A stretch of 64,000 nt of DNA, from positions 8,990,001 to 9,054,000 of the forward strand of contig OX388314.1 in the NCBI GenBank assembly GCA_947579605.1, given 5' to 3'. Of the stretch, positions 1 to 64,000 are shown piece after piece. Made by a program: the position numbers and the translations under genes. The DNA is from Athripsodes cinereus. Taxonomy: Eukaryota; Arthropoda; Insecta; Trichoptera; Leptoceridae. Under the pieces are notes generated by a model. It was not told the origin of the DNA, searched no databases, and worked only from the letters and a program-made list of their open reading frames with translations. Positions within the stretch are counted from its first letter, which is position 1; the number at the start of each line of letters is the position of its first letter.

Positions 1-528
1 TTTAATGTTGGCGTGCCCAGAAGTTGTTTAAAGGGGACATTAAGTACAATATTTTCTTTGGGATATTTTTTCTGGTATATACAGGATGTAAAGCGGAACG
101 ATTGACAACTGAAAAGGTATATAGAGGGACTTGTGAGACATATTGAGGGTACTCACAATTAAACAGGGTGTCTCATTTTTATTATTAAATTTATTCATTC
201 ATGACTATACGTAAGTTACAAATAATTACAAAGAAGGTATACATTCAAGCTACATATAATCAATATACTTATTTTTCATAAGTTTTGTTAGAATAATAAC
301 TGTTTGTAAGGAAATTTTATTTATTTTTAAAAATAACATGCTCACCGGAATTAAAATAAGAATACATGTTTGAAATGTGCGGAAGTAGAGCGTTGCTACC
401 ACATATTTCAAATGTATAATCTTGTTTTATAAATTTATTTCCATGCATTTTTAGTAGAATTATCTATAGAATTATAGTTACTTTAAATCGATAATGCTGA
501 AAAGTTTTAAAATAGCTCTCGTGTCATT
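1..528 (-). repeat. 3' flank of defensin copy A, duplicated at 18012-19324
   Basis: This is the downstream flank of copy A, read on the minus strand. The same sequence recurs at 18012-18267 and 19055-19324, in the same orientation beside relic copy C; there it is split by an RTE-like LINE fragment. Both copies begin with the same block (TTTAATGTTGGCGTGCCC), and in the second copy this block follows a stretch resembling the end of an LTR. It has no open frame of note. Confidence 0.75.
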
Positions 529-1778
529 TTATTTATTTGAGTATTTAGGAGGTTGGGGTGGTGGTGGAGGGGGATGAGGTGGTGGTGGTGAAGGAGGAAT
601 GAGCGATAGAGTGGGAGGTACAAAAGGTAGATTACAGATGCATTCATTTCCTTCGCATCTTCCTCCAGGTCTATTTATCCTAACGCAATGAATGTAACAT
701 GCATTTGTATATTTTGGGCAGATTGGTTTCACGATGTGTGGTAACAGTTTTTCAGGCGCATCTGAAATGTTTACAAATTTAGATTGTTAATAAAATTGTT
801 ATTTCATTGCCATCTTCCGTAGTTCTCATAATTGCTCATCCATTCTTTTCTGTTAGTTTTCGAGTGTCATGTAAAAGCCATGCATTCGTAAAACATTTCG
901 TAAAATACATTAAACATTTTCTATTCAGCGATAAAGTACGTCACCTTTCCTGATATCCCATTTTTTTCTTGACACGGAGAGCACAACTTGTTTGTTTTTA
1001 ATATGAAGTCAGTCTGTTGATTTGTTTATTTAGCCGGCCGGCCATTCAGGCTGCGCACTGTGCGGATAAATAGGAGTCTTTGTCTCCTGAGGTATCCGGG
1101 TGTGTGGAGGTTTCATTCAATAATATGGGATTACCGTGACTACCGTATCTATGAAAGCTGATGTAATAATCAATATGAATGCTAATTTGCTATAATGGTT
1201 AAGTCTTGTAAAAAAGATAGTATGGAAAAGGACATAATAACTAAAAGATAAACTTGGTTAACAGGAAGAATACTTGGAGGCGTGACCCCGTCTAAGAATA
1301 AAATGGGTCGATAACGAAGACTTAAGTGCCTTAAGTACCAAAACTCACTGACTACAATTAATAGAAGAGAAAGTATGTTTGATGAATGGCATAGATGTTT
1401 ATAGAAGCAAACATAAGTTTCAAAGGTAGGAATAAGCAGTGCTCGATCCTTTCTGTCTACTCCGCAAGAGAAATAGTGTGATATTATCATGATGATAAGG
1501 GTAATATAAATATGTATTGAGTTAACTATTTTTTTGAAAAAAAAAATGATTAATAGACGAAAATAATTTTAGCCAGACGTTGAGAATAAACGTTAATCTC
1601 TGCATGAAAGTATCCTGTCACTAAGCCTGGATTTATAATTGAAATACTAATTTTTCTATGATAGTGAAAATGAATTAATAATAATTGTACAAACATTAAA
1701 CTCACTCTCAGCCACTTTTATAAAGAAAACTGACAGAATGCAGGCAACGAAGAACCAAAATGGTATTTTCCCCAACAT
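529..1778 (-). CDS. Defensin-like prepropeptide with proline-rich tail (copy A)
   Basis: Two exons are visible: 1706-1778 (signal peptide, 24 codons plus one base, beginning MLGKIPFWFF) and 529-761, joined across a GT-AG intron (762-1705) in phase 1. The predicted protein is 101 residues: a hydrophobic signal peptide, a short propeptide, a six-cysteine module, then a tail of about 34 residues rich in proline and ending in KYSNK. Cysteine spacing is C-x6-C-x3-C-x9-C-x4-C-x-C with a PGG before Cys4. This is the CS-alpha-beta defensin pattern, and the short first loop resembles the ancient invertebrate type. Unlike copy B there is no dibasic KR site before Cys1 (the sequence there is HIVKPIC), so maturation may differ. 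Defensins act outside the cell on microbial membranes or cell-wall precursors; that role is inferred from family. The frame is intact. The gene runs opposite to copies B, D, E and F. Confidence 0.82.
1005..1115. repeat. Repeat fragment in copy A intron
   Basis: A GC-richer patch containing GCCGGCCGGCC and a small AGGAG/CTCCT hairpin lies in the copy A intron. It interrupts sequence that is continuous in the introns of copies B and D-F. I do not recognise the family. Confidence 0.4.
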
Positions 1779-1875
1779 TTTCTTTGAAGATACTTTATAA
1801 AAATATGTAGTTATTTAGGCAACACTTGGATCAACCAGATCTCAAGTGTAATTATTTTCCCATATTTCAGAACTG

Positions 1876-1884
1876 CCTTTTATA
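1876..1884 (-). promoter_or_regulatory. TATA box of copy A
   Basis: On the minus strand this reads TATAAAAGG, about 100 bp upstream of the start codon. The same motif with the same flanks sits at the same distance in front of copies B, D, E and F, so core promoters are conserved across the family. Confidence 0.75.
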
Positions 1885-2340
1885 CTGAATTGTTACATAT
1901 AACATTCGTGAATATTAGTTATTAACTTTTTAAACTTTTATATTACACCTTTTGTTACTTTTTATTACAGTTTCCATTGTGACCCTACAGATGGATGGTT
2001 AATTTCTAATATATTTTTTAATTTTTATGATAACAGCTACCTCACGATCATTTTTATTGATTTTTATACGTTTCCTCACGATTTTTGATGTGTTGATTTA
2101 ACTTATTAATTAATTATTATTATTAAATAAACTTATTATTAAATCCTCTTGTATCACTGTTAGAAACATGAAAGAGTGTGGTCTTGTATTTGCTGGGATC
2201 TCAAATAAAATATCTTTGCGTAAAAGTGCATGATAGTGAATAGATGCAATTTTGAATTAGTGAATAGATTGGTAGATGAATGCGTCATAAAATGTGGCAA
2301 TATCTCTACTTCGACATTATCTTTTTATGAAATCTGTATA

Positions 2341-2735
2341 CTAGCGGGGCTTTCAATAACATCAACAAAGTTTGGAAGGCGTCTGGACTCAGCTTTAGGA
2401 CAAAATAACGCATATTCAATGCGTGTATGTTTCCAATCCACTTATGTCTTTATGCTTATCCAAGGCTCAAAAGCGGAAGATAGTAATCTTTAAAAACAAG
2501 TGTTTTAAGAGGATTTTCGATGTAAAATGGTATGAACATGTCACAAATGATGATCGACGCATCCAGCAGAGATATGTAGGTAATCTTCGTGATAGATATA
2601 CGAAAGACGTTGGTCCTGGCTGAGTCATGTTGACTAAGAACCCCCAATGATAGTTGGCCAAAAAGAACACTATTCTTCCGTCTGCAAAGGTTTCGTCGGG
2701 CTGGGCGTCCCTCTTTCACAACACATCATTCCCAT
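2341..2735 (+). repeat. Decayed RTE-like LINE fragment
   Basis: In shifting frames this matches the post-RT region of the element at 18268-19060. It starts at the AFNN-NKVWKASGL segment, then shows FKNKCFKRIFDVKWYEHVTND and the region around DSWPKR. Several indels break the frame. It is a non-functional retrotransposon remnant. Confidence 0.7.
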
Positions 2736-2759
2736 TGTGATGAATCGAATATATACAAG

Positions 2760-3990
2760 ACTGTAAATATTATTTTCATATACCTAGATCGAATATTTGT
2801 AATTAATAAAGGGATGAAACTTAGTATAATTTCAAGTGGTTGACAACCTATCTATGTAGGAAACAGAGACAGGTATATTTCGGTGTGTGTCAGGAAGAGA
2901 TGGATGTAGTTTTTTGTTGCTTTGGGTCGACATTTTCAGGATCTGAAGAGAGAACAGATATTACTCGAGGCAGTTTAGTTTTGAGCCTAGGAGAGGTGGG
3001 ACTCAATCATATTAATCTCAGTGTTTGAATTCGACATATTTTAATATTTATTTACCCACCTTCGTAGTAATTAATACATTATATTTTAGTGATATTTCCA
3101 CATTTGGGAATATATGAAAATCATCATAAATTACTTTTAATTAACATTAAAATCAGTGAGCCTGCCAGCTGTCCAAGATAAGATTTTTAATAATATTAAT
3201 TTATTTATATTTAGGTGCAGGGATACTCTCAGGATGTTTGTTGTCTACAAGGCAATAGGATTTATTATTTTACAGATTTTGAAAACAAAGGAATTATGTG
3301 TTATATATATTTTATCTTCAGTATTATCGTATGTATGTATGTACTTGTGACCGATTTTAAATAGCGCGGTTCTACACACCTAATACTAGACCGATGGCAG
3401 TGGCGTACCGACCTACTTAACCTGTCCGTGAGTGAATAAAGAAAAAATAAAAGTGTATGGCAGAGTGAATTAATTCAACTTTCACTTTTTGAATATTTTT
3501 TTATCGCATTTTATAGAAAATGATCCCTAGAATAAATGTTTATAAGGAACCAACTCTCAAAAATTAATAATAACGGAGTTATATAACAAAAACAATTTTG
3601 ATACGTCATGTCTGCTCCGGTATTGTCAACAATGGGTTCAACATAAGAATATTTATTATTATTAAAAATATTTATTTTTATTTGTTTTTAACAAAAACTT
3701 ATATAGGTACTAAAAACTAATTAAACTGTCCAGAATTAGCATAAAAAGTAAAAAAAAAACATAAAACACTCCACAAAATAACACCCATAGCGCACGAACG
3801 CACGCAGCAAAATGGTTTGCAACCACGAGTGACGGCTAGGTATTTAGAGCGGCGGTCACGTGACATTTTGTACAGGCGATAAATAAGGTCTAAACACGCC
3901 TATTTTTGATTTTTTTTCTTGTGATTGGTAAAGTACATCCGACAGATTGAACCAATGATGAAATTGACGAATTTGGCGGGAATACCTAAA
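2760..3990. other. Intergenic, no gene seen
   Basis: AT-rich sequence with only short random open frames. I see no splice-supported gene, RNA gene or clear repeat family. Confidence 0.5.
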
Positions 3991-4002
3991 TATTACTGGA
4001 TC

Positions 4003-4061
4003 AAACGCACCGGTGCGTGCGTACTCCAGATCCCATAATATTTCTTGCACGCACCGGTGCG
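4003..4061. repeat. Pair of identical 14-bp GC-rich palindromes
   Basis: The perfect palindrome ACGCACCGGTGCGT occurs at about 4003-4016 and again at about 4048-4061. The flanks make the two copies inverted relative to each other (GTGCGTGC versus GCACGCAC). It stands out against AT-rich surroundings and could be part of a decayed transposon end. Confidence 0.7.
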
Positions 4062-4436
4062 TTGGTACTCCTTTACAGGTTAATATTATATTTTTATTTG
4101 ATTTATTTTACCATAACGAAGGATTAAACAGTTTGGAGAGGAGTTGTATGTTGAGCAGGATATTATTAACTTATTTATTTAATTACATATTTTATCATCG
4201 ATGTCATTTGTCTTCTATAAATTTACTGGATTTTTCTACTTATATTGCTGTGACATTCTAGAATGTATTAATTAACCTTTTTGCAAGGCATGGAAATATT
4301 GCATTGTTTATGTATTATTATATTAATATATTTATAACTACCATTTATCCAAAAATCCCTACATAAACCCTTTCCCTTTGGGAGTGCAGTTTTGTCCAGT
4401 CGTTTGTTTGGCCCCAGACGATTTGGGTGAGACGGT

Positions 4437-5682
4437 GTAGTGAGCAGGCAACACCTAATTAGTATTGTTGTGGTCAGCTTGGATGACGTCACTTATTTGA
4501 TTGTGATAAGAATTATCACAATCCACCACCATTCTAGTTCTCTCTGCCTGGCTGACCACACATACGTTTTCATTCTCTTTATAAAATCTAGTGTAACATT
4601 ATTCGTATTTGTAAAACTGTGTTTAATAATAAATTATCTTTAATAATAATCGCGAGTTTCATTATACATTTGGTAAGTCACTTTCTAACCTTCTGATTTG
4701 GAGTCAAGCAATATATTATCATTACATATCCCATCATCATATTTGCTCTCTCTCAGGGGTCATCACACACTCATCCACCCTAATCACTTCATTGGTGACC
4801 CCTTCAGAACACACCCCTTCAGAACACATCCATTCAAAACAAAAAAACAATTTATAACCCATTTTTCATTTTTCACACATTTTTCACGCATATCAATCCA
4901 TCAAAATCTACATACCTACCGTGCCTTACCTTTTCAAAATCACCTTCAGGCTACGGTCTTCTCACATTTGCTCCATTCTACTTACCAAATTTATTATTTT
5001 TATTTCGCGAACTTTTAATTTGTGGTAAGCCGGCAGCGAGGATTGGAATCGGTTGGTTTTACCCTCAGGGCTTCATTTTTTTATTATTTTTTAATTTTCA
5101 TAGGGCACCAACCTATTTTTGCCCTAATTAGGAATTTTATATTTAATATCTTAACATTGTATGTAAAATTTTTGTTAACAGATCAATAAGTAACAAAACG
5201 AAATATTTTCACTGACATACAACAATAAGGTAACAATTTTATAATTTAATTTTTTTCATAAACTCATTTCATTTTAATTACTAGTAATTGCATTCTGCAT
5301 TTGAATTAAAATCATCAAATCAAACAAACTTAAAATTAGCAATCACGGCTAACTTCAAACTTGGTAAACTTACCTAGTAATTCATTACTTATATTTTACA
5401 AAAATTTTTTTATGAATTCTTAATCAAATGACAACAAGGATAAATAACAAACTTTTATTTTCAATATTATTACTGTTTATTTTTCTTTATTTGTAACTTG
5501 TTGTCCTGTTCATACATACAATAACTTCTTAATCATACATTTTGTCTACCCCTACTCTCACATTTTAATGGAAGGGGGAGCTATGTAGTGAACAGGCAAC
5601 ACCAAAGAGTATTGTGGTCAGCTGGGATGACGTCATCCAAGCTGACCACAACAATACTAATTAGGTGTTGCCTGCTCACTAC
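4437..5682. mobile_element. 1.25-kb element with perfect 55-bp terminal inverted repeats
   Basis: Positions 4437-4491 and 5628-5682 are exact reverse complements over 55 bp, beginning GTAGTGAGCAGGCAACACC and ending in TGACGTCA. A third, diverged direct copy of the end lies at 5585-5639 and overlaps the right repeat, so 5585-5682 folds into a near-perfect hairpin of about 98 bp. The interior has no transposase-sized open frame. It is probably a non-autonomous DNA or foldback element. I could not define a clean target duplication. Confidence 0.8.
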
Positions 5683-5699
5683 AACGGTATTCCTTTCTT

Positions 5700-6490
5700 A
5701 ACAGAATATATGATATTGTAGTATATAATTATGCATGATAATTATATAAATCAAATTTTGGAAATATAAGTAGTTCAACTAACAAAATTCTCTCCTTTCC
5801 CAATATGCTGGAGGACCCACAATCCATTATAAGGTCTTTGGGCATTTGTAAATGGATATTATGTTACTAAACTTTAATTATTAATAACTGGTTGGTAAAT
5901 CACTGTTCGTGATATTGCTAACTCTATTAGTAGTCTATCTTATCAGTTCTGTAAGAACACACCTTGCAATCATTAACATGGTTGGATGTGCGTGGAGATT
6001 GGTGGTGCTTTTTCTGCGTATAAATCAACTTAAGCAATGAAAAAGTATTTATTTCAAATGTTCTCCGACTGAAGCAGGTACAGCTCCATTCCTCGAATTT
6101 TCTGCTAGAGTATGGCTTGAATGGGGTTATCTGCACCCTTTGGCTGAGGCTCAATGATCAGAAATCTTTTGGACTAATATTATTATATGTTTATTATATA
6201 TAATTGCATGTTCTAATGAATATATCTTATATATTATTTTATATATTCGGGTGTAGTGTAGTGCACTCGGGCTCAAAAAGCGGCATGGCGAGTTTGAGAC
6301 GTGAAGGAGCGAAGGCGGCGCTCCTTTAACATGGACACAGCATGCTTTCCATGCATTAACAAGCAGTAGTTATAGTCTCCGAAAATGATGTCATAGCAAT
6401 CGTGTTGAAATTTAATTAATATTTAAAAATAATAAAATAATGTTCTTGGGTGCGCCACTGTCCTTTTCTACGCGTCGAATTATTAGCTAT
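5700..6490. other. Intergenic, no gene seen
   Basis: AT-rich sequence with a short GC-richer patch near 6250-6340. There are no supported genes. Confidence 0.45.
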
Positions 6491-6504
6491 ATTGAGGAAC
6501 ATAG

Positions 6505-6752
6505 CGATGGTGTAGCGCACAGATGTGGTAAGTGCAGTTTTTACCGAAAATGAGTTATTATACGCATGCGAATCTATATCATCTGAAGTATGTTCCTTAG
6601 GAATATTATTGCGTAACTCTGTGTCATTCACGAGATATTTAACAAAAACTATGTGTGGTTAGTACTAGATTGTATGGCATCTCAAACTTTCAACATTGAT
6701 TATCTCAAAACTATGAAAACTGTACTTACCACTTCTGTGCGCTATGCCATCG
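6505..6752. repeat. Long imperfect inverted repeat
   Basis: Arms 6505-6542 and 6715-6752 pair at about 34 of 38 positions (CGATGG..TAGCGCACAGA.GTGGTAAGT), separated by about 170 bp. A shorter nested pair (GAGGAACATA with TATGTTCC) lies between. This is probably a decayed inverted-repeat transposon. Confidence 0.6.
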
Positions 6753-7389
6753 AATGTACATGCATTGGCTATAGATACTATGAAATGGTTATCTTATGTA
6801 GGGTCATGGATCGGCAACCAGTTACCATACAACATTCTCGTGATGACATGGAATAATTATTATTTGAATTTTATGTTATGATGATTTGTTATGTTATATT
6901 TTGTTATGTTTCATTACGCTATATTTTATTATGTTATTTTACAGAATCTCAAGGTAAGTGATCTGACGTCAAAGTTGATCTCAGAGTTAATATGTATTAA
7001 AATTCATGTTAAATTGTTTTATTGATTTTGTGATTTTTGTTGTTCTTTTGATTATTGAAATGTATATTTCAGATGACTTATTATTGCGTTTTTAAAAATT
7101 CACAACGTAGGTAAAATTATCGTCAAAACACAACGTACTGGGTCCAAATCTACGAAAATAGTTAATAGATAAATCTAGACGATCACGAAAGGCCAAAATT
7201 CGTTAATTACTTTAATTAGGAACGCGATGTTTCGTACGTATATTTGCAACAATGCGAAAATTCATACAATTCTTAGCTAGCCGGATAGGGTTGTCAGTTC
7301 TATTTTGGGAATCAATTATTACAGTAGGTACAGTTTAGAAGCTAGGATGTTGCAAATTCGGAGCTAAGAATTGTTTAAATTAGGTAGGG

Positions 7390-8420
7390 TCATCACACCA
7401 TGACAACGACATTAGAGCCTGGTACAAATATCATATCAATCCTTAAACATCAGTTTCAGCGCTACTCATACGATAATTATCACTCGCACTAATATAATGT
7501 CATTATACCATCTCTTTTGTAGTTCGCCGTAGCTGTATTCATTACTCCATGGTTGCCATTTGAGGACTTTTGTTGTCCATCTATGGATTTAGGATTATTC
7601 ATCGACAACAATTCAATTTAAAGCATAAGTATTATCTTTGTTTTTAAATTTACTTTGACTTTTTTAGAGAATTTTAACTTTTGCTTTTTTTTCCTCAAGA
7701 CTGAGACATTTCTGGTAAGAGTGGAATCTTCGCTGGTCTACATGTTAAATGTATTAATTGTCAACATATTGTGTAACGACTGTTTGATTCTAGATATTGT
7801 AAAAATAAAAAAAAATAAAGCATCCAGGCCTTCCACTGCAATACCCAGTTGTGGGCCTAATTTTTCCTTGAAATCCAATGGTCGAAAGACAGAACACTTC
7901 GTTGGTCTTTAAGGGCCATATATCTGGTATTCGAACAATATTGATGGAGACCCACCGACCACCCGGATAGCGCAGAAGTCTGGGGACTTCCATATGTGCG
8001 ATTAAATCTCTATACTAACAAATTTATTCTGACAAGCGGTGCCATGGTGGGCTGCCTAAAGGACTGGCCGACCAAACCGCCCATAAACAAATTGAAACAA
8101 CGACATTTGGTGAAGAGAAGCATCTTACTTTACAAATATTACAAAATGGGTTTTATTATTTTTTATAGTAGAATATAGACGACGTTGCACTTTCTCGCAA
8201 CGTCAATGTAACGCTAAAATGTGTTTTGACTTCGGGTTCTGTTGCCAATAATTTCGGACTTAGGTACAGAAAAAGGATTGAAAGAAAATTTGTTCTATCA
8301 AGTCATCATGTATTTAATTGAATCTAAATGCCTGTAGTCACAGTATGAAAAAACAATCTTACAAAAACATCGTTAATTTTCACTGTATGTTATCGTTTTA
8401 TGAATAAATAATAATATACT
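7390..8420. repeat. Segment duplicated at 19785-20640
   Basis: The block starting near ACAACGACAT and running to the TTATCGTTTTAT region matches 19785-20640 closely and in order. This copy carries an extra retroelement insertion (7627-7816). It includes a dispersed motif around 7940-7990 (CCCACCGACCACCCGGATAG) that also appears near 20140 and, inverted, near 51205. Confidence 0.75.
7627..7816 (+). mobile_element. Retroelement 3' fragment with poly-A tail and 7-bp target duplication
   Basis: This stretch is absent from the otherwise matching duplicate at about 20010. It ends in an A-rich tail and is flanked by AAAGCAT at 7620-7626 and 7817-7823. The same sequence occurs on the minus strand at the start of the large insertion at 41620, which fixes its orientation and shows it is a mobile family. 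It is either a short retroposon or a heavily 5'-truncated LINE. Confidence 0.75.
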
Positions 8421-8429
8421 TATATATGA

Positions 8430-8600
8430 TATTCAACGAAATATTTTCTGTTTACCCACTGTCTGATATGTATTGTGAGTTTAATATTCGCTATTTACGT
8501 ATTTCGAATGTTTTGGTCTCGATTATGATATACTAACAATATTTTTCAATATTTTAAAAAAAAAATTACTTAATAACACTCTTTCCCTAAGGATGCCGTA
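8430..8600 (+). repeat. Upstream flank shared by defensin copies B, D, E and F
   Basis: The sequence from the AACG(A/G)AATATTTTCTGTTT region to TTTCCCTAAGGATGCCGTAA recurs at about 21200, 26925 and 37935. It marks the left part of the duplicated defensin unit. Confidence 0.7.
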
Positions 8601-8604
8601 AAGC

Positions 8605-9470
8605 ACACTGCAAACAAAACTCTAACAGTGATAGAAGAGGATAGGCTCGTTCTAAAATTTTTGAATTTCTGTGTTCCAACATCGATGACCTTCAAGCATT
8701 AGCAATATATTGTCTTGACTTTAGCGTCAGTTTAAAACTGGATGCAAAATTTGACTGGCTGCATGACCGATGTTTTCTTTGAATTACCTATCTAGTATAT
8801 ATCTTTGCAAATATACATTATAATAACTATCTTGTGTTAGGCAACTAACTGCATCACCAATTGCCAATTCGACATTGTCGAATGTAATTTTAGTACAACG
8901 TAAAACCTTCAATGGACTTGTACCAATAATTTATTTCAAAGGTTTTAAATCATATTTAATAATTAACTATTATTTAATAACATATTGGATTAATAAGTGA
9001 CAAATTACTCGGTAAATAAAATTCATGAACAACGCCCGTATTTATTTTAGTTTGGGTACAAATAAAATAATACACTTTTTGCAGTTAGATTAGTTATCTG
9101 GTAGATAATATATTTACTTAAAATATGTAATGTCTTGTAATATGTATATTTAAACATTTACCTATGAATGGTGTTTTCCATTTTAATAACAACTAAAATA
9201 AGGCACAATAATACAACAAACACAAAACAACGTGCAAAATAATGAAATGTAAGATAGGCGCTGATTAAAATGAGTGTAATAATTAATCACCGATTGCGAA
9301 TTGACCAATCACGAGCGGTGTGTATTAGTATTAGTGTGTGCACACCTAAGTATTAGCCAAGTGCTGTTTTAGAATACAAATCTATTAGAGTTTACTTCGC
9401 ATAGCGAAATATCTTTACTTAGCATAGCGTTAGCGGTCACTATGCGTAAGTATTGTTTAAGAATACGAGC
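8605..9470. mobile_element. Insertion in the copy B upstream flank
   Basis: The flank is continuous in copies D-F but interrupted here. Positions about 8710-8810 are the reverse complement of one end of the inverted-repeat element at 21593-21835 (shared AATTACCTATCTAGTAT), so a related element lies inside. The remainder, including a CGCATAGCG-type short palindrome near 9400, is unclassified. Confidence 0.6.
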
Positions 9471-9697
9471 CATAACTAATTAAATAAACATATAAAAAAT
9501 CGTGATGAAACTTATAAAAAAACATTTAAAACGATCGTGAGGTAACTATTATTATAAAAACTATAAATACATGCATTAGTAATTAACCATTTAAGCTGTA
9601 GGGTCAGAACGCAAAGTGTAATAAAAAACAACAAAACGTGTAATATAAAAGTTTAAAAAATTAATAACTAATTCACGAATATGTTATAAAATTTCAG

Positions 9698-9706
9698 TAT
9701 AAAAGG
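9698..9706 (+). promoter_or_regulatory. TATA box of copy B
   Basis: TATAAAAGG lies about 108 bp upstream of the start codon, in a block (CAG-TATA-GGCAATTCTGAAATATGG) conserved in all five structurally intact copies. I did not find a clear NF-kappaB-type decamer nearby. Confidence 0.8.
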
Positions 9707-9805
9707 CAATTCTGAAATATGGAAATATAATAACACTTGAGGTCTGTTGGTCAAAGTGTTGCCTCAATTACTACGAGTATTTGTAATAAATTAACTTTGT
9801 AGAAA

Positions 9806-11462
9806 ATGTTGGGGAAAAAACCATTTTGGTTCTTCGTGGTCTGCATTCTGTCAGTTTTCTTCATACAAGTGGCTGAGAGTGAGTTACATTAATTTCAGTA
9901 CCTAATTAATTTTTGTACAATTATTATTAATACTTTCTCACTAGGTATCATTGCATAAATACTATTTCAGGCTTAGTGACAGTTTACTTTCATGCAGAGA
10001 CTAACGTTTATTCTTAGCGTATGGCTAAAATTATTATCGAGTGTTAAGATTTTTTTTATAGAAAAATAGTTATCTCAATACAAACAGGTACCTACATGTA
10101 AATTATACTTATCATCATGATACAATTACTCCGTTTCTCTTGCGGAGTAAGCAGAAAAGATTTAGTGCTGCTTACCTTTGCAAATAATATTAACTTCTAC
10201 AAACATTTATCCCGTTAGATATTCTTCTATAATAATACTTGTACTCAGAAAGTGTTAATACTTAGGGATGCGGTCATTGTTATCTAGCTATTGTATTCTC
10301 AGACGGGACCACGCCTCCGAGTATTCTTCCCATTAACCAAGTTTATCTTTTTATTCATTATGTTCTCCTGCATACTTTCCATATTCAAAGGCTTAACCAT
10401 AGTATCAAATTAACATTCGTATTGTTGACTATGCCTGTGAAGAATTGTGATGTAAGAAGCAAGTGCCATAGACTTGAACATAACTATATGATTGTGCGTA
10501 TTTATGCATGTATGTACCTAGTTTCACAATTGAGTGATTTTTTATTCTGTTTTTGTATTGTTTGTAATATTAATATAATTTCCTAAAGTTTGTTTTATAG
10601 TTTAATTTTGTTATAACTTTTGCAAAGTGTTGTTCTTTTGTTAATAGCTGTAATTTAATAGAGTGTAGGGAAATGAAATGTATTGATGTTAATCGTATAG
10701 AGGAAAGTATATAATACTGTAATTTAAAAGGTAACAGCAGTTTATAATTTAGTAAATAAATAAATAAGTATTGATTATTCTACATAAATATTCATAGGGG
10801 TTTGAGGCATTTGATCTTCTCTGCCTATTCGGCAAAGAAAGCGGCGTGTAAATAATGATGGTATAAATAAATGATTCCAATTTCCAATCTTCATCAAATC
10901 TCGATACAAACCATTCCACATAAAAAAAATACTATACTGACACGGTAATCCCACAAGTGGAGCAAAGAGCAGTATAATCTCATATAAAATATATTACATA
11001 TGTTGCTCTCTCCATGTCAAGAAAAAATTGGAACATCTGGAAAGGTGACGTATTTCATCGCTGAATAGAAAATGTTAAATGTCTTTTACGGGATTTTTTA
11101 TGAATATATGGCTTTTACAGGACACTAGAAAACTAACAAAAAAGAATGAAAGACCAACTATGAGAACTACGAAAGATGCCAATAAAATAATGATTCAATG
11201 AAATAACACTTTATTAACAAACAAAATTTGTAAATTTTTAGATGTGCCCGAAAAAGTATTATCACGCGTCAAGAGATTAACCTGCCCAAGTTTCCCAAGT
11301 GCATGCAATGCCCATTGCAATATGCTCGGAAAACCTGGAGGAAAATGCAAAGGAGATACCTGCGTCTGCAATCAACCTCCTAAGCCCACTCGTCCCCCTA
11401 CACCACCACCACCTCGTCCCCCACCACCACCACCCCAACCTCCTAAATACTCAAATAAATAA
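9806..11462 (+). CDS. Defensin-like prepropeptide with proline-rich tail (copy B)
   Basis: Exon 1 is 9806-9878 (signal peptide beginning MLGKKPFWFF) and exon 2 is 11242-11462, with a phase-1 GT-AG intron of 1363 bp. The predicted precursor is 97 residues. After the signal peptide comes a short propeptide ending in RVKR, a furin-type site typical of insect pro-defensins. The mature peptide of 61 residues holds six cysteines (C-x6-C-x3-C-x9-C-x4-C-x-C) with the gamma-core GGKCKGDTC. A 29-residue tail follows, about 60 percent proline, with TRPP and PRPP motifs and the end KYSNK. The fold and secretion follow from family knowledge. The tail is unusual and resembles proline-rich antimicrobial peptides or SH3-type ligands. 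An AATAAA overlaps the stop codon. This is the best-preserved six-cysteine copy in the window. Confidence 0.88.
10925..11140 (-). repeat. Dispersed repeat copy in copy B intron
   Basis: A diverged minus-strand copy of an element best seen at 44480-44670 (CACGGTA..CCCACAAGTGG ... CATCGCTGAA). It is also present in the introns of A and D-F. A plus-strand copy lies 3' of exon 2 in each plus-strand unit. Confidence 0.6.
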
Positions 11463-12890
11463 ATAGTTAAATGATACGAGAGCTATTTCAAAACTTTTCA
11501 GCACCATCGATAAGTTAATAGATTTTTGTCCATAAGATATGTTAACTATAGGTACAAACTTCAATAACTCTGACTACACTTTTGTTTGTAGCATTCTTCC
11601 GAAGTTTTTACCTGGCAACATTGTCTGTCAATAATTTATTGGTTTAGTTAAATAATAATAAGGGATGATGTCTGGACGGCAAGCCCTTTAGATTTCTGAC
11701 TATGACATCTCCGGTGTTGGCAAAATTTGTCTATTTTAAGTGTTGAAATTCAGATGAATGTGAGTTCCCAGACATGTGCGTTATCTGGGTGATCGGTGGG
11801 TCGCTATCAATTAGTGTCAATAATAGATGTTGAGAAGTCTTGAAAATTAAAACATTGGAAGGTAGAGAAGTGCCTACTCTGCATGGTCGTATGAACATTT
11901 TAAATGAAGAAAAAAACGAAATGGTAGATTTAGTACATCAAACTGTGAAGAGAGGATGTCGATTACTGTTTAAAATATTTTCAGAGTTCCACAACGTTTT
12001 AAATTGTGTTTGGATATGAATAAATAATCCGAAAACTGAATTAACCCAAATCGCATCAGAACTTACTACATACCTATCTTGTTTTATTAATATATTGAAA
12101 ATATAAGTTTCTTTATAAAAGGCTGGAAACTTATCAAATAGCTCTCGTACATCAAAGTTTTCAGTATATATAATTTATTTGAATGAAATGCCTACTTTCT
12201 GTATACTCTATATTAATTTTTTTTCACATATTGTTACAATAGTTAAAATAAAGTTTCTTCCGTAATCATAATAAATATATAAAATTATACATTTTAAATA
12301 CCCAAATACGTTTTACTTATTTTAATGTTTAAACCACTAACTTATGTAGGTTCATTATCTTTTACACTATTTATTCAATTATAACTTGTATTAGGATGTA
12401 CATTAGGTATTCACATGACGTTAGCTTGATGATGATAGCGCAATCTCATGAAAGCCTAATCGTTTTCAATTAAGTCACCGTGAACATTTAATTTACAAGC
12501 GTTTTATTAAAAAAAAACTAATTTAGTTTGAAATCGTTTAATATTTCTTACACATTTTACGGACACAAATAGAAAATTTACACTTTTTAATACGTATTGG
12601 CAAACTCTTTGAACGTATGTTTTCAATACTTCAAAAACCTAACAACTGTTTGTGTTAGGAAGTTGTTGCTTTCTCCCACAATAAAGAGTTTTATTTATAA
12701 GGTGTTACGAGTCTCATGTAAAAGGCAGGTGTTTAAAAAATAAAGACATCTTAATTTCAGCAGTGTGGTTTATCACCCATCGTGAATGTGTTATTTTTTG
12801 TTGGCACGTGAGAAAACACACGCTTGTATGTTTACTGCATGTGGCTGGTCTACTGGCTACCCTAGCTGTGGGTAAATAGGGAAAATAGAA
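11463..12890 (+). repeat. 3' flank of copy B, shared with copies D, E and F
   Basis: This matches the 3' flanks of D (23750-25075), E and F with scattered differences. It includes an inverted copy of the dispersed element at about 12680-12880. The match ends abruptly near 12890, where a transposable element begins. Confidence 0.8.
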
Positions 12891-14160
12891 GTTGCTACGA
12901 CGTCCCTCTGGGACGCCCGCAATAATTTATACATATTATCAGAAATGAAATTTATTAAATAGTATATATTTAATTGTACATAATGAAAGTATATAACAAT
13001 TGAATTTACAATTACTTGGCTGAGCCCCCAGTACCTTATATACTAAGTATATAAAGTACACATAGCAAGTTATTTATGAAAAGTTTATATAAGGAAACAG
13101 TTACAATTATGTTTATTTTTATTATGTAAAAGCAAATAGATAAAAGATTTATATATAGTTCAATTGGTCAAGTTGTCTAGGCATGATTCTAGCTTTGTTA
13201 AGAAGAGCTATGTATTGTGCGAGGGTGGTCTACATACATAGATATTCATACTTACGTAGAGTTTCAGAAATCTTACCCTTGTGTTTATCGGCATTCCATT
13301 CTCATGGTCGTCAGGTATTATTACATATTTTATAGATACTTTAAGCAATTGAATTCCATAATTATTCTTCAGTTAGGTATGTATATATCTCAGTGTTTTA
13401 ACTAATCCAGGATTAAGTAATAGAAGTTAACTCTTCAGTTAGATATTCTTATGGACAGATAATTACTTCAGTGTTATATACTTGTACTCATATCAGTTAT
13501 AGATATTCAATGATAGATATTTATCACATACAGTTTCATCCAGGGTTCAAACCTGGGTTTACTAAACAATATAATTATATATGTAAACACATATTTCATT
13601 CCGGATTCGAACCAGGAACAACTATTTAATTTTACTTTTGTACATAAGTTCAACTTCTCAATGTTACTCCTATTGTTGGTATTATTACATCAGCACATAC
13701 TGTGTATATCATTGTGAGGAAATACTAGAATTATGAATGAACGAAAACATGGTTTGGGTTTATCACAGACAGTATATATTGAAAGAAGATGGCAATGGTA
13801 CACATAAATACATATAGATACAACAAATAATATACATAATATAAAGAGATGATCAATGCAAAAGTTGTCAACATTTACTCTAATGATTTTAATTACTTGC
13901 CAAGTTACTTTATCTATTTAATTATTTAGCGGAGCTGTGGATACATTTAAGAACAAATCATCTCTAGCATTTTCTTTAATAAATAATAGGAAACCACGGA
14001 AAACCATTATTAGAGAAGTGCAATTTTATAGAGGTTACATCCCCGGTTTGAATACTACTCTAAGAATAATAATGTTTATTTAATCCAATAATATAGACTA
14101 ATAAAGAAATAATATAGAAACATTTCTGTAGTGGAAATTCTGTTATCGACTCAAGTAAAA
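12891..14160. mobile_element. Unclassified transposable-element sequence
   Basis: This is foreign to the defensin unit, which stops at 12890. It contains tRNA-B-box-like and inverted B-box-like strings (near 13540 and 13600) and a TATATAAAG near 13050, but no coding capacity. It may be the left part of an LTR-type element whose right part is 17690-18011; I could not match two LTRs by eye. Confidence 0.4.
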
Positions 14161-14161
14161 A

Positions 14162-17100
14162 CTACATTATTTATTTATTTATTCAATTTACGGCTCATAT
14201 AGCCATTTACAATATATATACATATATAAACATACAAATTCACAAATTGGTGTTAAGTAATTCAAATATATATAACCAAAATAATAACAACAACAAAAAT
14301 GCAACCAAATATCATCAATAAAAACAACCATGTATAAATAAATGGATGGGCACTATTTATAGACAATTCAAGTTAGTAGGCATCCATACGAACAATCACA
14401 CAATACAGCAATTATTAATTTACTTGTCACAAATTACAAAGCAAACATATAAACTTTGTTATTATTCTAATATTTCTTTTTTTTATACGTCTCAACATTC
14501 AAATTATAGAGACAAATCAAATTATGGAGAATAAAAAACCAATCTGCAACTGTTAAAATTGCAACATTCAATTTAAATTGTACAAAGAGAAAAAAAAAAA
14601 AACAATTGTCAATAAAATAAAATATAAATCAAAACAAAACAAATACACATTTAAAATAATAAATATAATACGTTAAAACATTTATAATGAAGGCACATCT
14701 TGTATAGTGAATGACATTGAAGGTAGCATCAATAATAATTAACACACATACACACACACACACCTCAATCAGAAACTCACAAGCAATAAACAATAAAACA
14801 GTTTCAATAGAAATAACAGGTGCTTCAACTTACATACTTAAAAACTCAACAATAAAAACCAGAAACAAAAATCAAATAAAAAAGAAGACAATAAAGCAAA
14901 AAACATTGTGGCTTATTCATTTATATCCTATATCTCCTGAGGGCAACAGGGAGAAAACATGACTCTAAGTTGTTCTTTAAAACTTGGAAGACTGACGTTA
15001 AAAATGTCAACCGATTTCAAGCACTGGTTTCCCAAGCGATGCAATCGGGGAACCACTGTATTACTTATATAGTTAGTTGTGTGATTGTCACAATAAAACA
15101 GTTCCCGGCCCCGAGTACATCGCCCAGGCACCCTATACCTTATCAACTGTGTTAATTCAGGGCTGTCAATACAACTGTTTATGATTTTATACAATAAAAT
15201 AAGATCGTTCATGATTCTCCTGTCTGACAAATTTTCTATATGAAGATATGTTTGTAAATATTCGTAATTAATTTCGTCTCTAGGTATACCCAATTTAAAA
15301 TTTATAAATCGCAAAAATTTGCGCTGGACACGATCTATGTTATTTACATGTACAGCGTAAGCAGGCGACCATATGGGTGTGTTGTACTCCAACTGACTAC
15401 GCACCAGTGACGTGTACAAAAGTTTGATGGAATGCAAATTCTTAAAGTCGGTCACTGTACGCAGTACAAACCCAAGGGTTTTCATTGCTTTCGCTGTTAT
15501 TTCCTCGATATGGTTTATAAATGTAATTTTTTCATCAAAAACTACTCCCAAATCATGAATCTCAGTTACTTTAGTTAGTTTGAAGCCCTGTATAGAATAT
15601 TCGAAATCGATACACCCCCTCAATCTTCCAAATCTGATAAATTGACACTTTTGAACATTCAAGAACAATCTATTACTCTGACACCACAAATTTAGTCTCT
15701 CAAGGTTACTCTGCAACATGTCACAGTCCTTAGTTGACTCAATTCTTTTATACATTTTTATATCATCTGCAAATATCAAAAATTCTATACCTCCCAGATC
15801 AGATACAACATCATTTATGAAAAGCAGAAACAAAATTGGTCCAAAATGGCTCCCCTGCGGTAAGCCGCTGGTGGCAGTAAAATAGGGAGAAAAAACATTA
15901 TCTATTTTTACTCGTAATGATCGCCCATTCAGGTAACTAGTAAACCATCTCAAAAGAGTGTCATTCACTCCCAGAACCGAGAGTTTCTCTAACAATATGC
16001 TGTGCGAAACCTTATCAAAGGCCTTTTGGAAGTCCAAGTAAATGCTATCCACCTGAAACCCCTTGGCGAGGCTCTCAGCAATATAATCTTCATATATTGA
16101 TAGGTTTGTAATTGTAGATCTACCGGGAATGAATCCATGTTGTTGAGGTACTATCACTGGTACAACGGATGGCATCATCTGGTCCAGTACCAGAGATTCG
16201 AACAATTTTGCAAGAGTGGACTGAATACATATGGGCCTATAGTTGCTTATATCGTTTTTATCACCTTTCTTAAATATAGGCACAATATTTCCAATTTTCC
16301 ATGATGATGGAAAGTGACCTTTCCCAAGGGATTTATTAAAAATTACAGTTAATGGAACCACGAGGGCATCCACACATTTCCTTATGAAGATTGGAGGTAC
16401 GTTATCAGGCCCCGCAGCTTTATTAATGTCAAGTTTCAGTATTTTTGTTCTAACACTATCGGCTTCTAGATGACAAATTGACAAATCTATTAATGGACCA
16501 TTAGGGATGTGAATTTCTTCAACACACCCATTATCCGCTTCATATACATTTTTAAAAAAATCTGCAAATAAATTAACCACACTCTGTTGATTATTTACCC
16601 ATGTTCGTTCAAGAAACATATGGGATGGGTAACAAGAATCACTATTTGTTAACGTTTTACGAAACCTCCAAAGGCTTCGAGAATCTACGGTAATATCCTC
16701 AGCTTTCTCTATATGGTCACTATAACATTTAGATTTCAATGTTTTACATTTTGCTCTTAAATCAGTAAACTTTTTATAATACCTAGTATCATACGTCTCC
16801 TTATAGATCTTATGTGTTATTTTCTTTTCCGTTATAAGATTTTTCAATTCGGGTGAAAACCATACCGGGAAAGTATGATCTCTGCATTTCTCAAGCGGTA
16901 CGAACTTGTTTATTGCTTCATACACTATTCCATAAAATACTGCGACATTAAACTCTACATTCTCATCTTGCAGAAAGGTCCAGTCACAGTTCAAGAGATA
17001 GTTTATAGCACCGTCGTAATCACCCTTATTGTAGTTTGATACATAACTCACTTCTTTCTTTTGATTCTTAGATCCAACTTCAATCTCCGTGTACAGTGGA

Positions 17101-17420
17101 GGATGATAAGCATCTGGAGGTAAAAGTTCTTCGCTAGGGTGTTCAACCTTTATGAATTCACAATTGGAAAAAATTAAATCTAGTAATCGACTTTGGATGT
17201 TGTAATTATAATTGTACTGGTTGAATCCAAGAAAATATGCAGTTTCCAAAATTTCTTTAGCACCCTCGTGGTTATCCCTGTTAATATGGTTGTCCTCTGC
17301 ATTTATCCAAAAGACATTACTTTTCAAGCATATACAAGGTTTCAATTCTATTGCGATAACAGTTAAATATAACAGTGACAATGTAATAAGACAAACAGAT
17401 TAGATAATCGTCGATGATAG
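14162..17420 (-). mobile_element. 5'-truncated Jockey/CR1-like LINE
   Basis: The minus-strand element ends at 14162 in an (AAAT)n-type tail and starts near 17420. It contains the open frame described at 14928-17381 and about 760 bp of 3' untranslated sequence, which includes a CA microsatellite near 14745. A related 3' end with the motif TATAGCC plus an AAAT tail is seen on the plus strand at 63440-63500. Confidence 0.85.
14928..17381 (-). CDS. LINE ORF2: partial endonuclease, reverse transcriptase (817 aa)
   Basis: The open frame codes for a retrotransposon reverse transcriptase that would copy its own RNA at a nicked target. Residues about 30-105 are the C-terminal end of an apurinic-type endonuclease (SRLLDLIFSN, then DAYHPPLYTE). 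The N-terminal catalytic part is missing, so the copy is 5' truncated. The RT domain spans about residues 310-590, with NKAAGPDNVPP, YLDFQKAFDKVSH, SGLPQGSHFGPILF and the catalytic FADDIKMY. The C-terminal region (LYTSLVRSQLEYNTPIWSP) has no RNase H, which fits Jockey or CR1 clades. The frame is uninterrupted, implying a fairly recent insertion. The start codon is nominal. Confidence 0.88.
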   Translation of the reverse strand: MSLLYLTVIAIELKPCICLKSNVFWINAEDNHINRDNHEGAKEILETAYFLGFNQYNYNYNIQSRLLDLIFSNCEFIKVEHPSEELLPPDAYHPPLYTEIEVGSKNQKKEVSYVSNYNKGDYDGAINYLLNCDWTFLQDENVEFNVAVFYGIVYEAINKFVPLEKCRDHTFPVWFSPELKNLITEKKITHKIYKETYDTRYYKKFTDLRAKCKTLKSKCYSDHIEKAEDITVDSRSLWRFRKTLTNSDSCYPSHMFLERTWVNNQQSVVNLFADFFKNVYEADNGCVEEIHIPNGPLIDLSICHLEADSVRTKILKLDINKAAGPDNVPPIFIRKCVDALVVPLTVIFNKSLGKGHFPSSWKIGNIVPIFKKGDKNDISNYRPICIQSTLAKLFESLVLDQMMPSVVPVIVPQQHGFIPGRSTITNLSIYEDYIAESLAKGFQVDSIYLDFQKAFDKVSHSILLEKLSVLGVNDTLLRWFTSYLNGRSLRVKIDNVFSPYFTATSGLPQGSHFGPILFLLFINDVVSDLGGIEFLIFADDIKMYKRIESTKDCDMLQSNLERLNLWCQSNRLFLNVQKCQFIRFGRLRGCIDFEYSIQGFKLTKVTEIHDLGVVFDEKITFINHIEEITAKAMKTLGFVLRTVTDFKNLHSIKLLYTSLVRSQLEYNTPIWSPAYAVHVNNIDRVQRKFLRFINFKLGIPRDEINYEYLQTYLHIENLSDRRIMNDLILLYKIINSCIDSPELTQLIRYRVPGRCTRGRELFYCDNHTTNYISNTVVPRLHRLGNQCLKSVDIFNVSLPSFKEQLRVMFSPCCPQEI

Positions 17421-17437
17421 TCGTCGTCAGATAATAT

Positions 17438-17622
17438 GGAGTTCGTCGGTAGCCTGGAGGTAGAGTCTCGGCCTCCAGAACAAGGGGTCCATGGTTCGAT
17501 CCCAGGTGCCGGCAAACTCCCCTTTCACGGCACAAGCTTTTAGCTTAGTGTGAAAGGTGTATAAGGTTGTATTTGGGTTTATAATAAACCCAGATATATC
17601 TTTTCCAAAAAAAAAAAAAAAA
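17438..17622 (+). mobile_element. tRNA-derived SINE
   Basis: The head has an A-box-like TAGCCTGGAGG (17450-17460) and a perfect B box GGTTCGATCC (17493-17502), spaced as in a tRNA gene. It is followed by an unrelated body and a 16-base poly-A tail (17607-17622). The acceptor and anticodon stems do not fold into a proper tRNA, so this is a SINE rather than a functional tRNA. A truncated head recurs at 59284-59316. Confidence 0.8.
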
Positions 17623-17629
17623 TTATACA

Positions 17630-18011
17630 TACATTTAAAAGGGTATGGTCTAGTTAGATATCTGGCCAGTTGAATACATAGGTACATAGTATATTATATT
17701 GGTACTTACAATATTTCATATCAACACAATATTGCTATATCCAGTGGAGACGAGAAAAGGTAACACATGATTACGCCGAGGTTAGATACGCAGTCACGAG
17801 GATTAAAGATATCATCTTCCGTTATAGAACATCGTAGAGAAGCGGGCTTCCTCCGAGAAGCTAGCTATAAGGAGATTATTTAAGGCCGCCGCTGCTATTA
17901 GTCCATTCTATATTCAAGATGGTATGTCTACACTCATCAAGAATGGAGTCAAGGATAATTCATTGACAACAATTTCACCAGGAGGATAATTCGCCGACAA
18001 ATACAAAACAA
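17630..18011. mobile_element. Possible LTR fragment
   Basis: This mixed-composition block lies between the SINE and the duplicated flank at 18012. It ends in CAAAACA followed by TTTAATGTTGGCGTGCCC, which resembles an LTR end followed by a primer-binding region. No retroviral-type coding sequence is visible here, so the call is tentative. Confidence 0.3.
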
Positions 18012-18267
18012 TTTAATGTTGGCGTGCCCAGAAGTTGTTTAAAGGGGACATTAAGTACAATATTTTCTTGGGATATTTTTTCTGGTATATACAAGATGTA
18101 AAGCGGAACGTTTGACAACTGAAAAGGTATATAGAGGGACATAGTGAGACATTTTGAGGGTACTCACAATTAAACAGGGTGTGTCATTTTTTATTAATTA
18201 ATTTATTCATTCATTACTATACATTGATTACAAATAATTACATAGAAGGTATACATTCAAGTTAGAT
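18012..18267 (-). repeat. Duplicate of window positions 1-240
   Basis: Near-identical to the 3' flank of defensin copy A. It is interrupted at about 18268 by an RTE-like LINE fragment and resumes at about 19055. Confidence 0.8.
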
Positions 18268-19060
18268 CATCATCATCAGCATCTCGCCCACAATGCTCCT
18301 CTCGGGAGCACAGGGCAGAAACCAGCCCCCTCCATTCAAAGCGTCTCTGCGCCACTTTCCCTACGCTCTGATATCATTGTCATAGGAACGGTGTATTGTG
18401 AAAGAGGGACGCCCGGGCCGACGGGTGGACGGAAGAACAGTTCTCTTTTTGGCCAACTATCATTGGGCATTCTCAAAACATGTCCCAGCCAGGACCATCG
18501 TCTCTCTTGTATTACGGAGATTACAGGTCTCTGCTGGGTGCGCCGGCGCACAACATCATTTGTAACATGTTCATACCATTTGACATCCAAAATTCTTCTA
18601 AGACACTTGTTTTCAAAGCTTAGTATCTTCCGCTCTTGAGCCTTGGTTAAGTGCCAAGACTCACAGCCATATAGAAGGATTGGGATGATGCATGCATTGA
18701 ACAAGCGACATTTTGTCCTGATGCTGAGTCCAGACGCCTTCCAAACTTTGTTCATGTTATTGAAAGCCCCGCTAGCAGCTCCTGTGCGGATTGGTAATTC
18801 CGAACGGAGATCACCCTCTGGCGTTATGGCTGTTCCCAGGTACCTGAATTTGCTAACCTGAGATATCTGGGAATTACCAACCATTAGTGGGCCGTGAGTA
18901 CTCGTGCATGTACTATTACATATGTACTCCGTTTTACCAGCGTTGATACGAAGGCCAAGGCGTAAGAAATTTTCATAAAGAGCATTAGCGTTGCACTGTC
19001 ATCCGTCCACAGATGTATCAAAAAGTGCTAGATCATCCGCATATTCAAGTAAGATACAAT
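18268..19060 (-). mobile_element. RTE-like LINE fragment, pseudogenised
   Basis: Read on the minus strand it begins inside the RT domain with LEYADDLALFDTSVDG, then an in-frame TGA. It continues with a 182-codon open frame (18336-18884) that includes KFRYLGTAITPEGDL, LLYGCESWHLTKA, ENKCLRRILDVKWYEHVTND and WSWLGHVLRMP. This C-terminal signature is typical of RTE and related endonuclease/RT elements. It splits the duplicated flank, so it inserted after or during that duplication. Confidence 0.8.
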
Positions 19061-19324
19061 CAATATACTTATTTTTTCATAAGTGTTGTTAGAATAATAT
19101 CTGTTTGAAAGGAAATTTTATTCATTTTCAAAAAATAATATGCTCACCAAAATAAAAATAAGAATACATGTTTGGAATGTGCAGAAGTAGATTGTTGCAA
19201 CCACATATTTCAAATTGTTGTTTCCACATGTTTCAAATCTTGTTTTCTAAATTTATTTCCATGCATTTTTAGTAGAATTATCTATACAATTATAGAAACT
19301 TTAAATCGATAATGCTGAAAAGTT
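19055..19324 (-). repeat. Continuation of the copy A-type 3' flank
   Basis: Matches about 260-528 of the window, including the ATTATCGATTTAAAG region next to exon 2, with small indels. Confidence 0.75.
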
Positions 19325-19514
19325 TTATAATAGTTCTCGTATCATTTTATTTATTTGAGTATTGTGGAGGTGGAGGGGGAATGGGCGATAGAGTGTGAGG
19401 TTCAACAAGTTGATTACAGATGCATACATTTCCTTCGCATCTTCCTTCAGGTCTATTTTGCCTTGTATGTAGCATGCATTTGGAAATTTTTGGCAGATTG
19501 GTTCCACGACGTGG
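19325..19514 (-). pseudogene. Truncated, frameshifted defensin-like exon 2 (copy C)
   Basis: This is homologous to exon 2 of copy A. The first half of the module (EPICQKFPNACYI) is in one frame. A deletion of about 7 bp then removes Cys3 and shifts the frame, so the Cys4-Cys6 part (RCEGNVCICN) and a shortened proline tail lie in another. The 5' end of the exon, its splice acceptor and its own signal exon are missing. The sequence breaks at a CCACG-A-CGTGG palindrome and continues into a plus-strand exon-1 remnant. It cannot make the peptide. Confidence 0.85.
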
Positions 19515-19678
19515 CAGAGAGTGAGCTATTTCATTTTTGTACAATTCTTTTTATTAATTCATTTTCACAATCATTGCATAAATAGTATTTCAATAAATTA
19601 TAAATCCAGGCATAGTGACAGGATACTTTCATGCAGAGATTAACGTTTATTCTCAACGTCTGGCTAAAATTATTCATG
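19511..19678 (+). pseudogene. Exon 1 tail and intron start of a defensin copy, inverted next to copy C
   Basis: Begins GTGGCAGAGAGTGAG, equivalent to the last codons of exon 1 plus the splice donor. It then follows the first part of the copy D intron (22050-22215) in the plus orientation. Exon 2 of copy C runs the other way, so two gene fragments are joined head to head. Confidence 0.75.
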
Positions 19679-19790
19679 ATGGGTCATGTTGGCTGAGAAT
19701 GCTCAATGATAGTTGGGCAAAAAGAGCACTGTTCTTCCATCCGCAAGGGTTTCGTTGGGCATCCCTCTTTCACAACACACCGTTCCTACG
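19670..19790 (+). repeat. Small RTE-like LINE fragment
   Basis: Plus-strand translation gives GSCWLRMLNDSWAKRALFF, matching the WLGHVLRMPNDSWPKRELFF end of the element at 18336-18884. It is followed directly by the block duplicated from 7390. Confidence 0.65.
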
Positions 19791-20640
19791 ACAACGACAT
19801 CAGAGCTTGGAACAAATATCATATCAATCCTGAAATATCAGTTTCAGAGCTACTCATACGATAATTATCACTCGCACTAATATAATGTCATTATATCATC
19901 TCTTTTGTAGTTCGCCGTAGCTGTATTCATTACTCCATGGTTGCCATTTGAGGACTTTTATTGTCCATCTATGGATTTAGGATTATTCATCGACAACAAT
20001 TCAATTTAAAGCATCCAGGCCTTCCACTGCAATACCAAGTTGTGGGCCTAAAATTTTCCTTAAAATCCAATGGTCAAAAGACAGAACACTTCGTTGGTCT
20101 TTAAGAGCCATATATCTGGTATTCGAACAATATTGATGGAGACCCACCGACCATCCGGATAGCGCAGAAGTTTGGGGACTTCTATTTATCCGATTAAATT
20201 TCTATACTAACAAATTTATTCAGACTAGAGGTGCCATGGTGGGCTGCCTAAAGGACTGGCCGACCAAAACCCCCACAAATAAATTGAAACAACGATATTT
20301 GCTGAAGAGAAGCATCTTATTTAACAAATATTACAAAATGGGTGTTTCATAGTAGAATATAGACGACGTTTCACTTTCTTGCTACGTCAACGTAATTACG
20401 TAACGCTAAAATGTGTTTTGACTTCAGGTTCTGTTGCCAATAATTTCGGACGTATTTACAGATAATGGATTGAAAGAAGATTTGTTCTATCAAGTCATCA
20501 TATATTTAATTGAATCTAAATACCTGTAGTCACAGTATGAAAAAAAATCGTATCTATGTATATATACCTACATATATATATATATACAATATAAAATCGC
20601 TTACAAAAACATCGTTAATTTTCACTGTATGTTATTGTTT
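19785..20640. repeat. Duplicate of 7390-8420
   Basis: Collinear with 7390-8420 but without the poly-A retroelement found there at 7627-7816. Confidence 0.75.
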
Positions 20641-20641
20641 T

Positions 20642-20900
20642 ATTTATTTATTATTGCAATAAACGGCTTTCGCCTTTTACAGTTTTAAAAAAGTACAAAC
20701 AATTTTTAACATACATTACAAGCGGAAATAAAATAAAAATACTATTTATGTTCAAGACAAAATCAAATATAAAGCTTTAAAAGTAAGTAAGACAAACCAT
20801 TATATGTCTTAATATAGAATATACAAATAAACATAATCATAGGCACCCACAGGTATTACAATAATATTATTCATCCAGGCCCACGGTACCTCACACTATT
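20642..20900 (-). mobile_element. Retroelement 3' end (minus orientation)
   Basis: A stretch beginning with TTATT repeats and AATAAACGGCTTTCGCC interrupts sequence that is continuous in the copy B flank near 8400. It has the form of a LINE or SINE 3' end read backwards. No coding sequence. Confidence 0.55.
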
Positions 20901-20929
20901 TATGAATAATATACTTATATATGATCTTC

Positions 20930-21212
20930 TTCTTCCTGGCACTGTCTCAACTTATTGCCGCTGAAGGCTGTTGGGGTCGACTCTTTTCGTTCTGAGGTTA
21001 TACACTCTTCTGTTTCTTATATCATCTTCATCCAGGCCATTTCTCCCCAGGATTCTATTGCATTGTGTCATCCAGGTATTCTTTGGTCTCCCTCTTGATG
21101 GATGTCGAGGGAGATTTATTGATGTAGCTTTGTTAACAGTGTGTTTCGGTGGTATCCGCCTTATGTGCCCATACCATCTTAGTTGCCTCTCTTCTAATTT
21201 AACGGAATATTT
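20930..21212 (-). mobile_element. LINE C-terminal fragment
   Basis: Minus-strand translation gives a WYGHIRR-type segment, then PSRGRPKNTWMTQCNRILGR and LDEDDIRNRRVYNLRTKR. This is the conserved tail of endonuclease/RT retrotransposons. A decayed plus-strand relative lies at 50370-50540. It inserted into the shared upstream flank of copy D. Confidence 0.75.
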
Positions 21213-21592
21213 TCTGTTTGACCACTGTGTGATATGTATGGTGAGTTAAATATTCGCTATTTATTACGAATTTTCTCTTCTCAACTATGATATATAATAT
21301 TTTTCTATATTTTTTTACTTAATAACACTCTTTCTCTAAGGATGCCGTAAGGCGAAGGCTTGACAATAAGTATATAAATATTTGAACTCCTGCCTTTTAC
21401 ATCAAACAGTTTAACGTTTCTAACAGTGATAATAACTAAATATAAAAAAATCGTGATGAAACTTATAAAAAACATTTAAAACGATCGTGAAGTATCATAA
21501 ATGCAATAAGTACATGCATTAGGAATTAACCATTTAAGCTGAAGGGTCAGAACGCAAAGTGCAATAAAAAACAACAAAATGTGTTATATAAA

Positions 21593-21835
21593 CATAGATA
21601 TACTAGATAGGTAATTCAAAGAAAAAATCGGTCCTACAGCCAATCAAATTTAACAGCCAGTTTTAAACCAGCGTCCGTTGAGACGGTTTGTTAGACAGCG
21701 CATAACCATTATCATCTTAATGATATAAAGTGAGACAGCATAATATTATTATTGTTATTATTAATGCGTTAAGTTGGAACACGAATATTCCGCAATAATG
21801 TACTGAATTGCAGGTCTAGTATGTCTATGTATATA
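21593..21835. mobile_element. MITE-like element with inverted ends
   Basis: The ends ACATAGATATACTAGAT and (reversed) ACATAGACATACTAGAC match at 15 of 17 positions. The element splits sequence that is continuous upstream of copy B (near 9645), E and F. It sits in AT-rich target sequence. Part of a relative is at 8710-8810. Confidence 0.7.
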
Positions 21836-21884
21836 AAAGTTAAAAAAATAATAACTAATTCACGAATATGTTATAACATTTCAG

Positions 21885-21893
21885 TATAAGAGG
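21885..21893 (+). promoter_or_regulatory. TATA box of copy D
   Basis: TATAAGAGG, a one-base variant of the TATAAAAGG in the other copies, with the same surrounding block and spacing. Confidence 0.7.
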
Positions 21894-21992
21894 CAATTCT
21901 GAAATATGGAAACATAATAACACTTGAACTCTGTTGGTCAAAGTGTTGCCTCAATTACTACGAGTATTTGTAATAAAGTAACTTTGTAGAAA

Positions 21993-23656
21993 ATGTTGGG
22001 GAAAAAAACATTTTGGTTCTTCGTGGTCTGCATTCTGTCAGTTTTCTTCATTCAAGTGGCTGAAAGTGAGTTATTTAACTTTTTGTACAATTATATTTTT
22101 TTCATTTTCACAATCATTGCATAAATAGTATTTCAATTATAAATCCAGGCTTATGTAGTGACAGTGTACTTTCATGCAGAGACTAACGTTTATTCTTTAC
22201 GTCTGGCTAAAATGATTATGGAGTGTGAAAAATATTTATCTCAATACAAGCAGGTACCAGGTACCTACATGTATATTATCCTTATCATCATGATCCAATC
22301 ACTCCGTTTCTCTTGCAGAATAGGCAGAAAGGAGTGCTGCTTAATTTTGCAAATAGCATTAACTTCTACACACATTTCTCCCGTTAGATATTCTTCTATA
22401 ATAATGCTTGTACTCAGAAAGTGTTAATACTTAGGGATGCGGTCTTCGTTATCTAGCTATTGTATTCTCAGACGAGACCACGCCTCCGAGTATTCTTCCT
22501 ATGAACCAAGCTTGTCTTTTTAGTCATTCTGTCATCTTCCAAACTTTTCATTATACAAGACTTAACCAAAGTAGAAAAGAAACATTCATATTACTAACTA
22601 TGCCTGTGTAGAATTGTGGCATAAGAAGTAAGTGACATAGACTTGGACATACCTAACTATAGGTATTATGATAGAGCATATTTATGCATCTATGTAGTGG
22701 TACTATTGAGTGATTTTTGATTTTGTTATTGTATTGTTTGTAATCATTTCATTTCATTTCGTTTCCTAAAATTTTTTTAATTTTTATTTTATATTATAAT
22801 TTTTGCAAAGTTTTCTTCCTTTGTTAGTAGCTTAAATTTTATAGAGTGTAGGGAAATGAAATGTATTGATGTAAATCGTATTCAGTAAAGTATATAATAC
22901 TGTAATTTAAAAGGTAAGAGCAGTAATAAATAAATAAATAAATATATAAATATTCATAGAGGTTCAAGGCATGTGATCTTTTCTGCCTATTCGGCAAAAA
23001 AAGCGGCGTGTAATGATGGTATAAACAAATGGAACTTGGTAGGTTATGACTCGAATTTCCAATCTACATCAAATCCCAATACAAAACATTCAACATATTA
23101 AAATACTATACTGACACGGTAATCCCACAAGTGGAGCAAAGAGCAGTCTAATCTCATATAAAATATATCATATAAGTTGCTCTCTCCGTGCCAAGAAAAA
23201 TTGGGACATCTGGAAAGGTGACGTATTTCATCGCTGAAAAGAAAATGTTTTATGTCTTTTAAGGGATTTTTTACGAATATATGGCTTTACAAGACACTAG
23301 AAAACTTAGAGAAAAGAATGGAAGACCAATTATGAGAACTACAGAAGATGCCAATGAAATAATGATTCAATGAAATAACAATTTATTTATTTACTTTATT
23401 CTTCACTTTACATTGATTACAATATTACAAAATAAAACAGTGTCATTTATATCAGTTATACGAGTACAATTCAATGTACAGAGGGCAAGTTTATTAACAA
23501 AACAAATTTGTAAATTTTTCAGATGCGCCTCAAAAAGTGTTATCACGCGACAAGAGATCAGTCTACCACCATTTCCTATATGTATGCAGGGCCAAATGCA
23601 AATCGCAGGGAAAACCTGGAGGAAAATTGAAAGGAAATACCTGCGTCTGTGATTAA
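21993..23656 (+). CDS. Four-cysteine defensin-derived prepropeptide (copy D)
   Basis: Exon 1 is 21993-22065 and exon 2 is 23523-23656, with a phase-1 GT-AG intron of 1457 bp. The precursor is 68 residues: the family signal peptide (here MLGKKTFWFF), a propeptide ending in SRDKR, and a 32-residue mature peptide starting SVYHHFLYVC. Relative to copy B, Cys1 is replaced and Cys4 is Leu (GGKLKGNTC), while the other four cysteines keep their spacing (C-x3-C-x14-C-x-C). In canonical defensins Cys1 pairs with Cys4, so exactly one disulphide is lost. Translation stops right after the last cysteine (CVCD, then TAA), removing the proline tail. Signal, processing site, splice sites and TATA box are intact, so I call it a gene. 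Function is inferred only from origin. Confidence 0.78.
23385..23505 (-). mobile_element. Short retroelement insertion before exon 2 (copy D)
   Basis: A block TTTATTTACTTTATTCTTCACTTTACATT..CAATGTACAGAGGGCAAGTTT lies just upstream of the exon 2 acceptor. It is present at the same place in E (29412-29520) and F (40452-40560) but not in B, and a separate copy is at 30712-30870. It dates the split of D/E/F from B. Confidence 0.7.
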
Positions 23657-23746
23657 CCTCCTAAGCCTCCCACTCGTCTCCCTACACCATCACCACCCCG
23701 TCCCCCTCAATCACCACCCCAACATCCTAAATACCCAAACAAATAA
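23657..23746 (+). pseudogene. Untranslated fossil of the proline tail (copy D)
   Basis: Immediately after the TAA stop the same frame continues as a proline-rich stretch (PPKPPTRLPTPSPP onward, ending KYPNK) to a second TAA. The stop corresponds to a CAA codon in copy B. The tail is now 3' untranslated sequence unless the stop is read through. Confidence 0.8.
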
Positions 23747-25600
23747 ATATTAAAATGATACGAGAGCTATTTCAAAACTTTTCAGCACCATCGATAAGTT
23801 AATAGATTTTTCACCATAAGATATGTTAACTATAGGTACAAACTTCAATAACTCTGACTACACTTTTGTTTATAGCATTCTTCCGAAGTTGTTACCTGGC
23901 AACATTGTCTGTCAATAATTTATTGGTTTACTTTAATAATAATAAGGGTTGAAGTATGGATGGCAAGCCCTTTAGGTTTCTGACTTTGACATCTCCGGTG
24001 TTGGCAAAATTTGTCAGTTTAAAGTGTTGAAATTCGGATGAATGTGAGTTCCAAGACGTGCGTTATCTGGGTGATCGGCGGGTCGCTATGAGGAAAAAAA
24101 ACGAAATGGTAGATTTAGTACATCAAACTGTGAAGAGAGGTTGTCGATTAGCTGTTTAAAATATTTCCAAATATTTTCAGAGTTCCACAACGTTTTAAAT
24201 TGTGTTTGGATATGAATAAATAATCCGAAAACTGAATTAACCCAAATCGCATCAGTACTTACTACATACCTATCTTGTTTTATTAATATATTGAAAATAT
24301 AAGTTTTTCTATAATATAAGTTAATCTATTTCTTATCAAATAGCTCTCGTACATCAAAGTTTTCAGTATATATAATTTATTTGAATGAAATGCCTACTTT
24401 CTGTATACTCTACATTAAAATTCTTTTCACATGTTATAATAGTTAAAATAAAGTTGCTTCTGTAATCATAATAAATATATAAAATTATACACTTTAAATA
24501 CCCAAATACGTTTTACTTATTTAAATGTTTAAACCACTAACTTATATAGGTTCATTATCTTTTACACTATTTATTCAATTATAATTAGGATGTTTATTAT
24601 TCACATGACGTTAGCTTGATGATGATTGCGCTAGCTCATGAAAGCCTACTCGCTTTCAATTTTTATTAAAAAAATACTAATTTAGTTTGAAATCGTTTAA
24701 TATTTCTAACACATTTTACGGAAACAAATAGAAAATTTACACTTTTTAATAAGTATGGGCAAACTCTTTGAACGTATGTTTTCAATACTTCAAAAACCTA
24801 AAAAAGTGTTTGTGTTAGGAAGTTGTTGCATTCTCCCACAATAAAGTGTTTTATTTATAATGAGTTTTATTTATAAGGTGTAACGAGTGCTATGTAAAAG
24901 GCAGGTGTTTAAAAAATAAAGACATCTTAATTTCAGTAGTGATGTTTATCACCCATCATGAATGTGTTATTTTTTGTTGGCACGTGAGAAAACACACGCT
25001 TGTATGTTTACTGCATGTGGCTGGTCTACTGGCTACCCTAGCTGTGGGATATTCTGTGTGATAGGAAAATAGAAGTGTTGTAAGCAGTGAGTATGCAAAT
25101 ATGGAACAACATCTTGACAAGCGACTTTATGGCGACTTTCAATAGTTCGGGTTGGCCATATTTAACCAAATCGACAACATGTTAATATTCGAAGTAGATG
25201 TTCATTAATTGGATGTATTAACAATTATTAATCTATTCTATTCTTCTCAAGACCATCCACTCGTTTGCGAGTGATTAAGGCCAATATGGAACAACAGGTT
25301 TCTAATTATGTTTTATGTAATAAAAAAGTACTCAAATAATTCATAACAAAATAACCTTTAATACAAAGATGGGATTTAATACAATTTGATGCATCACACG
25401 GCTGTTGTTTACTAAAATATGTAGCTCCCTTTTGCATTTCAATAATAAAGTGGCTCAAAAAGTTTAATATTTTAATTATTTGCCATGAGGAACTTAACCA
25501 TACATTTAAATATCTACTGATTTAAGTGCTTGTTAAATTTGTACACTAAGGGAATATGTAATGCATCCCTCTATGTACACTAAGGGGATATGTAATGCAT
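23747..25600 (+). repeat. 3' part of the duplicated unit after copy D
   Basis: Shared with the flanks of B (partial), E and F. It contains the dispersed element (about 24880-25045) and a CACTCG-TTTG-CGAGTG hairpin tag near 25260. Two near-identical direct copies of CACTAAGGGxATATGTAATG lie at about 25540-25610. No gene in this stretch. Confidence 0.7.
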
Positions 25601-26110
25601 CCCTCTATATATAAATTCTGATCTTTCATATTTGGGGCACTCGAAAAATATATGATCCAAAGATTCTTCATTACTGCAACATCATCCGTAATCAGGGGAG
25701 TGGAAAACTCCAATTCTTGCTACAATTATTCATCATCTTCATCCTCGTCATCACCTGACTTTTATAATATTGACTTATATAATAGATTTACATTTAGCAA
25801 TAAAAACAATTGTATCAAATGTTCACATTATATAATTTTATTTCACGTGATATTTAATTTCAATACAATTTCGCGAGAAATTATTTTATTACAATAATTA
25901 TGCACTAGTCAATTCCATAAATTCAGATGTCAAATTAATAAAAATTTCAACAAAATAATATTATTAATGTATGTTTAATAATTATTTATGACTATCATGC
26001 AGACACATTATGATTTAATCATAATTAAAATATTGTAAAAAATAATAACACTCATTACGAAATATTTGTTAAATAAGATGTTTCTCTTCAGCGTACGTCA
26101 TTGTTTCAAT

Positions 26111-26320
26111 TTATTTGTACAAAGTATAAGCCGCGGCGTAAGGGTATGAGGCGTATGTGTATGGACTGTATGCACTGTAAGCGCTGTAGGCATATGAAGG
26201 AGCGTAAGCTAAAGGAGCACTGTAGGCGTATGGGACCACATCGTCAACGTTGTATACAACTGGAGCGACCAATGCTTGGGGCTTAGCGTAAGCGAAGCAC
26301 AGCATAGCGGCGAACAAGAA
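26111..26320 (-). pseudogene. Cuticle-protein exon 2 without a visible exon 1
   Basis: This encodes 69 residues beginning FLFAAMLCFAYAKPQ and continuing with YAYSAPLAYAPSYAYSAYSAY-type repeats. It is preceded by a good acceptor (TTTTGTTTTCAG). The exon looks identical to the one at 46672-46881. The intron continues to about 26900 and then switches to the defensin upstream block, so the MLKL exon and TATA box found at 47.9 kb are absent here. It is either a promoterless partial duplicate or an alternative last exon served by the distant first exon. The protein type is a secreted structural cuticle component rich in Tyr, Ala and Ser. Confidence 0.7.
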
Positions 26321-26920
26321 CTGAAAACAAAATAAAAGTATAAAAATACCCACTTTAGTGACAATAAATACTTACATACAGTGGTGACCATAAGTATGTA
26401 AACGCTTAACAGAATATATGAAAATGATCAATAGCGGTTTTTTTCTTTTTGTGAGGACAGCAAAAGAATAAATTTATATTAAAATGTTAAAATAATTACT
26501 TCAATAAATAAAAAAAAGAGAATTTCTACCATTAAAGGGTATCTCAAATGGACTTTAATGACTCATTTATTTTGATGGTTGAAATAAACCACCATGAAAT
26601 GGTAAAAAACCGATGACTCATCCAAAAAAATAATAGAATTTTAATGAGAATAATGCAAGTGACACATATCAATTTTAATGAATAAGTGCATTAAAAACCT
26701 AACTTTTCTAGGAATTTTAACAAAATTCTAAGCGTTTCCATACTTATGGGTACTGCTGTACTTGTACATACTATGTTGGCTTTCTGTTTTCATAATTGAT
26801 TTTAAGTCATTGAATAATAATAATACTGACAATTGGAAATCAAAATAGGATAAAGGTAATGTATTTTGAAAAATAATTATTTCCCGAATTAATAATAAAA
26901 TATACTCCTATATGATTTAA
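26321..26920 (-). repeat. Truncated cuticle-gene intron
   Basis: Matches 46882-47440 and the corresponding 35-kb copy. It ends at an AATAATAAAATATACTC boundary where the defensin E upstream flank starts. Confidence 0.7.
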
Positions 26921-27384
26921 CGGAATATTTTCTTTTTACCCACTTTCTGATATGTACATATTGTGAGTTTAATATTCGCTATTTATTACGAATTTTCTTG
27001 TCTCAATTATGATATACAATTTTTTTACTTAATAACACTCTTTCCCTAAGGATGCCCTAAGGAAGGCGAAGGCGCTCGACAATAAGTATATTAATATTTG
27101 AACACCTGCCTTTTACATAAAATAGTTAAACGTTTCTAATAGTGACTGAAGAGAATTTAATAACTAATTCAATAAACATCAAAAAATCGTGAGCAAAGTT
27201 ATAAACAACATTTAAAACGGTCGTGAGGAAAATATTATTATAAAAACTATATATACATGCATTAGGAATTAACTATATAAACTGTAGGGTCAGAATTCAA
27301 ATTGTAATAAAAAAACAACAAAATGTGAAATATAATTTTTTTTTAAATTTATAACTAATTCACGAATATGTTATAACATTTCAG

Positions 27385-27393
27385 TATAAAAGG
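27385..27393 (+). promoter_or_regulatory. TATA box of copy E
   Basis: TATAAAAGG in the conserved promoter block, about 106 bp upstream of the start codon. Confidence 0.78.
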
Positions 27394-27490
27394 CAATTCT
27401 GAAATATGGAAATATAATAACACTTGAGGTCTATTGGTCAGTGTTGACTCAATTACTACGAGTATTTGTAATAAAGTAACTTTGTAGAAA

Positions 27491-29681
27491 ATGTTGGGGA
27501 AAAAACCATTTTGGTTCTTCGTGGTGTGCATTTTGTCAGTTTTCTTCATACAAGTGGCTGAGAGTGAGTTACATTAATTTCAGTAATTAATTTTTGTACA
27601 ATTATTATTAATACTTTCTCACTAGGTATCATTGCATAAATACTATTTCAGGCTTAGTGACAGTGTACTTTCATGCAGAGACTAACGTTTATTCTTAGCA
27701 TCTGGCTAAAATTATTAGAGTGTTAAGAATTTTTTTACAGTAAAATAGTTATCTCAATACAAGCAGGTACCTACATGTATATTATACTTATCATCATGAT
27801 ACAATTACTCCGTTTCTCTTGCGGAGTAAGCAGAAAGGATTTAGTGCTGCTTACCTTTGCAAATAATATTAACTTCTACAAACATTTATCCCGTTAGATA
27901 TTCTTCTATAATAATACTTGTACTCAGAAAGTGTTAATACTTAGGGATGCGGTTTTTGTTATCTAGCTATTGTATTCTTAGACGGGACCACGCCTCCGAG
28001 TATTCTTCCTTTTAACCAAGTTTATCTTTTTATTCATTATGTTGTGTAGTGGCTGAGAGTGAGTTTCATTAATTTCAAAGTTTCAATCTCACTAGGTATC
28101 ATTTAAGTTTCATTCTCACTAGGTATCATGAAATAATGAAATAACTACTATTTCAATGACAAATCGAGGCTAAGTGGCAGGACACTTTCATGCAGAGACT
28201 AACGTTTATTCTTAACGTCTGGCTAAAATCATTATCATCTGTTAATAATCTTTCAGAAAAATAGTTACTTCTATACAAGCAGGTACCTACATGTATATTA
28301 TACTTATCATCATGATACAATTACTCCGTTTCTCTTGCGGAGTAAGCAGAAAGGATTGAGTGCTGCTTACCTTTGCAAACAATATAACTTCTACAAAAGT
28401 TTATCCCGTTCACCTTAGATATTCTTTTATTATAAAACTCGTAGTCTGCAAGTGTTAAGACTTGAGGATATGGTCTTCGAAGGTCTGGTCATTTTATTCT
28501 CTGACTGGCACACGCCTCCAAGTATTCTTCCTGTTAACCGAGTTAATCTTTTTATTCATTATATTCTCCTGCATACTTTCTAATATACAACACTTAACCA
28601 TAGTAGAAAAGTAAAATTCATATTACTTACTATGCCTTTGTGGATTTGTGACATAGACTTGGACATACCTAACTATATTATGATACAGCATATTTATTCA
28701 TGTATCTAGTGGTACTATTGAGTGATTTTTGATTTTTTTTATTGTATTGTTTGTAATATTAATATCATTTCATAAAGTTTGTTTAATAGTTTAATTTTGT
28801 TAAAATTTTTGCAAAGCTTTGTTCTTTTGATAATAGCTATAATTTAATATAGTGTAGGGAAATGAAATGTATTGATGTTAATCGTATTGGGGAAAGTATA
28901 TAATACTGTTATTCAAAAAGTTATAGCATTTTATAATTTAGTAAATCAATAAATAAATATTGATTACCTATTATAAAAGTATTCATAGGGGTTCGAGGCA
29001 TTTGATCTTCTCGGCCTATTCGGCAAAGAAAGCGGCGTGTAATGATGGTATAAATAAATGGAACTTGCTAGGTTTTGACTCGAATTTCCTCTACAATCAA
29101 ATCCCAATACAAACCATTCCACATATAAAAATACTATACTGACACGGTAATCCCACAAGTGGAGCAAAGATCAGTCTAATCTCATATAAAATATATCATA
29201 TAAGTTGCTCTCTCCGTGCCAAGAAAAAAATGGGACATCTGGAAAGGTGACGTATTTCATCGCTGAATAGAAAATATTAAATGTCATTTACGGGATGTTT
29301 TACGAATATATGGCTTTACAGGACACTAGAAAACTTAGAGAAAAGAATGGAAGACCAATTATGAGAACTACAGAAAATGCCAATGAAAGAATGATTCAAT
29401 GAAATAACAAATTATTTATTTACTTTATTCTTCACTTTACATTGGTTACAGTATTACAAAATAAAACAGTGTCATATAAATATTTGTTATACAATTCAAT
29501 GTACAGAGGGCAAGTTTATAACCAAATAAATTTTGTATATTTTTCAGATGCGCCTCAAAAAGTGTTATCACGCGACAAGAGATTATCCAGCATATATTTC
29601 CTATATGCATGCAGGGCCAAATGCGAATCGCTGGGAAAACCTGGAGGAAAATTGAAAGGAAATACCTGCGTCTGTGAATAA
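27491..29681 (+). CDS. Four-cysteine defensin-derived prepropeptide (copy E)
   Basis: Exon 1 is 27491-27563 and exon 2 is 29548-29681, with a phase-1 intron of 1984 bp. The precursor is 68 residues, with the family signal peptide, a propeptide ending SRDKR and a 32-residue mature peptide (LSSIYFLYACRAKC onward). As in D, cysteines 1 and 4 are gone and the remaining four keep C-x3-C-x14-C-x-C. The last codon is GAA, then TAA. Compared with F, the mature region has 12 changed codons, all altering the amino acid, although the nearby intron is about 99 percent identical. The intron contains an internal duplication that includes a second copy of the exon-1 end and donor (about 28046-28064), which could allow alternative splicing. 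Confidence 0.78.
27551..28560 (+). repeat. Internal tandem duplication at the start of the copy E intron
   Basis: The exon-1 tail plus about 450 bp of intron recur from about 28046. A remnant GTGGCTGAGAGTGAG shows that the duplicated piece began inside exon 1. Copy F shares this arrangement (second donor near 39090-39108). B and D do not. Confidence 0.75.
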
Positions 29682-29771
29682 CCTCCTAAGCCTCCCACTC
29701 GTCTCCCTACACCATCACCACCCCGTCCCCGTCAATCACCACCCCAACATCCTAAATACCCAAATAAATAA
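29682..29771 (+). pseudogene. Untranslated fossil of the proline tail (copy E)
   Basis: An in-frame proline-rich continuation after the TAA, still open to the ancestral stop and ending KYPNK. It is nearly identical to the D and F versions. Confidence 0.8.
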
Positions 29772-32315
29772 ATAGTCAAATGATACGAGAGCTATTTCAA
29801 AACTTTTCAGCACCATCGATAAGTTAATAGATTTTTCTCCATAAGATATGTTAACTATAGGTACAAACTTCAATAACTCTGACTACACTTTTGTTTACAA
29901 CATTCTTCCGAAGTTTTTACCGGGCAACATTGTCTGTCAATAATTTATTGGTTTACTTTAATAATAATAAGGGTTGAAGTATGGATGGCAAGCCCTTTAG
30001 GTTTCTGACTTTGACATCTCCGGTGTTGGCAAAATTTGTCAGTTTAAAGTGTTGAAATTCGGATGAATGTGAGTTCCAAGACGTGCGTTATCTGGGTGAT
30101 CGGAGGGTCGCTATGAGGAAAAAAAACGAAATGGTAGATTTAGTACATCAAACTGTGAAGAGAGGTTGTCGATTAGCTGTTTAAAATATTTCCAAATATT
30201 TTCACAGTTCCACAACGTTTTAAATTGTGTTTGGATATGAATAAATAATCCGAAAACTGAATTAACCCAAATCGCATCAGAACTTACTACATACCTATCT
30301 TGTTTTATTAATATATTGAATATATAAGTTTTTCTATAATATAAGTTAATCTATTTCTTATCAAATAGCTCTCGTACATCAAAGTTTTCAGTATATATAA
30401 TTTATTTGAATGAAATGCCTACTTTCTGTATACTCTACATTAACATTATTTTCACATGTTATAATAGTTAAAATAAAGTTTCTTCTGTAATCATAATAAA
30501 TATATAAAATTATACACTTTAAATACCCAAATACGTTTTACTTATTTAAATGTTTAAACCTTTAACTTATGTAGGTTCATTATCTTTTACACTATTTTTT
30601 CAATTATAACTTGTATTAGGATGAACATTATTCACATGACGTTAGCTTGATGATGATTGCGCTAGCTCATGAAAGCCTACTCGCTTTCAATTTTTATTAA
30701 AAAAATACTAATTTATTTATTTATTTATTTATTTTATTCTTTACTGTACATTGGTTACAATATTACATAGTGAAATAGTGGCATAAAAATAACAATTATA
30801 AATTCAATGTACAGAGGGCGAGTTTATCGCTAAAATGCGATGTCTTCCAACTAACCCGGTTTGAATTTGAAAAATAATTTAGTTTGAAATCGTTTAATAT
30901 TTCTAACACATTTTACGGAAACAAATAGAAAATTTACACTTTTTAATAAGTATGGGCAAACTCTTTGAACGTATGTTTTCAATACTTCAAAAACCTAAAA
31001 AAGTGTTTGTGTTAGGAAGTTGTTGCTTTCTCCCACAATAAAGTGTTTTATTTATAATGAGTTTTATTTATAAGGTGTTACGAGTGTCATGTAAAAGGCA
31101 GGTGTTTAAAAAATAAAGACATCTTAATTTCAGCAGTGAGGTTTATCACCCATCATGAATGTGTTATTTTTTGTTGGCACGTGAGAAAACACACGCTTGT
31201 ATGTTTACTGCATGTGGCTGGTCTACTGGCTACCCTAGCTGTGGGATATTCTGTGATGGGACAATAGAAGTGTAGTAAGCAGTGAGTATGCAAATATGGA
31301 ACAACATCTTGACAAGCGACTTTTTTGGCAACTTTCAATAGTTCGGGTTGGCCATATTTAACCAAATCGACAACATGTTAATATACGAAGTAGATGTTCA
31401 TTAATTGGATGTATTAACAATAATTCATCTATTCTATTCTTCTCAAGACCATCCACTCGTTTGCGAGTGATTTAGGCCAATATGGAACAAAAGGTTTCTA
31501 ATAATGTTTTATGTAATAAAAAATTAATCAAATATTTCATAACAAAATAACCTTTAATAAAAAGATGGGATAGTTATTATTAATAGTGAAATTGTGACAA
31601 TTCGATGCATCGCACAGCTGTTGTTTACCATATAATATGTAGCTACCTTTTGCATTTCAATAATAAAGTGGCTCAAAAAGTTTAATATTTTAATTATTTG
31701 CCATGAGGAACCTAATCATACATTTAAATATCTACTGATTTAAGTGCTTGTTAAAATTGTACACTAAGAGAATATGTAATGCATCCCTCTATGTACACTA
31801 AGGGGATATGTAATGCATCCCTCTATATATAAATTCTGATCTTTCATATTTTGGGCACTCGAAAAATATATGATCCAAAGATTCTTCATTACTGCAACAT
31901 CACCCGTAATCAGGGGAGGGGAAAACTCCAATTCTTGCTACAATTATCCATCATCTTCATCCTCGTCATCACCACTTGACTTATATAATAGATTTACATT
32001 TAGCAATAAAAACAATTGTATCAAATGTTCACATTATATAATTTTATTTCACGTGATATTTAATTTCAATACAATTTTGCAGAAATTATTTTATTACAAT
32101 AATTGTACACTAGTCAATTCCATAATTTCAGATGTCAAATAAATAAAAATTTCAACAAAATAATATCATTAATGTATTTTTAATAAATATTTATGACTAT
32201 CATGCAGACACATTATGATTTAATCATAATTAAAATATTGTAAAAAATAATAACACTCATTACGAAATATTTGTTAAATAAGATGTTTCTCTTCAGCGTA
32301 CGTCATTGTTTCAAT
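29772..32315 (+). repeat. 3' part of the duplicated unit after copy E
   Basis: Collinear with 23747-26110. It contains the dispersed element (31080-31250), the CGAGTG hairpin tag (near 31455) and the paired TATGTAATGCATCCCTCTAT repeats near 31770-31830. No gene seen. Confidence 0.7.
30712..30870 (-). mobile_element. SINE-like or LINE 3' insertion with target duplication
   Basis: Present only in the copy E flank. It starts with TTTATTTATTTATTTA, has the TTTACTGTACATTGGTTACAA body, and is flanked by TAATTTA on both sides. The D and F flanks show the empty site. It is the same family as the block before exon 2 in D-F. Confidence 0.8.
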
Positions 32316-32380
32316 TTATTTGTACAAAGTATAAGCCGCGGCGTAAGGGTATGAGGCGTATGTGTATGGACTGTATGCAC

Positions 32381-35133
32381 TAGGCCGGGCCGAAATTATT
32401 TTTTTTTGATATTGAAAACGTAATAGTGATAGATTAGTGCTAAATGTCGTTAAAGTTACGTATGAAAAATATTTTTCGATTTGAAAGTTATCTTCTGTCT
32501 CCGGATTGACCTTGAAGTTTCATAAAAATGTGTTTTTTTCTTATTTTCTAGCTAGTATAAACATTACTGCGTGTTGAGATATAATCTCACGAGACAAGTT
32601 AAATCAAACAAGTAGGTACAGCAATCACAGACAAGGGTCTTGTTTGCACGCGTTTTGCGTATTGCAGTCCCACAGGTACCTGCACTGGTACCAATTCGGG
32701 CGCTAATAATGTCAATATTGCTTCTGCCGTTTAAAGTGATTGTTGTGTTTGCACGCGCTTCGCGCACGTTATTACTATGAATCGGACTCGGAAATCATAA
32801 ATTAACAAGTACAAAAAAACACCCATCATTTCAGAAAATAGCAAATATAGTAACAACCAAGGTAGAAGACATATGGAGGACGTCTTCGATTCCTACAGTT
32901 ACACATTTGAGAGTTACACAGATGCTGAAATACTATCATTCAAAGTATAAATACATCTTAAAATCACATCCCAAGATACCACCAAAAAAGCTGGAAGAAT
33001 TTCAATGTAGCAGTAAAATATTGTTTGATATCTCGACATGTAAATATAGAGAAATCAATGAATGCTCTTGTCCAAGAGATCGCAAAGTGCCAGTGCAAGA
33101 GCAAAACTTCTTAGTCGATCAGCGAACATCAAGAAAGATGATTATCGGAAACATAGATGTGACCGTAACCAAACAACTACAAAATCGTCAACAAAGAAAA
33201 ATTCGCGGACAAAAGTCTATCTCTCGATCAAAAACATTCGACGAGGAAGCAACATCAAATATTTCGACTTCTTCAATATCTTCGTCTTCCAGTTCATCCA
33301 CATCTGACATTACTTTCACTTCTAAAACATATCGCAAGAAGATTACTGCAACCGCAGATTTTCCCACATTGGCCAAAACTTGCGACAGGTATAGCGTATC
33401 AGACAGAGCAGCAGCAGCTATTGCTTCATCAGTACTTCATGATACAAAGTCTAATGTTCCAATTTTAGACAAGAACAAAATACGCAGAGAACGAAAGAAA
33501 ATAAGAGAAAATATTATGAAACAAGATAAAAATATGCGAGTTTCAGCTTTATACTTTGATGGTCGTAAAGATAAAACTCTAGTAATAAGAAAAAAAAAAG
33601 TGGAAGAGAATATAGAGGAACAATAATTGAAGAGCATATTTCACTAATAAAAGAACCCGATTCCAAATACTTGGGATATGTCGTGCCAACATCTGGAACA
33701 GCAAAGGCGATTGAAAGAGCAATATCAGATTTCTTTTCAGGAGAAAAAAAAAATCCTTTGACAATTTACTTGCCATCGGATGTGATGGAACAAATGAAAA
33801 TGTTGGAAAGTTTGGTGGAGGGATACGTTTATTTGAAAAAAACGTTAGATAAACCATTACAATGGATCATTTGCCTATTGCATATGAATGAGTTACCATT
33901 CAGGCATTTGTTTGAATATATTGATGGTCCCACATCAGGTCCTAATACTCTTTCGGGCCAGATAGGAAAGGAACTTGAAAAATGTGAAGAAAAACCAATT
34001 GTCAAGTTCCAGATAATCACAACGGAAATGCCTAATTTATCCTTTCAAGATTTGAGTACAGATCAATTATATTTATACAAAATTGTATCAGCTATTTCGA
34101 CTGGAATATTTCCCGATGAGTTGGCAAATAGAGCCCCAGGAAAAATGTCTCACGCTAGATGGCTTACACGAGCTAATATAATTCTGCGACTATATACTTC
34201 TACAGAGACTCCTTCAGAAAAACTGATCACCTTAGCAACTTATATTGTCAAGGTTTATGCTCCAACTTGGTTTGCAATAAAATGTCACCCCACCTGCAAT
34301 GATGGATCCCGTCACCTATGGAAGTTAATTTTCTTGTCCAGATATTTATCAGATGAACTCAAATCCGTAGTAGATCCTGTAATTCAAAGAAATAGCTATT
34401 TTGCTCACCCGGAAAATTTATTGCTAGCGATGTTAACTGATCCTCAAAAGCATATAAAAGAATTAGCTGCGCGCCGTATAATGAAAGCTCGCACCGCTCA
34501 GCAAAACAATATCAGACTCTTTCAAGTGCCAAATGTGAATTTTGAAGCTGCCATATACTATGATCTTATAGACTGACAGCAAAATATAACTGAACCACCG
34601 ATATTACAAAAAGTATCTGATGAAGATCTTCAAACATTTATTGCACGTGGTGGCGAAGATAAATTCATTTTTTTGCGTTTGCCCTGTCATACGCAAGCAG
34701 TGGAAAGATCTGTTAAGGCTGTAACAGAAGCCTCAGCAACTTTACAGCAACTCATCTGCCACAATTTGAGAGCAAATAAGATTTTATTCCCAATTAATTA
34801 ATAAATAATCACTATAAACTATATTTATAATTATGTAGGTATTTATTTTTAAAATAATTTATGTTTATTTAAATATATTGGTACATAAACAAATGTTGTT
34901 TTATTGAATAAATAATTATAAAATCTAAATAAATTAACATGCCTAATACCTATATGAGAATATGGGATTTTTTCATAATTTTCAAAACTTCAAGGTCAAT
35001 CCGGAGACAGAAGATGTTGTTTTTTTGTCATGAAATTTTTTATACAAATATTATACGTCATTTGGCAACATATTTTCACTATTACTTTCTGATCAAGAAA
35101 ACTTTTTTTTTCATACATTCGTGGCCCAGCCTA
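32381..35133 (+). mobile_element. DNA transposon, hAT-like or unassigned, 8-bp target duplication
   Basis: Ends TAGGCCGGGCC and (reversed) TAGGCTGGGCC form short inverted repeats. An exact 8-bp duplication GTATGCAC flanks the element, and removing it restores the cuticle exon. A long subterminal inverted repeat (about 31 bp, CTTCTGTCTCCGGATTGACC) lies at about 32490-32520 and 34985-35016. The element carries a decayed transposase on the plus strand. An 8-bp duplication fits hAT- or P-type transposons. Confidence 0.88.
32907..34801 (+). pseudogene. Transposase, frameshifted
   Basis: Two long open pieces (32907-33626 and 33671-34576) and a third after a TGA make one protein of roughly 600 residues. 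Visible features are CSSKILFDIS near the N-terminus, a conserved YFDG (likely first catalytic Asp), PLQWIICLLHMNELPFRHLF, HARWLTRANIILRLY, DPVIQRNSYFAHPENLL and CHTQAVERSVKAVTEAS (likely catalytic Glu). The GCDGT motif with the likely second Asp is at 33778-33792 but in another frame, so two compensating indels surround it. A further frameshift lies in the A-run at about 33590. It belongs to a transposase family repeated in animal genomes that I cannot place in a named superfamily with certainty. Not functional as is. Confidence 0.75.
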
Positions 35134-35286
35134 GTATGCACTGTAAGCGCTGTAGGCATATGAAGGAGCGTAAGCTAAAGGAGCACTGTAGGCGTATGGG
35201 ACCACATCGTCAACGTTGTATACATCTGGAGCGACCAATACTTGGGGCTTAGCGTAAGCAAAGCACAGCATAGCAGCGAATAAGAA

Positions 35287-35790
35287 CTGAAAACAAAATA
35301 AAAGTATAAAAATACCCACTGTGATGACAATAAATACTTACAGTGGTGACCATAAGTATGTAAACGGTTAACAGAATATATGAAAATGATCAATAGCGGT
35401 TTTTTTTCTTTTTGTGAGGACAATAAAAGAATAAATTTGTATTAAAATGTTAAAATAATTATTTATTTATTTTATAAAGTTATAATTATACCTTAAAAAT
35501 TACTTATAACAAAACATTTCTTCAATAAATTAAAAAAAGAGAATTTCTACCATAAAAGGGTATCTCAAATGGACTTTAATGACTCATTCATTTTGATGGT
35601 TAAAATAAACCACCATGAAATGGTAAAAAACCGATGACTCATCCAAAAAAATAATAGAATTTTAATGAGAATAATGCAAGTGACACATTTCAATTTTAAT
35701 GAATAAGTGCATTAAAAACCTAACTTTTCTAGGAATTTTAACAAAATTCTAAGCGTTTCCATACTTATGGGTACTACTGTACTTGTACAT
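35287..35790 (-). repeat. Cuticle-gene intron, interrupted copy
   Basis: Aligns with 26321-26770 and 46882-47330. It is interrupted at 35791 by a second transposon and resumes at 37777. Confidence 0.7.
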
Positions 35791-37776
35791 TAGGGTGTCC
35801 CTTATTTGGACGATTTTTTTTTTTTTTTAGTTATTGAAACGCATACACCCCAATTGTGTTTATTAGCCTATTACTTACCCAAATATAGAATTTAAGCTTT
35901 CTACGTTGATTGGAACCCGTGCCGACAGAGCCTCAAAGTTTTAGAAAAAAGCTGCTTTAAGCGTCTTTTAAATTTAGCTGTAGATCATCATTTAATACCA
36001 CTATGTTAGCTAAATATTGATGAAAACACAAGTTTATATGGAGCTTTTCTTATAATTATTTAAAAAAGTTACAATATTGATATTAAATAATTTGGATATA
36101 TCCTCTAAAATGTCTCTTTTTTATAGTCTAGGTACATTTTTCTATGTTCATGAAAACAACGTCATAAGAACTGATTCTATTCTATGTCTGCGATTATCAA
36201 ACCATGAAAGCTTTGGATTAGTTTAACATCTCTTTCAGCTGTGTCATTCACCGCTTTTAAGCTAGATATCTTTTCTTTAAGCTTCCACAAATGCTACGAT
36301 TTCTTTATACGAAGATACACCTTCTTGAAGGAAACTGCTGTCAAGTTTTAGTTGTGAAAAAAATCATTTCTCTTGACGGATACAAAATAACTCAAAAATT
36401 TTCCTATAAAAACATTAAGGCTGCTTGTAGAATACTTAAAAAGAACGTGGTAGGTATACCATATTAAAAAAATTGAGCACTACTACCTAACATATAGAGA
36501 GCCAGATATATGTTCCTTCGATCGTTCATATTTCTTACCGAAATCACCAAAGTTTTCTTTTTTTGTAAATTTTCTACAGTGGTCCCTTTGGTCTGCTCAT
36601 CAATTTCATTATAAAAATTAAAATGATGGCTATTTCTTTTGACAAATATCACAAAAGGTCGACTGAAATCAGCTTGTCAATTCTTTCGTTACCATTTAAT
36701 GTTTTTAAAAAACACAAGTCTTGATTTGGCGCTTTCACCACCAAACAGCATTCAAGCAAGGACTTTACATGAACTACCACAATAAATAAACAAACATCTA
36801 GTAAAGTTTCTTTGTCCTTAGCGCCCATTTTAAACTGAGACTGCAATAAACATATTTTTGAAGAGTAAATAGCTCTTGCCATCCATCGTGCTTGATGCAT
36901 TGCACCAGTAGATCTGATTTTTAAATTATGTGGATGCCAGAGGCTCTCTCAGGCGTAACAAAGCTGTGTAAAGCAGCAGGTGCCAACAAGGTCTCTGAAA
37001 CCATACGCTTTAATCTCTTTTTCTCTTCTGCAAGTTTTTTCAGCCTCGCTTTTTTCAATTTCAGCCATTTTTTTTAACACCCGCTATGCATCCTGTACGT
37101 CTTGGTTCTCTTTGCTTTTACAATAATTTATTATCTTCTTTGTTTTTTAGTCTTTTGAGAGCATCGGCGAATACAATATCGCGTAAATTATTCAATTCAA
37201 GTGGAAATTCTCCTCACGGTACCTATGAAAATCCTGAATCTTGTTGCTATTTTTTGGCAGCTCTTTCCAGACCTTATAAAAATCCCCTGACCTCTTAACA
37301 CGATTATTAACAGCTCTAATAGGTATTCTAGCCTTTTTCCAGAACGTAATGCACACGCAAATAACTAGATTTTTGCTTTCACTAACATTCAACTTAATAT
37401 CGCTTATGTCGAAAGATGGAACTGCGAAAACTTGACGATTGGACTGTAATTTTGCACCTGTCATCTATTTATTTATCTTCACCAACCAAGAAAATACCTT
37501 TTATATTACTCTTTAGTTCTACTGATATCTTTAAAACATAAAAAGTCCGCGATAATTACCAAAAAAGCCGAGACTGAGTGACAGTAACAACGGGCACTCA
37601 CCACCCCTGTGAGTTTTTGTATGAAACTTGTATGAAGATGCTTCCGTGCAAGTCGGCACGGGTTGCACTGTTCCGAATAAGATAAAAATTGGTTTTTGAG
37701 TGTTTTAGGACCAAATGAACAAAATAATAGCCTATGCGTTGTAAAATTAAAACTTTGAAAAATAAGGGACACCCTA
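35791..37776 (-). mobile_element. Second DNA transposon with 17-bp perfect inverted ends
   Basis: Ends are TAGGGTGTCCCTTATTT on both sides in inverted orientation. The target duplication is TTGTACAT (35783-35790 and 37777-37784), and the empty site is visible near 26765. The minus strand carries decayed transposase pieces, including MHQARWMARAIYS (36649-36900), which corresponds to the HARWLTRANII segment of the first transposon, and an N-terminal piece at 37192-37464. It belongs to the same broad family, but to a different lineage, and is more decayed. Confidence 0.85.
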
Positions 37777-38500
37777 TTGTACATACTATGTTGGCTTTCT
37801 GTTTTCATATTTGATTTTAAGTCATTGAATAATAATAATACTGACAATTGGAAATCAAAATAGGATAAGGGTAATGTATTTTGAAAAATAAATATTTCCC
37901 GAATTAATAATAAAATATACTCATATATGATATTTAACGGAATATTTTCTTTTTACCCACTTTCTGATATGTACATATTGTGAGTTTAATATTCGCTATT
38001 TGTTACGAATTTTCTTGTCTCAATAATGATATACATTTTTTTTTACTTATTAACACTCTTTCCCTAAGGATGCCCTAAGGAAGGCGAAGGCGCTCGACAA
38101 TAAGTATATTAATATTTGAACACCTGCCTTTTACATAAAATAGTTTAACGTTTCTAATAGTGACTGAAGAGAATTTAATAACTAATTAAATAAACATCAA
38201 AAAATCGTGAGCAAACTTATAAACAACATTTAAAACGATCGTGAGGAAAATATTATTATAAAAACTAAATATACATGCATTAGGAATTAACTATATAAAC
38301 TGTAGGGTCAAATGCAATTTGTAATAAAAAACAACAAAATGTGAAATATAATTTTTTTTAAAATTTATAACTAATTCACGAATATGTTATAACATTTCAG
38401 TATAAAAGGCAATTCTGAAATATGGAAATATAATAACACTTGAGGTCTGTTGGTCAAAGTGTTGACTCAATTACTACGAGTATTTGTAATAAAGTAACTT
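37777..38500 (+). repeat. End of cuticle intron copy and upstream flank of defensin F
   Basis: Collinear with 26770-27490, including the AATATTTTCTTTTTACCC boundary and the conserved promoter block. Confidence 0.75.
38401..38409 (+). promoter_or_regulatory. TATA box of copy F
   Basis: TATAAAAGG in the conserved block, about 108 bp before the start codon. Confidence 0.78.
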
Positions 38501-38508
38501 TGTAGAAA

Positions 38509-40721
38509 ATGTTGGGGAAAAAACCATTTTGGTTCTTCGTGGTCTGCATTCTGTCAGTTTTCTTCATACAAGTGGCTGAGAGTGAGTTACTTTAATTTCA
38601 GTAATTAATTTTTGTACAATTATTATTAATACTTTCTCACTAGGTATCATTGCATAAATACTATTTCAGGCTTAGTGACAGTGTACTTTCATGCAGAGAC
38701 TAACGTTTATTCTTAGTATCTGGCTAAAATTATTATAGAGTGTTAAGAATTTTTTTACAGTAAAATAGTTATCTCAATACAAGCAGGTACCAGACCTACA
38801 TTACAAATCACTGCCTGCATGTATATTATACTTATCATCATGATACAATGACTCCGTTTCTCTTGCGGAGTAAGCAGAAAGGATTTAGTGCTGCTTACCT
38901 TTGCAAATAATATTAACTTCTACAAACATTTATCCCGTTAGATATTCTTCTATAATAATACTTGTACTCAGAAAGTGTTAATACTTAGGGATGCGGTCTT
39001 TGTTATCTAGCTATTGTATTCTCAGACGGGACCACGCCTCCGAGTATTCTTCCTATTAACCAAGTTTATCTTTTTATTCATTATGTTGTGTAGTGGCTGA
39101 GAGTGAGTTTCATTAATTTCAAAGTTTCATTCTCACTAGGTATCATTTAAGTTTCATTCTCACTAGGTATCATGAAATAACTACTATTTCAATGACAAAT
39201 CCAGGCTAAGTGGCAGGACACTTTCATGCAGAGACTAACGTTTATTCATAACGTCTGGCTAAAATCATTATCATCTGTTAATAATCTTTCAGAAAAATAG
39301 TTACTTCTATACAAGCAGGTACCTACATGTATATTATACTTATCATCATGATACAATTACTCCGTTTCTCTTGCGTAGTAAGCAGAAAGGATTGAGTGCT
39401 GCTTACCTTTGCAAACAATATTACTTCTACAAACGTTTATCCCGTTCACCTTAGATATTCTTTTATTATAAAACTCGTAGTCTGCAAGTGTTAAGACTTG
39501 AGGATATGGTCTTCGAAGGTCTGGTCATTTTATTCTCTGACTGGCACACGCCTCCAAGTATTCTTCCTGTTAACCGAGTTAATCTTTTTATTCATTATAT
39601 TCTCCTGCATACTTTCTATTAAACAACACTTAACCATAGTAGAAAAGTAAAATTCATATTACTTACTATGCCTTTGTGGATTTGTGACATAGACTTGGAC
39701 ATACCTAACTATATTATGATACAGAATATTTATTCATGTATCTAGTGGTAGGTACTATTGAGTGATTTTTGATTTTTTTATTGTATTGTTGGTAATATTA
39801 ATATAATTTCCTAAAGTTTGTATAATAGTTTAATTTTGTTATAATTTTTGCAAAGCTTTGTTCTTTTGATAATAGCTATAATTTAATAGAGTGTAGAGAA
39901 ATGAAATTTATTGATGTTAATCGTATTGGGGAAAGTATATAATACTGTTATTGAAAAAGTTATAGCATTTTATAATTTAGTAGATCAATAAATAAATATT
40001 GATTACCTATTATAAAAGTATTCATAGGGGTTCAAGGCATTTGATCTTCTCGGCCTATTCGGCAAAGAAAGCGGCGTGTAATGATGGTATAAATAAATGG
40101 AACTTGCTAGGTTTTGACTCGAATTTCCTCTATAATCAAATCCCAATACAAACCATTCCACATATAATAATACTATACCGACACGGTAATCCCACAAGTG
40201 GAGCAAAGATCAGTCTAATCTCATATAAAATATATCATATAAGTTGCTCTCTCCGTGCCAAGAAAAAAATGGGACATCTGGAAAGGTGACGTATTTCATC
40301 GCTGAATAGAAAATATTAAATGTGTCATTTACGGGATGTTTTACGAATATATGGCTTTACAGGACACTAGAAAACTTAGAGAAAAGAATGGAAGACCAAT
40401 TATGAGAACTACAGAAAATGCCAATGAAAGAATGATTAATGAAATAACAAATTATTTATTTACTTTATTCTTCACTTTACATTGGTTACAGTATTACAAA
40501 ATAAAACAGTGTCATATAAATATTAGTTATACAATTCAATGTACAGAGGGCAAGTTTATAACCAAATAAATTTTGTATATTTTTCAGATGCGCCTCAAAA
40601 AGTGTTATCACGCGACAAGAGATTATCCGGCATATATTTCATGAATGTATGCAGGGCCCAATGCCAAAGGCAAGGAAAATCTGGAGGAAAATTGATTGGA
40701 AATGCCTGCGTCTGTGATTAA
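38509..40721 (+). CDS. Four-cysteine defensin-derived prepropeptide (copy F)
   Basis: Exon 1 is 38509-38581 and exon 2 is 40588-40721, with a phase-1 intron of 2006 bp. The precursor has 68 residues: the family signal peptide, a propeptide ending SRDKR and a mature peptide beginning LSGIYFMNVCRAQC. Cysteines 1 and 4 are lost (GGKLIGNAC) with the other four in register, as in D and E. The last codon is GAT, then TAA; a second stop (TAG) follows three codons later in the fossil tail. The signal exon differs from E by two synonymous changes only, while the mature exon differs by twelve non-synonymous codons. The intron carries the same internal duplication as E. Confidence 0.78.
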
Positions 40722-40811
40722 CCTCCTTAGCCTCCCACTCGTCTCCCTACACCATCACCACCCCGTCCCCCTCAATCACCACCCCAACATCCTAAATACC
40801 CAAATAAATAA
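40722..40811 (+). pseudogene. Fossil of the proline tail (copy F)
   Basis: The proline-coding stretch is retained after the stop but now carries an additional in-frame TAG (CCT CCT TAG), so it is further decayed than in D and E. Confidence 0.8.
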
Positions 40812-41618
40812 ATAGTCAAATGATATGAGAGCTATTTCAAAACTTTTCAGCACCATCGATAAGTTAATAGATTTTTCTCCATAAGATATGTTAACTATAG
40901 GTACAAACTTCAATAACTCTGACTACACTTTTGTTTATAGCATTCTTCCGAAGTTTTTACCTGGCAACATTGTCTGTCAATAATTTATTGGTTTACTTAA
41001 ATAATAATAAGTCTGGACGGCAAGCCCTTTAGATTTCTGACTATGACATCTCCGGTGTTAGCAAAATTTGTCAATTTTAAGTGTTGAAATTCAGATGAAT
41101 GTGAGTTCCAAGTAAGTGCGTTATCTGGGTGATCGGTGGGTCGCTATCAATTAGTGTCAATAATAGATGTTGAGAAGTCTTGAAAATTAAAACATTGGAA
41201 GGTAGAGAAGTGCCTACTCTGCATGGTCGAATGAACATTTTAAATGAAGAAATAACGAAATGGTAGATTTAGTACATCAAACTGTGAAGAGAGGATGTCG
41301 ATTAGCTGTTTAAAATATTACTAAATATTTTCAGAGTTCCACAAAGTTTTAAATTGTGTTTGGATATGAATAAATTATCCGAAAACTGAATTAACCCAAA
41401 TCCATCAGAACTTACTACATACCTATCTTGTTTTATTAATACATTGAAAATATAAGTTTTTCTATAATATAAGTTAATCTATTTCTTATCAAATAGCTCT
41501 CGTACATCAAAGTTTTCAGTATATATAATTTATTTGAATGAAATGCCTACTTTCTGTATACTCTATATAAAAATTCTTTTCACATGTTATAATAGTTAAA
41601 ATAAAGTTTCTTCTGTAA

Positions 41619-44386
41619 TAATTTTTTTTTATTTAATCCTACAATATTTAGAATCAAACAGTCGTTACACAATATGTTGACAATTAATACATTTAACATG
41701 TGGACCAGCGAAGATTCCACTCTTACCAGAAATGTTTTAGTCTTGAGGAAAAAAAGCAAAAGTTAAAATTCTCTAAAAAAGTCAAAGTAAATTTTAAAAC
41801 AACGATAATACAATACTTAAAAATAATACAAAAGTAACAAATCCCAAAACATTAGAAATCAGTCTTTCAGTCTCATTAGTCTTGAGAAAAAAAGTTAGAG
41901 TTAAAATTTTCTAAAAAAGTCAAAGTAAATTTCAAAACAATAATAATACAATATTTAAATAATACAAAATATAAAAGCAAAAAATCCCAAAATACTATAA
42001 ATCAGTCTTTCAGTCACATTACTCTTGAGATAAAAAGTAAAAGTTAAAATTTTCTGAAAAAAGTCAAATTAAATCTAAAAATATAAAATCCCAAAATACT
42101 AGAAATCAAAACAAAATCCACACATAAATATTCTAATGCGTTCGTATGTATGTGCGTATGTCCTTAATGGACTCTGAAATAAGGAAAGACAGAAATAAAA
42201 TAATACACTCTATACGAGGTCTCATCTCCTGGGCACGTTCAAGGCCAAAAACATTTAAAATATCTTATGTATTGATAAAGAAATTATAATAATTATATTT
42301 GTATGGAAAAATCTATGAAAGTTTTTGTAAGTAGCAATATTCATGGTCGAACATTTTTCAGTGTATTGAATTTATTTCACAATGGATGTAACGAGAAATA
42401 CATCAGTACTGAAACTAGACATTTGGGGATTATTTTGGTTATAAATTATTGTGTTTGGTTATGATAAAAACTCCTGAATTATGCGAGTTAAAATTGCATA
42501 TTTTTGACATCTTGGGCTAATTTCATAATGGCCGACATGACAAACACAGAATGCACACAAATATATATTTTAGTTGGTGCAAATTGTTTGTTTGATTGTG
42601 ATATGTATGTTCTCTATAGTCTCTACGATAATAGATGTCATGCAGTTTGTTAAATATCTTAATTAACAAGAATAATAAAATTTAAAAGAAATTGTTAACT
42701 TTGAAGAATTTATGACAAGAAAGTTAAAAGTATTAAGAAGCATGATATTTTAAATCTCTTCTAAAATCATAATAATAATAACACTGGCAATCGACACATA
42801 AACATAATAATCCATTTGTAACATATTTTTTTTTCATTTTTAGTGAAGTATATTGCTTTCAGTGTTCTTTTGTCGAAGTATGATTAATATAAGATAGAAA
42901 AAAAACATACAAATCTATAACAATGCTCTTTGTATGTGTTCTTATTTTATTGCTGAATATTCTGGGTGTATTTTTATACTAAAATTAGATCATCTGTAAT
43001 ACCAAAACATGGGAAACTTATTAATATATAAAGCCGTGAAATGAATCCTTTTCAATTATCTGAGATTTTATCATCATACTTTTACACTTACTCATATATA
43101 AGATTTCTGAAGCACAAATAATAATGTGACAATATTGAGGGTAGGTAGGTTCTTGACATTATATGTTTTAGACTTTCTATAATCTTTCCATAATGTATTC
43201 TTTAATTTGCTTAATTAAGAATTTTTTTAATTTCTCAAACATATGTCTCTGAAAACATATGAAAATATCTAAAAAGAAAGTGAATTATTATAAAAATACA
43301 TGCTATAATATTCCATTTTTAGGTTACATACATAAATAATATTTTCATCATGGCATTTCTGTACATTATTAGTTTCCAAACAAAATCAATGACCACAACA
43401 TAGGCATTATTATTATCGTTGAATATTTTTGTGTTACACGGATTTTCAGTTAAATTTTTCACTATTATTTTAATTTCAAATTTAGAATGCATCGTCATAA
43501 TATATATCAATAAATTATCTGTCATGTTATTATGTCAATGTCAAATTGTAATTTAGATAGATGTTTCCAGAATAATGACGTCGGTGCGATATTTTAATAC
43601 CGATAACGGTTTTTATAATACCCGCTACTTTCAGGATCATTATAATAGTTGTGTGGATTCTGCAAAATCAAGAACTGTTGATCTTTATTACGAGTTTGAT
43701 AAATGTCGCACAAACATGAACAGATGGGGAATATTCTTAAATTTCCAAGTAGAAATTCAATATTATGGACCGATTGTTTCTAAAGGGTCGTTCACATTTG
43801 TTCACTGATCACTCCGGATGATCCTCCAAGGTGAATAGGTGTGAACGGGCGTTTCATCAAAGAAATTACCACTCATCATAATTTTGATGAAAGGTCCATT
43901 CACTGAAATGACCATAAACAAGTTTTATCTTCTTATTTGTTTTATTCTCTATGAATTTGTATTGAATATCAGAATCACGTAAAAAATTATTATGCAGTCG
44001 AGAGCTACATTAATTTATTCTAAATGTTATTTTTCATTCTTGATTTTGATTAATTATTTTTGTACGAAAATACGTCAAACTACATACAACATGACTGAGA
44101 GTGTTGACATGGCAGTGAAAGCATAGGATGAACAAGTGTGAACAGACGTGTTCACTTTCGATGAAAAATATTAGGTTTTGACATTATTGTAAGTATGGAC
44201 TTTAGAGTACAAAGTTTAAAGTTTTTACATAATAGATAAATAAAATTTGTTAATCCAGTGGATAGCTACCCACCAGTCTTAAATGTTGGCTACACTGAAA
44301 TCGCATGTTTTGTCTACGGTTTTAGCTTGTAAATAAATAAAATCACCCATCCAGTATGAGTTACAAAACCCGATCAAATAATTACA
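41619..44386 (-). mobile_element. Large retroelement-derived insertion
   Basis: The copy F 3' flank is continuous in D and E but is split here. The left edge is T-rich (reverse poly-A) and then matches 7627-7816 in reverse. About 400 bp of three tandem repeats follow (41743-42110), then non-coding AT-rich sequence. The only open frames are under 80 codons (for example 43575-43808) and have no recognisable domain. It may hold more than one insertion: near 43800-44170, TTCAC/GTGAA-rich repeats look like a separate decayed element. Confidence 0.55.
41743..42110. repeat. Three tandem copies of a repeat of about 140 bp
   Basis: Each unit holds CTTGAG(G)A, an AAAAAGTCAAA(G/T)TAAAT segment and AAATCCCAAAA followed by AATCAGTCTTTCAGTC. 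Units start near 41743, 41879 and 42022, with progressive decay. Confidence 0.75.
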
Positions 44387-44479
44387 TAATAAATATATAA
44401 AATTATATATTTAAAAAAAAATAAAAAATATTATCCCGTGGTAACCCGGTAAAGAATTAGTCTCCCACTCTTCTCCTTA

Positions 44480-44691
44480 AGTTTTCGAGTGTCCTGTAAA
44501 AGGCAGGTGTTCGAAAAAATTAAGACATTGTACATCTTAAATTCAGCGATGAAGTTTGCCACTCATCCTGAATGTATTGATTTTATATTGGCACGAAGAG
44601 GACAGCTTGCATGTTTCTTACATGCAGCTGGTCTGCTGGCTACCCCACTTGTGGGATATGCCGTGATGGTATAGATAGATAGATAGATACA
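44480..44691 (+). repeat. Best copy of the dispersed element, plus (GATA)n
   Basis: Contains GTCCTGTAAAAGGCAGGTGTTC, an ATTCAGCGATGAAGTTTGCC segment, GGCACG-AGAGGACAGCTTGCATG and GCTGGTCTGCTGGCTACCCC, and ends in a short TAGATAGATA array. Related copies occur (plus) near 12700, 24900, 31100, 45430 and 60570 and (minus) in the defensin introns and near 53884 and 61130. Family unknown. Confidence 0.7.
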
Positions 44692-44982
44692 TTTTAAATA
44701 CCCAAGTACGTTTTACTTATTTAAATGTTTAAACCACTAACTTTATGTAGGTTCATTATCTTTTACACTATTTATTCAATTATAACTTGTATTAGGATGT
44801 ACATTAGGTATTCACATGACGTTAGCTTGATGATGATAGCGCAAGCTCATGAAAGCCTGATTGCTTTCAATTAAGTCACCGTGAACATTTAATTTACAAG
44901 CGTTTTATTAAAAAAAACTAATTTAGTTTGAAATCGTTTAATATTTCTAACACATTTTACGGAAACAAATAGAAAATTTACA

Positions 44983-45281
44983 TTGATATAATGAAAACAA
45001 AATTGTTTTAAGGTTTTACTATGATTTATTTGTAAAATAAGTTACCAGGTTTCGAGCTACGGGGTCATTGTCAAACTATTTTGACAATGACCTCGTAGGT
45101 CGAAACCTGGTAACCTATTTAACAAATAAATCATTGTAAAACCAAAAAACAATTTTGTTTGTTAAATAAGTTACCAGGTTTCGACCTACGAGGTCATTAA
45201 ATCATAGTAAAACCTAAAAACAATTTTGTTTTCATTATATCAATATAATGGTGTTTAACAAAATCAACGTCGACTCAATCA
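44983..45281. mobile_element. Foldback element with 12-bp target duplication
   Basis: Outer arms (TTGATATAATGAAAACAAAATTG and its reverse near 45215-45245) and inner 35-bp arms (45041-45075 with 45080-45114, 33 of 35 paired) make the element almost entirely self-complementary. AGAAAATTTACA flanks it at 44971-44982 and 45282-45293, and the empty site is seen at 24735. The inner arm contains ATGACCTCGTAGGTCGAAAC, which resembles the stem II and GAAA part of a hammerhead ribozyme of Penelope-like elements. Confidence 0.75.
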
Positions 45282-45293
45282 AGAAAATTTACA

Positions 45294-46671
45294 CTTTTTA
45301 ATACGTATGGGCAAACTCTATGAACGAAGGTTTTCAATACTTCAAAAACCGGTCAACTGTTTGTGTTAGGAAGTTGTTGCTTTCTCCCACAATAAAGTGT
45401 TTTATTTATAATGAGTTTTATTTATAAGGTATTACGAGTGTCATGTAAAAGGCAGGTGTTTAAAAAATAAAGACATTTAATTTCAGCAGTGAGGTTTGTC
45501 ACCCATCATGAATGTGTTATTTTTTGTTGGCATGTGAGAAAACACACGCTTGTATGTTTACTGCATGTGGCTGGTCTACTGGCTACCCTAGCTGTGGGAT
45601 ATTCTGTGATGGGAAAATAGAAGTGTAGTAAGCAGTGAGTATGCAAATATGGAACAACATCTTGACAAGTGACTTTATTGCGACTTTCAATAGTTCGGGT
45701 TGGCCATATTTAACCAAATCGACAACATGTTAATATTCGAAGTAGATGTTCATTAATTGGATGTATTAACAATTATTCATCTATTCTATTCTTCTCAAGA
45801 CCATCCACTCGTTTGCGAGTGATTTAGGCCAATATGGAACAAAAGGTTTCTAATAATGTTTTATGTAATAAAAAATTAATCAAATATTTCATAACAAAAT
45901 AACCTTTAATAAAAAGATGGGATAGTTATTATTAATAGTGAAATTGTGACAATTCGATGCACCGCACAGCTGTTGTTTACCATATAATATGTAGCTACCT
46001 TTTGCATTTCAATAATAAAGTGGCTCAAAAAGTATAATATTTTAATTATTTGCCATGAGGAATCTAATAATACATTTAAATATCTACTGATTTAAGTGCT
46101 TGTTAAAATTGTACACTAAGGGAATATGTAATGCATCCCTCTATGTACACTAAGGGAATATGTAATGCATCCTTCTATATATAAATTCTGATCTTTCATA
46201 TTTTGGGCACTCGAAAAATATATGATCCAAAGATTCTTCATTACTGCAACATCACCCGTAATCAGGGGAGGGGAAAACTCCAATTCTTGCTACAATTATC
46301 CATCATCTTCTTTCTCGTCATCTCCACTTGACTTATATAATAGATTTACATTTAGCAATAAAAACAATTGTATCAAATGTTCACATTATATAATTTTATT
46401 TCACGTGATATTTAATTTCAATACAATTTTGCAGAAATTATTTTATTACAATAATTGTGCACTAGTCAATTCCATAATTTCAGATGTCAAATAAATAAAA
46501 ATTTCAACAAAATAATATTATTAATGTAGGTATGTTTAATAATTATTTATGACTATCATGCAGACACATTATGATTTAATTACAATTAAAATATTGTAAA
46601 AAATAATAACACTCATTACGAAATATTTGTTAAATAAGATGTTTCTCTTCAGCGTACGTCATTGTTTCAAT
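45294..46671 (+). repeat. 3' part of the duplicated unit after copy F
   Basis: Collinear with the corresponding parts of the D and E units, including the dispersed element (45430-45605), the CGAGTG tag (near 45805) and the TATGTAATGCATCC pair. No gene seen. Confidence 0.7.
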
Positions 46672-47879
46672 TTATTTGTACAAAGTATAAGCCGCGGCGT
46701 AAGGGTATGAGGCGTATGTGTATGGACTGTATGCACTGTAAGCGCTGTAGGCATATGAAGGAGCGTAAGCTAAAGGAGCACTGTAGGCGTATGGGACCAC
46801 ATCGTCAACGTTGTATACAACTGGAGCGACCAATGCTTGGGGCTTAGCGTAAGCGAAGCACAGCATAGCGGCGAACAAGAACTGAAAACAAAATAAAAGT
46901 ATAAAAATACCCACTTTGGTGACAATAAATACTTACATACAGTGGTGACCATAAGTATGTAAACGGTTAACAGAATATATGAAAATGATCAATAGCGGTT
47001 TTTTTCTTTTTGTGAGGACAACAAAAGAATAATTTTATATTAAAATGTTAAAAGAATTACTTCAATATTTACAAAATAAATTAAAAAAAGAGAATTTCTA
47101 CCATTAAAGGGTATCTCAAATGGACTTTAATGACCCATTAATTTTGATGGTTGATATAAACCACCATGAAATGGTAAAAAACCGATGACTCATCCATGAA
47201 AATAATAGAATTTTAATGAGAATAATGCAAGTGACACATTTCAATTTTAATGAATAAGTGCATTAAAAACCTAACTTTCCTAGGAATTTTAACAAATGTC
47301 TAAGCGTTTCCATACTTATGGGCACTATTGGCTTTCTGTTTTCATATTTGATTTTAAGTCATTGAATAATAATCATAATACTGACAATTGGAAATCATAA
47401 TAGGATAAAGGTAATGTATTTTGAAAAATTAATATTTCAAAAGCAGAATCTTTTTACAGAAAAAATAATTAAAACTGTTTTCGCAGCCTTTAATACATAA
47501 ATCGATAATTTGGCACATTGGAATTATATTCACTTTTTACCGACACGAGACTCAAAATAGTTTTGTTAAGCTATGTAGTTATCAGAGTTCACAAATGTTG
47601 TAATTTTTCAAAATAAATTTATTAACAAACTATTAAGTGTCCAAAAACTAATGTGCAAAAAGTCCGTTCATACATCCTTCTCAACAGAATGGTTGTGGGC
47701 GTGGCACTTTATCACATCAGAAAACTTATGTAGTACACTCATTACACTATATACAAAATTTTACATATGTTTCAAATAGTAGGTACATTTATTTAGGGAA
47801 AATAAATAAGATTACGTTATTTCAAAATTAAAGATTAATGCAAAAATAAATAAAAACATCTACTTACCAACTTCAACAT
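46672..47879 (-). CDS. Cuticle-type secreted Tyr/Ala-rich protein
   Basis: Exon 1 (47868-47879) is only ATG TTG AAG TTG (MLKL), followed by GTAAGT. Exon 2 (46672-46881) follows a TTTTCAG acceptor after an intron of 986 bp (phase 0). The 73-residue product has a signal peptide (MLKLFLFAAMLCFAYA) interrupted by the intron after residue 4, the usual design of insect cuticle genes. The mature part is about 57 residues of Tyr, Ala, Ser and Pro with YAYSAP and YSAYSAY repeats, ending TLYK. Such proteins are laid down in exoskeleton; no chitin-binding Rebers-Riddiford motif is visible. It is convergent with the defensin units. This is the only copy of the three with its first exon and promoter. Confidence 0.85.
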
Positions 47880-47955
47880 TTTGTTGTCTTTGGTATAGGC
47901 GTACAGAGCGTTGAAAATATGATATGATTATGATATAGATGAGGAAACAATAAGC

Positions 47956-47966
47956 GTTTATATAGC
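47956..47966 (-). promoter_or_regulatory. TATA box of the 46.7-kb cuticle gene
   Basis: Minus-strand CTATATAAACG lies about 80 bp upstream of the exon 1 ATG. No equivalent is present at the 26-kb and 35-kb cuticle exons. Confidence 0.7.
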
Positions 47967-47999
47967 AGGTACGATATGGTCATCTTCCAAACTATGACG

Positions 48000-50040
48000 T
48001 GCATGTATCTTTTCATCGATCGTCAACAATCTGAAAGATCTGAAACCTGAAACCTATATCTGAAAAGCAGCAACAAATTGTAAAAGCTTATATCAATTTC
48101 TAATTTTTTTGTTGAAAGCTAAAGCTTTCTTAACATTGAAAAAATTGAACTAGTACGAACAACAAACTCTTCTTGAACTCATTTCAGCTACAACATTTTT
48201 TTTTTCATTTATGGATATCACCAAATAAAGCGCATTTTCAAGGTACTACCTTGGTGAATATGCCTTAAAAAAAGCAATATGAAGACTACACCACTACGTT
48301 CGTAAAGCATTTTGGCTAAAATTTGACTAAATACATACAGATAGACGTAGATGATAATATAAATAGTTAGGCAATCCACCCAATGGAATAATTTGTGCCA
48401 TCCTGTTTCGTTGTATTAAAACCTAGCTACAGAAGTGATAAGAATAGTCTAGTTTTACAAATCAGGTTTTATTATCGGTTATAGCAGTGTTTCCCACGAG
48501 GATGCGACTAAACCAAGTGGCGAAATAAAACAAGAAAGGCAGACCCCACCACCGTGTGGGACTTTTGGTGCCCAAGAAGTTTTGTAAAAAAATCATAGAT
48601 TTGGAGCCGTTTCAAAAAAAAATTATCGTAGTACTGAAATTGTTTATGATTTTTCAATACCTATTTCAATCTATTCTTCCCAAGACTATCTACTCGTTTG
48701 CGAGTGATTTAGATTTAATCAATACCAAGATGTGCCATTACATGTCACACAAATCTATTTTTGCAGAATACAGGATTGTCCACATTGCTGCAAAGAAGAC
48801 ACCACAGCTGGCTCAGTATCTTTGAGCCAGCTGTCAAGACCTCCAAAAAGATGGAAAGGTAGCTGGTCCTCAGTGTCACAAGAAAGAACAACTTCCGAAG
48901 CAACAGATCGATGATCTGCTACAAGAGGTAGAAGAAGAAGTTATTTCATTCATATCATATTGAAGTCATTATTTCATATTTCTCAACCACTGAAGTGTCC
49001 ACGGTATTACGTAACCTCAATATTTGTTTGTGACTTGCTTCTTATTAGGATCATTGTCTTTGTTACATACATACATATAATATTATAATTATTATTAATA
49101 CATGACATTGTAATGTTAAACGGCAACCTTCACAGTGGTCTCTAATCGACTAAGTATTCAAATTTCATCATACTTAAAAACAATTAAACAGTTAGAAGTC
49201 TGATGTTTCCGGAATCATCACTAATTTATTGCTCACATGATCTTCAAAAATTTGCAAGTCTTAATCTTATGCACTCCAACATAGAATAAGTTTGCTCATC
49301 GTCCATAGTTAGTTCATAAAAGTGTTCGGTCTAACTATACAGTCTGATCTCCAGTTAGGTTTTCGGGTCAGATTCCTATCGCTGTTGAACTATTTCACCT
49401 TTCCGACACGATAATATTGATTATTGTGAGTGTATTTAAGATGTATTGAAAACTTCGTTTTCAAAATTTAATTCCATAATATTGTACAACTAACAATTCG
49501 TCTTCTTGTTCAGATGATTGTGCGATAGAACAAGCTGTAGGTGCATCCATGTTTTGCTTTTGTTTCCATATATTCATTTTTCTGACTAATTGTTCTTTTA
49601 CATCATATACAAAGACTACTGAATACTCATTATAAGGAATCATGAATCTGTAATGAGTAGAAAAATAGAGCTATTTGTTAAGAATCTATTACTTTTACTA
49701 AAGAGGCTTTGTTCTGCAATTAAATAGTTTATGGATGGGTTGATATAAATTTGCCTCAGAAGTAGATAAGGTTGAAGGTGTTTACTCTTAAAGTTTAATA
49801 TTAACACTTTTCTTATAGCTTTTAATACACGATAATTATACTATATTATGAATATTTGACAATTAGTCAAAAACGAATTTTTAATAAATTTATCAAAAAG
49901 TAACATTATTTAGTTTTCAGAAAATTAGATATGCCAATTTCAGTTCCATAAAGGTCACTGGTTTCAAAATGTCAACGTTATTCTTAACATATAGTTTTTA
50001 ACACATGATTAAATAATTATTTCGGCTGTTTAACATTTTA
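48000..50040. other. Intergenic with scattered repeat fragments
   Basis: No supported gene. Contains a repeat at about 48525-48590 (AGGCAGACCCCACCACCGTG, related to 57030-57065), a CGAGTG hairpin tag near 48690 and a perfect 11-bp stem hairpin at 48805-48833. Confidence 0.5.
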
Positions 50041-50050
50041 TTTGTTCAAT

Positions 50051-50140
50051 CCTTTACACGAGACTTGTCTCTATAACCCTCCTTTACACGAGACTTGTCT
50101 CTATAACCCTCCTTTACACGAGACTTGTCTCTATAAGGAG
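50051..50140. repeat. Three perfect 30-bp tandem repeats
   Basis: The unit CCTTTACACGAGACTTGTCT plus CTATAACCCT occurs at 50051, 50081 and 50111; the last one ends in AAGGAGG. Each unit contains the small hairpin GAGAC-TT-GTCTC. An A-rich tail at about 50200-50237 follows, which suggests the repeats lie in the 3' region of a retrotransposon. Confidence 0.85.
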
Positions 50141-50237
50141 GATGTTTAGATTTAAGTGTTATCAAATAGTCTATGTATTGTAATGTCTGTATAATTATTG
50201 TTAAATAAAATAAAATAAAAAAATAAAAAAAAAAAAT
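50141..50237 (+). mobile_element. Retrotransposon 3' end with A-rich tail
   Basis: The sequence TCTATGTATTGTAATGTCTG leads into TAAATAAAATAAAATA and a poly-A run, the usual end of a non-LTR element on the plus strand. Confidence 0.6.
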
Positions 50238-50369
50238 GGCGTAACTGCCTTACTTCGTGGAATCGAATGAAAGATAAATTCAAAATATATTATATAGAAC
50301 GAAATTTTTTGAATGAGAGTCTCAAAATTTCATTCTATCTTTTATTTTGTCACTCTTAGAAAGCAAATG

Positions 50370-50540
50370 ATCCATCCGAATGACAAAATGCAACAGAAGC
50401 CTGAAGAGAAATGGCTGAAATGAAAAGAAAAGATGAAGATAACAAACGGAACTGAAGAATGTACAACCTCAGGACGAGAAGAGTCAAACCCAGCAAATTC
50501 AAGTGGAAATAAGTCACAATGTCAGGAAAAGCAAGAATAC
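50370..50540 (+). repeat. Decayed LINE C-terminal fragment
   Basis: Plus-strand translation resembles the element at 20930-21212 (compare MTKCNRSLKRNG with TQCNRILGRNG, and the VQPQDEKSQ region with VYNLRTKRV), with several stops. Confidence 0.6.
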
Positions 50541-51589
50541 AGATAATCAAATCCTTTCAGTCAAATTCTTTTATTAGTCATAAAATTATTAAAAATAAAA
50601 ATTACTGTAGCAATTACCTCAGGAATAATCTCGACGCGATTTAAACCTAACTTGTTAGGTTAAAATCGTGTCCTCATCCTCGAATAAGTGTAGGTACATA
50701 CTTAAAATTTCTTATTATAGTGTTCAAATGTATTCACGGGTACCAAATTTGCCTCATCTTAGATTGGAGAACTAGAAACTAATTCGATAAATTAGTAGAG
50801 GTCCAATCGAATTGTGAGTCTTAAAATAAGTATTGGTTCCAAGATTTCTTTTGTTATGAATATGGGTAGAGTGGCCAATTTTTACGATAATTTACAGTGA
50901 AACAACAATATTGTATATGTGTCATGGAGTAAATGGGCATTATATCTTCTGTTCATATTGAATATGGAATATATGAGAGAATTAGTAATACTTTCTTGTA
51001 ATATTATATTGGTTGAAAACGTATAATGAAGTAAAATTTTTGATTGATGGGATAGAAAAGTATACATATCTTCCGGGAAAACATGTTTAAGCTTTTATCA
51101 AACATGTCAAATAAATGTCCCCCCAGCTCAAAAGTACTGAATTTCATGCTACTTAAATTTTCTTATTGTTATTTATATTATTTACTTGACAGGAAGTCTT
51201 CAGACTTCTGCTCTATCCGGGTGGTCGGTGGGTCCTTCAATGTATTATTTACTTGATTTCTTTTTTCATCATTCCAGTATTCCATCAACACAAAAAAACC
51301 AAATGGTATACTTATATATGTATACTAATATTTGTATAAAAATAAAGAAAAAGATTTTTATTCGTTAAACAGATTTATATTTACACATTTTGGATTGCAA
51401 ATGTAAAAATATAATTATAAAATAAATATGGCACATAAAAAAACTTTTAAGAAAGCAAAAACATAGCGTTTTTTCGTTATTTTGATTTGATAATACAAAT
51501 GTCAGTAATAAACAGAATCATGACAGTTGTTATGTAGATCACTGTGTCTTATTAGTTTGCATGTTTTTTTTTCAAGTATTTCATTTCGT

Positions 51590-53102
51590 TTACAAATATG
51601 TATAAGCTGCGTATGGTGAATATCCGTAGGCTGAATAAGCATATGGGGTGTAAGCGGAATAAGCACTGTAGGCTGCAGGGGCGCTGTATGCAACTGGAGC
51701 AGTGTAAGCCAAAGGTGAGCCGTAACCAGTTACGTATGTGGCAGGTTTAGCGTAGGCGAAAGCCAAGAGGGCAGCGAAAAAGAACTGAAATAAGAAAACA
51801 ATCAATTAGCAGAATGTCATAATATTTTTGTCACATACTCTTTATTAACAGCTGTTGATTAGTTATCAATAACGTAATTCTTGAGTGACTTCAATTGATA
51901 AATCCTAAAAATGACACGTGCCTTAACAAGCCAAAAATTATAGCTTTTAGGAATTATTTCTGGACAAAAATATAACATTTATGTCAAATAGCACGAAGAT
52001 ACTTAAAATGAATTTCAAAACATTTTTTTTGTTGACGAAAATATAGCTTGTTAATTGGAAATTTCAGGAAATATTTAATGATATGATAAAGATGAAATCA
52101 CACAACAACAATTTTCAAATATTTCATGTCAGTAATCAAAATACCTCACCTCGAGGTTGACAATGGTTTTCTGTTTGTGAAAATCGAAATGAATTATTAA
52201 AATATATTTATTAAAATTAATAACATATTTCAAAATGATATAAAAATATGTTAGTGACATAATTATGTCAAATATATTCCATAAATATTATCTTTACTCG
52301 GTATATATTTATCAAACATAATATATTTGAAATGTCATATCGCAAAATTGCTTTCTATTATAACATTATCAATCATTATTGTTTTACGAAAACAAAATCG
52401 AAATAATAAATCTACATAAGTACATATTACTCTCTACAAGAGTTGTTTGTTCATTTATTTGACATTCTGACGTCATTTAGCCGTTAAAAAACTAAAGAAA
52501 AAGTAGACAAGGAATATTCCTTTAAATTTTGCATTGTAACTGAATAATCCGTGAATCTTTAATGTATTTTTACAAACATGTTAAAAATATTTTATAATAA
52601 AATTGAAAGGAACGAAATTATTGTAAAATATGTTAAACAAATTTTCCTAAACAATCGTTTTGTCTGTTTTAATAAACATAATATTTAAATGAAACATTAT
52701 TTAAATATTCTTTATATTCTAAATTTCAATCATCCCGCGTGTAGACTTCGAAAGCCTTCCATTAATCGTCAGTTAGGCAAATAATTTAAACTTGTTACAC
52801 ATTTCTGTCAGAAAATATAATGAATATTAAACATAGCTGTTTTTGTTAATAAACATTGAGTTTTATTTCAAAATCTTATAATTATCGTAGACTGAAGAGA
52901 TTGAAATTATTCGTAGAAATAAATTATTGTTACAAAATTTCACATTTATACGTAGATATTCTAACAAAATAAACCGAAAAAAACAATGTAAAAATAATAA
53001 TTGTAATTAGTACGAACGATATTAATTAGTATCAAAATCGCAAATTAAATTGATTAAAATATAATGAATGCCTGTTTGAATGTTACCCACCAATTTGAAC
53101 AT
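51590..53102 (-). CDS. Second cuticle-type Tyr/Ala-rich protein
   Basis: Exon 1 (53091-53102) encodes MFKL and is followed by a GTGGGT donor. Exon 2 (51590-51784) follows a TTATTTCAG acceptor across an intron of 1306 bp (phase 0). The product is 68 residues: a signal peptide (MFKLFFFAALLAFAYA), then a mature chain starting KPATYVTGYGSPLAY with AYSAPAAYSAYSAY-type repeats and ending AAYTYL. The design and exon layout match the 46.7-kb gene, but the sequence is clearly diverged, so this is an older paralogue outside the tandem units. It has no close duplicate in the window. A structural exoskeleton role is inferred from composition. Confidence 0.83.
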
Positions 53103-53179
53103 TGTTATAGATTTAGTTTTAGTTTATCACTCGAGATATTCACAGAACTGTTTGATGTCGCAATAGGATCTGCTTTGTC

Positions 53180-53189
53180 TTTATATACC
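53180..53189 (-). promoter_or_regulatory. TATA box of the 51.6-kb cuticle gene
   Basis: Minus-strand GGTATATAAAG is about 80 bp upstream of the MFKL exon, the same spacing as in the 46.7-kb gene. Confidence 0.65.
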
Positions 53190-53879
53190 AAACTCAATCT
53201 TGATCAAAACCCCAACACGGGCTATGTGACGAAAACATCCATCTTTATTGATTATTGTAATATGAAAAAAAAACATAACAATAATATTGTCCTTGTTACT
53301 TGTTTGTACTTTTGAATTGTACATGTATGTATACATCTAAATATACAATTATACGTTACCTATACAGTTGAATATATTTAGATGTTATAAACAGTAAGCC
53401 TCGCGGATTTGTTGTCAATCAAAAATCGTAAATAGTGAAACTTGTAGATACTTACAAAATGTAGTTGTCGTTCGTTTTATGACTGAATAACTTTGGTATT
53501 TTAGTATCTTGTTTTTGGTAATAATTCATATTGCTTTGTCCGATTCAGTGTTATTATTGTTAACAATGCGAAGCTCCACCCAATGTTATTGTCACGATTT
53601 TTTACATTAATCGTTAATTTATTTAAAAAAAACTTTAAAAATCAACTCAGGACAAATAAAAAGGTAAGTATGATGGTAGAATCTTGTTCTCTTATGTGGA
53701 AATTTCAAATTTAATCCCACTATCGATGTGCTTCGGTTTCATAAAATATCTTTTGTTTAGTCTGATAATATGCAAAAGTGTATCTGGTTTCAACAAAATG
53801 CCAGTTTCTACCCAATTGTACCCCATTCAACTGAATGTGTGAAGATTTCCAGTAGTATTAGAAATTACTAGTACTATGC

Positions 53880-54045
53880 CATCACGGTATATCCTACGAG
53901 TGAGGTAGCCAGCAGATCAGCTGCATGGTATAAACTTGCAAGATCTAATCTCCGTGCCAAAAAAAATAAGACAGTCAGGATGAGTGGCAAACCTCATCGC
54001 TGAATTCAAGATGTAATATGTCTTTACTTTTTCCAACACCTGTTC
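53880..54045 (-). repeat. Dispersed element, minus copy
   Basis: Starts CATCACGGTATATCC, continues with GTAGCCAGCAGATCAGCTGCATG and CTCATCGCTGAATTC, and ends near CACCTGTTCTTTACTTACAGG. This copy retains more of the element than those in the defensin introns. Confidence 0.7.
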
Positions 54046-54084
54046 TTTACTTACAGGATAATGTTGAAATAGCTTTATATTTCG

Positions 54085-54345
54085 GATATTTCAGGAGTCC
54101 AAGGACTCCTATTTATCCGTTTAGGTGACAATTATTAATATTTGAACTCTCTGTAGTCTAATACCACTATGCCAGTGTTGGCATCTCCGATCCTACCACG
54201 TCAGTGGGCGGGGGACCCGGCAGACGTAGCAGATCCCATCAGGATACTTACAGGATAACTTTATTTCTCGGATATTGCAGGAGTCCAAGGACTCCTATTT
54301 ATATATTTATTTATTTATACTTACAGGATACTCGAAAACTTAGGA
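54085..54345. repeat. Direct repeats with an 18-bp near-palindrome
   Basis: AGGAGTCCAAGGACTCCT occurs twice (near 54092 and 54281), each within a longer repeated context CTTTAT(A/T)TTC-GGATATT. A decayed third copy is near 61075. The block between contains a GC-rich patch (GTGGGCGGGGGACCCGG). Confidence 0.6.
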
Positions 54346-54830
54346 AATATCATTTCTAAAATTTGGTCCGGTTGATGAAAAGGTTGGCTACCCATGTACT
54401 ATACTAAACTCTCACGCCGTGTTTCATGTGGGGTAGGCAGAGAGAACGGAACGCCATCTATCCTTACATATTTCTTTCGCTTCTTCTACATTCATACAGT
54501 TTCTCATGCACGCACGTCGATTACTCTTACTCAACACACGGCTGTCTTTAAGAATTGATTCACGTGAATTTATGATGCAATAAATGAAAATATCAAGCCA
54601 CGTAGTTCTTGGACCTCCGCGCTACCTTACACCCCTTCTTTCAGACAAGTATATCCTCTTTATCATTCTTTCTTCGTTCATTTGTTCAACATCTCCAAAC
54701 CATCGTAACTTATTTACGCGCATTCTGTCCACAACACTCTTCTTGCATCTAAATATAGATAAAATAAATACCTATACAAAACATACCACCTTTTTCGCTG
54801 AATGATTTTTTTCCTGTAGGTTTTATCTTA
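54345..54830. repeat. Decayed transposable-element sequence
   Basis: GC-richer than its surroundings, with segments such as GTTTCATGTGGGGTAGGCAG and CATGCACGCACGTCG of repeat character. The open frame at 54584-54805 has no recognisable domain. Confidence 0.35.
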
Positions 54831-57700
54831 TTTATCTGTAATAAGTACAAATATTCGCAAATAAGTAAATCGCAATGATAAGAGATCGATTGACATTTTA
54901 ATTTTATATTACAATTAAAATATATTCAAGTGTTGGCTGGGAGTAAGGATACGTTCATACTAATAATTGCTGACAATAAATTAATGTGTAACATTAAATC
55001 ATAAACTTTGTAAGTTTACCCACAAAATTTCCAATTGGGTACTACACAATCATAGTTTTATTTTATAAATCAGATTGCATTTATCATTAACATTAAGGGT
55101 TCCCACCTCTTTTCTCTGGATGTTTTAAATGTTGATCTCCTTTATCTTCCAAACTCGACGAAATAATTTTTTTTCAAAGGGACGACTCAGGTTCACTCTG
55201 GCACTGGCTAATTTTATTAGGATGTACAATAAATTTCTTATGTTATTTTTTATAGTCAGTAAACAGTCAGTCAGTATAGTTAAAAAAAAAACTAAAAAAT
55301 AATTGTCCATTCGCTTTGGTGCTATAATATGAGTAATAATCTTTAATTTTAGATGAGAAACTGTAGACTTTGAGAAATGAAGTGTCGAAGTCAGAAAAGA
55401 CGAATAATTTAATAAACTGCATGATAAATTTTAGAGGTACATAGATCTCTCTAGTAGTATATAAATATCGGTTAATAAAAATCTTATCCGTAGACTTACG
55501 AAGTTTGCTATCAAAGTTTGATTATTTGAAATGCATATCACGCTTCCTAATCCATACATCTCCATTCAGGGGCCTGATCATTACACATTGTGTTGACTTC
55601 TGATTGGAAAATCCAAAATGTATTAAGCAGAAATGTTGCTTCAATCTTTGCCAGGGTATTTTTTTAATACAATCATCGCACAACTCGTAAACACCAACAA
55701 AATGATGATAATTTATTGTTACTGTTTAAAATGACCACGTCATGATAAAATCCCATGATCATCAACTACTCCTTAATGATTTCAACTACTGGACTAGGTC
55801 ATGGAATGTTCCACGTTGTGTAGGTTTGACAGGTTTTTTGAAAACCATGTTTGATCGCCACAATCATGGATTTCACTCTAGCATAGGCTTCCTGCCCTGT
55901 GACATTTGAAACAACAAATTATTCTTTTTATTATTTTTAAATTAAATTTTAAAATATAATATTTCTCTATCCTGTAAAGTAAATTGTTTATCTATCTATA
56001 TTCTATTCTATTCTATTTTTCTCAAGGCCATCCACTCGTTTGCGAGTGATTTAGGCCAAAATATCTATCTATATCATGATGAAATTACTCAAAAATGGGG
56101 TATTCAATGCACTTAATGCATTATATCAATTTCGCTACGAAAAATATATTTTTCTTAAAAATAATATGAGTAGGTAATAATAATAATAAAAAAACTGTTA
56201 CCAATTGTCATTTAATATGATCAACACCCGTTTTTGGATGATGTATATCATGATATTCTAAGATCATGAAATTCTATGGAAGGAATAGTATATAAATCAT
56301 ATTTTGGTACGACTTAAGCCCTCTGAGATACTCTGCCATCACTATAATTTCAATGTCATTTTGTAATCACAAACTTAGAAAAAAGTATCACATTATTTTT
56401 TCCTATATAAACCAACTTTGCACATAATTACAACTTTCAGCCAATGCAATGTGCAAAGAGTAAATTTGACATTGATATATTCTGTGATAGCTACATATAA
56501 TATGTTATTACATATAACAGAATATTTCAATGTCAAACTATTTCAGGGCTATAGTTCCAGAAACATTTCAATACCTCATTATCTAGTGGTCACAACTAAG
56601 CCAAGGTTATATTTTCATCAATATTATTGTAGTAGACAGTTATCAATTAATATAAATGATCCTTTGATAAGGTATTATCATATTTAAAAAGTCTGCTTAA
56701 AGTGTAGTTAATAACACGTTTTATAGTAAGAAAAAAAATCTTAGACTAGCTTATATCCGTACATCTTCTTATCGCTCGTATGTAAGCTGTAGTTTTATGG
56801 TGAAATTTATAGGCGTTTGTGTCCTTGGTATTTGCCTTTTCTAGTATAATCTGTTATACATTTACCCTGTTGATATTGATGACATTAATAAATTACTTGG
56901 TAAACAATGATAGATAACAATGTGGGTAGTTAATGTAACAAATTAATTTGATAAAAATGGTTTTTTAACGTCCTTATTTTTGGAAATAGTTAGTACCTAC
57001 AACAAAAAAGAAAGAAAACAAACAAGAAAGACAGACCCCACCATCATGTGGGACTAATAATTGCCCAAGGAGAAGAAGAAGTTCAATCATCTGCTACGGC
57101 ATTCTCGATGGACTTGTTCACTCAGAAGAGTTCCAAAAAGATGAAACAACTGTTGAGAAAATTCGCAGTTGTAAAATACTTTTGAAAGTATAAATTTTGA
57201 ATATTGAGAGAAGAATATGCCAGCGAAAAAATGTTCAAAGAAACCAACCGGAAATCTTTTTATTGGTGTACTTCTGAGGCCATTGCATTGAAATTTACAT
57301 TGGGAATGTTGGTCCCCAATATCAATTTTTTTATGCAACAATCTTCAAGTTTTAATCCTTAGTCCATTCTGGTCAACGTTTATTATTCCACCTAGACCTA
57401 AATACAATACATAATATACATGACAACGTGGCATATAATCACGCATATGAACGTTTTCAGAATATTAAATTGTCTATGAAGCTAATGCATGTGTAACATT
57501 AACAACCAGTGGATGCTAGACATTAGTTTGTTCTCAAAACAAAATATGCATGGATTGTTTTCTCAGTATTTACTTTGTAAAATTCCATATGTATTTAGAA
57601 CAAAATAAAAATATATTTCAAAGTTTTACTAGCTGCATTTTACATAATTATGTATGGTAACACAAATATTATCATGTTTTAGTAATGTTTGACATTAAAA
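54830..57700. other. Intergenic, no gene seen
   Basis: AT-rich sequence with short random frames. Visible repeats are the CGAGTG hairpin tag at about 55995-56060 and the ACAGACCCCACCATCATGTG motif near 57032. Confidence 0.45.
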
Positions 57701-57767
57701 ACTCTATATCTGTATTTAACTGTTTACAATAGGTATCTGTGACAATTATATAGTAATTAATAAAAGT

Positions 57768-57930
57768 AGATATCATTGAATTAACACAATTTTGATGTGT
57801 TAATTATTAATAATATGTTAATTCAACGATATGGTAATCAACAAAAGTATTAATGAATTGACACAATTTTGATGTGTTAATTCATTAATGTTATAATAAT
57901 TAATACTATGTTAATTCAACAATTCCTTTA
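57768..57930. repeat. AT-rich nested inverted repeats
   Basis: Repeated TTGAATTAACACAATTTTGA and its complement-like partner ATGTGTTAATTCATTAAT make several alternative hairpins, and two similar units are arranged in tandem. Confidence 0.6.
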
Positions 57931-58013
57931 GAAAAATTAACGATCGGATGGTTTCAGATGATTTGTGCCATAAACAGTATCTAAATGTTATTTAATGGTT
58001 AGGGAGAAGATAG

Positions 58014-58560
58014 TTATTGGAGAATAATAAAATTTGCTTTTATCGATTTGAGAAGGGACAAATGGATTATATCGGATGTCGCACTCAGTAATGATTCAAT
58101 ATTCAGAGGGAATTGGCAATCATTTTGAAGAGCAACTACGATGTTGCAGGCATCCCTGATAGGACACCCTAGGAAAACATGGTCAAGTGTCAACAAGTTG
58201 AATTTAAAAAAAATGAGCGTCCAGTCTACAGTGTCCAAATCGCAGTCGATATACGGCAGTAATTTTTATTTTATTTTATTTCATAATGTTAAATTTTGTT
58301 TTATGGAACCATGGTTTTCTTGAGATTTGGACCTGGATCGACCTATATCTTCTTCCTTTTATGAGTGCTACGTCCATCCACAAGTCATTTCACTTCGTAC
58401 AAACATCGGCTTCTATGGTTCGTTTTATATCATCATTTGGAAGGATGAAATCTTCCAACGCTATTCCAAGAGTGCAAGCAGTTTTAGCCAATTCATCGAC
58501 AGATTCGTGTGCTTTGGATACTGAAATGTGCCGGGATTCATGCGATAATGGCATTTTGAT
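58014..58560 (-). mobile_element. LINE fragment: end of RNase H domain and C-terminus
   Basis: Minus-strand translation gives ESVDELAKTACTLGIALEDF, typical of the end of an RNase H domain. After a stop and a frame change it continues as a DHVFLGCPIRD-containing tail with PLNIESLLSATSDII, typical of the C-terminus of RNase H-bearing LINEs (R1/I/LOA group). Two or more breaks make it a relic. Confidence 0.65.
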
Positions 58561-59283
58561 ATGATAAGGATCGACAGTCGACGGTCGTCGAATAAGGGTA
58601 GGTGGACCGTCGCGCGGGCGCTCGTACCCCGTTAGTAAACAAACAATTTAATAATATTTCACGATATAAAATGAAAAATAAACACATTCATAATTATTAT
58701 GTTATATTAGTAAAGTTAGTATTAGTTTTTGTAACCCGGCATCGCTCGGGTTCAAATAAACAAATAACCGTGCAAATACATGAGTTATTGAAAAAAATGG
58801 AGTAAGCGTTTACGTAGAGAAAAGTAATAAAAACCTCTTCCCAATGAAAAATCTTTGGTACCTACATTGAAAAAAGTTCTGAAAACTTCTTCCCAATGAA
58901 AAATCTTGAAGTTACACACCCCACATGCTCATATTTAAGCAAAAAAATGGTAGGTACCTACATGTAAAAATATTTAAAACCAACTAATAAAAAAGTTTAA
59001 TATTTATCACCCCGAATGCCCATATTTAATTTTAAAAATAGGCAGGTACCTACGTAGGCATATGTACTAGAATTCTCATCGTAATATAAAAACTTGAAAT
59101 TTGACGTTCATTGTTTAAGGTTTTGTGCATAATGCTATTCTTATTCTACAGTATAGTTTTCTATGGTCTCGTAATGTCTTCATTATGAAAATCGCTCGAA
59201 ATGTCAAAAAATATGCAATTTTCATTCACACATTTCAGGATTTTTTTTATTATAAGCAAACACTACATTTTATTACCACAATA

Positions 59284-59316
59284 AAGTTCGTCGGTAGCCT
59301 GGAGGTAGAGTCTCGG
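59284..59316 (+). repeat. Truncated SINE head
   Basis: AGTTCGTCGGTAGCCTGGAG and the next bases match the first 33 bases of the SINE at 17438; then the match stops. The B box is absent. Confidence 0.75.
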
Positions 59317-59542
59317 CGTGTTGTTGTATTTATTGTTACATCCATTTTGAAATTAATTCAATAGAATGAAAAATGTTCACTATGAATATCACTATTCACA
59401 TTTAGATTGTATCAAGAATAGCCCTGCTGGTGTCTTTCGCCATCGTAATAAGAAAATATGGTTAAGAAGAAATTAGTGCCATATAGACAAAACAGTTTGA
59501 TAGAAACCCGGGATCTAACTAATGAACGTTTAAGACTACTAT

Positions 59543-59665
59543 CTACATTGAGAAAAATACTAACGAAATTTCACAACGAATCATTGGTATCTCTGGTCCT
59601 AATCTGATAGTACCTACGTACTAATGATTCGTTGTGAAATTTCGTTAGTATTTTTCTCAGTGTAG
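59543..59665. repeat. 43-bp inverted repeat hairpin
   Basis: Arms 59543-59585 and 59623-59665 pair nearly perfectly (42 of 43), with a 37-base loop. The arm includes AAATACTAACGAAATTTCAC. It is either a small palindromic transposon or a hairpin RNA source. Confidence 0.8.
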
Positions 59666-60569
59666 GTACCTAATAGAGAAGTGGTTGTATATGGATCTAA
59701 TAACCTTACGCTTTGATTAAAACTTCCTTTTAACATACCAGATTTGCATTTGGTTCATCGACTTAATCACAGCGATAGGTATATAAATTTAACATAGCAT
59801 TGTTAATGTTAATTTTATTTGTACTTATTTGTATATTGCATCACATATCGGATTCTCTATTTTTGATCATTTAGAAATAAATAGTACTTACGTGAAGATT
59901 ATGGCTACAATTTGCTATAAGGAATTGGTAACTATGTATGTAGGTACTACTTATTCACATTCATCGCACGTCCTGCAATTTGTAACAATACTCGAACTAG
60001 CGAGAGTGACTTGATTATACTAAAATAATGTTGTCAGTGTCTTGAAGGTAGGTAAATCTAAATGTTGGCATGCGTTCAATGGAAGATCAAAATCGAATGT
60101 TCTGCTGACATTAATCTGCAATGAATTTGGAAAATAATTACCACATATTACTCAATGTGTGTTTTCCAACAAAATCAACATATAATTATATGCTATTCTT
60201 ACAATTGTACATACGTATATGAATACACAAATGTATCTTCTTAATTTTATTTTAGTTAGATAACATTACATAACATAACATGCATAGACAATCCACACAG
60301 ATCGAGCTAGTCCCAAACTCAGATTGAATCTTGTAATATGGGTACTAACGCGACGATACACACATATATGCATGTAACACCTAGACCCAGGACTATTTGA
60401 AAATGGATTTGGAGAATAAAATAATGTTTTCATGGTATTATATTAAAAGATTTATCGTTTTTTGTGTCGATAATATTCCCAATATTTTGTAATGTCAAAC
60501 AACATACTGTTCAAATAGGAAAGTTCAAAGCAGTTACTTTATTTCTTTCTGGAACTGGTCTTGACTTTT

Positions 60570-60660
60570 ATTGACACAAAGAGGACAATTTGTATGTTTT
60601 TTTTAATATGCAGTTGGTCTGCTGGCTACCCCACTTATGAGAAATGTCATGATTATATGA
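60570..60660 (+). repeat. Dispersed element fragment
   Basis: TTGACACAAAGAGGACAA, then GCAGTTGGTCTGCTGGCTAC and CCCACTTATGAGAAATG; a partial plus-strand copy of the element at 44480. Confidence 0.7.
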
Positions 60661-60793
60661 ATTAATGAAAGAAGAAAGTAATTGTTAATTATGCTATATG
60701 TTCATGAAATCTGTAACAATAAGCGATATAAGTCTTATTACTTTTGATATTTTATAGGTTATTTAGATTTGTAATTGGGAAATTCCATAGAAT

Positions 60794-60992
60794 CAGCACG
60801 ACTACTCTTGACACAATCTAAATACGATCTTAATCTAGTCTTGATCTTGATCATACGACGCACGAAGTGACTATGGTAAAAAAAACGCTACCGCGCTATC
60901 TGTATGCACGTATTTTTGGCCAATAGTCACTTCGCGCTTCGTATGATTAAGATTAAGATTGTATTTAGATTTTATCAAGAGTAACCCTGCTG
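60794..60992. mobile_element. MITE-like element
   Basis: The ends CAGCA...TACTCTTGA and long imperfect arms (ATCTAAATAC, CATACGA, GAAGTGACTAT against their complements) make it about 200 bp and largely self-complementary. A one-ended relative lies near 59405-59430 (TTGTATCAAGAATAGCCCTG). Confidence 0.7.
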
Positions 60993-61127
60993 GAATATTT
61001 GGAAAAAGTTATTTCCACAATTTATTGTATACATTATACAAAACATCGTTGAAATAGCCTTTTTTCTGAATATTTCAGGAATCAAAGGACACCTAAATAA
61101 GTTTTCATAAAAATACTACTGCTACCA

Positions 61128-61260
61128 TCACGGTATATCCCACAAGACAAGTGGGGTAGCAAGCAGACCAACTTCAAGTAATGAATATGCAAGTTTTCCT
61201 TAAAAAAATTAAGACATTTAGTATGGGTGCCAAACCTCATCGCTGACTTAAAAAATAACT
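61128..61260 (-). repeat. Dispersed element, minus copy
   Basis: ATCACGGTATATCCCACAAG, GTAGCAAGCAGACC and CCTCATCGCTGA in order. Same family as 53880-54045. Confidence 0.7.
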
Positions 61261-62426
61261 ATTTTGCCGAACAACGAGCATAATAATTATACAACGGTAA
61301 ACAATAAGAGATATTATGTATTTAAACAAAATATCATCGCAAAACATTTGGATCGGTCATTTGAGAAACAACATAAGTCAGTCAATACAAACTTTTCAGA
61401 AATCACAAAAAAACTGTTTGTTATAAAATTTTGAATGAAATGTTGATATCTTGATCAAATCAAAATGTTACTTACAGTGTATTCTTTTATTATAAGCCTT
61501 TATTTTACGTCAAAATATTTTATTTGTGTATTAATTTGTTAATTTAAAACCTTTGACTTGTGTTGTTTCTCAAATGAACACCATTTCAGGGAATAAAAAT
61601 CAACATTTTCATCCCAGATTATTTATTCAACAACTAAAAATCACTATCTTTCATCATTTTCACCCACGTTAGTGGTTGCCGTTAAGTGTCAGCTGTGAAT
61701 CGACACGAAAAAAATTAGTGTAGTTACAACACAAGTCACGTGACTTGTGTTGTTTTTCTATTGACTGGCCAAGTTAATCAGCTCAATTTGTATCAAATAG
61801 GTAAAAATTACGTGGTTTCTAAATGAAATAACGTGCGTTTCAAGAAAAAGGACCCAAATAAAAAAAAAAATCATTTTCGATAAAAACCTGACTTATGTTG
61901 TTTCTCAAATAACTGATTCATTTCTCATTTCGTTTCACGTCGCGTCTCCCAAATGTTTCTCTTGTTCCCTGTTGCGAAATTTTGAATACTTAGGTCAACA
62001 ATTTTCAAGTTTTATATTTCTTAAAAACGCACTGTTCACATTCAAAACCTTTTTGTAATCTTTGTGTTCGTGGATTATGAATGACAATGCATCATCAAAC
62101 CATAATATTACTGGTCATCGCAATGATCAAAAGCCATCAACAATATACTTATAAGTACGTCTGCAATAATTATCGATCAATTATATCAAAATAATAATTA
62201 GTATAAAAATGTTCCATTGTGTAACAATACTTAATTATGCATGGCCGTGAATAAATATCAATCGATGGATATAAAACAAACATAGGTACGTTTATACTTA
62301 CATAAGATGTATAGATAATACATTATGAGCTAGTAACTACATGCTCGTTGGTCACATAGTATACAAAAGGCTATATTTGTATGTCGATTTTTGGCTAAAT
62401 TGATGAATTATGGCAATAATTTTATT
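61261..62426. other. Intergenic, no gene seen
   Basis: AT-rich. Contains a short CAAGTCACGTGACTTG palindrome near 61733 and several TTGTTTCTCAAAT-like repeats (near 61375, 61562 and 61898). No supported gene. Confidence 0.45.
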
Positions 62427-62503
62427 TCGAAATAAATAAAACAAGCGTTTTATTCTACTATTGTTTTATTAAATGAATAAAACGCTTGTTTTATTTATTT
62501 CGA
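62427..62503. repeat. Perfect 29-bp inverted repeat
   Basis: Arms 62427-62455 and 62475-62503 are exact reverse complements (TCGAAATAAATAAAACAAGC onward) with a 19-base loop. Confidence 0.85.
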
Positions 62504-62929
62504 TATGGAATTCTACTACCTAAACACCGACACAGTGAATAATTTTATTAATTTTAATTTATTTATTTCAAACTTAAAGTAACAGTTGATATAACAAAAT
62601 AACACAACAATAATTGTACAAAATAAAAGCCAATTACAACTTAAGTTTTATAATACAGAATTATAATTAATTTTTTTTTAAAGATGTATAAGAATATAAA
62701 AGAAAAAAAAAAAAACAATGATATAAATTCAATTTATGATATAAATTCATTTTTAGGACTAGGGGGGGGGAAGGAGGGGAATGAATTATGTTCTAAGATT
62801 TGAGTAATATTATGATGATGTGTCATACATGTAATAGTTTATGTTATTTATTTATTCTATTCTATAGTTACATAATGTTGGAACTCTTTTCATGCTCCTT
62901 CTCTGAAAATTCATTAGGTTTATTTCGTG

Positions 62930-63500
62930 ACATTCATAGGTAGAAGTAGGATCCAGAAAACTAGGTAGACCGGTGACCACATGGATCTCCACAATTGCTA
63001 GGGTCCTGAAGGAGGCAGAGTAGAGCTTGGATGTTACAGGGGACCGGAAACATTAAAGATGGGGACTAGGAGAGCCGACCCCAAGTAAATGGGAGAAAGG
63101 CGAGGGCGAAGAAAAAGAAGATTCATAGATATTTCGGGCACATTCGCGAGAAGGAAGCCTGAGAATCTGGAATAAGTAATAGTTGCATTTTGATTGCTAA
63201 TATTGTTATAGCCTACCTACATACCTTGTATTCTTTTTTTTGTTGTTGTGTACTTTGTACCATCATACCTATTCTTATTATTCTTTGTATTATATTATTA
63301 GGTACCTACTTGTTTGATAACATTATTTTGCTGTGTAGGTACCTATGCATTGTTAATGTGTTTGTGTGGGTAGGTAGACACTTTTGTTATATATTTTCAC
63401 TATCTGTTGTTTTTATTGTATTTTTTTTTCTCCATGTTAAAGGCTTATATAGCCGTTCACTGTGTAAATAAATAAATAAATAAAATAAATAAATAAATAA
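62930..63500 (+). mobile_element. LINE 3' end, Jockey/CR1-like
   Basis: Decayed coding sequence resembling a retrotransposon C-terminus (RPVTTWISTIARVLKEAE, then TPSKWEKGEGEEEE) is followed by an untranslated region with GGCTTATATAGCCGTTCAC. An (AAAT)n tail follows at about 63465-63500. The tail and the TATAGCC motif match, in reverse, the 3' end of the LINE at 14162. Confidence 0.7.
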
Positions 63501-63704
63501 CTGGGGCTGGGGCCATATTTATAACCCACAAACATATTTGACAGTTATTTCGTGTTGACAAACATGTGAGAAATATAGACCAAATTTATAAAGTTATGGA
63601 CAAATTGTGAGTGTCGTTAAGTACAGTATACATAATTCACTCGGTATCGGGTGCCTTGCCTCGAGGAAAAAGAAAGAAAAAAAAAGAAAAGAAATACAGT
63701 ATAA

Positions 63705-63860
63705 GACATTAAATATCAAACATTTCAAAATCAGCGATGAGGTATGCCTCCCATTCTGAATGTCTTAATTTTATTATTATTATGAATATGGCTACTGGCG
63801 TATTTATTACGCAGGATTATTCTACTGGTTACCTCCCATATAGAAAGTCAGATAATTTGA
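63705..63860 (+). repeat. Possible dispersed element copy
   Basis: AATCAGCGATGAGGTATGCC and CATTCTGAATGTCTTAATTT match the middle of the dispersed element; the rest is diverged. Confidence 0.5.
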
Positions 63861-64000
63861 TTTGTGTCGTGTGTTGGTTGTGTTTCGACGGCCATTCTGA
63901 AAAATAATTTAATCGACATAGTATAGTTTTAAGTACATAGAGGCAGTAAAAGAATACATTTACCTTGGACACAAGATCAAAATCGGAAAGGAAAATCAAA

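Follow-up and report, generated by a model that had tools for sequence, protein, structure and literature searches.

Tandem four-cysteine relatives of six-cysteine defensins in a caddisfly, with fast-changing mature peptides and a probable crossover chimera

Classical arthropod defensins, such as sapecin and lucifensin, make up the Pfam family Defensin_2. The CS-alpha-beta plan has six cysteines, paired C1-C4, C2-C5 and C3-C6. Other defensin-related forms have been described: AdDLP is a bacterial defensin-like peptide with the CSH motif only, a proposed ancestral state (PMC5116183); DvirARP is a two-disulfide peptide of Drosophila virilis that arose from a defensin, with the Cys2/Cys3 stretch deleted and a new fold (PMC11116330); and X-tox proteins are defensin rosaries of Lepidoptera (PMC2728511).

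Here we analyse D, E and F, adjacent tandem genes for small peptides with predicted secretion, which lie in a single 20-kb array, close to six-cysteine relatives. Coordinates are positions within the window, the whole 64,000-nt stretch of DNA analysed, in which gene copies A, B, D, E and F are placed (Table 1). The span 27,491-40,721 begins with E exon 1 and ends at the F stop, and copy D (21,993-23,656) lies outside it. We consider it probable that D, E and F are descendants of six-cysteine defensins without cysteines 1 and 4 and without the tail, that their fast mature change is likely under diversifying selection, and that E is a crossover chimera.

Table 1. Features of the defensin-type array (window coordinates) and one fragment elsewhere in the genome
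Feature	Position	Strand	Remarks
Copy A exon 1	1706..1778	-	gene model
Copy A exon 2	529..761	-	defensin-type peptide with six cysteines (mature 726-631); proline-rich tail open
Copy B exon 1	9806..9878	+	0/73 bases different from F
Copy B exon 2	11242..11462	+	six-cysteine defensin, mature 11277-11372; open proline-rich tail 11373-11459
Copy D exon 1	21993..22065	+	gene model
Copy D exon 2	23523..23656	+	mature 23558-23653, then TAA stop
S1, proposed as a duplicated segment between the D and E breakpoints	23579..29603	+	ends set by register
Copy E exon 1	27491..27563	+	predicted signal peptide; phase-1 GTGAGT donor directly after
Copy E intron	27564..29547	+	1,984 bp
Copy E exon 2	29548..29681	+	propeptide to SRDKR; four-cysteine mature peptide 29583-29678; TAA 29679-29681
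Copy E breakpoint interval, mature codons 41-44	29595..29604	+	left: E with F; right: E with D
S2, proposed as a duplicated segment between the E and F breakpoints	29604..40643	+	about 2.3% from S1, inserts aside
Copy E proline-rich tail remnant	29682..29771	+	3' of E stop
Copy F exon 1	38509..38581	+	gene model
Copy F exon 2	40588..40721	+	mature 40623-40718; TAA 40719-40721; second stop within tail remnant
74-bp fragment similar to E exon 2 region	contig C20		whole-genome DNA search

Six- and four-cysteine genes

Copies A, B and G are defensin-type genes with six cysteines, and in each the proline-rich tail is open. The Pfam Defensin_2 cut-off of 20.4 bits is exceeded by B and G (28.9 and 26.4), and A, despite its six cysteines, falls under it (18.1), as does E (12.8). 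D and F matched no Pfam family, so such genes may be under-annotated. The model of copy B has a helix and two strands. CS-alpha-beta peptides of insects, scorpions and fungi are among its best matches in sequence and fold. Foldseek matches are weak (none E<=0.001). Copy B is also a mosaic, with a 5' intron patch that groups with E/F, and a D-private patch of the array (25,154-25,453) looks converted.

D, E and F share exons and flanks with the six-cysteine genes, which shows common descent. Cysteines 1 and 4, which would be expected to bond with each other, are replaced in all three copies, which therefore do not have the six cysteines required of the CS-alpha-beta superfamily. The preliminary description had the cysteines as kept; that is so among D, E and F, but two of the six found in their relatives are gone. 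The remaining four (C10, C14, C29 and C31) are invariant in the D/E/F alignment, with the CxxxC...CxC spacing of the CSH (two-disulfide helix) motif. The GGK core is retained in all three, as had been described, and the GGKC of B reads GGKL, a gamma-core GXC without its cysteine. Their TAA stop stands at the site of a CAA in B and G and cuts off the proline-rich tail. All 18 intact exon-2-type paralogues besides D, E and F, among 23 inspected, keep six cysteines. Of 25 loose Defensin_2 matches in the genome, those inspected were all but eight (two on C24 and one each on C5, C6, C11 and C23, besides C1:33.72 Mb and C20:0.16 Mb), and this loose list also matched 3 of 14 control genomes, none above cut-off.

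The codons point to an order of loss in which cysteine 4 probably went first, as suggested by a shared TTG, and cysteine 1 later, separately in the D and E/F lineages; the reconstructed Cys1 codon of the D/E/F ancestor is TGC, with posterior 0.77-0.99 depending on omega. Disulfides C2-C5 and C3-C6 are predicted for D, E and F from a model of E only, and the helix is predicted to lengthen from residues 7-16 to 2-16 after C1-C4 loss. An amphipathic N-terminal helix in D/E/F is not supported (hydrophobic moments 0.32, 0.05 and 0.21, versus 0.18-0.22 in A, B and G).

Three NF-kappaB-type consensus patterns were sought in the upstream 700 bp of copies B, D, E and F and found in none of the four, so immune inducibility is unsupported. 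For a defensin on contig C1 of the same genome, both named matches (2/2) are from a caddisfly. A search for gloverin gave no match in this genome or in the control genomes, and no protein relatives of the C10 family scored (1 candidate in one search, 58 in another). Listings of papers on caddisfly defensins, and of papers on defensins extended at the C terminus by a proline-rich stretch, had no entry on point.

Copy E and a probable exchange within the mature codons

Left of 29,595 E groups with F, and right of 29,604 it groups with D, a switch that falls within the mature codons. A best-cut test for this switch gave p=1.2e-12 with B as outgroup and p=3.8e-7 with G (0/300 permutations each). 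In trees of noncoding DNA, E+F beats D+E by 81 lnL units on the left side, and D+E beats E+F by 34 on the right, where the "noncoding" set starts at the D/E/F stop and takes in the tail remnant that is coding in B and G. E is about 2% from each proposed parent on the matching side. The D-to-E and E-to-F segments resemble one duplication, about 2.3% diverged, which is what a single unequal crossover predicts. Against a single age for S1 and S2, the E/F intron (31/1974) is below the D/E spacer (105/3816; p=0.004), and one spacer patch groups E with F. The E-to-F spacer has two inserts with 8-bp target duplications, both missing from the D-to-E spacer; two open reading frames of the insert in E's spacer matched nothing above cut-off in Pfam. 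We consider it most likely that E is a D/F hybrid from one unequal crossover between neighbours, inside the mature codons.

Recombination importing variant mature cassettes had been proposed beforehand. Mature sequence did move, as part of a mature exon, but it was not brought in as a cassette from another place: when 221 bases around E exon 2 were searched against the DNA of the whole genome, with simple repeats skipped and only the best candidates scored, matches were obtained at six places (copies B, D, E, F and G, plus the 74-bp fragment), and the suggested donor elsewhere in the genome falls away.

Codon changes, neutral rates and competing explanations

The codon counts first reported were reproduced. 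E and F differ at 12 of the mature codons 37-68 (16 bases) and D and E at 9 (13 bases), with no codon synonymous as a whole in either pair; propeptide codons 26-36 are the same in all three, the signal codons of E and F differ by two synonymous changes, and in the final 200 bp of the E/F introns 1 site out of the 199 aligned is different and there is one gap, where about 2 differences had been given. The statement that only amino-acid-changing codons differ is correct for E/F and D/E but not for D/F, whose 14 differing codons (21 bases) include a synonymous one, codon 53. D differs from both E and F by 9 base changes in the N block (five codons, 37-41), and further variant codons are spread over 43-68. 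Counted by mutational path, synonymous changes make up 2.0 of 16 for E/F and 0.5 of 13 for D/E. With 16 random changes the chance of zero synonymous codons is 0.038, and with 13 it is 0.061, so their absence by itself is only mildly unlikely under chance. What exceeds chance is the mature-codon rate relative to flanking DNA.

The C-terminal part of E groups with D, so the E/F intron is unfit as a neutral yardstick for it, and the contrast of 1% in the E/F intron with 17% in the mature part is partly due to recombination because E is chimeric. The plain E/F-versus-intron test is for the same reason descriptive only. We analysed the recombinant blocks separately, with neutral rates taken from introns and flanks. 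D and F differ at 18.5/74.3 nonsynonymous sites versus 155/1408 in the intron, 2.3 times as much (p=0.0013), and 4.9 times as much as in their 3' flank (p=8e-7). Maximum likelihood (ML) with blocks separated gave omega 8.45 within the D/E/F mature codons. In the first ML run the right-hand G branch was 0.52, the G 3' flank aligning poorly, and the right-hand noncoding set took in the tail remnant as in the trees above; the conservative run was made without G; the first took the value 135/5916, and the conservative run its branch lengths, from earlier comparisons. Conservative neutral rates gave omega 3.91 over both blocks (p=9.4e-8, 0/100 null simulations) and 2.46 for the C block alone (p=0.004). 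Omega was 13-20 on the D/E/F stem branch, 0.16 in the constrained signal exon at the same loci, and 0.23 for B+G, a value made unreliable by the poor G 3' flank alignment. The per-exon check proposed at the outset puts mature omega above 1 when neutral DNA is the reference.

Could recombination alone suffice, with E chimeric, D and F diverging neutrally and positive selection unneeded? The breakpoint inside the mature exon, the misplaced E/F comparison, the p of just 0.04-0.06 for zero synonymous codons, and an excess between E and its parents at p=0.03-0.07 all fit. However, the D/F excess is independent of the origin of E, and together with the conservative ML result and the constrained signal exon it makes this explanation unlikely. 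A slightly less probable alternative is that multi-base mutations arose in clusters, or that short tracts were converted by a donor now lost or unassembled. It would suit the nine N-block bases that set D apart, and the B and D patches described above look converted. One complex mutation or micro-conversion could have inflated the N-block figure; however, the assembly-wide search found no donor, variant codons are also scattered over 43-68, and the C block by itself is in excess. Decay of D, E and F as degenerating pseudogenes would explain the lost disulfide, the cut tail and the extra stop in the F tail remnant, but it is improbable, given that each of the three genes has intact splice sites, signal codons and propeptide, that amino-acid change runs above rather than at the neutral rate, and that the four cysteines and the GGK core are retained. 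Least credible is a false haplotype join at a repeated exon, since the 2% between E and each parent may be haplotype divergence but the spacer inserts and 5 mature bases set E apart.

We conclude that the mature parts of D, E and F changed faster than introns and flanks, likely through diversifying selection. The selection first proposed on the mature part is supported after allowing for recombination (omega 3.91-8.45) and is borderline for the interval since the crossover. The 5 mature base changes that separate E from the two parents proposed for it are all nonsynonymous (p=0.03 when counted per nonsynonymous site and 0.07 over all sites); with just 5 changes, recent selection is weakly supported. 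The excess is not significant for E versus F in the N block (p=0.20), or for D versus E over the whole mature part versus intron (p=0.09).

Comparison with known defensin-type peptides

From an ancestor with six cysteines and a proline-rich tail, the C1-C4 pair and the tail would have been dropped, and a furin-like protease would release the peptide after SRDKR. Loss of the C1-C4 tether and of the gamma-core GXC cysteine would end the classical defensin mode, and loss of the tether would free the N-terminal segment. What stays would be a CxxxC...CxC helix-hairpin folded by two disulfides, with a surface open to retuning, while mature-exon crossovers could shuffle N- and C-terminal parts between neighbours. 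The selective pressure may come from changing microbes, parasites or their toxins.

In this array a whole disulfide pair can be seen to have been lost, and the likely sequence of events can be read: first cysteine 4, then an orphan cysteine 1 that is replaced differently in D, E and F. These genes offer a natural test of the role of the third disulfide and gamma-core in defensins, and of whether a two-disulfide CSH peptide works in animals. They also illustrate that intragenic crossover can inflate the intron/exon contrast in duplicated effector genes. More tentatively, an animal defensin lineage may have reversed the proposed bacterial-to-animal path by dropping a fused proline-rich tail together with the cysteine of the gamma-core and the third disulfide; its two-disulfide peptides would have become fast-evolving effectors directed at a new target, with selection, and crossovers exchanging half-peptides between neighbouring genes, as the sources of their diversity.

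B and G are like classical arthropod defensins in prepro-mature plan and six-cysteine pattern. In contrast, D, E and F lack C1 and C4 and are under the family cut-off or undetected, and A, B and G differ from the classical form by the proline-rich tail.

AdDLP has four cysteines in CxxxC...CxC, as in D/E/F, but D/E/F reach that state in an animal, by loss from six (PMC5116183). DvirARP is likewise an insect defensin duplicate with two disulfides kept, and its function has changed, whereas D/E/F are without Cys1 and Cys4 through codon changes and retain the CSH spacing (PMC11116330). Locusta LmDEF4 is, like D/E/F, an insect defensin relative without a conserved cysteine, although C2 alone is named there as missing, versus the C1-C4 pair here (PMC4996505). 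X-tox resembles paralogue H on contig C20, which has two defensin units in a single exon, whereas D, E and F carry one unit each rather than the several that mark X-tox (PMC2728511).

Family copies and two-gene units

The window lies at C10:8,990,001-9,054,000 in a genome of 716 Mb and 160 contigs. Five genes of a single family, each of two exons, lie in it: the minus-strand copy A, copy B, and the four-cysteine trio D, E and F. The first exon codes for a hydrophobic predicted signal peptide and is followed by a phase-1 intron whose donor is GTGAG; the second codes for a propeptide and a mature part of 32 residues, and a dibasic site closes the propeptide in B (SRVKR) and in D/E/F (SRDKR). Against Pfam Defensin_2 (cut-off 20.4 bits), B (28.9 bits) and G, a paralogue outside the window (26.4 bits), score above the cut-off and A (18.1) and E (12.8) below it, while the Pfam search matched no family in D or F. 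Protein searches with this C10 family found no named relative.

Each unit of D, E and F also holds a second small gene, Tyr/Ala-rich and resembling by eye a cuticle-type protein (AYSAYSAYSPYTYASYPY), so the array is made of two-gene units. The gene in E's unit is interrupted by the first insert, which we take to be hAT-like from its terminal inverted repeats and 8-bp target duplication; neither of the insert's two ORFs has a Pfam match above cut-off. The second insert is present in the E-to-F spacer and absent from the D-to-E spacer. Family-flank pieces in inverted orientation (1-3000 and 19590-20350) and an intron fragment with no gene found adjoining (19613-19694) are perhaps the remnant of an older rearranged copy.

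Coordinates of features in the window and of paralogue G
Feature	Position	Strand	Remarks
Tyr/Ala-rich cuticle-type small gene	26020-26420; 46560-47000; split: 32280-32420 + 35100-35440	minus	by eye
First insert	32381-35133		TAGGCYGGGCC terminal inverted repeats; 8-bp target duplication (GTATGCAC)
Second insert	35791-37776		TAGGGTGTCCC inverted ends; 8-bp target duplication (TTGTACAT)
Non-LTR retrotransposon reverse transcriptase-like frames	14928-17399 (823 aa); 18336-18998 (220 aa)	minus	by eye
143-bp tandem repeat	41737-42081		2.4 copies; part recurs inverted at 7,629-7,819
Proline-rich tail of B	11373-11459		17/29 residues Pro; Pro-Arg-Pro motif
Proline-rich tail of A	532-630	minus	17/33 residues Pro
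Paralogue G	C10:10.077 Mb		Defensin_2 26.4 bits

Other defensins are found elsewhere in the genome. Seven short six-cysteine copies without a tail, mostly very alike, cluster at C1:31.04-31.07 Mb, including one whose only named matches are two proteins of the caddisfly Arctopsyche grandis (73 and 80% identity); the genome is probably that of a caddisfly. A further cluster occurs at C1:33.65-33.72 Mb and C17:3.07 Mb. By eye the C17 copy is nearly identical to one of those on C1, flanks included, and another feature of the C1 group is a stop within one copy. At C20:12,440,001-12,450,000, a single exon of paralogue H encodes two defensin units and then a Thr/Pro-rich tail, an X-tox-like arrangement, and the adjoining paralogue I is broken after the second cysteine.

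The chimeric structure of E

E is a chimera, with an F-like 5' part and a D-like 3' part. It lies near F upstream (17/695 differences) and in the intron (31/1974), whereas D is far from both, at 12-13% over about 450 aligned upstream sites and, in the intron, at 149/1400 from E and 155/1408 from F. In the 3' flank, the grouping is reversed (D/E 9/500; E/F and D/F both 25/492). To place the breakpoint, we counted sites at which two copies have the same state and neither the third copy nor the outgroup has it; the test uses the E+F and D+E sites and not the D+F ones, which number 4 with outgroup B and 3 with G. With B, 58 sites support E+F and 3 support D+E to the left of the best cut, against 0 and 14 to its right (p=1.2e-12, uncorrected, for the best of all cuts). 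With G, the counts are 74 and 3 on the left and 3 and 8 on the right (p=3.8e-7, best cut). Neither p value was reached in any of 300 site-order permutations. The breakpoint falls between 29,592/29,595 and 29,604, within mature codons 41-44. In fixed-topology trees of noncoding sites, E+F beats D+E by 81 lnL units on the left, and D+E beats E+F by 34 on the right.

A single unequal crossover between the D and F genes would give the order D, F-5'/D-3' hybrid (E), F. The segment between the D and E breakpoints would then be duplicated as the E-to-F segment, with one age throughout. The spacers right of D and of E differ by 2.0-3.7% in five sections (105/3816 in total), with no significant heterogeneity (p=0.24); E/F intron divergence is 1.6%, or 2.3% pooled with the spacer (136/5790), and the final 700 bp 5' of exon 1, at the end of both spacers, shows 16/688 differences (17/695 in another count of this stretch). 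Three observations count against a perfectly clean single crossover: the E/F intron is less diverged than the spacer (p=0.004), 16 of 300 sites at 25,154-25,453 are private to D, and over 25,401-26,176 E is closer to F (15/765) than to D (20/763). E may instead have been made by a long conversion tract, and conversion seems common in this array. B also looks mosaic in its sequence, differing from E and F by 3% early in the intron and by 12-13% mid-intron. Recombination inside the mature exon by unequal crossover is the most likely origin of E.

Excess change in the mature part

The codon counts of the preliminary description are exact: E/F differ at 12 codons (16 bases) and D/E at 9 (13 bases), none synonymous, the three propeptides are identical, and the E/F signal exons differ by two synonymous changes. 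D/F, a pair it did not include, differs by 21 bases spread over 14 codons; one of these codons is synonymous. By mutational path, 2.0 of 16 (E/F) and 0.5 of 13 (D/E) changes are synonymous, and the same number of random changes would leave zero synonymous codons with a chance of 0.038 and 0.061, respectively. By itself, the absence of synonymous codons is not very strong evidence; the strength lies in the rate relative to noncoding DNA at the same loci.

D/F can serve as a selection test because it is independent of how E arose. The mature-exon versus intron comparison, proposed earlier, gives a ratio of 2.3 (nonsynonymous 18.5/74.3 versus 155/1408, p=0.0013), and against the 3' flank (25/492) the ratio is 4.9 (p=8e-7). 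In a codon model with the synonymous rate set to the noncoding rate, omega as sole free parameter, and left and right trees for codons 37-41 (N block) and 42-68 (C block), mature-part omega is 8.45 within D/E/F (p=2.7e-15) and 13.1 on the stem leading to them (p=1e-10). Omega is 0.16 for the signal exon on all branches (p=7e-6); for the propeptide, it is ~0 within D/E/F (p=0.014) and 8.6 on the stem (p=0.012). The B+G mature part gives 0.23, or, with the intron tree throughout, 0.66, which is not different from 1. A conservative model, with deliberately long neutral branches and G omitted, puts omega at 3.91 (p=9.4e-8) within D/E/F and at 15.3 (p=2.4e-5) for the stem, values that none of 100 null simulations reached, and at 2.46 for the C block alone (p=0.004). 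The N block has 9 changes in five codons between D and E or F, which could hold one complex mutation.

E versus F over codons 37-42 (p=0.20) and D versus E over the whole mature part relative to intron (p=0.09) show no significant excess. E differs from its two proposed parents by 5 changes, all of them nonsynonymous (p=0.03 when scaled to nonsynonymous sites, 0.07 when scaled to all sites). The evidence for acceleration is good for the stem and for the older split between D and F; for the time since then it is only suggestive. Diversifying selection and recombination had been offered as alternatives, and both have a part: E arose by recombination within the mature exon, and the excess of mature change is probably due to selection.

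Loss of two cysteines and the tail

Six cysteines are present in A, B and G, which read on in frame into tails of 33, 29 and 29 residues (17, 17 and 16 prolines). With such a tail fused to a six-cysteine defensin, A and B look like antimicrobial peptides made of two parts. In D/E/F, the CAA of B and G is a TAA stop, so their tail DNA now lies 3' of the stop; the F remnant has a second stop.

All three copies have TTG in place of the cysteine 4 codon TGC. In place of the TGC of cysteine 1, D has TAC, E has AGC and F has GGC, all a single step from TGC. Cysteine 1 was probably still present in the D/E/F ancestor (posterior 0.99 with omega set to 1 and 0.77 with omega set to 15), which suggests that cysteine 4 was lost first and that D and the E/F lineage later replaced the orphan cysteine 1 independently.

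Among 23 exon-2-type paralogues inspected in the genome, a count that covers 17 of the 25 Defensin_2 matches, 18 have six cysteines, two are broken by stops and three (D, E and F) have four. Of the three disulfides of a defensin, one joins C1 to C4 (PMC3978492, PMC11116330). Among the papers listed, titles and abstract openings gave no description of an insect defensin family without this pair.
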